Position numbers and translations under genes: made by a program. A DNA stretch of 64,000 nt from Brachionus manjavacas (lineage: Eukaryota; Rotifera; Eurotatoria; Ploima; Brachionidae). Where the stretch lies: positions 6,865,501 through 6,929,500 of the forward strand of contig JAHQIY010000005.1 of NCBI GenBank assembly GCA_019054805.1, read 5' to 3'. The notes beneath the pieces were generated by a model. It was not told the origin of the DNA. It was given only the letters and a program-made list of their open reading frames with translations, and did not search any database. Positions 1-64,000 of this stretch are shown here, piece after piece. Within the stretch, counting starts at the first letter, position 1, and every line of letters begins with the position of its first letter.

Positions 1-220
1 GTCTAAGTCACAAAAACTTAAGTCAAAGTCATGACTTGCAAAAAAATTTTTATCAATATCTGCTTCATTTGCACCAGCTACATGGTTACATTAACAGATC
101 ACATAGGTCAAGATTAACAGCCAGGAATTTGGAAGCAACTACTTTATTGGAATCAAATATAGATTTATAAAATCATTGACTTGACTTGATTTAAGACTTG
201 TGACTTAAAAGCAAGTCTGG
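1..220. repeat. Imperfect inverted repeat cut by the window edge
   Basis: The first 39 bases and the stretch near 179-218 are imperfect reverse complements of each other, built on the motif taagtcacaa...aagtc. A related stretch (acttgtgacttaaaagcaa) recurs near 46,445. It is probably the end of a miniature inverted-repeat element whose left side lies outside the window or has decayed. No coding sequence is visible. Confidence 0.35.
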
Positions 221-379
221 TTTTTACTAAAATAGTAAAATAAATTTTTTAAAGATGGGAAACGAGAATGATGAAAAAAAAAAAAATTTAACAAACTTGT
301 AGATTTAGGCTTAATATTTGCTGTACAAAAATGTACATAAATAATTGTTTTTATTGAATTTTTATAATTTTAAATTAAT

Positions 380-560
380 ATATAAATTGGTCACGTAAAT
401 AAAAAAACTGGTCATACAAATTTAATAACTGGTCACTTAAATAATAAAATTTAAAAAAAATAAAATCATTATTTTAATAATAATATTGCCTGGTCACATA
501 TCAGGTGATCAGTGAATGTGTGGCCAGTCAGAAAAAATAAAGTTCCTGGTCACCAAATCG
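380..560. repeat. ggtcac-rich repeat related to the ends of the 2885-4627 element
   Basis: Several copies of tggtcac(a/t)taa-like units occur here, in the same style as the subterminal regions of the inverted-repeat element at 2885-4627. It looks like a decayed end of a related transposon. No partner arm or target duplication is clear. The rest of 221-1080 is A/T-rich sequence in which I see nothing else. Confidence 0.4.
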
Positions 561-1084
561 AAATAAAGTTTAAAATATTTAAAATGTTTAAAATATGATT
601 ATTTTGTTTGTTTTTTCAAAAAAAAATTTTAGGTTTAATTTTAACAGTGAGCTCAAGAAAAGTAGATACGTTTATGGCCTGAGAAAGTACAAGTATACAC
701 AAGTCGAAACCAATAGCAAAAAAAATTAACTAGAAGAGCTAATTAACAAGAGTGTAAAAAAAGTAATTTTTATTTTCTCACTTTTTTTACTAAAATTTAA
801 AAAAAAAGTAATTTTTTTTTCAGGTAAAATCTGGTAAATTTTTGTAAAAAGAAAGTTAAAAAAAGTAAAAAAATAAAAATTTCTCTGAATTTTTTAGAAT
901 TTTTTTTCAAAGTTGTATAAAGTTTATTTAAAAATTTTTTTTTTTAGTAATTTGACCATTCTCCATTCTTTTCAATCACTATATCAGTTTCCTTTAATAA
1001 TTGATAAGAGTTTAAAAAAGAGAAAATTATTGAAATACTTTTTTAAAAAGGTTAATATCTAACTGGCATTTTGATGAACTTAGA

Positions 1085-1660
1085 TTTTTTTGGAAATCAA
1101 AAATTGCCTCAACTGCTTCTTGATCATTTCGATCCCCTTTTTCCAAAGTGAATTTTATTCAACTCATTCCAAGCCATTTCAATTCGGTTTAGGTCTTTGG
1201 ACTATCTAGGACACCTAATCTTTTAAAAATATTCCTTAGCTTTTTTATTCTTTATTTTTTTTTTATAAAAAACACACCCAGTTTATGCTGTTTCTTTTCA
1301 AAAATCACAGTAAAGATCTGATATGTGCTTTGGGTCATTGTCTTGATGCAATTTAAAATTAAATGAATTATTTTCAGACATAAATGTGAGTAAATATTCA
1401 TTTAAAATATCCTTATACAATTCAGAATCCATAGTGCACTTAAAAAGCTAAAAGAAATTTCTTTTTAATTTGCCAAAGAATAAGAATTTACTGCTAATTC
1501 CCTAGCTCCGTTATACGAGATACCACCCCACACATGGATTTACATTCAAATTTTGATGCTAGATGGGATAGCTTCAGGCCTTGATGATGGTAGCCTTAGA
1601 TGATATATAGGCTGATCATAAACTACTATTGTTATCTTTAAAATCCCTATTATGCTGACA
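1085..1660 (-). pseudogene. Tc1/mariner transposase remnant (DDE domain)
   Basis: Reading the minus strand in shifting frames gives, in order, VWGGISYNGA (near 1505-1535), CTMDSELYKDIL, LHQDNDPKHIS (near 1325) and SKDLNRIEMAWNEL (near 1165-1200). These match in order the Tc1/mariner catalytic core: the WGG segment, the second Asp in the DN.PKH segment and the SPDLNPIE..W segment with the third acidic residue. Frameshifts and stop codons separate the blocks, so the gene is dead. The N-terminal helix-turn-helix part was not found, nor were terminal repeats. In an intact element the protein would cut and paste DNA at TA dinucleotides. Identification is from motif order only. Confidence 0.75.
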
Positions 1661-2099
1661 CCAAATTAAGCGCTAAAGCTTTTGCAAATCGTTCTGTTTA
1701 GGGCATTTCCTTAAACGTCACAGTCTAAAGCATTAATAAAAAAATTTAAATTTTTTTTATTTAGCCTTTTTACGGGAAGCTTCCAGTCCTTTTTTTTAAT
1801 TGTCCTTTGCCTTTGTCCTTTAAACTTTTATTAAAAATATTCAAAATATATCTTAAATTTACTTAAAAAACCTTAAAAAATCGAATAATTGAAATCGAAG
1901 CATCGATCTTTGATTTTTCACCTTGACAATTTTTCTCTTATTCTAACATCTTAAAATCAATTTCTGAACAAAATTTAAAAAAAAATAGCTATAAATTAAA
2001 CAATTATTGTATATTTTACGGTTTTTGAAGGAACGGATTGTTTTGAAAAGGAAAATTTCAATGAAAATCTAATTTTCTTTGCAGAATACTTTCTTCGAT

Positions 2100-2680
2100 T
2101 AATAAAAATGATAAAAAAGCTAAAAATTGTGTAACAAATGGTTCAGTTTATGTTTCAGACAATCAACATTCAAATCATTCAAACGATGAAAATTCTGCTG
2201 TTATTTTTCTTCAGGCAAAGGAAAAAAATTTATATTTTTTTTCGTATTAATTGGTGTAATTCTAATAAAATTGGGGTAAAAAAATAATTTTTGGTGTATT
2301 TCATTCAATATTTGGGGTATATAAAATAAATAAATCTTATATAAATTAAACTGTATTCTTATTATAACAAAATTATGATGAATATCTTATTTAATACTAA
2401 ATTTTGTGTAATCATTTAAAATAATCAATATTAATAATTAAATGCAATGGAACTACAAACGTCATAAGAATGCTCTTTATGAATGTTAGCTAAAAAGTAA
2501 TGACGATAATGGAGTAATAAAGTAATTACCAAAAAAAGCGATTTTCACTTTAATTGTTTATCTCTTAATTTTAATAATAATACTATTTTTTTTATATTAT
2601 ACTATTATTAATATAGTATTAATCAGAGTTGTTTAAAAGTCTCAAGTAAAGTCCAAGGCCGGACTTTTTTTCTAAACATC
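2100..2680. repeat. Dispersed repeat, copy A (second copy split at 31.5-34.9 kb)
   Basis: The stretch 2120-2235 closely matches 31,500-31,620. The following 2245-2680 closely matches 33,025-33,125 and then 34,515-34,860 in the same order and orientation. Copy A is therefore shorter than copy B, which contains extra FLYWCH-like sequence, a LINE tail and a 1.4-kb inverted-repeat element. Copy A also seems to have lost sequence between 2225 and 2240. The readable peptide near 2150 (SDNQHSNHSND) resembles the zinc-binding H-x-H segment of MULE/FLYWCH proteins. Probable transposon remnant. Confidence 0.6.
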
Positions 2681-2884
2681 GACCAAATAAAGTTTGAAAA
2701 TTATTTCTTCTCTTGATTAGTTTAAGCACAAAGCCTTTCATTTGTCAAATATCACCTTTTCGGCGTTGGGTCTTTTGGTAAAGTATTTGTGTTACTTCAG
2801 CTCGGCTCGTGCCAAAAACTAAGCCTGACTAAAAATTTGCCACATTTATGTTCGGTCCAACTATTATCTTCCATTCATTTACTC

Positions 2885-3070
2885 GAGTCTATTGCAATAT
2901 GTGACCAGCTGGTCACTTAATATGTGACCATTGATTCCTACTTAATTATGTGATCAGGACTGTTCACCTATTAATTGACCAGTAAGTAAGTGACCAAAAA
3001 AAATTAAAGATTAAAAAAATATGGTCACATAAATTTGTTTTTGGTCACTTAAATTTTTAATTGGTCACCT
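2885..3070. repeat. Left terminal inverted repeat of the 2885-4627 element
   Basis: The outer 110 or so bases pair with 4513-4627. Beyond that the arms keep the same ggtcac-type units but with more indels. It contains a small palindrome, gtgaccagctggtcac (2901-2916), which is also present in the right arm. Confidence 0.75.
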
Positions 3071-3262
3071 AATAAATTTTTATTAAATTATTTTAAACAA
3101 TACGAAAATCAATAATAAAATTTAAAATTGAAAAAGTTGACTAAATTTTGCTTCGCTTTTTTAATTTTCATAAACAAAAATTTCTTAATAACTCTTTTGA
3201 AAAATTAAGCAATATAAATTTGCGTTTAAATAAAAAAAAAATAAAATTTGAAAAGAAATAAA

Positions 3263-3712
3263 ATGAACATTCAAGAGTCCGAAGAATTTAAAATATTCAC
3301 TTAACTGAGCCAAATTGGTTTAATTGACGTACAAAAATTTTGCACTAATAAAAATTGTAAAAGTTTTTGAAAAGCATTAAGCCATGATTTGAGGAACAGG
3401 AACAAATCAAAAATAGATAAGAGTAACGATAGAATACTTACTTGGCGTTGTAAAACTTGTACCACAAATTCTTCAATTTATTCTGATTCCTTCTTTGGTT
3501 TATTTCGTAAACCAATTAAGCTTGTCTTAGCCATTATCAAATGTTGGTCTGCCCAACTAACGGTAGCCAAAGTGAAAGCCGTAATAGAAATGAATTTTAA
3601 TCAAAAATTATCTGATGAAATGATAATTTCACTATATTCCAAGTTAAGACAAGCTTGTTCACTAAAACTTTCACTAAAACTTTCTTTTTTCTGTTTCAGA
3701 ACCAAGTACTAA
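3263..3712 (+). pseudogene. N-terminal fragment of a Merlin-like transposase
   Basis: An ATG at 3263 begins MNIQESEEFKIFT, then a stop, then LSQIGLIDVQKFC, and after a further frame change the readable block 3389-3712. That block contains WRCKTCTTNSSIYSDSFF followed by a predicted helical stretch. Merlin and related IS1595-type transposases start in this way: a short helix with GLI, a CxxC pair, a WRC..C pair and an SxR.GSFF-like segment. The reading ends at 3712 long before any DDE catalytic residues. Internal stops and a frame change make it a pseudogene. Its position inside matching inverted repeats supports the assignment. Family assignment is from pattern recall. Confidence 0.55.
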
Positions 3713-3722
3713 GCAATTAACT

Positions 3723-3989
3723 ATGATGACTAATAATCCTGTATCTAATGTTTATGATGGTGATTCTGAGAATGATGCTGATGAAGTTGACGGTAATATA
3801 ATATTCGAGAATGAAGCTAATTTTGTTCAAGACGAATCTAGTGAAAGGGTCAATATTAGTATTCATGAAAGAAACAATGTAAGATCGTCGGATGAAGAGA
3901 AATATAGACGCCGATATCATACAACTATTAGTGATCGTGTAGAGGCAATAAATAAAGATAGGGAAGCAGGGATTTATAATTGCTTGTAA
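3723..3989 (+). CDS. Small acidic ORF inside the Merlin-like element
   Basis: An 88-codon ORF from ATG. The N-terminal half is strongly acidic (DGDSENDADEVDGN) and the C-terminal half is basic (EEKYRRRYHTTISDR). It starts 11 bases after the end of the transposase fragment, in another frame. I do not recognise it. It may be an accessory ORF of the element, a piece of a longer decayed frame, or chance. It lies well inside the inverted repeats, so it belongs to the element rather than to the host. Confidence 0.3.
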   Translation: MMTNNPVSNVYDGDSENDADEVDGNIIFENEANFVQDESSERVNISIHERNNVRSSDEEKYRRRYHTTISDRVEAINKDREAGIYNCL

Positions 3990-4389
3990 CGAGGCGTTAA
4001 CTTTTAAACTTAAATGTTATGTTTTATCTGCATGTTTTTTATAATTTATTAGTTTCGAAAAAGTTAAAAATCAATTAATGTGTATACTCTATTGACGATT
4101 TACGTCCAGAATTTTTTCAATAACTATTCAGTATTTGTTTTTATTCACGTGTGTCTATGCTTAATATACTCGTCACGCACCGCTCGTTCCTCGTAAATAA
4201 ACTTGAAACAATTAGTTTATTAAGTGTAAAATATAAAAGCTTGCAATTCGAGATTGATTCATTAAATAACCAAAAAGTATAAAAGAAACACTTCAAACTG
4301 TGAATAAACATTTAAGTGGTAAAAAAAATCCGGTAGAATTTCCACATTTAAAATTTAAAATTACATATTTCAAAAAAACTCTAATTTTT

Positions 4390-4627
4390 TTAAAGTTTCT
4401 TTATTTGGTCACATAATTTAATATTTGGTCACATAACATAATAACTGGTCACATATATTTTCACTTGGTCACTTATTTTAATAAACTTTTTAATATTAAT
4501 TTTTTTGGAAATCTTGGGTCACTTATTTACTGGTCAATTAATAGGTGAACAGTCCTGATTACATAATTAAATAGAAATCAATGGTCACATATTAAGTGAC
4601 CAGCTGGTCACATATTGCAAATAAACC
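4390..4627. repeat. Right terminal inverted repeat of the 2885-4627 element
   Basis: Reverse complement of the left end, including the palindrome gtgaccagctggtcac. It ends at 4627 against the 9-base direct repeat catttactc (4628-4636). The subterminal part carries at least five ggtcac units with loose spacing, a possible transposase-binding array. Confidence 0.75.
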
Positions 4628-4636
4628 CATTTACTC

Positions 4637-5834
4637 TAAGTTCCAAATTATCTAGTTCTGTGGCCAAATCCGAATTTTGGAACAAATATTTGATGGATTT
4701 TTTTCCGCCTACGTTCAAGCCGACAGGTTGCATTTAATTATTTAATTTATTTAAACGGTAAGTAAAAAGTTTTTGATAATATTTTGAACTTTCATTGTCT
4801 TTGTTTTTTTGGAACATTTAAATTGAAAAAATTCAATTTTTAAAGCTCTAATCATTTCTCGAATCAAACTTGGGGAAAATGATTCAGATTTTGAAATAAT
4901 GATAAGTTCTTTTAACGTAATTGCTCGATTTAAGTGACATGACACTATAGTTGGGTATTTGGCTATAGTGAAATGTTCTTATGTATCGAACACTGGTTTG
5001 TATTTTGACTAATGCGACATGACATTTAGTCAAAAAAATTTTACATATCGTTTAAAAATTGTAAATTATGATTAAAAAAGTTGAGTATTGATAGATTGTT
5101 TTTTTTTTTAATAAATATAACAACATAAATTAATATATTTGGTTAATTATCCATCCTTGTAATATACAATACGGCCACAAGAATATTGTTAAAAGGCTTA
5201 TAAATTGTTTTGTATATTAAAAGGGTGGATAATAATGGGAAATAAACCAAAATTTTTTTTCTATAAATATATATTTTAAAATTTTCATTCATATAGATTT
5301 GTATCTGCTGATTGAGAAAAATATTAATATTAAAATTTTTTTAGCTAAAATTAAATAAAATAAGTTAAAATTAAATTAAATTCTTTATCTCGACGTATTT
5401 TGTTTTTTATCCTTTAAATTATTTCTAAACTTATGAGTTATCGACAATGAGTGTGTTTTTAAAGCTAAATATTCTTTGCTGTCCTTTACCGTCCTTTTCT
5501 AACGGGTGGCCAAAAATGGTAGTCTTTCAAATTCATTGAAAAAAAAAAAGACTTATATTTTTTCGTGCTATAATATTTTAATTCTTTGCTATAATGAAAA
5601 AAAAAAAATGATATAAAAATTAACGGAAATGATATAAATTAAAAAATAAAATTGATATATAATTGACACAATCTGATATGATTAATAATACCTGTGATAT
5701 GTAAATATGTAATGACAATATTTTAATTGAGCATTAACTAATTAGTGAATTTTGAATTAATTGATAAATTAAGCTGAGTAGAAATTTTTATATATAAGAT
5801 ACATGCATATAATAAAAATTTAACTGACTAAACT
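4637..5834. other. Non-coding A/T-rich spacer with a small palindromic element
   Basis: No gene is recognised. The open frame at 4751-4945 (minus) has no family resemblance. A 91-base inverted repeat sits at 5143-5233 and is listed separately. Otherwise the stretch holds homopolymer runs and A/T-rich sequence. Confidence 0.5.
5143..5233. repeat. 91-base miniature inverted-repeat element
   Basis: The first 24 bases (attatccatccttgtaatat...) are nearly the reverse complement of the last 24 (...gggtggataat), with three mismatches. The intervening ~43 bases are unpaired. It is too short to code and is probably a MITE. Confidence 0.5.
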
Positions 5835-7425
5835 TTGACAGACACATCAACTAGCTATGAGTTTGTTGCTCCAAACAATCCAAATATTGAACAAATCGAA
5901 GATTCGTTAAGAGACGCAGAGGAAATTGAACCGATCAAAACAAAAAAAACAAGAGGCAAAAATCGAAAGTACAATCAATTTTGTGGATTCGTCGATTTTA
6001 AAAAAGCTGACCGCACTCTTTTAGGAACTTTTGATAACCAAAAATGGCGTAAAGGTGTTATGACTGGAGACGACAAACATTACTATGACTGCTACACTAT
6101 GGGGAAGAAGGTTAAGTGTCCGGTCAAAATGTATCTGTTTTTACACCCCGACACTCAATATTGTACCGTTTTTATGTCCGACGATAAACATTCTCACGAA
6201 AATCAAGAAGACGAAATCGATTGTGAACGTTTATCGAAAACATTGCGCAATGAAATCATTCGAATTTTCGAAAATGAAACAGACCAAATTAACGCAATAA
6301 AAGACAAGCTTAACGATAAAAACATGAAGGCAACGTCAATACAAATATACAATTTGATACAAAGATACAAGAAAAGCAACTACGGACCATCTAATATGAC
6401 ATTAAACCAACTCAGAGATTAATGTAATGCTCATATCAATGTACCAGACAACGTAGATGAAGTATTTATACCTAAAACTAACTTTGAAGCTGGTATAACA
6501 GAAGCTTAAGAAGTAAGGGTATTTTTAACAACTCGTCGTGTTCTTGACTTAGCATTAAATGCAAAACATGTATGTATCGATGCAACCTACAAACTTTTAT
6601 GGCAAAATTACCCAGTAATCATTATTGGTACAACAGACTTAGCCAAAAAATTCCATCCGTTTGGTTTATCAATATGCAAACATGAATCAGAACATGACTA
6701 CTGTTTACTTTCGCTGCTGTTAAGGATATGGTTAAAGAATTGTTAGAGTTCGATTTTTGCCCTAATGGACTGGTAGCTGATGCAGCGCCTGCAATTACAA
6801 ATGGGTTTACAAAAGTCTTCGACCCTCCGTTTTCAAGAGTCATTTGCTGGGCACATGTTATTCGGAATATCGATTCAAATTTGAATACAATCAACGATGA
6901 TCCTATGCGCAAATCAATCCGAAATCAAATCAAATGTATCCAAGTCTTGGCCGAATCACATAATTTCAAGTCAGTCGCTCAATGTCTAATAACAAAATTG
7001 GAAAAAATAAACAACGAATCAGTAAAGGTGTTTTCAAAATATTTCAATGATGTTTGGCTGTCTGGTTCAAATGATGCGTGGTATGATTCGTATTCTTTAA
7101 GAACACCAAGTAGAAATAATGCATTGGAATCAATAAATTTGCAACTGACATTAATCTTCGTACATGGACAAAAGCATGACATTGGCAATGTGAACACTGT
7201 GATGTCAATATTCCTAAGAAAACTGATCAATTGGGTTCAACATATTTTATAGCCTCAAAGTTTTCGAAAAAAAAATAACTCGAAAAACAAGACCTCAAAA
7301 ACTATAAGAGCGAATTTACAAATGAAAACGTTGTCAATTATACAAAATGACTCAAATCTGCGTCACAAATATGGTCGGTCAAAATCGATTCACAAGAATG
7401 GAAGAATAGCACTTGCACGTGTCCG
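5835..7425 (+). pseudogene. MULE-type transposase pseudogene with N-terminal zinc-finger-like region and SWIM-like C-terminus
   Basis: Blocks in order: a YYDC...KVKCPV...HSH segment (about 6090-6210) that looks like the FLYWCH/WRKY-GCM1-type zinc finger of MULEs; an ATYKLLWQNYPVIIIGTTD segment (about 6580-6640) with the first catalytic Asp; LVADAAPAITNGF (about 6770) with the second; VICWAHVIRN (about 6840); and a SWIM-like W-x-N-S-T-C-T-C-P near 7395-7425. Stops at 6420 and about 6508, a frameshift near 6725 and a stop at 7250 interrupt it. The first open frame has no ATG (its first codon is TTG), so the true start is unknown. An intact copy would be a nuclear cut-and-paste transposase. It abuts the minus-strand Gypsy remnant, which appears to have inserted into its 3' part. 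Confidence 0.75.
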
Positions 7426-7434
7426 TTTTGTTTT

Positions 7435-7841
7435 GTTTCGATCTGTTTTAATAAATAATTGTTTGGCTCAAAACATACTGTGTTTTCTGTCTCTTGAAGA
7501 GTTATAAAATTATCATCGATCCAAAAAGAATCTTGTTTCGATTTATTTGGGTTTTCAATCTCCTGTTTTTCTTGAACTCCATCTATTGCTTCATCAACGT
7601 GGTTGAAATCCAAATTTTCCTGCTGATTTTCCGAAACCAAAATTTTTGAATTATCTGCTTTTCTCTCCGGAGGCCCATCGTTAATTTTTATTGGGCCTTT
7701 TTCAACTAATGATTCGGAGTTCTCAATAAGTGAGTCATACCGAACATTTATGGGCGGACTAAAACACTTTTTAAGACGATTGGCATGGACCAGTTGTTTT
7801 CTTCCTTTCTTATCATGTTTTAATAAGATAATTGTTTTCAC
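7435..7841 (-). pseudogene. C-terminal tail of Gypsy copy 1 polyprotein
   Basis: It begins with a stretch ending VHANRLKKCF, the usual short motif that closes the integrase C-terminal region of Gypsy polyproteins. An acidic, low-complexity tail follows. The open frame runs on to 7338, but its last 30 codons lie on sequence that belongs to the MULE, so the element's own end is probably near 7430. It is separated from the rest of integrase by a frame change around 7841-7884. Confidence 0.6.
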
Positions 7842-7883
7842 TTCTAACTTCCACGACTGTAAAAGGTCCGACCCATTTTCGGC

Positions 7884-8982
7884 TTAACTTTTTAGATAGT
7901 TCTTTTTTTTAGCCGAATCGAGAAACCAAACTCGGTCGCCCAGAATATAATAAGTTCGCCTGACGTTTCTTTCGGCATAAAATTTAAATTTATTGACCTT
8001 TAAGTCCCAGTTTTTAGCGACAATGTCATAATATTTAAGCAATCTGGTTTGCATTTTGTGGGCGTAGCTGTTCACATCTATGTTCAATTCTAACTCGGGG
8101 ACAGGAAACATCAAATCACAGGCAATTTTGGTTTTCGCCGATAAATGACTTCAAATGGCGTTAGTCCAGTGGTTGCGTGTACAGATGTATTATATGCAAA
8201 AGCCATTTTCTCTAGATAGAGAATCCATGTAGATTGTTCTTCGGTTATATAACAGGCTGATATTTGTTCGATCGTTCGATTAAATCGTTCGGTTTGACCA
8301 TCACATTGTTGGTGGTATGCGGACGTTCGAAGTTGATGAATATCAAGCATCACTTAAAGTTGGTCCACCAAGTCTGACCGGAAATTGGTGCCTCTATCCG
8401 ATAGAGCTGCTTCTGGTACACCGTGTCGACAGACAATTGACATAAAACACTAAGCCAGTTCTTCACTGACCGGAGTCTTAATGTCAAACAATCCACATGT
8501 TTTGAAAAATGACAAATTATCTCTAAAATAAATAGAAATCCATCAACCAACAAAGGTAAAGGTCCAAGTTTATCCCAAGTAATCAGTTGGAATAGTCGAG
8601 AAGCTCGAATGGGGACAATTGGCTGCCTTGTGAATGCACGTGGACCTTTAACACTCGCGCATATTTCACACTGTCGAATGTATTCTTCCATATCTCTTCT
8701 ATAGCTAGGCCAATAAAACGATACTCTTAGTCTTTCGAAGGTTTTTTCAAAACCTAGATGACCTCCAAAAGGATCATCATGAACCTTATTAAACACTTTT
8801 GCTCGCTCGTTGGGTGGTACAATATATTGGTAAAACGTACCTTTATCATTAGTTTCTACACATCGATAAACATTTTTCCCAAAAATCTGAAATCGATCAA
8901 AATTCAACCAGTAAATGTAGAGACCACCTTCCCCTTTAGTACACGAGTCTGGTTTCTTCTTCTCCTTCAACAATTTATACAA
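7884..8982 (-). pseudogene. Integrase region of Gypsy copy 1
   Basis: Three overlapping frames together give integrase in order. The H-H-C-C zinc domain is at about 8640-8800 (HDDPFGGHLG ... RQCEICASVKG). A core with altered sequence follows, then the AYHQQCDGQTERFNR block (about 8290-8320) that carries the last catalytic Glu region of Gypsy integrases, then FAYNTSVHATTGLTPFE. The C-terminal part (7884-8114) has GDRVWF, as in the GPY/F-type module. Frameshifts lie near 8350 and 8112. The first catalytic Asp appears in TWDKLGPLP. An active enzyme would join LTR DNA to the chromosome; this one is broken. Confidence 0.75.
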
Positions 8983-9373
8983 TTCGTTGATACATTTATT
9001 GCGGAGCTGTTTTTCATTCGCGTTTGTCTCTTGTAAATAACATTGTTAATAACAATACCCAATTCAGTATCATCTAATTCCCCCTCCTCTTCGTCGCTTT
9101 CGTCTGGGTCTTCATCATCTTCCTCCAATAACCACCTCGAAAGCGCATCAGTATTCCCATTCATATGGCCTTCTCTATATTAAATGTTGAAGTCGAACGA
9201 GCGCAGAAAACATAACCACCGTGCGAGACGTGGAGATGGTTCAATTGTTTAATCGTTTTCGGTCGATCATATCGATATACGACTTCCACTTTTCTTGGTG
9301 ACGGGCGAACGCAATCAAAACTAATCACATGTCCTAAATAATCGATTGAACCAAAAACATTTCTTCCATTCAA
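8967..9373 (-). pseudogene. RT thumb/connection and RNase H scar of Gypsy copy 1
   Basis: One frame (9161-9373) contains DYLGHVISFDCVRPSPRKVE, the region just after the polymerase. The next (8967-9164) starts with GNTDALSRW, the very end of RNase H, followed by an acidic tail. Fewer than 70 codons separate these two landmarks, where Gypsy elements normally have about 200 residues holding the RNase H active site. An internal deletion has therefore removed RNase H. Confidence 0.65.
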
Positions 9374-10040
9374 CTTTTAACATCGCCGTGCGAATCCTTT
9401 CTGTCACCGTTCTCAAATGTAAATAATCTACTTCTAACGTTTCTGAAAAGATCAGGGTATCGTCTAAGTAGACCAGACAAATCTGGCCGAGTAACCCCTT
9501 AAGCGCTTTCTCCATTGTGCGTTGGAAAGTCGCTGGTGCGAATGGAGTGACATTAAATTCGAACAGACCAAACTCTGTTACAAAATCTGTTTTCTGGCGA
9601 TCTCTTTTTGCTACTCGGTTCTGGTAATAGGCTGAGGCAAGATCTAATGTTGTAAAATATTTTGCTTTACTTAACATTACAAGAAGGTCTTCAATCTTAG
9701 GTAAGGGGTAGCAGTCTTTTATAGTTATTTCGTTTAATCTACGATAATCAACACAAATTCTAAGTGATCCATTAGACTTTCTCACTAACACAATCGGCGA
9801 TGCCCATGGGGAATCACTTTCTTCTATAATACCTGCTGTTAATATGTCATCGAGCTGCTTCCTCACTTCATTACGTACGGCATATGGCATCCGACGAGTC
9901 TGTTGTTTAATCGGTACATATGATGTAAGATTTATTACATGTTCAGCTAGATTCGTCTGTGTTAACGAAGTTAATCCCTTAGAAACTATGTCGTCAAATT
10001 CATCGTAGATAATTGTTTTGAACGTTTCGATCTTCTCCAT
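9321..10040 (-). pseudogene. Reverse transcriptase domain of Gypsy copy 1
   Basis: A 239-codon frame holds the fingers and palm of a Gypsy reverse transcriptase: GIIEESDSPWASPIVLVRK, RICVDYRRLN, PLPKIEDLL, FTTLDLASAYYQ and the catalytic YLDD box near 9465. The FGLFEFNVTPFAPATFQRTM block is slightly shortened compared with the usual PFGL.NAP form. The frame is lost at about 9350. The upstream part has no clean start and belongs to a broken gag-pol frame. Confidence 0.8.
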
Positions 10041-10104
10041 TTCGCCTTCTTCATTTCGTTCGCTCGTGATATCGGCCGACGACTGGTTATCTTGACTGAC
10101 CGCG

Positions 10105-10600
10105 TTAAATTGAGGTTCTTGTTATAACATTCAGATGGTTGTTTTTCGGTCTAGGTCCTCGAGCGCTTCGCTCGGTCTCTGGTTTCCATGAAATGGCATC
10201 TTTTATTTTAGCGAGGCAAGTTTTTATATCTTTGAATTTAAATGCTACGTCTAAACCCATCAAACAATCATGTAATAATTTTCGGACGACAATTTCTTCC
10301 ACCCTAGTTTCGAAGTTTCTAAGCTTCAAGGTACATGTACTCTTTCCAATTACTTGTACAGCGCCACCATTACACGTTTCCAGTGTTGCGCTAATTGGCA
10401 AAAGTGTGTCATTATAATTTTTACACCTCTCCCAGGTCTACGTTGAAATTATTGTTTTTACTGTACCCGTATCAAATAAAAACTTCACAGGTTTATTTTT
10501 TAACAGACATGTACCGTTCAGACTTTCCATATGCATGATCGAGTTTACAATTTCGTTTGAAATAGACGGGTTGTTGACATGATAATTTTGTTTGTTTTGA
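10105..10600 (-). pseudogene. Retroviral-type aspartic protease region of Gypsy copy 1
   Basis: The minus strand at about 10,465-10,473 encodes the active-site triplet DTG within KFLFDTGTVKTII. About 150 bases downstream, in another frame, the LMGLD segment near 10,250 corresponds to the second conserved hydrophobic-Gly turn of retropepsins. A frameshift near 10,400-10,440 separates them. The region lies between the gag zinc knuckle and the reverse transcriptase, as expected. Confidence 0.65.
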
Positions 10601-10605
10601 TTGAA

Positions 10606-11392
10606 CTAAGATTGAGGACAATTTTTTGCCCAATGTCCAGGTTGTCTGCATATTCTGCAATTTTCATACGTCCTTTGCGTTAATTGATTTGTATCTGAAA
10701 CGTTCCACTGCGGGTTAAACCTATTCTGGTTACTTACTGTTTCATTTGCTTGACAGCTTTCAGTAACTTTGAGTGCTTCTATTACCCGATTTAACGCTTC
10801 GTAGCTAGGAGCCGGTGGATTTTTTCGCAATTCTAGTTGAACGAATGAAACTGGTACATTTTTAATGAATTGGTCCTTTACAATTAAATCAATATCCTCG
10901 TTTGGTTCACCATAGGCTTTAATTGCTAAATGCCATAAGTCGGAAAAAAAATCAGTCATTTGTTCTTCCCGTAATGGCTTTCGGTTACAAAATTTTTTCG
11001 AGCGCCACGTTTCGATCGATCAGATCTCTCCCAAACAATTTTTTCATTTGTACATAAATTTCGTCCGGTGGTAAATATTTTCTTTGGGTACAATTATTGA
11101 ACGTTTTAATGCTCTCATCATCCAAAAACCCCAGGAATATCGTACGAAGATTCTGCGTAGCTATTGGCACAGTCTTCAGATACAATTCGAATCTCGTCCA
11201 CCATGTGTCTTCATCAGTCTTTTTTGTAAAACGTTCTGGTTTAAATAAAGGCTCTTTGTGAATTCCCGCGTGGTTTTGTTTGTAATTATAAAGAACTGCT
11301 ACACATGGAGCACAAAAATGTTGAACAGTATCACTACTCCCCCTGCGTATCTTGGTCTTTTTTTCTGTTTGATTTGAGAACATTTGAAACAA
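10606..11392 (-). pseudogene. gag region of Gypsy copy 1, with CCHC zinc knuckle
   Basis: The upper frame (10,985-11,392) resembles a retrotransposon gag capsid: W-W-x-RFELYL followed by a helical region with FLGFLDDESIKTF. The lower frame (10,606-10,959) continues it and ends in the zinc knuckle CRICRQPGHWAKNCP, C-x2-C-x4-H-x4-C. A frame change around 10,960-10,985 divides the two. The knuckle places the end of gag just upstream of the protease. Confidence 0.7.
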
Positions 11393-11484
11393 TCCTTCTG
11401 GAGGCTTTGGTGTTTCAAGAACAGGCTAACTTACAAAAATTTCTATTTACTTTTTCGATTCATCCTTCCGTTCACTTTCATCAT

Positions 11485-12101
11485 CTAATCGCATTTGTTG
11501 TGAAAAAGATGATTTGTAAATTTTGTTTTAGTATCCTTTTTGAGAATACCTTTCATCCATGATTCGTTTTTTGGAGTATCGCATGCTTCGATTCTCCTTT
11601 GACTAGGCGTTTCCGTTCGATCGATTGTTCTAAAATTATGACACATGGTTCTATCTTTACATCCCATAGGATTTTTATCTTCCTCATGTTTGGTTTGCTT
11701 TATCACCACACTCTTTGAGATATGTTTTCTTCCTTTACCACTTTATTCATCGAACGATCTATGTCATCTAAAAAATCATCATTTACACGTTTTTGCTCGA
11801 CCATCCGTTCATTTATTGTAGTTATAAAGGAAAATCCAAATGAAAATACAACAAAACCACATCCAAACGACAGAACCATCATTGGACCAAAAAACCAAAT
11901 CATTATCTCAGTTATAGCTGCGCATAAGAAGCTAAACAGTATTAGCTTTGGTTCGGCTGAGAACTTTTCAGATAAGCGCATTTTTACTTTCAAAAAACGT
12001 GTTCTTTTTTTTTTAATACTTAATGTACGTGTTGACGCTTGCAATCTTGCAATCTTTTTCTTTTTAAAAAGCTTAAGCTTATCAACGCTCCTCTTCAACA
12101 A
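11485..12101 (-). CDS. Upstream ORFs of Gypsy copy 1, one with a membrane segment
   Basis: A 132-codon ORF (11,703-12,101) is very basic at its start and has about 45 hydrophobic residues in the middle (from KLILFSFLCAAI to FSFITTI), enough for two membrane passes. A 74-codon basic ORF (11,485-11,709) overlaps its end in another frame. Both lie upstream of gag on the same strand. They may be the N-terminal part of gag or a leader-region protein, or may not belong to the element. I do not recognise them. Confidence 0.35.
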
Positions 12102-12503
12102 AAAAAGAAATCAAATAAAATCAAATAAAAAATTAACTTTCAACTGCTTTATTAAAAAAGAAAGATGAATATATATATGCATCATAAATAAGGGGGTAGA
12201 GACTAGGGTGTTACATAACGATAGAACACTAAATCGTTTTTATATTGATTGCCCGCGTTACGTTGTTAAAAAGTCTTAAATAAGGATTATTTCATACAAT
12301 GAAAAATAAACAAATAAATGTTTTATTCAATTTTAAAATTTTCATATATTGTTAATTCCTTAATGTAAGGTTCGCATTCTATTAATTCGAAATTTCATTT
12401 AAAAAAACTTTGATTATTTTTCAATATTTCTTTCAATATTATTTCTGTCAAACTATTAAATTAATTAAATTTTATAAATTTGAGGTATAGACAATAAAAA
12501 TTT

Positions 12504-12600
12504 TTGTACTTTTTCTAATTATTTTATTTGGCCCTGATACTTTTTGAACTTTTTGTACTTTTTCAAATAATTTTATTTGGCCCTGGTACTTATTGTACTT
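12504..12600. repeat. Two-copy direct repeat, period about 54 bases
   Basis: The unit ttgtactttttc...attttatttggccctg.tactt occurs at about 12,504-12,546 and again at about 12,558-12,600 with a few mismatches. Confidence 0.55.
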
Positions 12601-13257
12601 TTTCTGCCCGGTTCATTTTTAGGCCTGTTATTTTCTGGCCAATATTATTATCCTTTAAAATTTAACAAATCATTAGAATTTTATTTAACATTATTATGCA
12701 ATCATTTAAACTAAAATTTAATTTATGATTTTTTTAGTTATAAAAAAAAGTCCGTTCAGCCACGATATTTTTTAATGATTTTTTGCATCTTTTACATTAA
12801 ACTTTTCTTGCAAAAGAATATATACTAGTTAACTAAAAGAAAAAACAAACAAAAGCTTAATTCAATTTTTCAAAACGATTTTTCCCTGACGGCCTGTCGA
12901 TCTGATAAAAGTTAGATTGTAAATTTTTTTTTTGTTTAGTTTATCTTAAAATACAGTCCAATTCTAAAAATTCAATTTAGATCAATGTTTATTTTTTTTC
13001 TTTTTTATTAGAATATTCAATTAGTAAATAAAATGAATAAGAAAATTTAACAGAATTTAGCAAAAGATGATTTGAATATATCTCAAATTCAGAAAAAACT
13101 TTATACAATTAAAATGGATGCGGTTTTTGATTGAGAATTAGACGTGTTCTTAAGCAATAAAAGGTTTTTTGATATATCATTTTTTTAATTACATTTTTTT
13201 TTAAAGTCATAATATAAGTTATTGAATTAAAGATGTGATGGGTTTAACTTAACTAAT

Positions 13258-13360
13258 TTATTTTAGTCGGCTAAAATTAAGTCGACTGATTTTTAGTTTA
13301 CTTATTTTTAGTTCACTAATTTTTAGTCGACTAAATTTTAGTTTAGTCCAATTAGTTAGA
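13258..13360. repeat. Tandem ttttagt(c/t)gact-type repeat
   Basis: Four to five imperfect units of about 20 bases, each containing tttttagt followed by a palindromic cgact/cact step. In the minus frame this gives the peptide repeat SRLKISELKISKLKISRL, which is a by-product of the DNA repeat and not evidence of a gene. Confidence 0.5.
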
Positions 13361-13879
13361 CTAAAAGTACAAAAAATTTGAACGTAGCAGATGTTATTTG
13401 GATTAGTATTATAATAATTAAAAAATAGTTTTATATTATAATTCAACTCAATCAAAGAGATCTAAGGTCAAAACCCGTAATGGGATGATTGAGCCCATTT
13501 ATTAATAAAAAATTCACATAAAAATTATAATATTAATAAAAAATTAAATTTCTGAAATTAACATCAAAATTAGAAAAAAAATTAACAAAATTTTTTAAAA
13601 ATTAAATTAATGTTATTGTTTAGTGGAAGGAGTGAGATATCTTAGTGAGAAAATTTAATGATAGCGGAAAATTATGGGCAAAGCGAGATATAATGAGAAT
13701 AGTGGAGAAAAGAATAAAAATTTTAAAAAACATTTATTTAACTTTTTTTTAATGGAAAATTTAATATTTTAGAAGAAAAAATACATACAATCAAAAAGAA
13801 AAAAAATTAAAAATAAAATCAAAAAAAAAATCAACTAGTACTAACTCATTTATCTTTGTTTTCATACAAGAACATTATT

Positions 13880-15840
13880 TTTTCAAAATTTTCTTTTGAA
13901 AGCCTAGTTCTTCGATCCCAGAGCTGATAACCAGCATGGAAAACAATCTTTCACTCGGATCGCTGGTTGCCGTAGCAGCTAGAATTACACTTGCCTAAAT
14001 AGACAATATCGGATACAAATAAATTGTTTTTCAAAAAGGCTATAGTATCTTCATTCTTATCATTATTTAGATAACTTTTTATTTCTTTTTTAATATTTTT
14101 ATTTATTTAAAATTTCTTCATCTGTTTCCTCAGTATCTGAATCTGAAAAAAAATTTAATTTTTTTGTTAATTGTCTTTCTCTCTCTTAAATTTTTTTCTT
14201 TAGACTTGATATCTTTTCGTCTTAAATAAGTTAATTAAAAAGTTTTTTGCTAGTTTTAGACAATTACTTCTGCTCAATACATTAGTTATAAATTGAAATT
14301 TTTTTTAAAAAGGATGCAAAAATGTAGCTGATAAAAGAAAATCATTTGATTCTAAGTAATTGTTGTTTAAATTTTCATCATAATAACCTTTTAACGCATT
14401 TCTTATGTTTTTTTCGAAAGTTGAGTTATTATTTTTTATTCTTAACTTCATTTCAATATACTTAAAACCTGGAACGATCATTGAACTAGTTACATAATTT
14501 TCTCCAGATAACGTTTCACTTACTTTATCAAAAATGGACAGAACATTAATTAATTCTTCTAGATAAGCTTGTTCATTTCTAGTTAAAAGATTTGTTTTAA
14601 ATTGCTTTTATTCTTGCCTATGAAAAATTGATTCTATAAAAGAATGAAGTTTGAAAATTCTTTTTACCATCGCAAAAGTAGAATGCCACCGTTTTTTTAA
14701 ATCTTGAACTAGGTTCAGAATCTTAGTTCTCCTTTTTGCTGCTCTTCGAGCAATTCTTTCAACTGAGTGGAATGATTAAACGAGCAGACAATGCTTCTAC
14801 ATTTTAAAAGAATTTTAAATACTGAATTTTAAGAATTTTAATTACAGTATAATTACTGATATCGGGTTGAATTAGCTCATTTTCCTCATTAAATTTAGCT
14901 AGATCTTCATATTTCTCGATAAATTTTTTTACTATTAACTGTAAGACATGACCTATGCACCTAATTGACTAATGAGTTAAATCCATATCTAAAACTGCTC
15001 TTCGCATGTTCGAAGCATTATCGGAGACAATAGAAAAAATTTTACCTTTCAAATTAAATTTATCGAAAACCTCAATAATAAATTTTCTGCAGTCTGACCA
15101 CCAACTAAATTACTAAAGTTAAAGCAATATGTTTTAAGCTAAAAGTTATCAAAAAAATGACAAGTTAAGCTAAAATAGCAATAGTTTTGGCCAGCTATCC
15201 AGCTGTCCAGCTATCTGTAGTAAGACTTATAAAATCAACTGAAATAAGTTTGGTCAAGAGTTCTTGTTTTTTTCTTTGATAAATTTCATCCAAAATAGAT
15301 CTTAATTTTTTTCTTGGGGGTTATTTATAGTCCTTATTTAATAATAAAAAAAATTCCTTAAAATGTGAATCTTCTACAATTGAAAAAGGTAAAAAACAAA
15401 AAATTAAAAAAACAAAAGGGCTCTTTCTGTTTTTTCTTGTTCTATATTATCTGATGAGTAAATTTTTCTTTGTTTTTTTGCAATTTTTATCCGTGTTTTA
15501 CCTCTAAATGATAATTGAGATTGGTTTTTGCCGAAGTCTTTTGATAATATTTTAGAATGTTATCTTTTTTGCATTCAAAACATTGTAACATTTGGACAAC
15601 AACATAATCTTTTTGTAGTTTGCCAACTTCCTCGAAGAAAATCTTTTCAGGCCCTTGAAAATTCGGATCCCTCGAGGATGTTTCCTCAACATGAAAATTG
15701 TATTTGATTGAGTCGGCTGAACGTCTGATGCTTGTGTTAGTAAATTTGAGTCTTTGTAATTTTCCTGAAGAAATTCGTCCATTCCAGAGTTTTCTCCTAA
15801 GATCGATGCAACGCTTGTTCTCATTCTTTTATTAGACATT
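13880..15840 (-). pseudogene. hAT-family transposase pseudogene with BED zinc finger
   Basis: On the minus strand the landmarks of hAT transposases appear in the right order. At about 15,560-15,480 there is a BED-type finger (CFECKK ... NYHLEVKH). At about 15,230-15,190 is LTTDSWTAG. Near 15,060-14,950 come IFSIVSDNASNMRRA and IRCIGHVLQLIVKKF. At about 14,695-14,640 is RWHSTFAMVKRIF, and near 13,975-13,935 the dimerisation segment TSDPSERLFS. They fall in different frames with stops between them (for example inside WTAG*LAK). The 95-codon frame at 15,552-15,839 is the N-terminus. An intact hAT enzyme moves DNA with 8-base target duplications. No terminal inverted repeats were found. The protein is inactive. 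Confidence 0.8.
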
Positions 15841-16548
15841 TTAATTTTTTTATTGTATTTTAGGTAAAAACTTAGATTTGATTTTGGAAATTAATTGATT
15901 GTTTTTAATTAAATAAACATTCCTTTATTTAAACAGTTATAATTTTTTTGTTTGAAACCTTTTTAAGGAGGATACGCAACAAAACCACATTTAAATAAGT
16001 TAAGCCTAAAAGAATCATTAACGGATATTCTAGTTTTTATCATCTATATTCTATTGTTTGATTAAGTAGATAAGAATTTCAATAATTTACTTGCTATTAA
16101 GTTTGTTATAAGTGAAAAGGACAAAGTATTTTTTGGTTTCTTCTTTATTTTATCTAAATAAATAAATCTTTGGAAAACGGCCGTTCTAGACCGTGGTTAA
16201 GTAAAGTTTAAAATAGAAAGTGGTTAAAGAAAGAAAGATCTTTAAGCTTAGAAAACACAACAAGTAAACAAGCGATTATCAATGGATTGAGAAAATGTTT
16301 TTTAAATTTCTTTGATATTTTTTAAATCTACATTGCATTTAAAGCATGTTACATTACAATTAATTCGATTAAATCAGAGATTTTTAATCTAAAGATAATC
16401 TTTTAGTCTAATGATAATCAGAGAATTTTTAATCTAATGATAATCTTTTATTTTCTTTTATGTAATTTTTTTTATTTAATTAGAGAAAAAAATTAAAATA
16501 AAGTTATGATTTAATTGAATTAGTGTTTTTTAATCTTTTTTTGTTATT
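15841..16548. other. A/T-rich spacer, no gene seen
   Basis: No coding sequence is recognised. Near 16,373-16,455 a unit containing ttttaatctaatgataatcttt is repeated two to three times. The last bases, tatt, are the target-site copy of the Gypsy element that starts at 16,549. Confidence 0.45.
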
Positions 16549-16819
16549 TGTTACCCTGAATAATCACTTATTCATCAGCTTGTCAACTGATGCACAAAGA
16601 TAAGTAAGAATTATACTTGTCACGTATCTCAGAAGTTAGACGCTTCGAAATGCTGACATATACAATAAGCACTAAGCTCACATCTTGAGTTAATTATAAG
16701 CTCGTGTTATGACACGAGCATATAGGTATAAATACTTCAGAACGTTAGAACTTCAGAACGTTCAATATCTTAAATAAAGCTTTTAAAGATTAAACATTGT
16801 TTATTATAAACCGGTTACA
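16549..16819 (+). repeat. 5' LTR of Gypsy copy 2
   Basis: 271 bases, TG...CA ends (tgttac...gttaca). It differs from the 3' LTR by a few substitutions and one diverged stretch of about 20 bases just after ggtataaata, where this LTR carries a short internal duplication (acttcagaacgtt twice). The word tataaata near 16,727 is a plausible promoter TATA box, and aataaa near 16,774 a plausible processing signal. Confidence 0.9.
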
Positions 16820-16820
16820 A

Positions 16821-16831
16821 TTGGTAGCAGC
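16821..16831 (+). promoter_or_regulatory. Primer-binding site of Gypsy copy 2
   Basis: Two bases after the LTR the sequence ttggtagcagcg begins. Its tggtagcag matches the complement of the 3' end of eukaryotic initiator methionine tRNA (known to end ...CTGCTACCA), so initiator tRNA-Met is the likely primer for minus-strand DNA synthesis. Confidence 0.6.
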
Positions 16832-16852
16832 GATAAAAAGATGATTTTTTTT

Positions 16853-17814
16853 ATGGTACACATTTCAAAAGATTACCTTGAAAAACGTAGTGTACAAGAG
16901 CTCGTACACTTAATAAAGACACATAATGGGTCTTTTGAGAATGAATTCCAGAAATTAGATGACGACAGCGAATTGATAAGCTGTACAGAAGCCGAACAAA
17001 TATAATGACTTCAAAATGTTCAAAATTCAGGAAAACTTAAGAAATTGCTTATTGAGCTACTTTTCAAAAGAGCTGAGCTATTGGCCAGTATCAAAAAGAT
17101 GAAAATAGAAGAAGATAGTTTTAGGAATATAAATCAATCAAAACAAAGTGAGGAAGGAGCAAAAAGCACCCTTCAAGAAATGGCCACTTCATCGAAAACT
17201 TTAATACATGAGGATGTATTACAAGAAAACTTAGGATTCGGACTTAGGGAAAAACGAATCATAAATTTTAAAGTCGACGATATACCAAAATTATATGGAA
17301 ACGATAGAGATAAGTAGATGAATGGATATACCTAGTAGAAACTGAGGCTAGGACCCAAGGAATTATTAGAAGTAGGCTAATAGATTGCGTTACAAAACTC
17401 CTAAGAGGAAACGCCTTACAAATGCTTAGAAACATGCAAAAAAGAGATGAATCAGTTACGTGGGAAAAATTTAAAAATCAATTATTAGCAACCCTGAAAC
17501 CAGCTGATGTTCAGAGAGGGTTAAGATCTGAGCTAAAAAGTATTAAATTAACGTCAAATTTTGAGGACAACATTATGAAATTCCAGACAATTGCAAACAA
17601 AATAGATAAGATAGATGAGTTCGAATTAGTCTGGTTCTTTCTTGAAGCCCTTGACCCAAGAGTTAGGGCCGAGTTATGGAGTAAAAATGTAGAAACGCTA
17701 AATGATGCAATACGGCATGCAAGAGTTTTTACAAAAGGATTGAGCAACTTTAGCAATCCACGGTTGTCAACTATTCAAGACAAAAAAATTTTAATAATAA
17801 GGATTCTTTTATGA
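16853..17814 (+). pseudogene. gag of Gypsy copy 2 (broken)
   Basis: An ATG at 16,853 begins a frame that reads to a stop near 17,007. The next block (17,045-17,317) and a third (17,422-17,814) follow in other frames. The third has the helical core typical of retrotransposon gag, including VTWEKFKNQLLATL and FFLEALDPRVRAELW. The protein would form the particle shell. At least one nonsense codon (17,315) and two frame changes interrupt it. The knuckle that normally ends gag is in the next frame. Confidence 0.7.
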
Positions 17815-18767
17815 AACCATCCATAAATGGAAAAGAATATGTATCAAAATTTAGAGGGCAGAAATTTGACCACAATGGAAAAGAAAAATTTAGAAGCCAG
17901 AATGAGCTGAAGAAGAACTTAATATGCTTCGGATGCAAAAAACCAGGTCATAAAATTTCACAATGTAGGCTAAATAACAATAACAATAACTATAAGCAAT
18001 ATCGTAATACAAGAAGGGTTAATATGGTTGAGGAAGTTTACAATGATTCAGACAATCGGAAAGAAAATCCAGAATATGTGTACACATGTGATACAGGGAA
18101 CCTTTTATATATATCATCAACTATAGATGGTATAACACTAACTATGGCACTTGATAGCGGATGTACAACTTCAATATTAAGCAGAAAGTTTGTGGAAAGA
18201 AATAAAATAATCGTAAAGAAGTCAGATATTAGAATTAAAACGGCTGATAATAACATTGTTAAAGTAAATGGTAAAACAGAAGCATTAAAATTAAATATCG
18301 AAGGTCATGTATGCGAAATCGAATTCTTAGTAATCGATCATGAAGACAGTGATGGGTTGCTAGGTCTTGATTGGTTTATGCGTACAGGAGCTAGTCTTAA
18401 CCCAAGTGAAAGAAGCTTAAAGTTTCCTAGTGAAGTAGTGTATCTTGAAGTTTCAGAAAAAGAATACTGCAACAAAGTGATAACTGAAAACTTGACAGAT
18501 GAAAATTGCCCTGACGATTGTTTTTCAGAAGATTTAAACAATTTTAACGAAGATTGGCCTTTAGAATCATTAACTGGAAAAATAGAATTAAAACCAATAG
18601 ATAATCTAGATGTCAATGAATATCAATACTTCAAAGAATCTTTAGACTATATAAAAGATAGATTCGCAATGAGTATAAAAGATATAACAAGGAGTAAAGT
18701 CGATAAACACGTAATTAGAACAACAGACGAAGTCCCAATATTTCTAAGACCTTTAGAAAATCCTTAA
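17811..18767 (+). pseudogene. gag zinc knuckle and aspartic protease of Gypsy copy 2
   Basis: A 318-codon frame overlapping the end of gag by four bases. It contains the CCHC knuckle CFGCKKPGHKISQC (about 17,930-17,970), then the protease active site ALDSGCTTSILS (DSG, about 18,148) and the closing GLLGLDWF turn (about 18,356). It ends just before the reverse transcriptase in ...VPIFLRPLENP, with a frame change near 18,767. The knuckle packages element RNA and the protease cuts the polyprotein. Confidence 0.8.
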
Positions 18768-19525
18768 AGGAAAGAGAGATATTACAAGAAGAGATAAATA
18801 CAATGCTTGAAAATGATATTATTATAATTTCAACATCACCATGGTCTTCACCTGTGGTGTTAACACCCAAAAAAGATGGAAGTAAACGCTTTTGTGTAGA
18901 CTATAGAAAGCTAAATCAAAAAACAATCACAGAATCTTGGCCATTACCCAGAATCGATGATATTCTATCAAGGCTGAATGGTTCAACTTATTTTTCAACA
19001 TTAGACTTGATATCGGGCTACTGGCAAGTAGAAATGCACCCTAACTCTAAAGAAAAAACAGCATTTTCTACACCCGATGGACATTATCAATTTAAAAGAC
19101 TTCCTTTTGGTTTGAAAAACGCTCCCGCCCAATTTAGTAGAATGATGTTTCGCATATTTGGAAATATGTCATTCTGTGAGGTTTATTTAGAAGATATCAT
19201 TGTCCATTCAAAAAATATTGTAGAACACAAGGAGCATATTAAATTGGTTTTAAAAGGATTACGAGATAATGAATTAAAAATTAAGCCAAACAAATGTCAC
19301 TGGTTTGCAAGAAAAATCAAAGTTTTTGGATACGTAGTTACATCTTCTTCAATTGAGATGGATCCGTCTAAAACCCAAACAATTATAGAAAGAAAACGCC
19401 CTCAAAATCTTAAACAAGTTCAAGAGTTTTTAGGAGCAACAAATTACTATAGAGTTTTTATAAAGGACTACGCTAAAATTTCACAACCTTTATATGTATT
19501 TCTTAAAAAAAAAAAAGTTGTTTAA
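18768..19525 (+). pseudogene. Reverse transcriptase of Gypsy copy 2, active box YLED
   Basis: The frame from about 18,803 carries the usual blocks: SPWSSPVVLTPKKDG, RFCVDYRKLN, PLPRIDDIL, FSTLDLISGYWQV, FKRLPFGLKNAPAQF and the catalytic box, here YLED (about 19,184) in place of YLDD. Loss of the first Asp of that pair would be expected to abolish or sharply reduce polymerase activity. The thumb region continues to about 19,520, where a run of As ends the frame. Confidence 0.85.
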
Positions 19526-19830
19526 TTCAAATGGGAAGTTGAACAGGAAAAGGCCTTTAACACGCTTAAAGAAAATCTTACATCTGAACCGATACTAAGA
19601 CAACCTGATTTCAAGAAGAAATTCATTTTGCACACAGATGCATCAGGATATGCTATGGGAGCTATCCTGTCTCAAATGGATGACAATGGTAAAGAGTATG
19701 TGTGTTCATAATCTTCAAAACTCCTTAAAGGTGCTGAGAAAAATTATAGCGTTACAGAACGCGAATGTTTGGTTCTCGTATGGGGAATAAAGAATAATCA
19801 TCCGTTTATTGTAGTAGGTCTAACGAAAAA
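19526..19830 (+). pseudogene. RNase H N-terminal part of Gypsy copy 2, truncated
   Basis: Reading continues as FEWEVEQEKAFNTLKENL, then FILHTDASGYAMGAILSQ with the first RNase H Asp, a stop at about 19,710, then KNYSVTERECLVLVWGI with the conserved Glu. At about 19,820 it jumps to sequence that belongs near the C-terminus of integrase. The rest of RNase H and the integrase zinc and catalytic domains (normally more than 400 codons) are absent, a large internal deletion. Confidence 0.75.
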
Positions 19831-20148
19831 TGACAATTATATCGTGGAAGATGCATTAAAAAATGTATTAACAGATACCTTTCCACGGCAGCGATTAAAA
19901 ATTGACAACGTCAAAAACAACGGGGAAACTAAAAATGTTGTATTTGAAGTCGAAAAAATTTTAGACCATAGAATGGATAAAAATAAAAAATATTTATTCC
20001 TTGTAAAATAGAAAAATTTCGACGCAAAGCATAATTCATGGGAACCAATTGAAAGTTTTCTGGATCCCAAACTGATAGAAAATTATTGGAAATCTAATAA
20101 AATGCTACTAACACTGAGAAAAGAAAAAGAGGAAGACCAAGAAAAATA
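19831..20148 (+). pseudogene. Integrase C-terminal remnant with chromodomain
   Basis: After the deletion the frame contains VFEVEKILDHRMDKNKKYLF and, past an in-frame TAG at 20,009, the words NSWEPIESFLD. This is a chromodomain-like fold of about 50 residues as found at the end of chromovirus-type integrases. The stop sits at the place of the conserved tryptophan of the chromodomain. In intact elements this module directs integration to chromatin marks. Confidence 0.7.
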
Positions 20149-20157
20149 GTTTATAAC

Positions 20158-21784
20158 ATTCCGACTATTATAAATATTTTAACATTAATAGCCAGCATGC
20201 TTATATTTCCTATCGTATCATTAAGACTGGATAATAATTTTTATGTGTGTGATACACCAAACTACGATAATGTTGCAAACATTCCGGTTTTAAACCTTGA
20301 AGAGGACTGCGCCATAAAACACTCAATATTAGAGACATTACTTACAAAAAATTCTCATTTTAAGTATATGGAAATATTAATAAAGCAAAATTTAGCAATT
20401 GATGGTCATGGTTATGAATGCAGTAAAAAATTTATCAAAGTAAGCACCTATACTAACTTTTTCGGAGCTAGAAGCAGTAAAAGAAGTGTAGACATACAAA
20501 AACTAAGTAAATTGGAATGTGAAATAATGGCACGATCAAAAACATGCAATGGTTTTTTAATGTTTTGTAAAGATGGAAATTGTGAGTTTGACGAAAACCC
20601 AATTGAAAACTTCAAATGGCTTAGTACAGTTCTAACTACTGGATATTACTGTAGACTTCAAAATACTAAAATAAGATATAAAAATCTGCAATGCAGACAA
20701 CTTAGAATGCAACCTTGGAGATTCAATACTTATATGGAATAAGGAAATAGTTAACTCTTGTCCATATAGATTATTCTCTTCGTTAAAACTTAATTTACCG
20801 TATGATAATAAATTAAGCAACCCAAGCGGAAATCAAATGTTTAAGGTAATTAAAATATTATTTGAATGCAATTTGAATATCTATGAAACAAGCGAAGGAC
20901 TTTTCTTAACATATAATAAGAGTAACCTAACACTGCTAAGTGAAAGTGAAAATGCAGTTCACGATTTGCTTTTAGCGGATTCAGACAGCATTGAACTAAA
21001 AACGTTTCCAATGATTGAAAAGATTAAGGAAGAAATATGCAATTATAAACTTTTGACTATTAGAGCTTTTCGAGAGCACGAGGATAGGTTTAACATACTC
21101 TATACAGGCACAGGTTCATTAGTCCTTTATACAAAAGATGGAATTATATTTGCGCCTAATTGCTCAAAAATAAGTTCCATAAATATAAATAGCTATTCGG
21201 ATTGTTCATTAGATCCGCAGATAGAATACAGTGAGAACGATAAAGTTTTAAAAAGTTATCTTACAAAAAATAACATTATAAGGAAAGATAATACGTTCAA
21301 CTGTAATAATAAAAGGAATTGGATAAGAAAAATTGGTGCAAAAATAGCAATTATTAATGAAATAAATGTTACCATTATAAATTCAGTAAATTCTTTTACG
21401 ATCAATTCATTAGACAGTGAATTGGACAAGTTGACTTTTGGACACGACTCTTCGATCAATACGTTCAACTTAATAGACTACGAAAAGAATTTTTATTTTT
21501 CTAAAAATAAAAGTAACATTGTAATATACAGTTCAGATTTTGATACAAAATTCTTGCATAATATAAACGAGGTGATAACAAAAATTTATCGTTTAATAGA
21601 AAAATCAGGACTCCTGAGAATTATAATAATTACAGTCGCAGCATTCATGAATTTAATTTTTATTTATGTTATAATAAAATGCAACTCTCGCTTATACAAA
21701 TGCATAATTAAACGTCGCTTAAATAATAGCTTAAACAAGAGAAGTAGTGCGGAAACGAAGCCAGCAGATGTGCTGATTCAATAA
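20158..21784 (+). pseudogene. env-like membrane glycoprotein gene of Gypsy copy 2 (frameshifted)
   Basis: Two frames (20,197-20,742 and 20,837-21,784) form a third gene after pol. The start has a hydrophobic leader (ILTLIASMLIFPIVSL) like a signal peptide. The ectodomain is Cys- and Asn-rich with several N-x-S/T sites. Near the end lies one membrane span (IIIITVAAFMNLIFIYVII, about 21,616-21,672) followed by a basic cytoplasmic tail. Frame is lost at about 20,690, so no full protein is made from this copy. The layout is that of errantivirus-like envelope proteins. I cannot tell which viral family it derives from. Confidence 0.65.
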
Positions 21785-21880
21785 ATATTGAAAGTTTATA
21801 TTTTTGATTATAAATATGTGTAAAAAAAAAAAAAAAAAAAAATTAAAAATTAATTTTACTTTCATATCTCACAATATAGA
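21785..21880 (+). repeat. poly(A) run between env-like gene and last ORF
   Basis: A run of about 20 As at 21,822-21,841 lies between the end of the env-like gene and the small last ORF. It may be slippage-prone or a relic of an inserted polyadenylated sequence. Confidence 0.5.
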
Positions 21881-22204
21881 ATGGAACATTTTGAATCAAT
21901 TAAAAAAATTATAAATCTTCCAGAGTTCGCATCTAAAGAAGAAAACAAATGGATACTTGACGAATGGAAAAAACTAACATTTAACCAAAAAGTAATACTT
22001 ATAAAACAAAAATATCCGAACCTATCGATAGATAATGTTAAATCACAAATTAATTTAACAAATATAATGGTCAATGATGCAGAAGATTTTATCAGGAAAA
22101 ACGATAAATACAAACAACTTAGAAAACTAATAAGAGAACAAGAAACAAATGAAGATAGTATACACGATAAGATGTTCGAAATAAATCAAAGATTTATTTT
22201 ATAA
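21881..22204 (+). CDS. Small helical ORF between env-like gene and 3' LTR
   Basis: 107 codons from ATG, intact. The sequence is charged and predicted helical with no membrane span or cysteines (starting MEHFESIKKIINLPEF, with WKKLTFNQKVILIKQKYPNL in the middle). I do not recognise it. It lies between the env-like gene and the polypurine tract, where Gypsy elements usually have nothing, so it may be an accessory gene of this lineage. That the frame is unbroken, unlike gag and pol in the same copy, is notable, but the ORF is short enough to survive by chance. Confidence 0.5.
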   Translation: MEHFESIKKIINLPEFASKEENKWILDEWKKLTFNQKVILIKQKYPNLSIDNVKSQINLTNIMVNDAEDFIRKNDKYKQLRKLIREQETNEDSIHDKMFEINQRFIL

Positions 22205-22330
22205 AGAAGCAATTAACAATCAGTTTTTTTTTAATAATCATTTTATTTATTCAATTAATTAATTTTCAATTATATTTTTTTTTGTCAAACTGAAGTTCTA
22301 AAAATTGAGTTCATCGAGGACGATGCAATC

Positions 22331-22342
22331 TTAAACGGGGGG
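22331..22342 (+). promoter_or_regulatory. Polypurine tract of Gypsy copy 2
   Basis: The sequence ttaaacgggggga, three bases before the 3' LTR, is the expected priming site for plus-strand DNA synthesis. Confidence 0.65.
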
Positions 22343-22345
22343 ATA

Positions 22346-22619
22346 TGTTACCCTGAATAATCACTTATTCATCAGCTTGTCAACTGATGCACAAAGATAA
22401 GTAAGAATTATACTTGTCACGTATCTCAGAAGTTAGACGCTTCGAAATGCTGACATATACATTAAGCATTAAGCTCACATCTTGAGTTAATTATAAGCTC
22501 GTGTTCTTGACACGAGCGTATAGGTATAAATAAGAATTCCATTCTTAGAACTTCAGAACGTTCAATATCTTAAATAAAGCTTTTAAAGATTAAACATTGT
22601 TTATTATAAACCGGTTACA
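22346..22619 (+). repeat. 3' LTR of Gypsy copy 2
   Basis: 274 bases with the same ends as 16,549-16,819. It is followed by tatt, the copy of the 4-base target duplication. Confidence 0.9.
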
Positions 22620-22755
22620 TATTTTTTTTTTGTGTTCTATTTCTGAAATAAATATTACAAACTGAATTTGTTAATTGTTTATTGATTTTGTTATTTTTTT
22701 TCTAAATTAGTGAAGATTTTTACTAAATTTGTGATTTTTTTTTAATTTGTGGCGC

Positions 22756-23047
22756 TGTTATAACCCAAATTGGATGTCATTTTAAATTTGTGTTATTTTA
22801 AACAGTAACAATATTTTTTTCTTCAGCTACATTAGCTATTATTTTCTGGTCATAATTTTTCATATATAAATGCTTGTTTTTCACTTATGAGAGGGAGATT
22901 ACATTTTCAAAAATAAAAGTTTATAATTTAAATTCTACTTTGTTTCTCTTATTTGGTCTCTCAACTCAACCAAGGATAAGTCATCCAATAGCCCCCGTGT
23001 ACAGACTTATCAAACAATTAATTATATAACCAAACACGATTATAACA
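22756..23047 (+). repeat. Probable 5' LTR of Gypsy copy 3
   Basis: 292 bases that start tgttataac and end attataaca, perfect short inverted ends as in LTRs. They are followed directly by the primer-binding site. No second copy is present after the coding part at 25,448, so the 3' LTR is lost or too diverged to see. Confidence 0.6.
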
Positions 23048-23049
23048 AA

Positions 23050-23062
23050 TGGTGCCCAACGG
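23050..23062 (+). promoter_or_regulatory. Primer-binding site of Gypsy copy 3
   Basis: Two bases beyond the probable LTR, tggtgcccaacgg is a typical LTR-element primer-binding sequence (TGG start). It differs from the site in copy 2, so the two elements use different tRNAs and are separate lineages. The next bases run straight into reverse transcriptase, so the leader, gag and protease are deleted. Confidence 0.55.
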
Positions 23063-23090
23063 TAGTTTAATTAAATATTTTAGTTAAACA

Positions 23091-25448
23091 GAATGGTATA
23101 CCAAACTCGATCTATACAGTGGGTACTTCCAAATAAAATTAGATGCATCAGCCCGTAAATACACTGCATTTTCATGTGAACGCGGCTCATTTGAGTTTGT
23201 GGTCCTACCAATGGGTTTAACGAATGCTCCTGCCTCATTTCAAAGAGCAATGAATGAAGTCTTGGAAGCAGCAATCAAACAAGGGTTTGTAGTAGTTTTT
23301 ATTGACGACATTTTGATACATTCCTTTGACCTACAAAGCCACGAAGAACTCGTTAAAACAGTAGTAGGAATTTTGAAAAAACATGGTCTTCAGGTTAAAC
23401 TCAAAAAATGCGAGATTATGAAACAAGAAGTCGCCTTCTTAGGTCATGTTGTCGGTTTTGGGTATATAAAACCGGATCCATCTAAAATTGAAGCTCTCTT
23501 TCAATACCCAAGACAATTTAACCTAACACAATTACAGAGTTTTTTGTGACTTGCCCAATTCTATAGAAAATTCATGGAGCATTTTGCCCACAAAGCAGCC
23601 CCACTTTACAGACTAACAAGCAAAGAAAACACAAAAACAAATAGGGGTAATAAATTAAATTGGAACGACAAATGTGAAGAAGCATTTAATCTGATTCGAA
23701 ATGAATTAACTTCAGACACTGTCTTGACGTTACCAGATCCAAATAAAAGATTTAGGCTAGACACAGACGCTTGTAACACAGGTGTAGGTGCAGTGCTGTC
23801 CAAGGAAGTGAATGGTGAATTTCGACCTATAGCCTATTTTTCCAAACAATTAAATAAAAGTCAGCAAAATTATTCAACGACCGAAAAAGAATTGCTTATT
23901 CTAGTACTGGGAATGGAGAACTTTCATTCTTTTCTTTTTGGACGTGAGTTTGATTGTTATGTGGATCATCAACCTCTGTCCTGGTTACTAACGTGCAAAA
24001 AGCCAAACTCCCGTCTAGCAAGATGGTTAATTCGAATTAGCAATTATACGTTCAAAATCCATTACAAGAGTGGTAAAACTCACAAAAATGCAGATGCATT
24101 GTCACGTTGGCCATTACCAATCGACGATGAAAACGTAAAAAGAGAACAATTACAACATGTAGCTGATGAAAAAGAGCCAAAAGTGGTAATCAATTTAATC
24201 GATTTGGTCGACAAAGAACAGGACGGGAAACAATTAAGAATTACGCCAAGTGAACATAACAAGGATCCGTGCATAAACTGGGTCAAACAATTACTACTCA
24301 AGAATGGTGAAATTCGCCCAGAAATCACACAATTCGAAACAAACTTTCGAAAGAGATTATACGATCTTTACGAAAACCTCTACATTGAAAACGGTTTGTT
24401 GTTTTTAAACAAAGAGTGTGGCTCAAAAGTTGTCGTTTTACCTAAACATCTTTTGCTCTTAACTATTGAAAAAGTACACAATTCAATACTTGGTGGTCAC
24501 TTAGGTGTAAGTAAGACATACAATAAACTCAAAGATCGATTTTATGCACCAAAATTAAAAAGTAAAACAATCAAATTCATTAAAGAGTGCCTAACGTGCC
24601 AAAAAATTAAGCAGCCCAAACAATTACAAAGAGCGGGCCTTCAACCAATTCGACCCAATAAGCCACTACAACTAATCACAATCGACATCACTGGCCCGCT
24701 ACCAATCTCAAAAAATAACAATTACGATAGAGAGACACCTTTCGATTTTTATATAAAAGAGTTGAGAGAAAAATTCACTGAAGTGTACAAATGTGTTCAA
24801 ACAACTACAGATTCAAAAGTTGAAAAGAGTAAAGTTTACCATAACCGAAACATAAAACCAAATGAGTACAAGGTAGGGGACTTGGATATGTTAAATATTC
24901 CCAAAGTTAAAGTAGGACTTGCTAGGAAATTAGCTCCTAAATGGGAAGGTCCATTCATAATTCTACAAAGATTAGGACCAGTAAATTATAAAATAAAAAA
25001 GGCCAATCAATTGAAGGCTAAAGTTAAGACAGTTCATCATAATCGTCTCAAGAGATTTTTCGGCAATGTGAAGGAAGGTTTGAGTGATGCCAAGTCCGAA
25101 CTGGAACAGAAAATTCCAATAAGAACAAAACAATCTAGACGACGAAGAACTAAGATGAATGATAAACAAACAAATTATTCAAACTCACGAGCCCAGCATG
25201 ATAATTCTGAAAAGGTAAATAAACAATTACAAGAGGATCAGACCACCCTCGCGGTTGATGTTTTAGTACCAGAAATACAACCCATTCAAATAAACAGTAA
25301 CACCTTTTCGGAAGACGAGGCTGAAACTGAGCCGGAATCCTCAGTTGACAGGTCATTTCAACCAAACTATTATCACACTACCAAAATGGCAAGTGATCAA
25401 GTACAACTAAGAAAAAGTACAAGAGTTAGAAAATTTTATCAGCAATAG
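23091..25448 (+). pseudogene. pol of Gypsy copy 3: RT, RNase H, integrase without its core
   Basis: One frame, open except for a TGA at 23,547, encodes EWYTKLDLYSGYFQIKLD (mid reverse transcriptase), the FIDD box (about 23,302), LGHVVGFGYIKPDPSK and a complete RNase H with RLDTDACNTGVGAVL, STTEKELLILV and NADALSRW (about 24,090). The integrase zinc domain H-H-C-C follows (HNSILGGHLGV ... ECLTCQKIKQ), then TIDITGPLPISK (first catalytic Asp). At about 24,720 the sequence jumps to the integrase C-terminal GDLDML and KWEGPFII modules, so the rest of the core is missing. The first half of RT, gag and protease are also missing. Apart from these deletions it is well preserved, so decay is recent. 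Confidence 0.85.
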
Positions 25449-27040
25449 AAGTAATCTTTTTGCTTGAATGTTAGAACACTTACTTCTTCCAGGTAAAGAA
25501 CAATACTCTATTTGCATTGAAATTTGGACCTTTTACTATCAATTAAGGAAAAACGAATTCAAATAGAATTATATATTAAATGAAAGGTCTTCGACTCATC
25601 TTTCGGCAAAATTATTTAATTTTTTTGATTTCCAAATAAAAATGTCAATTTTGGCAAAAAGAAAATGTCTTTTTTTACAAAATAAACTTTACAAATGAAT
25701 TTGCAACGATTATTTTTTAGCTAAAAAATATAATGCATTTTTTTCCTTTCAAAAACTGTTCATTATACAGTATTTTTTTTTAATTTCTAAACACAACTTC
25801 ATTTTAAATATGTATTCAGATTTGACTTAATGATTTTAATTTTGCTATTCCAAATATCTAATCAATTGGTGCTGTGAAATTCAAATATACATCGAAAAAA
25901 TATATAAAAATATTTCCTTTTTTGATAAGTTAAAATTAAATTAAATAAAATTGGTCAGGTCGGGAAGGTGAACCATAGTTCACTTATTATGTGAAAAATT
26001 CTTTTTCTCGGGTTTAGTGAACTATTTGTTCACTGTTCCTAATTTAAAAATATAGGTAATATTGAAAAATATAAATAAAATGACATAATTTGAGAGATGG
26101 AAGAAATTGAGTATAAGCTGAGTAATTCATTTTATAAAAAATGTCCACACATTTTATGTATTAAGAACAGATTTAATAATAAACTATTTTTTGTTTTTAC
26201 TTTTTATTATTCGCCAAATATTGTACATTTATTTTAAAATTTTTTTTAATATCTCAAAGAGATGCTGACAATTTATTACAGGGGATGATCTTAATGCAGT
26301 TGAAGCACATATTTAGTAAAACATTTAGTTAAGCTTTCGAATCTACTTCAATCCAAAAGTTAAGGTTTTTTAACTAATATCGATGAGTAAATCTCATAAA
26401 TATCATTAATATTGCTAAAGAAGTGTTCCTCTGAAACCATAAAAATCTTTTGTTAACCTAATTAAAAAATTATATTAATTACAGTTTATATTTGAATTTT
26501 TAAAAACCTAATAAAATGATAAATAAATACCCTTTTTTCGATTTTTACGACTAGAATTAATTATTTTAAATCATTAATTGAAGATTAATTTTATAAGTTT
26601 ATATTTAAGTTTTACAATTATTTAAGACTTTTATTCTTGCTAAATAATTTTTTTCTAGCAAAAATATATTTTTTACACAAAAATATTGTTTTTAATATTG
26701 ATCCAATTCTCATGCGTGACAAAAAATGAATTTTAACTTTTTAGAACAAAAATTAGTTTTTATACAATAAAAATGATTTTCATTCCAAATATTTCATAAA
26801 AAGCTACATGTTTGGATATTAATTTAGATTGTATTTTTTGCAAATAATTTCTTATCTTGAGGGAAAATTATTTTTTTTGAATAAAAATTATCCTTATTTG
26901 AACAAAAATTATCTTTTATACAAAAATGTTTATTTTTAGTACAAAAATTTGCTAAAAAAACACATGTTTCAATTTTAGTTTAAAATGTTTTTTTGGAAAA
27001 TAATTTCTTATCTTTAGGAAAAATTATTTTTTTTGAGAAA
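25449..27040. other. A/T-rich spacer, no gene seen
   Basis: No frame resembles a known protein. A gttcac-rich stretch at 25,955-26,035 (ggtgaaccatagttcactta ... tttgttcactgttcc) recurs in related form near 33,465-33,550 and 34,020, so it is probably a repeat-family fragment. From about 26,680 the sequence passes into degenerate aaaaattatct units leading into the minisatellite. Confidence 0.5.
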
Positions 27041-27640
27041 AAAAGATCTTTTAAAAAGCAAAAATTGTTATTATTGAGAAGAAATCATCTTTAATTTTGC
27101 AAAAATCATCTTTTTTTTAGCTGAATTATTTCTTTTTGAGAAAAAATGATCTTTTTTCAAGCAAAAATGATCTTTTATTTTGCAAAAATTATTTCTTTTT
27201 GAGAAGAAATCATCTTTTATTTTGCAAAAATCATCTTTTATTTAGCAGAATTATTTCTTTTTGAGAAAAAATGATCTTTTTTCAAGCAAAAATGTTCTTT
27301 TATTTTGCAAAAATTATTTCTTTTTGAGAAGAAATCATCTTTTATTTTGCAAAAATCATCTTTTATTTAGCAGAATTATTTCTTTTTGAGAAAAAATGAT
27401 CTTTTTTCAAGCAAAAATGATCTTTTATTTTGCAAAAATTATTTCTTTTGAGAAGAAATCATCTTTTATTTTGCAAAAATCATCTTTTATTTAGCAGAAT
27501 TATTTCTTTTTGAGAAAAAATGATCTTTTTTCAAGCAAAAATGTTCTTTTATTTTGCAAAAATTATTTCTTTTTGAGAAGAAATCATCTTTTATTTTGCA
27601 AAAATCATCTTTTATTTAGCAGAATTATTTGGATTCCTCT
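27040..27640. repeat. Minisatellite with a 125-base period
   Basis: The word gagaagaaatcatctttta starts at 27,075, 27,201, 27,326, 27,450 and 27,575, spacings of 126, 125, 124 and 125 bases. Between these, ttatttagcagaattatttc, gatcttttttcaagcaaaaatg and ttttgcaaaaattatttc recur in fixed order. Each unit is itself made of half-units with gagaa..aaat.atctttt. The middle copies are nearly identical, with only the atgatc/atgttc difference and a one-base deletion. The left edge fades into degenerate units. Confidence 0.9.
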
Positions 27641-29979
27641 CTTCAAGATCTACAAGAATATGTGGGATGTTTAAAAAAAAAAATATAAAAAGACTGACAT
27701 ATTTCGGTTTTTCAAATTACATCACCGAATTTACATTAAATACATTTAGGCTGTGTTACCAAATGTATTTTTTTTAAATAAATTTTTTTACAAACTTTTA
27801 AAAGATAGTTAAAAAACTTTGCTTTGATTTAATTATTTTTGCTCTTAACTTCACCGCCGCTAAAAATTCGCTAACTTTTTTGGATTTTTAAAGAAATTTT
27901 GAAAACAGTGATTACAGTGTATTTTTGGTTTTACGATATCAGATTTTATGTTTTTTTTTTTCGAATTTATGTTAAAAAAAGTTTACTCTTTTGCGTTTTT
28001 CCAAAATAGGCTCAGTAGTTTTTTTAACCCGACTTTAAAAAAGATTAATAAAATAGTGGAAAAAAATCAATTTAGTGTGAAAAAAAAAGTTTTAAAAAGA
28101 AAAAACAAAAATTGTAATCTGATTCGTGCAATAATTGATGATATAATTGATAAATAATTTCCTTTCATATTCTCTAAGAATTTAATAAATGTTTTCTTAA
28201 TTAAATAATCTTTTTGTAAATCATGAATTTTTTGAAAAGAATTTTGAGCTAGTAAAATTTAAATTGGCAAAACTTTCAATTGGGTTTTCCTTCCCTGTTT
28301 CATTCAAACCATTCAGAAAAATTCCTTTGGATAGTATAAGGGGACACGTTTAGGTATTTCATAAGATAAATATTTTTTATTTAACTATTTGAAATAATGA
28401 ATTTAAAAAAATAAATTTTAATATTTTTTCTAATAATAGAGAGCAAAAAAAATTTTTCAAAAGAAATCACTTGACATGTCATGTCCGGTTTATTTATATA
28501 TATAAAATTTTAAAATGTCCCTTTTTTTTAACTTTAATAGATTTAAATATTTTAATTGATTTTAAAGAAAACTTACTTTTCTAAAATTTATAATTTATTT
28601 AAGTTTGAATGAATGGATATAAAAGTTAAAAATTTGAATTTTTGAATTTACTTAACCTGAATTATTTAAATTATTGTCTTTTTTTGTTAAAAAAATTAGA
28701 GATCAATCCTTTTAATGTTAATTTGATAATGAACCATTATTAGGCATTACATGTCTAGTAATGTTTAGTTTTTTTTTGTTTCAAATTATCAAATTCATTA
28801 GATTAATTAAGTTTTAAAATTTTAAATGATTCTTTTAATCTTAAAATTTGATCTTAAACTTCAATTTGCCCATATCTAAATAATTTTTGGGATGTTGTTT
28901 AATTTTTATCATTTAAAAAAAAACTGATTGGGAAAAATCGAGTAAGGATTAAAATTGATAGATATTTTTATAAAAATTATGGTCCGCAATGAGTAAATAA
29001 TGAAAAAAAATTAAAAAAATGATAACTGATCTGAAATAAATTTCCGTGAACTTAAAAATGCAAATTTCATTGGCAAATTTATTAAAATTAACTGATATTG
29101 CTTTTAAAATAAAGTTTTTGCTATTATAAATTTAAAACTGAGATACTGTGAATTTAGAAAAAATCAATAATAATAGTCTGAAATCGGAACAACTTATTAG
29201 ATAGCCTTAAATTTAAAAAGAAACTAATTAAAAATGACTTAAGAAATTTTAATTTAATTATAAGGGACATCAATAGGGTTAGTCGACCGGTTAGAAATCT
29301 TACCACTAAATTCACAGCAATTGAACAAATGGCCAAATCAAAAAGTGGAGAAAAAACCTTGGAATATTTTAACTCAAGATTAATAAATTGAAGTTGTTGA
29401 AGTTTTCAATAATTTAGCTTTGAATTTTCAATAACACAAATTTAATTTATGAAAACTATATGTTTGAAAATTTGAATTATTCAACGTAAATAACTTGTTT
29501 GTAAATTTTTTCAATAACAATTCAATATCAAATAACAATTAAATCAATAGCTCTATACAATTTATATAATTTTATTTATTTTTAATAAAGAACTTTTTTT
29601 AAGTTATGTCTTTGGCTTTAATTTTAGTGGGTTTTAAATAGCAAGTCTGTGCAAATTGCTGATACATCACCACATTGCCAAAAAGCCAGTGATTGACTCG
29701 GAGATTCTACTTGCTAGAATGTCACAGAAAGAATTTCTAACTAACAGGCTCAGATGTTATTCATTGCTTTTAAATAATTCAATACTTGATATTCTGAAAA
29801 ATGCATTGTTTTTACGATTTTTTTTTCTCGAATAAAATGCACTTTTTAAGGTACTATACTTTTAGTTCAAAAATATTTGAAATAAAAATAGCCTTGGAAC
29901 AGCTTTGATTTTTATTTATAAAAGAATTCATAATAATTAATTAATTATATTTTTTTTAAGTACAATTTTAAAAAATTTT
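27641..29979. other. A/T-rich spacer, no supported gene
   Basis: A 69-codon frame at 27,948-28,157 is Lys/Phe-rich low-complexity sequence without resemblance to anything. A 60-codon frame at 29,154-29,336 (minus) is likewise unsupported. No RNA gene was recognised. The stretch may hold the 3' untranslated part of the gene that ends at 29,980 on the minus strand. Confidence 0.5.
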
Positions 29980-30633
29980 TCATTCATTTTTTATGCATAA
30001 AATATCGTACGTCATGTATGTGAGTTCTACATCTTTAAATGGAACAAATATACGGCTAAATTCGGGGTCTATTTTTCCAAACAATTCTGGAACATGTTCT
30101 TCATCATAATGCTGCCAATAACCGTCTTTATAAATTGCTGGAATCTCTGATTTTACACTTATCTTTCCAATATACAAATTTCGATTCTCCGAGTTGTCCA
30201 AAGGAATTTTGAATGCTTTTTGTGAAATATTTCTGAGCCGAGTTGTGACCCATTCAAAGCTATTGAAATTTTCAATGGACAAAACAAAAAAATTGTCTTT
30301 AAAATTAAACGATTGTTTTTTATAAGACACATTTATTTGCCATTCATCAGTATTTTCATTTTTAAAAACATTTCCAATTAGCTCCAAATTTTTCCTTTGA
30401 TTATTCTCATTATTAAAACAATTATTTGTCAAAACTTTTCCAAAAAAATATTTTAATGAAATATTTGGATCAATTGGATTTTTTCTATTCATCAAATCGA
30501 TGAATTGATCTCTTGACAACCATTTTGTCTCTACATTTAATGCTAAATTTGCTTTGCTCATCTTTAAATATCTAATAAACTTAAAAAATTTTTTAAATAT
30601 TTTTTTAAATAAAAATGTTGTTCGGGAGTTCAT
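29980..30633 (-). CDS. DM9-like repeat protein
   Basis: A 217-codon ORF from ATG (30,633). Its C-terminal half has the pattern of a DM9 repeat (DUF3421): SFEWVTTR, a shifted Ala/Phe step, NLYIGKISVKSEIPAI, then LFGKIDPEFSRIFVPFKDVE and TYMTYDILC. Compare W-V...A...LYVGR...PGK...E..YEVL in known DM9 proteins, which in molluscs and insects act as lectin-like cytosolic or secreted binding proteins. The first 24 residues are basic and hydrophobic (KKIFKKFFKFIRYLK), so the true start could be the second ATG at 30,561. WLSRDQFIDLMNRKNP near the start resembles FLNRDQFLELINKIKE in the neighbouring EF-hand protein, whose stop is 73 bases upstream. It is either a separate gene or a former extension of that one. 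DM9 assignment is by eye. Confidence 0.5.
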   Translation of the reverse strand: MNSRTTFLFKKIFKKFFKFIRYLKMSKANLALNVETKWLSRDQFIDLMNRKNPIDPNISLKYFFGKVLTNNCFNNENNQRKNLELIGNVFKNENTDEWQINVSYKKQSFNFKDNFFVLSIENFNSFEWVTTRLRNISQKAFKIPLDNSENRNLYIGKISVKSEIPAIYKDGYWQHYDEEHVPELFGKIDPEFSRIFVPFKDVELTYMTYDILCIKNE

Positions 30634-30706
30634 ACCAAACTAAATGTATTTAAAATAATAGATTTTAATTTAAAACTTTATTTTTTTAATTAAAATCGTA
30701 TCAATT

Positions 30707-30941
30707 TCAATCATCATCTTCGTCGCTCTCATCATCACTTCTATTTTCTTTTATTTTATTAATTAATTCCAAGAATTGATCTCTATTTAAGAATACATTT
30801 GATTTTTTCAATTTTTTCAGCGCATATTCAAGAGCATTTTGATTTTTTAAAATATCTACAGGCATGCTTTCGAAAATCTCTCTTATTTCATCCTCGTCTA
30901 AGGTATTGTTTTTATCCTTATCGGCATAATCAAACAAAAAT
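30707..30941 (-). CDS. Exon 11 of the TLDc/EF-hand gene: last EF-hand and acidic tail
   Basis: It opens KFLFDYADKDKNNTLDEDEI, an EF-hand with loop D-K-D-K-N-N-T-L-D-E-D-E; Asn replaces the usual Gly at loop position 6. It continues with LKKSNVFLNRDQFLELINK and ends in SDDESDEDDD and a TGA stop. The acceptor is the AG at 30,942-30,943. This choice is supported by the matching position and phase of exon 7, which also opens straight into an EF-hand (FFFDYADKDKSGT). Confidence 0.75.
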
Positions 30942-33900
30942 CTTTTTTCGAACAAAAAATTCTTAGAAGTAAAAAAAAAGTAAATTTACTTGAAAAATGA
31001 GTCGTTTCCTTCATTGAAAAGAGACATGCATTTCAAAAAATCGCCAAATTTAAACACTCCAGTTTTATCTAAATAAAATTAATTAAAAAATTTTAATAAT
31101 TAGTTTTATTAATTAAAACTACTTTCATCAAAATAGAAAAAAATCTTTTTTAAGAAATTAATGTTTTCTGTTTGGGCATTTTCTCCAAAGCTTGATACAA
31201 ATTGAATGTATTCGTCGATTTTCATTAGGCCATTAACTGCTTTTGACTTTAAATTATCGTGAATTATTTATATATCAAATATTTATTTTATTTAGAAATT
31301 TTACCTGAAATATGTGATAGAGATTTGTCAAATAACTCGCTTTTATTTGATATTGTTTTTCGAAAAATTTTATTTCTTCCTTTAGAGTAAAAAAAGTTTA
31401 AACTAATTTATTTAAAATTTAGACTAAAAAATAAATAATAAATGGTCTACTTGATCAAATATAAAAACTATTATATAAATAAAATAAAAAAAAAAAAGCT
31501 AAAAATGGTGAAACAAATTGTTTAGTTTATGTTTCAGACAATCAACATTCAAATCATTCAAACGATGAAAATTCTGCTGCTATTGCTGCTTTCTCCAGGC
31601 AAAGGAAAAAAATGTATATTTTCGATCACTTGGACTGACCAAAAAGATTTGTTACCACAGGAATTTTTTTTTGAAAAATGTGGAGCTGAAATGACCAGGA
31701 GAAGATACTGGGCTTGTCAACTAAATTTGGTAAAAAATAATATTTTTCGTGGAAGAATTAATTAATTTTTTTTTTAATAATTTCCAATCATTGATAGATC
31801 TTCAAGGGGACTTAAGACAAAGTATCAAATTGGTCAACGAATTGGTCTACTCAACTTAATACTGATAAATGTAAAGTTGTGCACTTTGGTTATTCAAACA
31901 CAAGGTTTGTCTATGAAATTAAGTCAGAGAGTTTGGATCGACAACCCTTGGCAAAGTCGATTTGTGAGAAAGACCTCGGTATTTATATCCAAAACGACTT
32001 TAAGTGGGACGCACAAGTGAAAAATTGTACTGCTCAGGCAAATAGATTTTTAGGAATGATAAAGAAAGCTTTTAATTTTCCTAACCAAGAAAACATCAGA
32101 TTAATATACACATCATTGGTCAGACCTCATCTGAAAAATGCTATCAGTTCGTGGTGCCCGTTTTTTGAAAAGGATACCGCGGAGCTTGAAAAAGTAAAGA
32201 GAAGAGCGACGAAGCTTGTTACGGAACTCAAACATCTCGAATACCCGCAACGACTCATGAGACTAGGCCTAAGTGACCTGAAGACGCGAAGGTTGAGAGG
32301 TGATTTGATCCAAATGTACAAATTAGTAAATAAAATGGAGAAAGTGAATTTTGTAAACGACATAAATTTTCGATCTGGGGCTGACTCAAGCTGCGCTTAC
32401 AATCTTAGAAGGCACAAAAAAAGTAAAAAATTGTCTTCCAAGATTTAACTTTTTTGTTAACAGAGTTGTGAACGATTGGAATAAATTGCCAGAAGAGGTT
32501 ATTGAAGCAAGAAGCCCGAACAGTTTTAAGTCGAAGCTTGATGACTGGTTGGCGAAAAAATGTGTAACGACTGCTATAGTTCTATGAGCTCACTTGAACT
32601 GGTTTCAAGTTGCAGTTTATTTTACTACTACTACTATTTAGATTATTTTTTCTAATTTTTTTGAAAAATATTCTAAGAATTTAAATTTTGTTCGGAGTTT
32701 TTGAATGAAAATTCACAATGCCGATCTTAAATTTGATGAATAAATAAAAAATTTTAGATTATTAAAGAATTTAGAATTTATATAGAATTTGTATTTGTAT
32801 AATTGGAATAAGTATTTTTCTAAATTTTGAAAAAAATTCTAATAAATCTAATTTAAAATTTATTTTTTGAGTATTTAACTAACTTAAAATTCAGCGAATT
32901 TAATGAAATAAAATTTTTACTTCGTTTTAAATATTTCTTTTGGTATTTTTCTAATTAATTTGGTGCCAATGTGAAAAAAAAAGTGTCATTTTAATAGCAG
33001 TTATTAAAATAAAAAAATGATTTTTTATTTTTTTTTGTATTAATTGATGTAATTCTAATAAAATTGGGGTTAAAAATTAAATTTGGGTTTATTTCATTCA
33101 ATATTTGGGGTATATAAAATAAAAGTAAATATAAATGGTTTAATTTTTTGTGTTTGAATTACAAAATGTATCCAATGTTGAAATAACATTAAAAAAGTGC
33201 GATGTTTCAAATATTTTTTTCAAGTTCAAATAAAAAAATAATTTTAAGTTAATATTGCAAGCATGAAAAGCTTGTTTTTTTTTTTATAAATTTTGACTTT
33301 TGGTTTATGAGATGATGATCCTCAAGATAATATTTGTTGTTTAAAAAAACTACTTACACACTGTTTTCCATTTTTAATAAATTAAGTTTTGTTAAAATGC
33401 ATCAAACTAACGTCAATTTTAACTAAAGTCAAAATTTATAAAGAAAATATCAAAGTTTTTCGGGTCTAGTTGGTATAGTGAACTGGAAAAATTCTTGTTC
33501 TCAGGTTTTGTGAACTTATAGTTCACCCTAATCCAAAAATTGTTCACCTAATTTAAAAACTATTTTGAAATTTTTCATCTATTTAGAACAAAAATAAATG
33601 TAATATTAAAAAATAATATAGATAAAAAAATCAGTAGATCAAAAATATTAAGTTGGGCGGATTAGGTAAAATTTGAATAAAAGAAGAATCTATGTTCCCC
33701 AGAATCGAAACACTTAAGTGTTTTTTAGCGTAAATTAAGTGTAAATTTTCTATATTTGTAATTATTTATGTCTAAAGGAAAAGATTTAGGTAAGTTGAGA
33801 GCGCATTTAGGTATTTGGGATTGTTGAAAGGGTAATTCCGGATCAACCAGATCAGAGAAAATGCTATTTATAAAGCTCCTATAAATAAAAAAATATAAAA

Positions 33901-36900
33901 ATTTTTAAACTTCAATTATTTATTTTTATTTCAGTTTCGAGAATTAGGCATTCTATTAAATAGCTTTATTCAATTTCTTCACAAAATATAAAATTTTTTC
34001 ACCAAATTTTTTCAACAATTAATGGTTCACTTTTTAGTGAACAAAAATTCTTCCCTTTTTAACAAATTAAAATTGAAGATAATAAAATAAATTTAAAAAA
34101 ATACTGCGATTTAGTGCAACATACTTTGTTTCACCTTTCTTGCCTAAAATAAAATCTTAATTTTTTTAAGTATGTTGCACAAAATCGCAGTATTTTTTTA
34201 AATTTATTTTTTTATCTTCAATTTTAATTTGTTAAAAAAGGAAGAAAATTTGTTCAATTCGCATTAGAAATTCGAAAAATTATTAATTTTTAACAAAGAA
34301 TTTTGAATTTTCAGTAATTTTTTCAAAATTACAAATAAACATTAAACTCATTCTATTTCACTAAAGAGTTTGATTTCAAACATGAAAACTCTTGCAATAT
34401 TAATTTAAAATTATTTTTTTTTTTTGAACCTGAAAAAAATATTTGAAACATCGACCTTTTTAATGTTATTTCAACATTGGATACATTTTTTAATTCTAAC
34501 ACAAAAAATTAAACCAAGTCTTATTCAATTAAATTATATTCTTATTTTATCAAAATTATGATGAATATTTTAATTTTGTGTAATCATTTAAAATGATCAA
34601 TATTAATAATTAAATGCAATCGAACTTCAAACGTCACAAGAATGCTCTTTATGAATGTTAGCTAAAAATTAATGACGATAATGGAGAAATAAAGTATTTA
34701 TCAAAAATAGCAATTTTCACTTTAATTGTTTATCTGTTAATTTTAATAATAATACTATTTTTTTTATATTATACTATTATTAATATAGTATTAATCAGAG
34801 TTGTTTAAAAGTCACAAATCTTCAAATCAAGTCCAAATCCCGACTTTTTTTTTTAAGTTTTCATTCAAAAGTCCAGGCTTTAAAATTTTAAAAACTGAAG
34901 AAGAAATTTATGCTAATTTAGGGTCTTCTAATGCGACTTTTTTTGGGACTTTTAAACAACTCTGGGATTATTATTAGAACCCTTTTATAATCCTGTTACT
35001 CTTAAATTAAATTGCAGATTTATTGAATATGCATTTTATGGGTAATGCAAACTGTGTATCAACAGATAAATTTGACAGGACGAGTTTTCGATTTGTGCTT
35101 ACCTTAGAAATATCTGCATAGACCTTTGCAAAAACTTCAATGTCTTCTACTTGAAAATTGCCAATGCCAGACGAGTCAATGTTCATTTTGCTTTGATTAT
35201 TTAAATTAGAAAGATTGCTTATTTGAAGCAGGTCTCTTCCAAAACAAGGTCCTAGCTTTGCATTATTCATTAATCCGACGTTTTGCTTTTTAACGTTCTC
35301 ATTAGCTTTATTTTTTAGAACAAAAATAAATGAAAATTCATCAGTTAAGAAGTCGTCAGTTGACGACCAAGCTCCGGATGCATATCCGCCAAATAGAGCG
35401 CAATTTTTGGCTTTTATCAATGTTAAAGTGTTAAAATGATCATTGCATTTTAAATGAAAGTCTTCAGCTCTAAAGCCATCACGACTTGCTCTGTAAATCA
35501 GCTTCCATTTTTGATTCTCAAAATCACATAATTTCATCAAGTTATTGTATTCTTGGCAATTGTTTAGAATAACCGAATCTATTAGGTCTTTATCAAGTAG
35601 TTGGTCATCATCCAAATTAATTGTCTTTTTCTTATTCTCATCCAATAAATTTAAAAATTCGCTTTTGGTCAGTGATTTATTTTTTTTGTGTAGGAAAGAA
35701 TATTTTAGGTTTTGAATTTGAGGATTATTCTTGAAAATAAGTGGAAATTGATTTAGCAATTGATTGAGCTCGTCCAATTCAAGCGTTCCACTTTTATCTT
35801 TGTCTGCATAGTCAAAAAAAAATCTTTAAAAATAAATTATTTAATTTCTTAGAAATTTTTGACATTCATAATTGGCATACTCAAGGAACAATGATGGAAT
35901 TTCGCTTTTATTTTTGGTATCAAATATGCAAAAACAAGCTATGAATTCGTTGAATTCAAGCAGGCCACTTTTGTCTTTGAAAAATTAAATGAATTAGATG
36001 ACAGGCTTTGAATGGTTCAAGTTTTACCTTCATCAAATTGATGAAATATAAATGCGAACAACTTTTTCATTTCATTCAATTCGTCTTCATTGCGAAATAT
36101 TTTTATTTTTTGTACCAAATACGAAATGAACGCGTTCAAACTTATCATCCCATTTACGGCTATTGTCTAAATGAACAAAAAAGTATCTATTTTTGAAACT
36201 TAATATTTTTAAGAAAACATTTTTTTAAATATCAAATAAAAATTTAATTTTTAATTTTATAACAAAATTTGGCGGATGGGCATTTGGACACATAAATCAA
36301 TAACATTGAGATGATGATCAATTAAAGAGATACAAAAAAGAATAAAGTGCAAAAGGAAATGAGGAGTAATGGAATGAAATTTGAAAGAGATGCTTGTTAC
36401 TTGCCGAAATTTTTGACTTATCGATATTTTAAGTATGATGTTATAAGTTTTATTTCCTAGTTTTTATTAAAATTTATTTACTAGTTTAGCATAAAGAGCA
36501 TCACTATAAATTGAAGTAACTTTTTCTTTGTTTTTAGTTCTATGATTCACTCTTATTTTATTTGATTAACAAATGTTTAAAAACGAATTCATTATCTTTA
36601 ACCACGCTAAAAAAAGTAGTGACCAGACTCTAAGTGTAACTAATAAATTTTAAAATTATTAATCTGAAGAATTTAAGATCACATTTTTTTATTTTATATA
36701 ATTTTGTATGTTGCAGTTAAATTAATATTTTGAAACGAATTAGATTTTTTTTAATTTTATGAAAAAAGAAAATGAATTTTTCCTGAAATTTACTTACATT
36801 AAAAATCTCATAAGCTTGAAGAATTGTTTTTTTGCTCTTATTTGTCATTGAGGTGTAATTTTCCAGCTCATTCTAATAAAATAAATAATTTTCTCTGAAA

Positions 36901-39900
36901 AAAAAATAAAATTATTTTATTCACTTGTTTTAGTGGTTTGTAGTCTTTGCAAAAAACTTCAATGTCATCTACACGAAAAAATTGAGAGCCTGCTAAGAAA
37001 GTCTTTGATTCTCTAGAGCCGTATTCAAACATTTGATCACCGTAGGTAAAACCAAGGGTTGATTCATTTTTGGTGTTCAAATTAGACAAATTTTTTATTT
37101 TAATATCACCATTTCCAAAGCATGGACCAAAATTTTTATCACAATAAATGGCGTTTTTTTCATCCGAGCATTTAATAATTTTACTGTTATTTGAATCATT
37201 GTTTAATCCAAATAGAAATGCGTAGGGATCGCTTTTGAACTGATTGGCATCTGAAGACCATGTGGAACCAGTGAAACCACCAAAAATTCTCAAAGTATCG
37301 GTGCATATAATAGTCAATGTGTTTGATTGCAAATCACATTTTTGGTGAAACGAGCAAGAATCAAATCCGTCTCTACTGGCACGATACAATAACTTCCAAG
37401 TCTGAAAATTACCATTTAATTGCATTGAAACCAATTGGCTTTTCATTAATTTCTTAAACTGCTCATCGCTAATAATTTCAGATTCAATCAGACTGTTTTT
37501 GAATGCTTGTTCTGTGAAAAAATTTAAAGTTAATTCATTTTTTTGAAGTGTTATTTTTTTCAAATTTTTTAATCATTTAAATATTGTCTTATTTATTTTT
37601 TTTTAATTAATAAATTCCTGAAAACAAAAAAAAATAAAATTTTTTTTAATGATTTTTATTTCTTAAATTTATTATTTAAATTAAAAATAAGCTTACTTTT
37701 GTTGGGTATTATGACCGGCTCTAAAACATTCTGAATTGCTTGTGTGTTCTAAAACATTAATAAATGATGAGAAAAATTTTTAGCTAATTCTAATTCAAAT
37801 TCAGCAAAAAATTTAATAACCATTAATAGCCTGATTTGAAATTTTTTTGTAATTTTAATAAGAAAACTAATATTCAACCTTTTGTACTGATCGTTTAGTG
37901 GTCGGTCATTAGAAAAAACTTCTAATCAAAAAAACTAGATAATTTAAAAAACCGACTTAATGTCACTTTTCTTTTAAACGTTTGTGTGCTTTAATCAAAA
38001 ATGTTCCTCAACCAGATTATAAAAATTTTGAGAAAAAAAAAAAACTGTATTTTAGAGGAATAAGTAAAAAATTAATAAAAATTTGAATTTTATAAGACAA
38101 TTTTTGAAAAAAAACTTAACACTTTATTAATTTTTTTACACAATTTACGTAAGATTACACAATACAATGTAAATTACACATTATTTATTGTTATTTTTAA
38201 AATCATTTTTTGAAAACAAAAAAATATGGGTACTTTCCTAATATTTACATTACTTAAAATATATGACAGAAAATTACATATTTTTACATTAAATTGTGAA
38301 ATCTTACGTAAATTGTGTAAAAAAATTAATAAAGTGTTAAGTTTTTTTTCAAAAATTGTCTTATAAAATTTAAATTTTTATTAATTTTTTACTTATTCCT
38401 CTAAAATACAGTTTTTTTTTGGCCGTAAGCGTTTTTGACGAAACTTACTTGAACTAGTGTAATTTTACGTAAAATAACATAAGATTATGTCATCTTACCC
38501 ATTATACAGTTTAAACACTGTAATAATCCAATTTAATTTACAAATCTATTTTATTAACTGGTTTTTAAAAATATTTTTTATTATTTTTATTAAGATAAAC
38601 TCTTTAAATTGAAATGATATTTTGAATTGATTATCAACTTCAAGAGACCAAATTAGTATTCCAAAAAATGTTACATTGGATTTTTTAACCACTTAATACT
38701 TTTCTAATTTTAAATTATTTAAATTTAAAAAAAAAATTTTGGTGAATTTAAATTTTTTTAGATTTCGTTTTTGTGTGTAGGAATTGTGAGGTTCGTTTCT
38801 TTTCAATACAGAAAAACTTGAATAACTTTTTTTACTAAAAGAGATAATTTAATTCTATAAAATGCTTAATTATAAGCAAATTTGCTAGATACAGTAAAAT
38901 AAGTCTGCAAAATACTCTGCAATTTTCTGCATTTTGCACACTATTAAAAAGTATTCTAATCAACTGTGCAAGTACATTGCAGAGTTTTTGCAGACACGTA
39001 TTTTCGGATTAAGCAAAGTTGCTTAAACTTTAAGCATTTTACAGAACTAAATTATTTTTTGAAATAAAAAAGTTTTAAAAATTTTCATAATTGAAAAGAT
39101 CGAATTGAAATGAACTTCACTACCCATTGTGTGTAAAGAAAATAAAGAAAATTTTTTGTCACCTGTTGTAAATATTCTTACCTTTAGTTTGTCTTTGGTT
39201 TGAGTTATTTTATGGATAATATCGTTTTTAGAACACTGAGCTATTTGTAAAGAAAGTGTCTGTCTTTCGACCTCTTCATTTAGACGCTTTATTTCTATAT
39301 CGTTTCTTCTAATTGACTCATTTGCTTCATTTTGGCTGCTATGATTAATACCAATGGCTTTGCTGATTTCCATTTTTTGTTTGGCTATTTCTTTTATAAT
39401 CTCCATGTAATTAGCAACTATTTGATCCTTGATGCTTTTCAGAGATTGAATTTTTTGCTTACGACAGTCCTCTGTTCTATTAAGATCTGTTTGTTTGGAT
39501 ATTTGATCGTTTCGACTCACTTCATTTTTGGCTTCTAACGAATTCATTTCATTTCTATAATTTTGAATATTTTTCTCGCAGCAAGATATTTGATTGTTCA
39601 GTTTTTCAACATCACCTTCTTTTTGTCTTATTTCATTTTGTATTTTATCTCTCTCCGAACGATAGAGCCATGACGAATACCATCTATTATGGCTATCAAA
39701 TTCATCTTTTAGTTGACTTATTTTTGATTTTACATCACCCACTCTTGACTTTGATGATGAAATTGACGTATTTTCCGAGTCGATCAACACTCTCAGCTGT
39801 GACACTCGTGTATTGCTATTTTCAATGCAATTTTTCAACGTTACCAAGTTTGATTCTAATTGATGAATCTTTGACTCATTTTGTATTAGACTACTGTTCA

Positions 39901-41350
39901 ACGAGTTGACTTGGTTTTTGTCACATCTAATATCATCTTTTAAAAGACGATCGATCAAATTTTTATAGTGATAATCAACGTTTATTTGGTTTATTTCACT
40001 TTGAATGTTTTTAATTTGAGTTTCTTCGAGCTCTTTTGATTTAAAATTGCCATTAAAGTGATCAAGTTGGAGCGCTAGACTTTCCAAATTATTATTTTCT
40101 TCTTTTATAGATTTAGCATGATTAGCTAGTTTTTTGTTTAGTTCATCTATTGAACTGTCCAAATTTTGAATGTTATTTTGAACAAGTTGCAAGTCTTGTT
40201 CAAGCTTTTTGATTTGCTGATCAAAAATTTTATTTCTCTCAGCCTCATTGTACATAAGAATGTCTTGTTTTGACTTTTCAATCTTTTTTCTAATTTTGAT
40301 TTCAAGAGAGTGTTTCTCCTGGCCCGTTATAAAACTTTGAAATCGTTGTTCGGTTGTAGCGTCTTTCTTGTTTGACAATAGCAAAGATTCGCCTTGTTTA
40401 ATGATCTTTTCAATTTTTGCTATCTCATCGATCAACTTTAGATTAGCGCTCTTAAGCCTGACCTCATCATTTTCCAGTTTGTTTATTTGCTGATTAAGAC
40501 AAGAGCCATTGATTGAATTTAGTGTTGTTTCCAAGTGCCGTTTTCTTTCATGAAACAGCTCAGTTAGATCTTGTTCAACATTGCTGAGCTTATTTAGACT
40601 GTTGTTTTTCTTGCGAATTTTTTTCTCTTGACCCTGAGCGACTAGCAGAGATGGAACATAGGCCGCTAGTATGGTCTTAATAGCATCAACATCGACATCG
40701 AGCCAAGTGAGACTATCGCTCAAAAATGCGTCACTTCCCTCGTGCACTAGCAGTAATGAGTAATAGATGCAAAGCCATGCATCGTTTTCATAAGCATTTT
40801 TACAAATGCCCACACTGCTTGTGTCTACAGAAATTTGAACATTAGGCTCGAACACTTGGCCAATGCCGTTATCTTTGCTTCCCTTGGTTAGATAGGTCTC
40901 AAATAGCTTGTGTTTGGTAGAACCGAGTAAATCACGTTTGCCAGTCGCTGGCTCAATTGAGTACAAAATTGGATAAATTTTCGAGCTATCAATTGCTTGA
41001 AAATGACTAGCCAAAATGGTCAAAACAATAATCGATTTATTTCGTTTGCTCACAATGATGATCGGCCCTCCTGTTGATTCGCTTTCGAGCAAATGCTGAA
41101 TTTTTTTGACACACACAACGCTGGCACTTGCCTCCTCCGATAAATTGGGGCTAAACAATCCGCCATTTTCGTCCAAAAGAACATTTCCAAACGAACCGAT
41201 CAAATCTTTTAGTACTGAGTAGACTTTTTTAGCATCTAATCGATCTGCTAATTCAACTTTGTTCTTGACCATATCCTTGCGAATGTTGTACAATGAGTTT
41301 ACAACGATTTGGAGCTGTTCAAATCCGTTGCTTTTCTTCAAATCTTGCAT
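30707..41350 (-). CDS. Coiled-coil, EF-hand and double-TLDc protein, 11-exon model
   Basis: Exons from the 5' end: 41350-39182, 37748-37697, 37511-36925, 36872-36798, 36166-36028, 35974-35881, 35823-35103, 31379-31305, 31246-31123, 31068-30990, 30941-30707. All ten introns begin GT and end AG; five are 48-58 bases long. The phases join without a break and the coding length is 4350 bases, 1449 residues plus stop. Domains: globular N-terminus (1-230), coiled coil (about 255-700), TLDc (741-936), 25-residue helix plus EF-hands (937-1060), TLDc (about 1105-1279), second helix plus EF-hands (1280-1430), acidic tail. EF-hands bind calcium; TLDc proteins are linked to oxidation resistance and V-ATPase regulation, so a Ca-regulated TLDc scaffold is an inference. 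Splices were deduced by hand. Confidence 0.75.
30990..31379 (-). CDS. Exons 8-10 of the TLDc/EF-hand gene: linker helix and EF-hands
   Basis: Exon 8 (31379-31305) is 75 bases, EEIKFFEKQYQIKASYLTNL..., and aligns over its whole length with exon 4 (also 75 bases). Exon 9 (31246-31123) reads SKAVNGLMKIDEYIQFVSSF and parallels exon 5 (TIAVNGMISLNAFISYL). Exon 10 (31068-30990) completes an EF loop D-E-N-K-T-G-V-F-K-F-G-D across the splice; Asp replaces the usual Glu at position 12. The introns are 58, 54 and 48 bases. Confidence 0.7.
31485..31790 (+). pseudogene. FLYWCH-type zinc-finger remnant (repeat copy B, left part)
   Basis: The left part matches 2120-2235. It extends to a peptide read in one frame as KDLLPQEFFFEKCGAEMTRR followed by RYWACQLNLVKNNIFRGRI. 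That is the Y-W-x-C...G-R pattern of a FLYWCH finger as used in MULE-type transposon proteins, with Phe where the second Cys is expected. The reading begins in a different frame at VSDNQHSNHSND. Decayed transposon coding sequence, not a host gene. Confidence 0.5.
31795..32645 (+). mobile_element. 5'-truncated LINE (CR1/Jockey-like), 3' part of reverse transcriptase
   Basis: Reads WSTNWSTQLNTDKCKVVHFG, LGIYIQNDFKW, FLGMIKKAF, LIYTSLVRPHLKNAISSW, LEKVKRRATKLV, LGLSDLKTRRLRGDLIQMYK and, after a stop at 32,446, VVNDWNKLPEEVIEARSPNSFKSKLDDWL. These are the standard C-terminal landmarks of CR1/Jockey/L2-type LINE reverse transcriptases. A frameshift lies near 31,830. The copy ends with tactactactactattta (about 32,624-32,641), the simple-repeat tail typical of these LINEs. 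Truncation at the 5' end is usual for dead-on-arrival copies. Confidence 0.85.
33136..34516. mobile_element. 1.4-kb element with about 140-base inverted ends
   Basis: The left end tggtttaattttttgtg... (33,136-33,275) is the near reverse complement of 34,375-34,516 (...cacaaaaaattaaacca), including atgtatccaatgttgaaata and gatgtttcaaatatttttt. It interrupts repeat copy B, whose flanks are contiguous in copy A at 2245-2680. A solo piece of the same end lies at 52,790-52,960. No coding sequence was found inside, so it is non-autonomous. Confidence 0.7.
34020..34260. repeat. Long near-perfect hairpin inside the 1.4-kb element
   Basis: The arm of about 90 bases ending aaatactgcgatttagtgcaacatactt (to about 34,128) pairs with aagtatgttgcacaaaatcgcagtattt... 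(from about 34,167) and on through atcttcaattttaatttgtt. The loop is about 40 bases. A related half (aaaatactgcaacaaatgccaacatgctttgttgcacc) lies at about 58,635-58,672. Confidence 0.75.
34796..34965. repeat. 170-base MITE with ends cagagttgtttaaaagtc
   Basis: The 18-base ends (34,796-34,813 and 34,948-34,965) are reverse complements. Only the left half is present in repeat copy A (from about 2624). Confidence 0.6.
35103..35823 (-). CDS. Exon 7 of the TLDc/EF-hand gene: EF-hand and second TLDc domain
   Basis: It opens FFFDYADKDKSGTLELDEL with a canonical EF loop (D-K-D-K-S-G-T-L-E-L-D-E). After a helical spacer comes the TLDc domain: KLIYRASRDGFRAEDFHLKC, LTLIKAKNCALFGGYASGAW, FSFIFVLKN, LGPCFGRDLLQISNL and VEDIEVFAK. 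The YRASRDGF, FGGY..G.W and GP.FG.GDL-like motifs are those of the TLDc family. The exon ends ADISK at a GTAAGC donor in phase 0. Reading past the donor gives an unrelated tail and a stop at 35,007. Confidence 0.85.
35881..36166 (-). CDS. Exons 5-6 of the TLDc/EF-hand gene: EF-hand pair
   Basis: Exon 5 (36166-36028) reads TIAVNGMISLNAFISYLV ... AFIFHQFDE. It joins exon 6 (35974-35881) over a 53-base intron to give the EF loop D-E-D-K-S-G-L-L-E-F-N-E, canonical for calcium. Exon 6 leaves the frame at a gtatgc donor in phase 2, which exon 7 completes. Confidence 0.75.
36798..36872 (-). CDS. Exon 4 of the TLDc/EF-hand gene: 25-residue linker helix
   Basis: NELENYTSMTNKSKKTILQA then YEIFN, 75 bases, flanked by ttctaataaa-side AG and GTAAGT-like donor (gtaag). 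It has the same length and position as exon 8, so the TLDc-linker-EF block was duplicated with its intron pattern. Confidence 0.7.
36925..37511 (-). CDS. Exon 3 of the TLDc/EF-hand gene: first TLDc domain
   Basis: Contains WKLLYRASRDGFDSCSFHQK, LTIICTDTLRIFGGFTGSTW, YAFLFGLNN, FGPCFGNGDIKIKNLSNLNT and VDDIEVFCKDY, a full TLDc domain of about 170 residues. The start is the acceptor tttttcacag at 37,512, joined to the 17-codon exon 2. The open reading that extends upstream to 37,563 lies in the intron. The exon ends at PLKQ|gtgaat. Confidence 0.85.
38036..38420. repeat. 385-base MITE with about 125-base near-perfect inverted arms
   Basis: The left arm from aaaaaaaaactgtattttagag and the right arm ending ctctaaaatacagttttttttt match base for base over most of their length, including cttaacactttattaattttttt. 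Such identity suggests recent insertion or ongoing gene conversion. It lies in intron 1 of the TLDc gene. Confidence 0.85.
38775..39140. repeat. tgcagag-family inverted-repeat element (intron copy)
   Basis: The arms begin ttgtgtgtaggaattgtgaggttc and end gaacttcac...cacaatgg...-like in reverse. The centre has ctgcaaaatactctgcaattttctgcattttgc and cattgcagagtttttgcag. It is related to 45,432-45,810 and to a fragment at 59,570-59,670. Confidence 0.65.
39182..41350 (-). CDS. Exon 1 of the TLDc/EF-hand gene: globular head and long coiled coil
   Basis: 723 codons from ATG at 41,350 to a CTAAAG|GTAAGA donor. Residues 1-230 look globular, with hydrophobic strands such as GGPIIIVSKRNKSIIVLTIL and an ENDAWLCIYYSLLLVHEG segment; I do not recognise the fold. 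Residues about 255-700 are rich in Leu/Glu/Lys/Gln heptads (for example KLEQDLQLVQNNIQNLDSSI) with a short break around YSSWLYRSERD. Reading past the donor adds 44 intron codons before a stop at 39,047, which I leave out. No signal peptide or membrane span is visible, so it is probably cytosolic. Confidence 0.8.
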
Positions 41351-42498
41351 TTTAATCTAGACCTAAATGATTCAAAAATCAAACAAAAAAAAAAGATATT
41401 TTTAGTTTTCAACTTGACTTAACTGAAATATTAAAATCATTTCAATAAAGTAAATTTAATTTATAGTAAAAACCATATAAAAAAAAAGATTGATTTATTA
41501 TTGATGTAAAAGTTTTTCTAATTGAATGTATGAAAAAAAATAAAATTTTATTTGTTGTTGGGAATTATTCCCATCAAAAATCAAATTAGCTTAGTTTTTT
41601 TAATTTGGCTTTTATTTTAAATTAAAATTTATTCTTTACTTTAAGAATGCATATCAAAGAGCATAAAAAAAAAAAATTCGGTCAATATTGATAGCAAGTC
41701 AAAGCTGTGAAATAAATAATAATTTTAATTTACTTTTGGCAAAAAAAATTGGATCATAATATTTTAAATGCGCAATTAAATTTCGTTGCAGATTTTTACA
41801 TATTTGTTAAATTTCAAAGCTTAATCTAAAATTTTTGAAAAAAGATTGTAATTCATAAAAGATGCATTGAAATTTAATTGCGCATTTAAATTATTTTTAT
41901 CTAATTTCTCAGTTTTAATCAACGGGTTCAAAAAAACAATTTTTTAAAAAGGATTAATGTAGAGTGGATTTTTTTCTTAAAATTTTCATGCATGGTACTT
42001 GTCGGACAGAGCTAACGACAATCAAAATATTTAAGAATAATTTTACGAAAATTAATTCTTTAGATTGTAAGTTTAACCATTCTTTTATCTAAAATAATAA
42101 TGATCTAATTTATTTTAAGCAAATTTTAGCCTAAAACATGTTAAAGCAAAAAACTAGAAAGAAACATTTAATAACTAGAATAGAAAATTAATTAAATGCT
42201 AATTTATTCTTTAAAATTTCTCCAATTAAATGCTTTAAAAAAATTGTAAAATTAATGTTTTTGATTTGGATCATAGTTGGGAAATTTTCCCAAATTATTA
42301 TTTTATTACATTATTTATTTATTTAGTTATTTCATTATTTTATTTTGCTTTTATTTGCACACGACTTAACTGAATTCTTTCTTTTTTAAAAAAGTTCTTA
42401 TCATTTTAGTTTATAATTTACAAATTTTTTTAAAATTTTTTTTTTTTTTATTTCCGCATTTATTAATTACTAATTAATTTAAAAAAAATATTTTCTAG
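41351..42498. other. Intergenic region between divergent genes
   Basis: 1.15 kb between the ATG of the minus-strand TLDc gene and the plus-strand coiled-coil gene, so it probably holds both promoters. Only A/T-rich sequence is visible, with a small palindrome at 41,764-41,891 (ttaaatgcgcaattaaattt and its reverse complement). No TATA box can be singled out in such A/T-rich DNA. Confidence 0.5.
41764..41891. repeat. 128-base palindromic element in the divergent promoter region
   Basis: About 24-base arms (ttaaatgcgcaattaaatttc and gaaatttaattgcgcatttaa) separated by about 75 bases. Confidence 0.55.
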
Positions 42499-43662
42499 AT
42501 GTTTAAAAAAAACAAAAAAAATGTAATTGCTGAGAATTGTAGAGAAATAGAAAATGACCAGACACAAAAAGACGAACTGCAGAAGTGTTTGATAAAATTG
42601 AATTTAGGCCTAGTTGAAAATTTAAACAGTAATCAAATGGAAATGTTAAACGTACTCGACAGTGATCTTAAACGATTAGAAAACCAGCTTGATGACTTTA
42701 TCTACAACAACAAATCTCAAACAATGATTGATTGCAGCTCTATCTTAAAGTTAGTTGATTCAAACGAGAAGCAAAGTCAAAATTTAAAAAATAAAATTAG
42801 CCAGTTCAAAAAAGAGCTCTACCAGTTCAAGTCTTCTTAGTCTTTAATGAATTAAATAAAATAAAAAAAATTCTAAATTTTTCTAATAAACAATAATTTA
42901 GATTTAAAATTCTAATTAAAAATGATAAAAAAAAATTAAAATTTAATTTTTAGTCTGGAAGTGTTTCAGTTGGATCCATCTAATTTAGAGAGTAAAGAAA
43001 ACAAGAGCATTGGCGCGCATCTTGACGACGCCAAGCACTTGCTAGCTACATTGTCTGACCAAGCTAAAAGAGAGGATGTTAGTCAATTGTGTTTTAAATT
43101 AAATCAACTAGAGAAGCGTTTGAATAACATTAAGTCAGAGAATGAGAATGATAAGAGAATGGAGAATATTTTATTCCTGCTGAGGACGCAGGAAGACCAA
43201 GCTAATAGACAAGAAAGCGATTTGAACGAATACAAAAGAGACTTGCGACAGCTTAAAGTAAATTCTTTTAGAGACGAATTTGAAAAGCTAAACGAAAAAT
43301 TCGAAAAAAAACTTCAGTTGTTGTACTCGGGAGACGACGATGATCCCGCTTACTCTTTGAACGATTTGATTGCATCCATTGTAGAGCTAAAAGTCTCTAT
43401 TTTAAACTATGAACAATTTGTGTTAGGCCAATGTGGCGAAAACGAAACACAAATAAAAAATCTGGAAGCTAGTCGACAGCAAGTGTTAGAAGACAAAAAT
43501 GTGGTCGATTCGGGTGAGAAAGCACTCGTTCTCGAAACAATTCAACTAGGCATTCAAGCTAAACAAAACGAATTGGCCAAAATAAAACAAATAAGTCTTG
43601 TGAAAGATAGAATTTTACATTTGGAAAAAATTTTCTTTGAATTAAAAGCTGGATTGGCATAA
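42499..43662 (+). CDS. Small coiled-coil protein, probably two exons
   Basis: The first frame (42,499-42,840, from ATG directly after a ttttctag acceptor-like sequence) gives 113 residues of predicted coiled coil. The second (to stop 43,662) gives about 236 more, with HLDDAKHLLATLSDQAKRED and LRQLKVNSFRDEFEKLNEKF. The second frame lacks an ATG and is preceded by ttttag at 42,953. Joining at AA|gtcttc (42,830/42,831) to 42,954 keeps the frame and gives about 347 residues. The donor gtcttc is weak, so two separate coding units or a missing exon are possible. No known family is recognised. It is transcribed away from the TLDc gene and towards the SecA-like gene; all three share heavy coiled-coil content. 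Confidence 0.6.
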
Positions 43663-44999
43663 TTTAATAATTTACAAAAAAAAATTTTTTAATTTTATTT
43701 ATTTAACTTATAACAAAGTGCTTGTTAAAAAGTATCTTTAATTTTCTTAAAAAATACTAAAATCTTTTGATTCAATTCAGGACTAAATAACTGGTCAGTA
43801 ATTTTTTTTATTTAAAATTGGAAAAAATTCAAATTTTTTTACTAACATTTTCAATTAGTTTTTTTGGGTTATTTGGCTTTAAATTGTTTCATTTAAAGTT
43901 TATCTTATAGTTGTTTCAATAAGTAGTTCCTACATAATCAATTAATAAACTGACGAAAAAAATCAAAAATTTTTTTTTCTACTTTTGTTCTGATATGTTG
44001 TACTAAATTTCATGAAAAAGAAAAAAAATATTTTTCTATTAATAAATGTAATTTTGTTCTAATCTAAGTCAAATTGTTAAGTTGAAAAAAATTCGTTTTT
44101 GTGACGTTTTCTTTCAAATGCAAGATCTTTTTAAATCTTAAGCTTTGTTAATGTAATTTGGTCTATCAATTGTCCCATTTTTTTGTTTGAATTAAAATTT
44201 AAACAAAAAAATATCAAAAAATAAATGAAAAATTACAATAATTTTTAAACAATTTCAAAATAAGCAAGTTAAAAAACTATTAACATTTAATAGATTATAA
44301 TGCCTTTTTTATCCAAAAATATATAATAAATATTTTGAAAAATAAGTTTCAAGGCAAATATTTTTTTTAATAACTATATGTTTTTATTAAAAAAAAACAT
44401 TATTTTTTTATTTAAAAGAAAATTTAATTTTTGGTAATTCACTGGAAGTTTTGAATGGAGCTTTGTCGTTCCTTTCAGTCAGTTCTTAGTTCATACTTAT
44501 ATAAAAAATAAAAGTACCTTTTACCCTTGCAAAGAGATGCATGCACCAAAAACCAAAACTAAGATTTTAGCCCAAGCATCACGTTACATCTTGCCCATGT
44601 TAAACTTTCCCCCTTTTAATGCGTGCATTAAAATGCAGATATTTGTTGTTTAACGCCGCGTTAAAACCTGAAAATCGAATTTAGATGCGGTATCAATAAT
44701 ACATGTTAGTCATTTTGAAATTCAAATTTAGATGCCGGGTTAAAACTTGAAAAAAAAAATTAATTCATAAATGATTAAAAATCCTTTTTTAATTAAAAAT
44801 AAATTTTCTAGTTTTGTGTGTGTGTGGCTAATATTTAGATTTTAAAGTAAAAATTTGAGGAAAAGATTGGAAAAAAATTGAAATCAAAAATTTTGATATT
44901 AAAAAAATTAAAATGATAGAAAGCTAAAATCTTCTAATTTAAAAGTATACAAATTAAGTTCTTTTTTTTGATTTTTTGGCTTTTTCTTTCAAAGCTTTT

Positions 45000-45342
45000 G
45001 TATTTGGACTATCTGGCGGACGACACCTTCTTTTTGGTAATTCATATTTGAAGTTCTTTGTGACGTCACATACAGTTGTAAGAACTCACTTGAACTAAAT
45101 AAATTTATTGGAAGTAACAATGGGAATGGTAGCTGTGAGTGCTCTTTTACTAGTGTCACTTGTAAACTACTACCTTGGCTAATAGTATTAGATGAAGATG
45201 TATGAAAAGATGTTGGAGAAGGCGTTAAAATATATGATTGGTTGTCTGTTTGAATCAGCTCGACGGCTGGTGATCAATATATGACCCAATAACACCCACA
45301 ATTACCAAAAAGAAGGGGTCGTCCGCCAGATAGTCCAAATAC
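45000..45342. mobile_element. 343-base MITE with 43-base inverted ends and TA flanks
   Basis: The left end gtatttggactatctggcgg... (45,000-45,042) and the right end ...ccgccagatagtccaaatac (45,300-45,342) are reverse complements with two or three mismatches. TA lies at the edge of both (45,001 and 45,340), fitting a Tc1/mariner-type non-autonomous element. The interior has no coding sequence. It is unusually G+C-rich at its ends for this region. Confidence 0.8.
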
Positions 45343-45431
45343 ATTATGACTGCCAAAAGATACGGCCTATTTTACTTTATTTTAAAATAAAATAAAGTAA
45401 AATTCAAACTATCTTTAAGAATTTTAAGTGA

Positions 45432-45810
45432 CAGATTTTGGGTTTTGTGAAATTCAGTTCAAAATGAAAATAAGAACAGAAAAAATCTAAAAAAATTGAA
45501 TAACTTTTTTTCTAAAGGTTTAAACTTAGTTCTGTAAATGCAAATAGTGCAACTTTCAAAGTTGCATCAAATATCAAAGCCTGCTAAATTTGCAGAGTTA
45601 TGCAGAAATTAAATTTCAATATAATCGAGCGTGGTGCATTTTGCAGAGATTCTGCATATCATTAGCAGACTTTTACAGTTGATGCAACTTTGAATGTTGC
45701 ACCATGCTGCATTTTCAGAATTAATTTTAAACTTTTAGATAAAAAATTATTAAATTTTTTAATACTTTGTTCTATTCTTTTGTACTGAACTTCACAAAAC
45801 ACAGATTTTG
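45432..45810. repeat. 379-base tgcagag-family inverted-repeat element
   Basis: Left: cagattttgggttttgtgaaattcag ... gtgcaactttcaaagttgcatca ... tgcagagttatgcag. Right: the reverse complement, ending ttcacaaaacacagattttg. The arms are about 170 bases with scattered mismatches. Confidence 0.75.
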
Positions 45811-46595
45811 CTAATTTACTAATTAATAAATAGTTAAAAATAGTATGGCTATTTATATATACCGATCGGTCTGTGATTAAGAAAAGATCAGTTTTAAATT
45901 ATTTGACCAACCACCACCGTTTTTTAATTTAATATCTATTGCCCTAAAAATGATGAGTAACATAAAAGTAGTAGTAAATAAAGATAGACATTTTAAATAT
46001 GTTCACCAAAATCAAATTCATCTTTTGTTTTAGTTTTTTCGCAAATAGATTTTACAAATAATTAAAACTGATCTTTTCTAATTAATTTTCGAATTATTTA
46101 CATTTCCATTACAAAATTTTACCAAAAATTGTGTGATTTAACAATTTTATGTAAAATTAAGTAAGAAATTTTTTTGAATTATTTATAAGAAAATTAATTA
46201 AATATTTTGGAAAAAAGCCAATTTTGTAGCTTTCTTATAAAAATATTTATAAAATTAGACCGATTATAAAATTAAAAAAAAATATATCAATTTGTTTATT
46301 TAATGATATCAAAAATATGGAGCCAGCTTCTTTTCTCATTTTCGAAATTTAACTCGTATTTTTAATTTACAATTTTGTTTTGTAAATCATATAAGTTTGA
46401 AGTTATTTTATTATTTTATAAAATTTTTAATTGATTTAACTCAAGACTTGTGACTTAAAAGCAACATTTTTAATTATTTGTTCTTACGAAAATATTCGCA
46501 TTTTTTTATTTATTTTAATTTATCTTCAAGAGTAAAAATAAAAATAAATTTTTGTAATATTTAGATATTAGAATAAAGAGAGTAAAGAAAAAAAT

Positions 46596-49500
46596 ATGGA
46601 TGATAAGGCGCAGTTGGCATTGGAGCTGACGAGGAAAAAAATTGAAGAAAACCGCCATTTGCTCTTGGAAAAAAATGCTGAAATGACCGAATTAAGCTGT
46701 AGACTAGAAGATGTTCAAAAGCAGATAAAACACTTGAAATCGTTTAATACCGACGATGCTCAACTTGAATCAATGCGACGCACGGACAGTTTGCGCGTTC
46801 AATTCCAAAATGAACAAACTAAATTCGATTTTTTCAAACAGGTGAACATTTTAAACCAAAATTTTAGTCTGAGTGGTCGCCAATTTTCCAATAAACCTAC
46901 GCAAAATCTTCTATACTGTTTGATAGACATATCAGACAGAGCAAAATTGCCTAAAGCTTGCTTGTACGAAAGCTCTCCGGACACTGCCTCAAGTGAGACA
47001 ATCGATCAGTTTGTAGCAAAGCTTAAGAACTTTGTTTACATAGACGAAAATAGCAGTGAAATAAGCCAAGCTAAATTGAACGAAATGTGCAACAAAATTG
47101 GTGAACTGAAACAAATGCAGATGCCAACTTGTATTTTGTTTGATCACAAGAATAAAAGCTTGATCAATTCAACAATAGATGAGAAAACGCTTGTTTTGTA
47201 TCGACATGATGATAACTTTCTGGTGCTTCAAGTCAACATGGAAAAGGTGTGTGTGGTTGGCAAAGCGCATGACACAGTCAATAATTTGATATGCGAACAA
47301 GTGTTGTATGAGCTGTGTATTATAAAGCTAAAGGAACGATGTGGCTCGGCAGTGGGCGAGTGCAGCATGAAAATGTTGTACCAAGCATTGCAGAAATTCA
47401 AGAAAGATTTTGTGGAGAATAAAGACCAATGTCAGAAGAGGTTCTTGGACGAAATGAATGTAGCCAAGAATGAAAATGTACTCGAAAGTCTAATCCAGTC
47501 ACAAGTGACGCTTCTTGTCGAACTGTTGGCTCAAGTGGACGAGTACACTGTCGAACATGAGTCCGTCAAACAAGACATCGATTTGTTTAGGGAGAGATTT
47601 GTTCAGAGAGTTGAGATTTTTTTGTTTGACGAGTGCGAAAAGAGGAAAAAAATGGCACAGACAAAACTCAAAATGGACACTAGCGAGGGCGATTCGCTAG
47701 AGAACGAAATAACAGCCAAGCAAAACGAGATTAACAAATTGAACAGTTTGTTGAGTAAGAAAAACGACCATTTGACCGCGAAGAACAAAGAAATTGAACT
47801 TAAGAGAGAACAATTGAAATTACTTGTGCACAGCCATGGCAAACAGGAGAAAGAGATTAATGACGAAATGGAACGTTTGAAACAAGAACTTGTCGAAAAG
47901 GAAGAAGAAATGAAAAATTCTGAAGTAAATCAAAATAATGAGGCCTTGAGAGTTGACGAGCTGAGAAATGAAATTCAAAACAAACAAGTTGAAATAGATG
48001 AATTGAACTCAAAAAAGAAAATATTGGAAGAAAAGAGAGACGAACTGAACAATTCAATCGAAGTAGAGATCAAAGAAAAAGCCTCTCTTCAAAAAGAAAA
48101 AATCGAGTGTCAAGAAAATAAAAAATATTTAGACGAACAACTAAATGAATTGAAAAGCGAAAGTTCTAAGCTTGAAAAATTGATTCAATTTACACAAGCC
48201 GTTTACAATCAATTGTTGGCCGATCAAAGTTTGTTCAAAAAACGAGCTGATCTAAACAGGGCGCTACACTCAGACTTGTCATTTTTTGAATTGTACAAAT
48301 ATCTTGTCAATCAGGATGAATTGAAGCAATTTCAAGAACCCATTGTTGAAAGACTTGCCAAGGAAAATGTTTACAAACGGCGCCAATTGTTGGTCAACTG
48401 TTTGGACAAGATTTTGGCCGAGTCTGTTTTGACCGGCTACACAGACAACAAAAATGGACACTCTATAATTGAATTATGTGCAATAAACGTCAATTTTGAC
48501 CAAATTGAGCCATTAATCAACAGACACATTGAACAAGAAATTGCAAAAAATGAACTGTTTATGCTTGACGCGAATAAACGAGTTCTATGCGTCAAGGATA
48601 GCACACTTAAGATGAAACATTTGCTTGAAATCAGCAGTAATCAAATGTCAAATGAATTAATGAGATTAATTCAGAAGCGTATGAGAAAAAAATTCATAAT
48701 TAAAAATAGTGATAGCTTAGATTCAAAAAATGGACATTTGACAAGCAAAACAGAGGTAATGCAATCAGAAATTAATGAGAAAAAATTTCAAACTTTGGGT
48801 GATTTAAATGCCAAAAGTGTTTGTCACTTGCTTGAATTGGATTTTGAGAGTGTTAAAAAGTGTTTGTTGCAAACAATTAGAATAATTGCCGGGCAAAATG
48901 TTTTTTTTAATGAGAAAAAAGAGCTGAGACAATGTGGAGTCAATTTGGCTATAGTGGCCGGTGGGGATGTTGTGCTGCCGATTGGCGCCATCATAGACAC
49001 GTCTGGCTCAGCCGAAGCGCTCAATTTTGAAAACGAACAGGCTCATGGGTACGCAGGAACGAGCAGGCAGGACAAATGCTGCGAAGGCGAGCCTGGTGTA
49101 GATGGCCATGATGGCTTTTGTGGCGAGAACGCCGGTCACATTTACATAAAAGCAGCCAATTTGGTACAAAATTTGGACCGAATTGGCGAAATCAGGATAA
49201 ATGGAGGCAAAGGCGGCCACGGCCAAATGGGCGGAAGTGGACAAAACGGTGGTCGTGGCCAGGACACTGGCGATGCCCAAGCTGAAAATTTATCGCCTTG
49301 TTTGTTCTCGGCCGGATTTGTGATCGCTTTTGCTCGTATGCCCGGCCTTGATCCTGAAACAGGCGAGTTTAGTCGCACTGGTGAACTGAGTGGCAAGGGT
49401 GGAGATGCGGGCAAGACTGGCCTAGGCGGCATGGGTGGTCATGCCGGTGAATTTTTAATCAAAGATAGCAAAAGTTGGATAGCAAACAAACAAGAAAACA

Positions 49501-51980
49501 AAGAGCTCGTCGAATCAAGTCAAAATCTAAAGAGTCTAATTAGAAAATTAGTAGATGAGAAGAAAATTGTGTGTAGTCAAGGTACGGCTGGTCAAAATGG
49601 AGATTTTAAAAAAGTCAAGGGTGGAAAGGCCGGCACAGCGGGCACTTATGGTCGAGATCATGTTATTTATGTTGATGGCTTGTTTTCATCTCGTCAAGAT
49701 CTAAAAGGAGACTACAGCAATTATTTGCTAGAAAAGCCTTTGGTTGAAAATGGCACATTGGACTTTGACGAGTCAAAGTATGCTGCCAAAAGTATAATCC
49801 AAGACCCAGACGCTTACGCCACTCGCTCAAAGTCCTTTACTGCATTTAGCGGCGCATTAGCAGTTACGGCTGTGATCGGCGCCGGCTTTCTCCTGGCTCC
49901 GATAATAGCTGCAGCCATGGCCGTAGTGCCTGTCATTGGCTTAGCTGCATGGGCAACTGGTCTGGTCATAGCCGGTAGTGGCGTTCTCGCTGGCATTGCT
50001 GGTCTAGCTGGCGCTGCTCTAGTCTTCTCTACTAAAACCTTGTCCGGTCTTGATTACAAAATAGGCGTTAAAAAAGAAATGAAAATGAAAAATAGACAGC
50101 AGATAGTGTTCAATAATCGGTATTGTTGTGTGCCGCCTTTGAGAGACGGCCAAAGTTGTAGTCAAAATTTGAGACGAGGCGACAAGCGCAGTCAAAAAGA
50201 AGACGGCACGGACAGTTGTCTAAGGGAGGAGAGTGAACGTGAAGAAGCCAGTAGGGCAAATGAAACAGCGAATGAATTTGCTGATGCGTATGAGCGTGCT
50301 GCCATGGACCACAAGACACTCTCGCTCAGAACAGACTCGACCAACAACGAGTCAATCAGACTGGCCAACGAAGAGCTCAAGCAACTGGCTGCTCAAATTG
50401 AACAACATCAAAATTCCATGGAGACAATTGTTGAACAAATGACTCAATTGAGCCAAAGAATAAATCAATGTGACATGAATGTAAGTGAACATGAGAAACG
50501 AGTGGCACAGATAGATCAGCAAATGAATTCTATAAGTGACATGTTAACTAATGAACAGGGTGAAATGTCACAAGTTCAAAGAAAAATGCTGCAAAATGTT
50601 GATTTGTATTTGAATTCAGTGGACAAACAAGTGTCGGCTCGCATTCAGCTTCAATTGTCAAATATTCACTTGAACAGCAGAGCTGAGCTGGCCAAAAGTT
50701 TGAATCAAGTGTTTGCTAGTATAAAAGAAGAATTGGGCGCTGAGGCCCAACAACTCGTAGACGAAAAGATGAGCTTGCAAAAAGACATCGAAGTGGTACT
50801 CAAGCAAAAAGAACTGAGAGAACAAGAAATTGAAGCTGTTCGAGACAAAGAGCTCAATGCCATCAAGAGTCAAATGAACACGCAAAAAGAGCTTGCCGAA
50901 CTCGAAGAGTTGAGAAAAAAATTGAAAGACGAACAGCAAACAAATACTGAAAATAATGTCACCGATGAAGTAATGGTAATGAAAGATTTCAAAAGAGAAG
51001 AGTCTGACAACAAATTAACACTCGATGATCAAGCTAATAGTTTAAATTTAGATTTTGATCAAATTAAATTTTTTACAAGAAAAGTCGATCTCAAATTATA
51101 TGCTAGCTGTTTTTTTTCTACAGATAAATTTCCAAACTTTCACCATCTGGTGATTCAAATTACTCAAAACACAAAAAAAGAACGCAATTTAATTATTGGA
51201 AAACTAGAATTTCTGATAAACGCCTATTCGACTGGTTTCTATCAGAGGCTTGTGGACCAAAATAAAAAAGCATCCACAAAGGACAAACTAAAAAGTCTTG
51301 TGCAAAACGATCCAACTAAAGAATTAGAAAGCTCAAAATTATTTGATCAAATAGATAAAAATCCATACAGTTTGGACTTGGTGTATGAAAAAGTTGCCAC
51401 ACTTTATTTCAAGCACACATCACAGCCTCAACAATGTGAAAGTTTCAACTTGACAAATTGTGAAACCTATTTAAAGCATATTTCACTCGACCAGCACTAT
51501 GAATCAACTGAAAATGACTGTTTAACTCAATTGGAAAAAGATTTGGCTGTGTTTTCACAAAGAATATATGACAAAAAAATTTCAAAAGAAAAAGTGCTCA
51601 CAGTTATTAAACTAGTCCAAGACTATATGGAGCAAATTGAGCAACACATTTGCATGTTTAAAGTGACAGCACTGGCCGTTATCGAGGGCCGCATCAACTA
51701 TTTCTATGATTCGATTATAACTTACATAAATAATAGCCTTGACAGCGGTGAATGCGAAACTATATGGCCTCTACTGGATGATTTGATCAAACTAATCGAG
51801 CTGTTGAGACTTCAATTTGACAAAATAAATAAGACAAATGTTTGGCCTGAGTGGAATTTGATGAAAAATCAAAAATATTTACTCGACAAGCTAGTGCAAC
51901 AAGTCGAGTATGTGAAAGCAAGGAAAAAAGAGATCGACCACTGGATACAAAACGATCAAATTAAATTAGGAATTTTTAAG
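46596..51980 (+). CDS. Exon 1 of the SecA-like gene: coiled coils, Gly-rich region, hydrophobic segment
   Basis: It starts MDDKAQLALELTRKKIEENR with a short coiled coil. Residues about 90-300 look globular (LLYCLIDISDRAKLPKACLY, VVGKAHDTVNNLICEQVL). A long heptad region follows. Residues about 770-815 have GVNLAIVAGGDVVLPIGAII, like strands leading into the glycine-rich GEPGVDGHDGFCGENAG, INGGKGGHGQMGGSGQNGG and GKGGDAGKTGLGGMGGHAGE. Next is a hydrophobic Ala/Gly segment near 1080-1150 (from ALAVTAVIGAGFLLAPIIAA), enough for two or three membrane helices. A further coiled coil and a helical domain follow to ...WIQNDQIKLGIFK at the donor. Reading on past the donor reaches a stop at 52,019. Confidence 0.85.
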
Positions 51981-54900
51981 GTGAGTTTTTTGTCTTTTAA
52001 CTATTTGAAAATGTATTGATGAAAATTTAAATTTTTATTTAAAAAGTTTTATTTGAGACAAAATTATAATTTGTTTGGTAAATAAACAACACCATTTGAA
52101 CTATCATTATTTATTTGTTGTATATCTGTACCGAGCTTAGGCTCTTTGAGAATAGAAAAATAAAGAATTTTGAACCTGTTTAATAAATTTTTTTTCGGTT
52201 TCAGTTAAACACAGCATAAATTTAAAAATTTGACAAATTATTTTCTTTAAGTCTAAAGCCCGTTCTAAAAAATGCATCAGCTGATTTAAAGCATGTATCA
52301 CCTAGTTTTTAACTAGTCTGTAATTCTGCAAATTGGAAAGCCTTCAAAATTTAATTGCAGAGCTTCAAGATTTAATTTTTTTACACATATAAAATTTTGG
52401 ACGATACAGACTATTAGCTCATTCATTTTGTAAAACGGGTTTTAGACCTAAAGAAAGAAAGCTATTAAAATTTGGAATTTTTGTTTTTGTTTCTTGATTC
52501 AAAATTCACAATGCCCAGTTTCACTTAAATTCATAAAGATCCAAAAAAAAATATTATATTTTAATCCACAGCCTTTTTTCTATTTTATCTACCAAAATTT
52601 TGTGTGGTCTAGATTAAATTTTACGCTTCAAAAACTTAAAACTTGAGTTCATTGTGAAATTCTAATATTCATGGGGAACTAGGTTTTATAATTTGGGACA
52701 CCTTACGAGAGTTGGAAATTTTTGGAAAGAAGCCAAAAAAACTTTTTGGCTATTCTAATGAAAAAAAAAAGTAAATAATAATAAATAGAAAATATGTATC
52801 CAATGTTGAAATGACATGGAAAAATGCGATGTTTTAAAATATTTTTTTAATATTATATTGCAAGCATTTTCATATTTGAAATTAATCTCTTTAGTGAAAT
52901 AGAATGAGTTTAATTTTTATTTGGAGATTTGAAAAAAAAATATTGAATATTCTTAATTTATTTATTTATTTATTTGTTTATCTGTAATGAGCTAATGATC
53001 CTTCAGAATAAAATTATATGAAAAAATTAAATAAAGTAAAATAAAATTAAAGAAAAGAAAAAATGATGAAAATTAAATCATTCAGATTAAGATTTATTGT
53101 TATTATTAAAATTTATATTCAATTAATAAAAAGCTGGGTCTAGTCGGCTATCATGCAAATAATTCTTGTAATAATTCGTTTTTTTTTTTAATTTTAAGGA
53201 CCTGTAGAAATAGCATTTACCCTTTTCTTGTTGACTGGGTATTAACCTAAATAATACCAAATAATAAAAATTTAAGAAAATTAAAATTAATTTTTCATCC
53301 TTCAAGTGTCTGACTTTGAGCAACATAGATTCATCATTTTGCACAGTTTACCTCCTCCTCCAATAAATTTATATATCTACATCGATAGTGTCTATATTTA
53401 GACAATATCTATATTTGATTGAAAGAATAAAATTCAATTGATAAATAATCAAAAAAAATGACTCTTCGACCACTTCGATTAAAAAAAAAAACTAACAGAA
53501 CATAAAATGAATAATAATTTGTTTAATAATAAAAAAAAATAAAATAACATTTTTAATTTGTTTCTCTTTAGAAAATTACTCAATCACTAATTTTTGTCTC
53601 ATAAAAAAGAACCAAATTCTAACTTTAATCATTTTTTTAAACATTTTTTTGTCTTTTATTTGTAATTCTTTTATTTATTTTTATTTTTTTTTAAGTATGA
53701 ACTAAAAACATTCGGCTGAAAGGAAGGACTAAGATCCATTCCAAACTACCAGGGTTTATCCCTGACCATTTTTTTGTAAATAAATAAATAATGAAAGAAA
53801 AAAAGTATATAATGTCCATACATAATTTATCGATATTTCTATAGATCGATTGGTATCGATACCATGCACTAGACACAATTAAAACCTAAATAGAAAGAAG
53901 TCTGGAATTGGTTGATATTTTTTTATTTTAGATTCAATTGATTGTTGAGCTTTTGAAGCCAAAGTTAATCGATTTGCTGGTGGCCAAGTGTGATGGACAA
54001 GAATTTGAAATTTTCAAAAACGACTTGATTAAAGCGAGTATTTGCACATCGCAAGAAAAAGACGAATACCTGGTCAAGTGTAAACTAAAACATTCGATAG
54101 CCAGAAACAACTGTGTCAGCAAGCAAGGTTTTATGACCAAGTATCGTCTGTTGCTTAGCATGGCTCAGCAGGATAAGTTTGACTTTATCAATATTGCTGA
54201 ACATGCCAAAAATGTTTACATAAACAGCGACAAATTAGAAGAGACCGTTTTGGCTATGTTCAAAGAATACGACTATCTTTTAAACGAAGATAAATCGCTT
54301 TCGTTTGAACAAATCAAGTCTGTGTATCTGGCGCTGGCCCGTCTAGAAAATCCTAGTTTAACTAACAAGCAATCGATTGTCAAAGTTTTTGCTCAAATCG
54401 AAATTAATTTAAGTGAAAAAATTGAGGACAAAATTCTAAATAACTTAGCCAAAGAGTTTGCTCAGTCCGAGCTGCGAGATCAACTAAACGCTGTCTTAAA
54501 TCAACGAATTAAGGACGTTGATGGAAAAATTGATGAAATTATGCTCAGAAAATGTGCTTTTTATGAACAAATATTCAAATTATCTAACGAAAAAGATAAT
54601 GACAAGACAAAAAAGGCCACGATTGTGTTGACATATTGTAATGGTGGCTTGGGTGCAGGCGAGTGTCAACAGTTGGACTCGGCTAGTAAGCAATTATTGA
54701 AAAAGTGTCAGTGTGACGCGAATGATGAACACAACGCTTTTGAGCAAATTATTTTTAAATTAAGTGAATATCAGTATGACATGTTGGCTATTTCATTACA
54801 ACTGAATGATCAAACAATTGATCAAAATGAACAGAAATGCCTGCACACTAAGCTCAAAGATTTGGTTGGTAAATTTAAAAAGATTTGCACAGATATTCTG

Positions 54901-57900
54901 AATGTGAAGTCAAATAGTCAAATGATTAATGCACTTAAGATTTATGCTAATAAACTAGAAGAGAATAAGCTCAATGAGGAAAGAAGAAAAAAATTGTCTA
55001 AATTTTGCTCGATCGGCAAAGAGTCAAATTTTCTAAAACAATTGATTGAATTACACAAAGATGTTGAAAGTGCTGATTTGAAAAAATTAGTTAACCATGT
55101 GCTCATGTCTAGTTTAAGCGAACAATTTGTTGTCAACACTTTTGTTCTTGGGCTGCTTATTTTTTATAAATCGTCAAGAAAAACAAACAATGAGGACTTT
55201 GTGTACAAGCTAATTGATCTTGTTGACATTGAACAATCGCTTAATCAAAACAAATACAATGAACTTCTTGACTATTTGCAAAAATTGAGATTAATTCCAA
55301 AAAAATACACCATCAAACTAATTGAGCGAATCGAATTTAAACTAAAATGTTTAACAGTCGATTTAGTCGATTTATCAAACGAGCTAAGTCGTTCAAATAG
55401 TCTTGTTGACAAAAATGCCCAATTTGTTTTGAGTGTAACGGCCGATCTGAGTCAAAGCATTGGCCCAGTCACCCAACAAAACCTCACTTACTTAAGCTCT
55501 TTTCACAAAATGTTGAACAATTACAAAATACAGCTAAGTGAACTTGAGAATGCACGTAGCTCTGATCAATGCATAATTGACAAGCTACGCGATCAATTTA
55601 TTGACAGCATTGATCTTGTGTTCACTGATTACTTTAGAAACAAAGACGCACAGCTAGCTGATGAGACAAATTTTGAAAAAATTTTCAATTCAATCAAGAA
55701 AAGCTCACATGAACAGACTCTAAGCCAGTTTATACACTATTTGAACATACGGCTCAATCTGAAAATAGGGACTGGTCAAGTGAAAGCGTTGGACAGAATT
55801 TTGATTGAATCTGAGCTAAGAGATTGGCCACACAACAAGCTAAACTCGTTCATGATCGAACAAGCCTTACAAATGCTAACCAAATCCTATATGATCGACT
55901 TGGTTCAAAAGACTCAATCAATTCAAAGTCAAATAGAGAGCAAACAGCAACAATTGAACACACTACTGATTAAGCTAGTTGATATTTACAAAAGTAAATT
56001 GGACACTGAAAACAAACTGCTTGTAAAAGCAAGAGTTAACTTTTTGCTTGAATTAATTCACAAATATTTAAAAGTAAAAAATATTCAAAATTTGGAGGCA
56101 ATTGTGAATGAAATGGTCAATCTAGCTGATAGTAAAGAGAGCGCAAGCGATATTGAGCTCTATTTGATTGAAAAAGTTAATTCAATTGGCTTTGAGGGCC
56201 TTGACAACGAGCAAAGGCAACAGTTGGCTGTTGGTGAACAAGCAACTATTGACCATTTGTTTGAAGCTCTTTTTGGTTCCAGTGACATATCTAAAGTGTG
56301 TCATTTTAGAAAAATGATTGATCAAACACGTACTAAAAAAGCAGCCTTGTCAAACACATTGATCGACAAAATACAACAAATTACACGCTTTATTCAGAAT
56401 TTTTATTTTGTTCAGCATCAAAGTGAAATAGATCAGTTGACCAAACTATGGATCAACACCATTAACAAATACATATATTCAGAGCCAAGTGGACACAAAG
56501 ACCTGATTGAACAAAAAGCTCAATTGCACAATTTGATGCGAGCCAAATGCTACAAAGTAAACAACTATTCGGCTTTTATTGACCGACCACAATATTCAAT
56601 CAAACTGGTCGATTTGAGTGAAGAGACAAATTTTGTTGTGGACAAGTGTCAAATGCTTTTCGATGACATTTGCCTCTCTCAACAAAAAACGAACAAAATT
56701 TCTGCATATTATCAATTGATTAACTCTAATTTGGAACAAATCGAACTGGATTTGTTCACTTTAGAACAATTTGAAATAAAAAACAAGTTAAATGACGTCA
56801 TGTGCTTTGAATTAGATCAAGAGTTGAAAGAGATTAGATCTCGGCGAGAACAAGTTATACAGCAGATATGCCAAAATGATCATCAATTAACAAATGAGCA
56901 AGTTAGACTGCTCGATAGAAAGAGTTTGAATGAATTTAGCTCTAAGTTTGAACAGGATTTTAATAAAATTCTGATGACTTGTGACGACCAAAATTCATTG
57001 ATAAGTAAAAAACTGAGATCAGTGTACACTTATGTTTCAAGCAGAAAACACCGTCACACATTCAAGGCTTATATTTATTTGAATTATAGAGCTGTTTTTG
57101 ACGACACAAATGTCTCTAGACTAACCAGTGACTATTTGAACAAAATTGGCGAATTTGTTCTGGCCGATTGGCATTCACTGACAATAAAATCTGATTTTAT
57201 CAACCTTCAATTGTCTACACAAGACTTTGATTGTTTAGATTTGAGTGACTTAACAAAAAAAATTTACTATTTTCTCATCTATTTGTCTAGTAGTGATGTA
57301 AATAAAGTCAATCTAATAAGGTTTTGTGAATATCTGCTATCCAAAATTGACCAGCCTGATTCCATTAAATGTTTTAACATGATGATTGAATGGATAATTG
57401 ATAGTTCAGTTTTTGAACTGAAGACTTCTAGAATTTTGGCGCAACGAATAGCTGAAAAATTGACCGAGTCAATTTGTGACCAAGAAGAAGACCGTAATTA
57501 TTCAAAAAGTGTCATTGAATTTTTGCTTGATTTGAGTCAAACTGACCAGAAAAGCTCAACATTAATTGTAAACTTTGTTCAAAAATTTGGCATTGATTTT
57601 TTCAAAAAATTTTTCCTCAGTAAAATCGAAGTAAAATTGTTTACAAGCATCAATTTAGCTGAGTATTTGAGTGTACTGTGCAATAGCGATGTGACCATTT
57701 GGCAACATGTTCTATTTGATCAATTTATCAGCTTATTTTGTCAATCTGGAGCACAAACAGAAAAAAATTCAATTTTAAAAAATGATCAATATTTGACTGA
57801 AAGTCTAAATTTAATGCTAGACTCATCCAGTAGTGAAAAGTGCCAAAAATTCTACTTGAATATTAAAAAAAAATTGATTGAAAGTAAAAAAGAAATAAAA

Positions 57901-60900
57901 GATTTGGAAATGATAAAAAAATTTAAAGACAATGTGCTAAATTGTGTCAATTTGATGGCAAAATTTGAGCTGGTGGAATTTTTTGACGCAGTAAAAAACA
58001 AATTGAGTGCAAAAGCAATTGATTTGAATGTTTGCACAGAGATACTTAATTTTGGAATGATGATGGGAGAATGCGTTGGCGAATTGACCTTGGTCATTAA
58101 CTCTTCAAGTCCGTGCTTGTACAAAAGAGTGCTAATATTGACCATTGGTCATTTGATGGTTAAGCTATTCAATATTGAAGACAAAGAAAAAAGAGCAAAT
58201 TCAATTATGGCTCGTGTTTATAAACACGTGCAAAACGATAGTGAACGTTTATTGAGCATCATAGCTCTCAAACTTGATTCCAATCTCAAGTCTGGACTAA
58301 GATACGAATCGAGTGAGGTCGACACTCTAAACGATAATCTAAGGTATTTATAGATTTTCAAATAATTACACTCAGCTCCTACATAAATCACAACGGTTTT
58401 AAAATTCAAAGTTTTATCAGGTTTAAGCTATCATTATGTCCGCTTTGACTGAAAACATTTAAGATTTTTAATTTGAGCATGTTTTTGTTATTTTTCAAAA
58501 AAATTTAGTCTTTGAAGAAATACAATAAAAATTTATTTATTAATTTTGGCATCGTGAAATTCAAGTACAAATTGTACAAAAATTGATCCTTTTTTGATTA
58601 ATTAAAATAAAAGTTAATTAAATTTACGAAAAAAAATACTGCAACAAATGCCAACATGCTTTGTTGCACCTTTTTTACTTAAAATAATTTTACCCATGTT
58701 TTAATAACATAAAAAATAAAATATCATTAAGAATTAAATTGATTATTCTTTTTTTTTGTAAAAACCTTCTATAATTCGAATAAATAAATGGTATGTTATT
58801 TATTTATTTATTTATTCAATTAACGTTTCAATTCAATTATTCTGCGGTTATTGGTGCAAAAAATATAAAATTATAATAAAAAATTAAATATAAGAATATA
58901 AAAAGAGACAAATTTAAAAAAGAGAAATTAAGTCAATGAAAATTAAGATAAATTTGTACTAAAAACTTATGCCAAATTAGATAAAGTTCGTAGTTAAAAA
59001 AAAATATGATGATTGAAAAGCTGGTTCAAAATTAAGAGAAATAGTTTTTGCATAATATGCAGAATAAAATAAAGTTTTAAATTTTTTAAAAAATCAATTA
59101 ATTATTCTTAAACCTAAAATTTAGAATGTTTTTATTAGTATGTTAAGAAGTCATTTTCCATTTAATTTATTCATGTTAATCATTTCAAAACATGATTAAA
59201 TTTTATTTTTTTTATTAAATTAAGAGTTAGGGGAGAACCCCGAACATGATTAAATAGAGTCACTTATCCCGTATTCATCATCAAAAGAACTTTGTATAGT
59301 CTTGCTTACATTTTTTTGTTTGTTTTTTAGATAATTTTTAAAAAAGAAGCATCAGATAACCTTCAACTTTAATAAACTTAAACTTACAAATTATCTTTTT
59401 TCTCTTTAATTTGTTTAATTATTTAAAATTAATGAACTTGTTTAGACAACTTTTTTTTATTTTTTTTTAAATATTTTTTTTTTATTTTGTTAAAATTAAA
59501 TGAATTTGGGCGATTTTTGACTCTAATTTTTTATTTGTAGAGATTGGAGAACGGTTTGATTTAGGAACAGTTTTGTAGTTTGCAATAAAATGCATAGTTT
59601 AATCAAGTATATTTTAATTTTGTGCATTTTACTGAAAATTGCAGAGTTTTTGCAGAGCTTGGAATTCTTTTGTACAAGTTTGTTCAATATTGTACTCTTG
59701 ACAGTATTATTTTTTCACATTTAGAAAAAAAAAATATATAAAGTTTTGATTGATCCCATAATAAAGTTAATTGACACAAGAATATTCTAATGACAAATCT
59801 TCAATTTTATGGAACTGACTGAATTTATTGCTTGATTGTATATAGATAATTAATCATCTCTTAAATTCTAATTTCAATTCACATGATTTTTTCCTAAAAA
59901 AAAAACAATTTACCGGACTGTTTTAAATAAAACTTTGAGGAAAAAAAAATTGAAAATTTTATTAAATTTTTTTTTGTTTTGTTAGCTTGCTGTTCAAAGT
60001 TTATGACTATCAACCCAAGTGTATTGATCGGTTAAATGGTTTGCCCATATTGAAGTGGTCGTTCATTTTGCGAGTTGAACAAATCAAGTACGAACTGAAC
60101 ACAAACGACTCTCAAATAGTGTCCGATTTGCATTTAATTGAGAAGCTTCGCGGCCTCGAAATAACACAGCGTTTTATTCAAATTGTTAAATCGGTCAAAA
60201 TCGAAGACTTGTTACTCAAGTTTATTGTGACTAAATTCAGAAAAAACGAATGGGACTTGAATGACAAAGTGCTGACTCTAATCGAAACAAACAAAAATGC
60301 ATCTGAATGGATTGAGGTGATAAAGAAATTTGACTTGGAGTCAAAGTCAAAAGCGCTGACTCGTGCTGAGCTAATAGACGAAATGAAGAGACTTGAGGCC
60401 AATGGTGAAATTAACAGTTATGTAAAAAAATTAATAGAGAGAAATGAAACTGGAAAGTGTATAATTGAACTTTGTCTCGATAAGCTGGACACAGTGTACA
60501 AGAATGGCTCAAATTTGTTTTCTAGTGTGAAAAATAAAATTGAAGAGTACGAAAAAAGTGAGATTAGTGAATGGACAAAATTGTACAAACAGGAGAAAAA
60601 AAATAATCTAGAATCTCTTAATTGTGTTCATGTTGTTGAGCTTGTGGCTGTGTTGTGTCGATCGGTTGAGCTTGTGTACAAATACGAGGCGCGAGATGTG
60701 CAAAAAATAGCATTGCTTTTGTTCATGGACAGCATTGTGTTCAATTTTAGTGGTCGTTTGGCGAACATATCTACAGGCGAGGGAAAATCTCTGATAACTA
60801 TTTGGACGGCCATAGCCTATATTCTTGTTAAAGGCGGCAATGTGGACATATTGACCAGTTCGGAGATTTTGGCCGAACGAGATTCGCTTGAGAGTAGAGA

Positions 60901-63900
60901 AATGTTCGCCATGTTTGATATAAGTGTGACAAACAACTGCGACTCGTTGGCCATTGCAGACGAAAATGTGCGCAAGCAACGATACTCGAGCAGTATGGTT
61001 GTGTACGGCGACATTGGCAGCTTTCAGCGGGACATTTTGCTGAGCAAATACTTTGAAAAAGAAATTCGCACAGACCTAGCCGGTTGTTTGATTATAGACG
61101 AAGTGGACAGCATGTGCATAGACAACATTTGCAACACATTGTACATATCTCATCAAATAGCCGACTTGACTTATATGAAGCATTTTTATTGTTTAATTTG
61201 GCATGCAGTTAATAATCAAGACACGCATGAGTACACAGAAGAAAATGTGCAAAGAGTAAAGACATATGTGCAAAGTTTAATGGCCAACGGTTATTTTAAC
61301 TATCCGTCTAATTTGCAAGATTTTGTAAATAGACGCTTGGAAGTGTGGATAAATAATGCCTATGTAGCCAAACATCATGCAGAAGAGGGAAATCACTACA
61401 GTGTGCTGTCAATGGGAAAAAAAAGTGGCGAGGCCATTATCAACGACCTGCAAACAGGAGTTGAACAGCTAAACACTCAGTGGAGCGATGGTCTACAACA
61501 ATTCATTCAATTAAAGCATTTGAATAGACTTGGCCAAGAGAGTCTTAAAGCCATATTTATGTCAAATTATGTTTTTTTCACACAATACAAAGGCAACATA
61601 TACGGCATGACTGGCACTCTGGGCGCTAGCATTGAACGCGATTTGCTCGCCAAAGCCTACGATCTGGACTTTTTCCAATTGCCACGATTCAAAAAAGAGC
61701 TAAATGTTAAACAAGACGATTGGCTTGTGACTAATAAATGTCAATGGCTAGAGAAAATAAACCACGATGTCGATTTGCATGTGTCCGAAAATCGTGTTGT
61801 GTCCATTGATGAACAAAATCAAGCAAAGAAGAAATTAAATCATGTAAACAAAGAAATAAATGAGCTTGAGTCAAAAATTGATGATTTGAAAAAAAAAGAT
61901 GACTTGAGCGAAGGTGACTTGTTGGCTTTGGAACAACAATTGAATTGTAAAAAATTGGAATTGCAAGATTTGAATGATACATGCGGTGAAATGGAGGCGG
62001 ACAGGAATCGCGCAGCACGCTGTGTACTCATTATATGCGAGAGCAAAAATCATGTGCATGACATAGTCAAAACGTTGTTCTACAAACACAAACACTTGTA
62101 TGAGTACACTGGCAAAGTGCAAGGCCTGACCAAAGTGATTGGTGTGCACAAGAGAAAAAGAGTTTGGATTGAACAAATGCGACCAGGAGACATTGTGGTC
62201 GCTACTAATGTGGCCGGTCGAGGCACTGACTTCAAGATTAGTCGACTGGCCGAGAGAAACGGCGGACTGCATGTGATCATTGCCTATTTGCCAGACAATG
62301 TTCGTGTCGAGATGCAAGCATTGGGCAGGAGTGGTCGCAAAGGTGACCGAGGAAGTGGCCGATTGATTGTGTACGATCAACGAGCAGCCAATTTGAACTC
62401 CACTCACTTAAGCATTCCAAGTCTCAAAGATGAACGTGATCTAAAGGAAGAGCAAAGACTTCATCACATACGTGTACAAATGATTCCAAGAGTGATGCTC
62501 GAACGAGACCTATTTGTTCGATTTGATTCACTTTACGAGAACAAAGTCAACGATCTACTCAAGTCCACTGCTAAGCCAGACTATCGTCACTTGCAAATTA
62601 AATCATTGCACAATCATTGGGCCTTTTGGCTTGATAAAATGTCGTCAACAATCAACAATGTGAACACAACAAATGAGCAAACGTTGAAAAAACAAGCTTT
62701 GGACCAGTTGGACATATTTGCTTGTGAAATTGAGAACAAACTAAAAAGAAATGATCACGCAATCCAAGCACTTATTGATGAGCCCGGCGAGTTAATCAAA
62801 CTGGCCATGCACAACATTCAAGAGGGAAATTTCAACGCAGCTATATTGAACTGCGATCATATCAATGAAAAGTATGCGCCCACTTTAACGCCATATTCGC
62901 ACTATTACAAAGCGATTGCACTTTTCGAACCAGTCAAGTCATTAAGTCGAAGCATCAAAGCGCTTAACTTTTTAGACAGTCAAAGCGAAATCACTTGCAC
63001 AAGTGAACAAGCTGACCAGGCTCTAAAATTGATGAAAAAAGCAGCCTTTTTGTTCGAATTGGAAATAGAAAAACTAAAAGCTCAAAGTGTCATTTTGGCA
63101 GATATCGAATCGAACAAATCAATTGTGGCTACACAAAATGATCTTTTTACAAAAAGTAACACCAACGAGTCATTAGCTTTGACTGTGCATCTGATGGCAG
63201 CCAGAATTGCAATCGGCCTTGACTTAAATCTCGACGAGCTAAAGCAAATATTTAAGCATTCAATACTTGGGGAAGACAAAATGAAAGAGTTGTTCGAGTT
63301 GGCTCTTGGTCATGACACTCTTCAGCCGTTCGTAAAAAAACAACGATTTAGCAAAAAAATTCAAATTAAAATCCATGTTGAAAAAACACAACAAAATAAA
63401 AGTGTTTTGGAAAAAATTCTCTCTAAACACTCAATTGGTGGTCAGTCAACTTTAATCGATGAGAGAACAATAGTTTTAGATAATTTGGAGTCAAATGTTA
63501 AATTTAGACTTGAAGAGGAGGAAATTAATTTTTCTTATGAAATTTATATTCAAGATAGAGTAAGTGAGTGTATGAAATGTTTAGACTTGCCCAATCGGTT
63601 CAGACCATACAAAAAACTGCTCATTAAAGCCATTCTAAACCAATCAGTTCGCTTGAAGACAGCTTCAGAACGAGCCAAAATTTGCCAATTGTTCAAACAA
63701 AAACTTGATGTATATTGCACTCAAAGAAACAAAATTCAACATTTTTTGCTCACTAATTTTGGCCAAGTGCAACAAATTTCCGATCAAATTCAGACTACAA
63801 AAAAAGACACCGACAGCCTTTTGCATTTGATAGAAAAAAATCAACAATCAAAACAATTGTTGTTTGGCTCATCATCAGCTCATCAATTTGTTCGACTTTT

Positions 63901-64000
63901 GTCACAATCAAAATTTTCATTCTTTCAACCAACGCCTGTTTCTACACTTGGACAGTTTAGAGACAAAATTTTGTTGAGCAATTCGGCGTCGGCTGAAAAA
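46596..64000 (+). CDS. Giant SecA-motor protein gene, three visible exons, open at the right edge
   Basis: Exons: 46,596-51,980 (1795 codons, donor AAG|gtgagt), 53,932-58,343 (acceptor ttttag, donor AAG|gtattt, phase 2) and 59,986 to beyond 64,000 (acceptor gttag). Phases fit and all 4,604 visible codons are open. Order: coiled coil, possible globular head, coiled coil (about residues 360-550), glycine-rich region (about 814-1020), hydrophobic Ala/Gly segment (about 1080-1150), coiled coil (about 1200-1460), a long helical part, and a SecA-type ATPase motor (about 3500-4100) with further helical sequence. SecA in bacteria and plastids drives proteins through membranes; animals normally lack it. 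Role here unknown: a membrane-attached translocase- or helicase-like motor is inference. The ATG at 46,596 is the first in frame; upstream exons cannot be excluded. Confidence 0.85.
49020..49680 (+). other. Glycine-rich region within the SecA-like protein
   Basis: Three clusters of Gly-rich, collagen-like but irregular sequence, separated by strand-like segments (HIYIKAANLVQNLDRIGEIR). Gly repeats of this kind often form turns in beta-helix or beta-roll folds; that is inference. Codons are much more G+C-rich than around them, which is forced by Gly and Ala. Confidence 0.65.
49834..50052 (+). other. Hydrophobic Ala/Gly segment, probable membrane hairpin
   Basis: About 70 residues with almost no charge, rich in Ala, Gly, Val and Ile (AMAVVPVIGLAAWATGLVIA and AGSGVLAGIAGLAGAALVF). 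It resembles membrane-inserting Gly/Ala helices and would anchor the protein in, or insert it into, a membrane. Confidence 0.65.
51981..53931 (+). other. Intron 1 of the SecA-like gene, with repeat fragments
   Basis: 1951 bases, gtgagt...ttttag. It contains a 209-base MITE (52,245-52,453), a solo end of the 33,136-34,516 element family (about 52,790-52,960) and short LINE-tail-like stretches (cttaggctctttgagaatag near 52,137; cagggtttatccctgaccat near 53,750; and a reversed one near 52,965-53,010). No coding sequence was recognised. Confidence 0.6.
52245..52453. repeat. 209-base MITE with 30-base inverted ends
   Basis: ctttaagtctaaagcccgtt... (52,245-52,274) and ...aacgggttttagacctaaag (52,424-52,453) are reverse complements with about four mismatches. 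It lies in intron 1 of the SecA-like gene. Confidence 0.7.
53932..58343 (+). CDS. Exon 2 of the SecA-like gene: long helical region
   Basis: 1470 codons without a stop, starting IQLIVELLKPKLIDLLVAKC after the ttttag acceptor and ending NDNLR at phase 2. It is almost wholly helix-forming, Leu/Asn/Lys/Asp-rich, without membrane spans. An EF-hand-like stretch near 54,262-54,330 (EYDYLLNEDKSLSFEQIKSV) lacks the canonical loop spacing and is probably not functional. I recognise no family. The length suggests alpha-solenoid or tethering structure rather than an enzyme. It is linked to exons 1 and 3 only by splice signals and phase, so transcript data would settle the join. Confidence 0.8.
58344..59985 (+). 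other. Intron 2 of the SecA-like gene
   Basis: 1642 bases, gtattt...gttag. It holds half of the hairpin found at 34.0-34.26 kb (about 58,635-58,672), a (ttat)n microsatellite (about 58,795-58,817) and a tgcagag-family fragment (about 59,570-59,670). No coding sequence was seen. Confidence 0.6.
59986..64000 (+). CDS. Exon 3 of the SecA-like gene: SecA-type DEAD motor, incomplete at the window edge
   Basis: 1338 open codons to the last base. SecA landmarks: ARDVQKIALLL (Q-motif side), ISTGEGKSL (Walker A, 60,770-60,793), LIIDEVDSMCID (Walker B, 61,088-61,123), YGMTGTLGAS (61,601-61,630), VVATNVAGRGTDFK (62,195-62,236) and GGLHVI..., QALGRSGRKGDRGSG (62,315-62,359, arginine finger region). Walker A to DEVD is 107 residues and DEVD to GMTGT about 169, close to bacterial SecA as I recall it, so the preprotein-binding insertion is probably present by size. 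A coiled coil is inserted before the second RecA-like part. After about 62,600 the sequence is helical without an obvious SecA tail zinc motif. ATP hydrolysis looks possible: all catalytic motifs are intact. Confidence 0.9.
61805..61985 (+). other. Coiled-coil insertion inside the SecA motor
   Basis: About 60 residues with heptads (AKKKLNHVNKEINELESKID ... CKKLELQDLND) lie between GMTGT and ATNVAGRGTD. The gap is about 199 residues here against roughly 130 in bacterial SecA as I recall, so this hairpin is an extra element on the second RecA-like domain. Confidence 0.6.

What the first reader, a model, noticed from the sequence alone, without database searches (positions are those of the whole stretch)
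59986..64000. SecA-type translocase motor in an intron-containing animal-like gene
Seen: GEGKS, DEVDS, GMTGT, ATNVAGRGTD and GRSGRKGD in SecA order and at near-SecA spacing, in a gene with GT..AG introns embedded in host-like DNA with metazoan-type transposons. Known: SecA is bacterial and plastid; animals have no SecA and mitochondria do not use one. Inference: an ancient or lateral acquisition of a SecA motor since given a eukaryotic context. TGEGK, DEVDS, GMTGT and GRSGR together are specific to SecA rather than to general DEAD helicases. This is the best candidate for an undescribed system.
Basis: partly seen in the sequence, partly recalled or inferred. Interest (0 to 1): 0.92.

Follow-up and report, generated by a model that had tools for sequence, protein, structure and literature searches.

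The report
Giant SecA-motor protein in a rotifer
A rotifer (microscopic animal) carries an intact, intron-containing gene for a 5,196-residue protein built around a bacterial-type SecA protein-threading motor; such animal SecA giants were partly described in 2013 but their job is unknown, and the same gene family has moved repeatedly between animals, ciliates and their intracellular bacteria.

Summary
In detail: all SecA motor motifs lie in one open frame, SecA models beat general helicase models, and the frame is exon 3 of a GT..AG-spliced gene on a 6.97-Mb contig of an animal genome (Brachionus-like rotifer, inferred). The gene is larger than reported: exons 46596-51980, 53932-58343 and 59986-65776 give 5,196 residues, colinear with a 5,037-residue Brachionus calyciflorus protein. 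The predicted motor (pTM 0.83) matches SecA with ATPase lobes, clamp, scaffold helix and finger, apparently without the wing domain. "Animals have no SecA, undescribed system" is wrong: giant eukaryotic-type secA genes were published in 2013 for insects, Daphnia, protists, Wolbachia and Amoebophilus; I also find them in bdelloids, nematodes, mussels and fishes. Trees reject single clades of animals, rotifers and bacteria, so the family crossed between domains repeatedly; this genome holds at least three lineages. Some relatives carry, behind the motor, a hydrophobic segment (38 of 153 long tails) or a toxin-like enzyme (13 of 232); neither was found here, where an N-terminal hydrophobic hairpin is conserved instead. 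Most likely an effector-less polypeptide-threading ATPase used in host-symbiont conflict; that function is inferred.

The parts
46596..51980 (+). Exon A (aa 1-1795): N-terminal coiled-coil-like region (read by eye), glycine-rich domain, hydrophobic hairpin; starts ATG GAT GAT
   Evidence: Frame without stops; donor AAG|GTGAGT at 51981; colinear with B. calyciflorus P0123 residues 1-1734; 27% identical over 1626 aa to the C8 paralogue's counterpart
48876..49685 (+). Glycine-rich domain (about aa 761-1030); with the hairpin the second most conserved part of the protein
   Evidence: 59-66% identity to P0123 in 100-aa bins from aa 800 to 1199; alignment; also traced in the unnamed giants P0131 and P0141; AF2 model inconclusive (pLDDT 48.9)
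49842..50024 (+). N-terminal hydrophobic hairpin (aa 1083-1143), candidate membrane-inserting element
   Evidence: Kyte-Doolittle 19-residue windows up to 2.51; also in P0123, P0124, P0125; no segment of the C8 counterpart passes the threshold
51981..53931 (+). Intron 1, phase 0, GTGAGT...TTTTAG, 23% GC
   Evidence: Junction GIFK|IQLIVELL matches P0123 GIFKIQLFEECL
53932..58343 (+). Exon B (aa 1796-3265), fast-evolving, no known domain
   Evidence: Colinear with P0123 residues 1732-3113; no Pfam family over its curated cut-off
58344..59985 (+). Intron 2, phase 2, GTATTT...TTGTTAG, 21% GC; absent from the C8 paralogue, which reads straight through
59986..64000 (+). Exon C, in-window part; continues to 65776 with the stop at 65777-65779 (outside the window)
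60446..62770 (+). SecA motor module (the folded piece is 60446-62995; SecA matches run to model residue 775)
60776..60790 (+). Walker A, GEGKS (first ATPase lobe)
61097..61111 (+). Walker B / motif II, DEVDS
61133..61570 (+). Preprotein-clamp-like domain (approximate limits, from the alignment to E. coli SecA and recalled domain limits)
   Evidence: PF01043 SecA_PP_bind 24.2 bits against cut-off 23.5; profile alignment
61604..61618 (+). Motif III, GMTGT
61805..61984 (+). Helical (coiled-coil-like) hairpin inserted before the second ATPase lobe
   Evidence: Helices 454-483 and 489-513; residues present in 9 of the 34 other rows of A1, none in 25
62201..62230 (+). Motif V, ATNVAGRGTD (second ATPase lobe)
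62324..62344 (+). Motif VI, GRSGRKG
62414..62563 (+). 50-residue scaffold-like helix (model 657-706)
62576..62770 (+). Two-helix-finger-like hairpin (model 711-775), directly after the scaffold helix, so no room for a wing domain
   Evidence: Only 4 residues separate the helices; alignment to SecA chains ends at model 775 = B. subtilis 777 (6itc) / E. coli 828 (6gox); domain limits of SecA recalled
39047..41356 (-). Divergent neighbouring ORF (769 aa, coiled-coil-like by eye); a related ORF lies divergently beside the C8 paralogue
   Evidence: 31.6% over 187 aa to C8:77470-78696; no match among the collected giants

Best explanation
A host (rotifer) gene for a 5,196-residue cytosolic or membrane-associated protein whose centre is a SecA-type ATP-driven polypeptide-threading motor, apparently without the wing domain. 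It belongs to the giant 'eukaryotic-type secA' family that circulates between animals, ciliates and obligate intracellular bacteria. In a recurring layout the motor is followed by a hydrophobic segment and a variable, in some members toxin-like, C-terminus; the motor presumably binds an unfolded chain in its clamp and pushes it, by ATP-driven closure and the two-helix finger, towards or across a membrane seeded by the hydrophobic part. In this lineage the C-terminal hydrophobic module and an enzyme were not found and an N-terminal hairpin is conserved, so the protein probably works as a non-toxic threading or unfolding ATPase in host-symbiont conflict. Shown: gene structure (by sequence and homology, no transcript), SecA homology and predicted fold, motif integrity, conservation in the genus, family spread, repeated transfer. 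Inferred: ATPase activity, a polypeptide substrate, membrane action, role in conflict.
Against: No expression, biochemical or localisation data. No toxin domain or channel partner was shown for this copy. The sequence after the second ATPase lobe is not convincingly alignable to canonical SecA by profile; scaffold and finger rest on a predicted model. In the whole family only 135 of 201 full modules match all five of my motif patterns; this is a lower bound, since at least some misses come from a too strict pattern (GTTGT in fishes). Toxin-like domains are a minority: 4 other relatives scanned in full (P0067, P0048, P0053, P0025) and the C8 C-terminus showed no such family over a cut-off. The link to conflict therefore rests on some relatives only.
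Confidence: 0.5

Rival explanations
1. A nucleic-acid helicase or sensor of the RIG-I/MDA5 kind that merely looks like SecA.
Confidence: 0.12
2. A decaying relic of a bacterial transfer without function.
For: Another copy in the genome, on C6, is fragmentary with an in-frame stop; no C-terminal effector or hydrophobic module was found here.
Against: 5,196 codons open over three exons; intact motifs; colinear orthologue in B. calyciflorus with conservation concentrated in the motor.
Confidence: 0.07
3. Vertical inheritance from the animal ancestor, with bacteria receiving copies from animals (the direction argued by Duplouy 2013 for Wolbachia).
For: Wolbachia and Rickettsia amblyommatis copies nest among insect ones; the 7 fish, gar and coelacanth rows form one clade (100).
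Against: Animals as one clade and rotifers as one clade are rejected; one rotifer genome holds copies nearest to Tetrahymena (C2) and to insect/Rickettsia types (C6, a fragment filling 20% of the columns). The direction of single transfers is not resolved here.
Confidence: 0.15
4. Bacterial contamination or misjoin.
For: The assembly does hold a bacterial contig (C21, 1.22 Mb) with a canonical SecA.
Against: Gene on a 6.97-Mb contig with TLDc genes and retrotransposon frames around it, GT..AG introns, relatives in B. plicatilis and B. calyciflorus.
Confidence: 0.01

Closest known systems
Giant eukaryotic-type secA genes (wBol1_1091/1092 of Wolbachia wBol1-b, mosquito, Harpegnathos and Daphnia homologues; Duplouy et al. 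2013, PMC3639933)
   Same: Giant proteins with a SecA domain that form a clade apart from bacterial SecA and occur in both animals and their intracellular bacteria (passages read; trees here)
   Different: [quoted passage not shown] 'rotifer' and 'Adineta' do not occur in its main text; no C-terminal hydrophobic module or enzyme was found in this copy
Canonical SecA / SecA2 translocase ATPase
   Same: ATPase lobes, clamp, scaffold helix and finger in the predicted fold; motifs
   Different: Far under the equivalog cut-offs (TIGR00963 102.1 against 800 bits); no wing domain by the model; helical insert; embedded in 5,196 residues; no SecY partner known in animal cytosol (recalled). M. tuberculosis SecA2 also lacks the wing domain (recalled)
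Phage WO eukaryotic association module secA (PMC5062602, PMC9203015)
   Same: SecA homologues said to be closer to invertebrates than to bacteria (passages read)
   Different: Carried by a prophage of Wolbachia and there classed as putative secretion of virulence factors; this one is chromosomal and spliced in the animal
Polymorphic toxins / Amoebophilus effectors with SecA-like domains (PMC3482391, PMC8195603)
   Same: SecA-like ATPase joined to toxin or effector domains in conflict proteins (passages read)
   Different: No toxin domain was found in this copy

Membership tests
SecA superfamily motor | SecA_DEAD domain over curated cut-off, above general DEAD models | tested here: met
   80.1 bits against cut-off 24.6; DEAD 22.7 bits, under its own cut-off 26
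SecA superfamily motor | Motifs Walker A, II, III, V, VI in order | tested here: met
SecA superfamily motor | Preprotein cross-linking (clamp) domain | tested here: met
   PF01043 24.2 bits, cut-off 23.5; aligned
SecA superfamily motor | P-loop_SecA (PF21090) over curated cut-off | tested here: not met
   26.3 bits against cut-off 27, E 6.6e-6: a near miss; over the cut-off in several relatives
SecA superfamily motor | Helical scaffold with two-helix finger | tested here: inconclusive
   Predicted helices 657-706, 711-731, 744-767 inside the SecA match to model residue 775; model only
Canonical SecA translocase | Equivalog score over NCBIfam cut-off | tested here: not met
   TIGR00963 102.1 against 800 bits; outside the canonical clade, 100/100
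Canonical SecA translocase | Helical wing domain | tested here: inconclusive
   Only 4 residues between scaffold helix and finger in the model, so it appears absent; no experimental structure
Canonical SecA translocase | Drives secretion through SecYEG | not testable with these tools
   No assay; no partner identified
Plastid SecA | Groups with cyanobacterial/plastid SecA | not tested
   No plastid SecA was placed in the trees
Giant eukaryotic-type secA | Clusters with animal/ciliate/symbiont giants apart from bacterial SecA | tested here: met
Giant eukaryotic-type secA | Giant length | tested here: met
   5,196 aa; family median 2,337.5 aa over 196 full-module proteins, which is limited by the searches' length filters; canonical median frame 919.5 aa over 86
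Polymorphic toxin | C-terminal toxin domain | tested here: not met
   No Pfam family over its cut-off in the last 759 residues; protein ends where P0123 ends
Polymorphic toxin | Adjacent immunity gene | tested here: inconclusive
   A divergent ORF accompanies two paralogues; no function known

The most novel reading that the evidence does not exclude
Animals own a standing class of cytosolic or membrane-bound SecA machines, repeatedly exchanged with intracellular bacteria. The rotifer copy in the window is a domesticated, effector-less version, conserved across the genus, that uses a SecA motor and its own N-terminal membrane hairpin to thread or unfold proteins against symbionts or their effectors: a protein-translocation motor in animal cells that is neither Sec61/BiP, TIM/TOM nor AAA+.
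Probability: 0.25. Interest if true: 0.85.

Novelty: new variant of a known kind. Interest (0 to 1): 0.6.

Why it matters
Text-book cell biology has no SecA in animals (recalled), yet SecA-type motor domains sit in giant genes of rotifers, arthropods, molluscs, nematodes and fishes. In the passages I read no function of an animal copy had been tested, and searches listed no paper whose title or abstract start does so. A conserved, spliced, effector-less member with an intact motor in a culturable animal makes the question testable: does an animal run a SecA engine, on what substrate and against whom? It also documents repeated exchange of very large genes between bacteria, ciliates and animals.

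Tried and rejected
Contamination or misjoin: rejected (long contig, introns, relatives in two Brachionus species). General DEAD/DEAH helicase: rejected on scores. Canonical SecA: rejected on cut-offs and tree. PADLOC models: no match at E 0.01 for the three frames. Rfam (gathering threshold) and tRNA scans of the window: nothing. Viral fold library: the best match has E 3.6e-9, weaker than SecA in the PDB, and the named top rows are mostly other helicases; a SecA-like viral protein is not excluded by that. A second structure prediction, of the glycine-rich domain with the hairpin, was inconclusive (pLDDT 48.9). The divergent neighbour ORF had no match among the collected giants. The last protein search, with the glycine-rich domain, found only 3 proteins at E 0.001 or less, two from B. 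plicatilis and the unnamed SecA giant P0136; its length filter shut out the longer P0131 and P0141, in which one search had found the domain. The C-terminal 'GHYxP..NNCLF' pattern in relatives looks like a rearranged cysteine-peptidase site (recalled likeness); it was only counted by pattern (15 of 236) and not pursued. I first took fish copies for changed motors because 11 miss my motif III pattern; one search shows GTTGT at that place in the 3 of them where the printout reaches it, so the pattern was too strict and I withdraw that. Papers opened by passage that concern ordinary SecA only: PMC9111745, PMC11521996, PMC8163844, PMC1800911.

Rows left out: in the 95-row tree P0098 was dropped as too short. 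For the 54-row tree I left out 28 of 76 giant rows (near-copies, long branches, partial rows) and 13 of 19 canonical rows by hand, so the AU tests are on that subset, and the groups tested were chosen after the first tree had been seen. The rotifer copies C2, C6 and C13 were in neither tree; C2 and C6 were placed in a quick tree only, and C13 had a branch of 5.06 and is unplaced. The subtelomere figure (4 of 5 loci within 90 kb of a contig end, bound p 4e-4) was formed after seeing the loci, and the loci are related, so it is a hint only. The count of loci rests on the Pfam search alone.
Full report
What is there. The window is G000:C5:6865501-6929500, on a 6.97-Mb contig of a 114-Mb, 61-contig assembly. 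Its surroundings are animal-like: two TLDc frames, a DM9-like frame (26.0 bits, just under the cut-off 26.2) and reverse transcriptase/integrase frames. The proteins nearest to the finding come from Brachionus plicatilis (P0002; 95% identity over 375 columns of the tree alignment) and B. calyciflorus, so I infer a Brachionus-complex rotifer. The frame from 59986 carries GEGKS, DEVDS, GMTGT, ATNVAGRGTD and GRSGRKGD in order.

Gene model. Three frames form one gene: 46596-51980, 53932-58343 and 59986-65776 (stop at 65777-65779), with introns 51981-53931 (GTGAGT..TTTTAG, phase 0) and 58344-59985 (GTATTT..GTTAG, phase 2). The spliced protein has 5,196 residues and no internal stop. Both junctions agree with homologues: GIFK|IQL with P0123 GIFKIQL; NLS|LLFK with P0002 NLSLMFK. 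P0123 (5,037 aa, B. calyciflorus) is colinear over all three exons. The C8 paralogue reads straight through the second junction, so that intron was gained or lost within the family. These homologues are predicted proteins; no transcript was available.

Constraint. Identity to P0123 per 100 residues is 79, 70, 76, 60, 61 and 69% from aa 3500 to 4099 (motor) and 59-66% from 800 to 1199 (glycine-rich domain and hairpin), against 23-40% over much of exon B and the C-terminus. All five motifs are present in 12 of 15 Brachionus-like rows, several of them unnamed; the 3 others lack one to three of them.

Family. Two searches gave 863 and 233 proteins at E 0.001 or less (120 listed each; in the first only the 7,991 best candidates were scored): bdelloids, mosquitoes, midges, ants, flea, bugs, beetle, Daphnia, nematodes, Mytilus, fishes, gar, coelacanth, Paramecium, Tetrahymena, and Rickettsia, Tisiphia, Wolbachia, Holosporaceae, Parachlamydia and others. 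Plasmids of two ciliate symbionts (Megaera, Bandiella) carry the type and group with it; a plasmid of Legionella geestiana has a match of the same strength as Bandiella's (not placed in a tree). In the genome-contig scan, 80 loci were kept of 574; by the family HMM only L043 (679.7 bits) and, less clearly, L057 (376.4, long branch) stand apart from the canonical range of 310 and below. Two of 18 viral-collection loci encode frames of about 3,556 codons nearest to a Tisiphia giant. My five motif patterns all match in 135 of 201 full modules; this is a lower bound.

History. In the 95-row tree the giants stand apart from 19 canonical SecAs (support 100); in the 54-row tree 100/100. In the 54-row tree the six monogonont rows are one clade (100/100), nested with bdelloid, Tisiphia and a gammaproteobacterial MAG row (100/98). 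Holding the 14 bacterial giants together costs 1520 log units (p 1e-12), the 14 rotifer rows 784 (p 2e-10), the 32 animal rows 1543 (p 7e-54); the groups were named after a first tree, so the p values are too small as stated, but the likelihood gaps are large. Some MAG rows may be mis-binned. In the same genome, C2 is 32% identical over 1991 and 43% over 1278 residues to a Tetrahymena thermophila protein and groups with Tetrahymena (SH-aLRT 100), while the fragment C6 groups with two unnamed rows and then with insect/Rickettsia types (SH-aLRT 100 each; 20% of columns filled). Thus at least three lineages (C5+C8, C2, C6) coexist; C13 is a fourth, very divergent one of uncertain place.

Architecture and mechanism. 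About a quarter of the collected giants with long tails have, 145-849 residues after the motor (mostly 370-850), a hydrophobic segment with a GEGxxD signature (38 of 153; 0.15 in shuffles). By the listings, 13 of 232 collected proteins carry nuclease or deaminase families; I confirmed six of them: AHH, LHH, WHH/colicin-DNase, Tox-HNH-EHHH, DNA/RNA non-specific endonuclease in Daphnia sinensis, OTT_1508 deaminase in Wolbachia. Four other relatives scanned in full showed none. The C8 paralogue keeps the C-terminal segment and a C-terminal region related over 64 residues to mosquito P0067, without a Pfam family over a cut-off. In the window gene the last 759 residues match no Pfam family over its cut-off; its main hydrophobic stretch lies at aa 1083-1143, with weaker ones at 782-800 and 4903-4923. 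The orthologue P0123 and the related P0124 show the N-terminal stretch alone; P0125 has it plus a weak C-terminal one. I therefore propose a threading motor whose membrane-seeding part is N-terminal and which has no effector. Motor chemistry, substrate and membrane action are inferences from SecA; a role in host-symbiont conflict is an inference from some relatives.

Prior knowledge. Duplouy et al. 2013 (PMC3639933; passages read) described giant eukaryotic secA genes in insects, Daphnia and protists and their presence in Wolbachia and Amoebophilus, and judged most annotated introns spurious. Phage WO papers list secA in the eukaryotic association module, with a putative role in secretion (PMC5062602, PMC9203015; passages). 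Polymorphic-toxin papers mention SecA-like domains in Amoebophilus effectors and giant actinobacterial toxins (PMC3482391, PMC8195603; passages). No paper on a rotifer member or on a tested function turned up in the listings of searches; the library holds only open-licence papers, and several of those searches were swamped by unrelated papers.

Verdict. Real, animal-encoded, and a SecA motor; not the first of its kind, but a distinct, spliced, apparently effector-less variant in a family whose function in animals is open.

Noticed in passing
L011 with L018 and L019 (G000:C2:1400695-1412091): A second SecA giant in the same rotifer genome whose nearest collected relative is a Tetrahymena thermophila protein (32% over 1991 aa, 43% over 1278 aa), far closer than any animal copy collected; one in-frame TAA separates two of its pieces.
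   Followed up: partly
L012 (G000:C13:66837-74978): A divergent SecA-like frame lacking a match in the clamp region and followed by a vWA-like 'MDATGSM' stretch (vWA reading recalled, not tested).
   Followed up: partly
L010, L015, L016 (G000:C8:55092-74532, minus strand): Paralogue of the window gene with the C-terminal hydrophobic module and a C-terminal region containing 'GHYEP..DNQCGP' and a CAA..CENC pattern, related over 64 aa to mosquito P0067; possibly peptidase- and deaminase-like, with no Pfam family over a cut-off.
   Followed up: partly
window 39047-41356 and L027 (C8:77470-78696): A related ORF lies divergently upstream of both the C5 and the C8 SecA giants (31.6% over 187 aa): a conserved neighbour of unknown function.
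   Followed up: partly
G000:C21 (1.22 Mb; L014): A contig in the rotifer assembly with a canonical 837-aa SecA frame and dense open frames: probably a bacterial symbiont or contaminant genome.
   Followed up: no
G000 contigs C5, C6, C8, C13 near their ends (L029-L032): Four of five SecA-giant loci lie within 90 kb of contig ends; the C6, C8 and C13 ends carry about 335-337-bp repeats (long arrays in C6 and C13, about three copies in C8), and the C5 end a 332-bp repeat containing TTAGGGTTAGGG. Suggests subtelomeric placement.
   Followed up: partly
P0053, P0057, P0065, P0067, P0048, P0180, P0201 and 8 others (15 of 236 rows): A GHYxP...NNCLF-like pattern near the C-terminus of SecA giants from mosquitoes, Adineta, Rickettsia, gar and Tetrahymena, which might be a rearranged cysteine-peptidase site.
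   Followed up: partly
window 35007-37572 (minus): Two TLDc-domain frames side by side, one with an EF-hand-like start.
   Followed up: no
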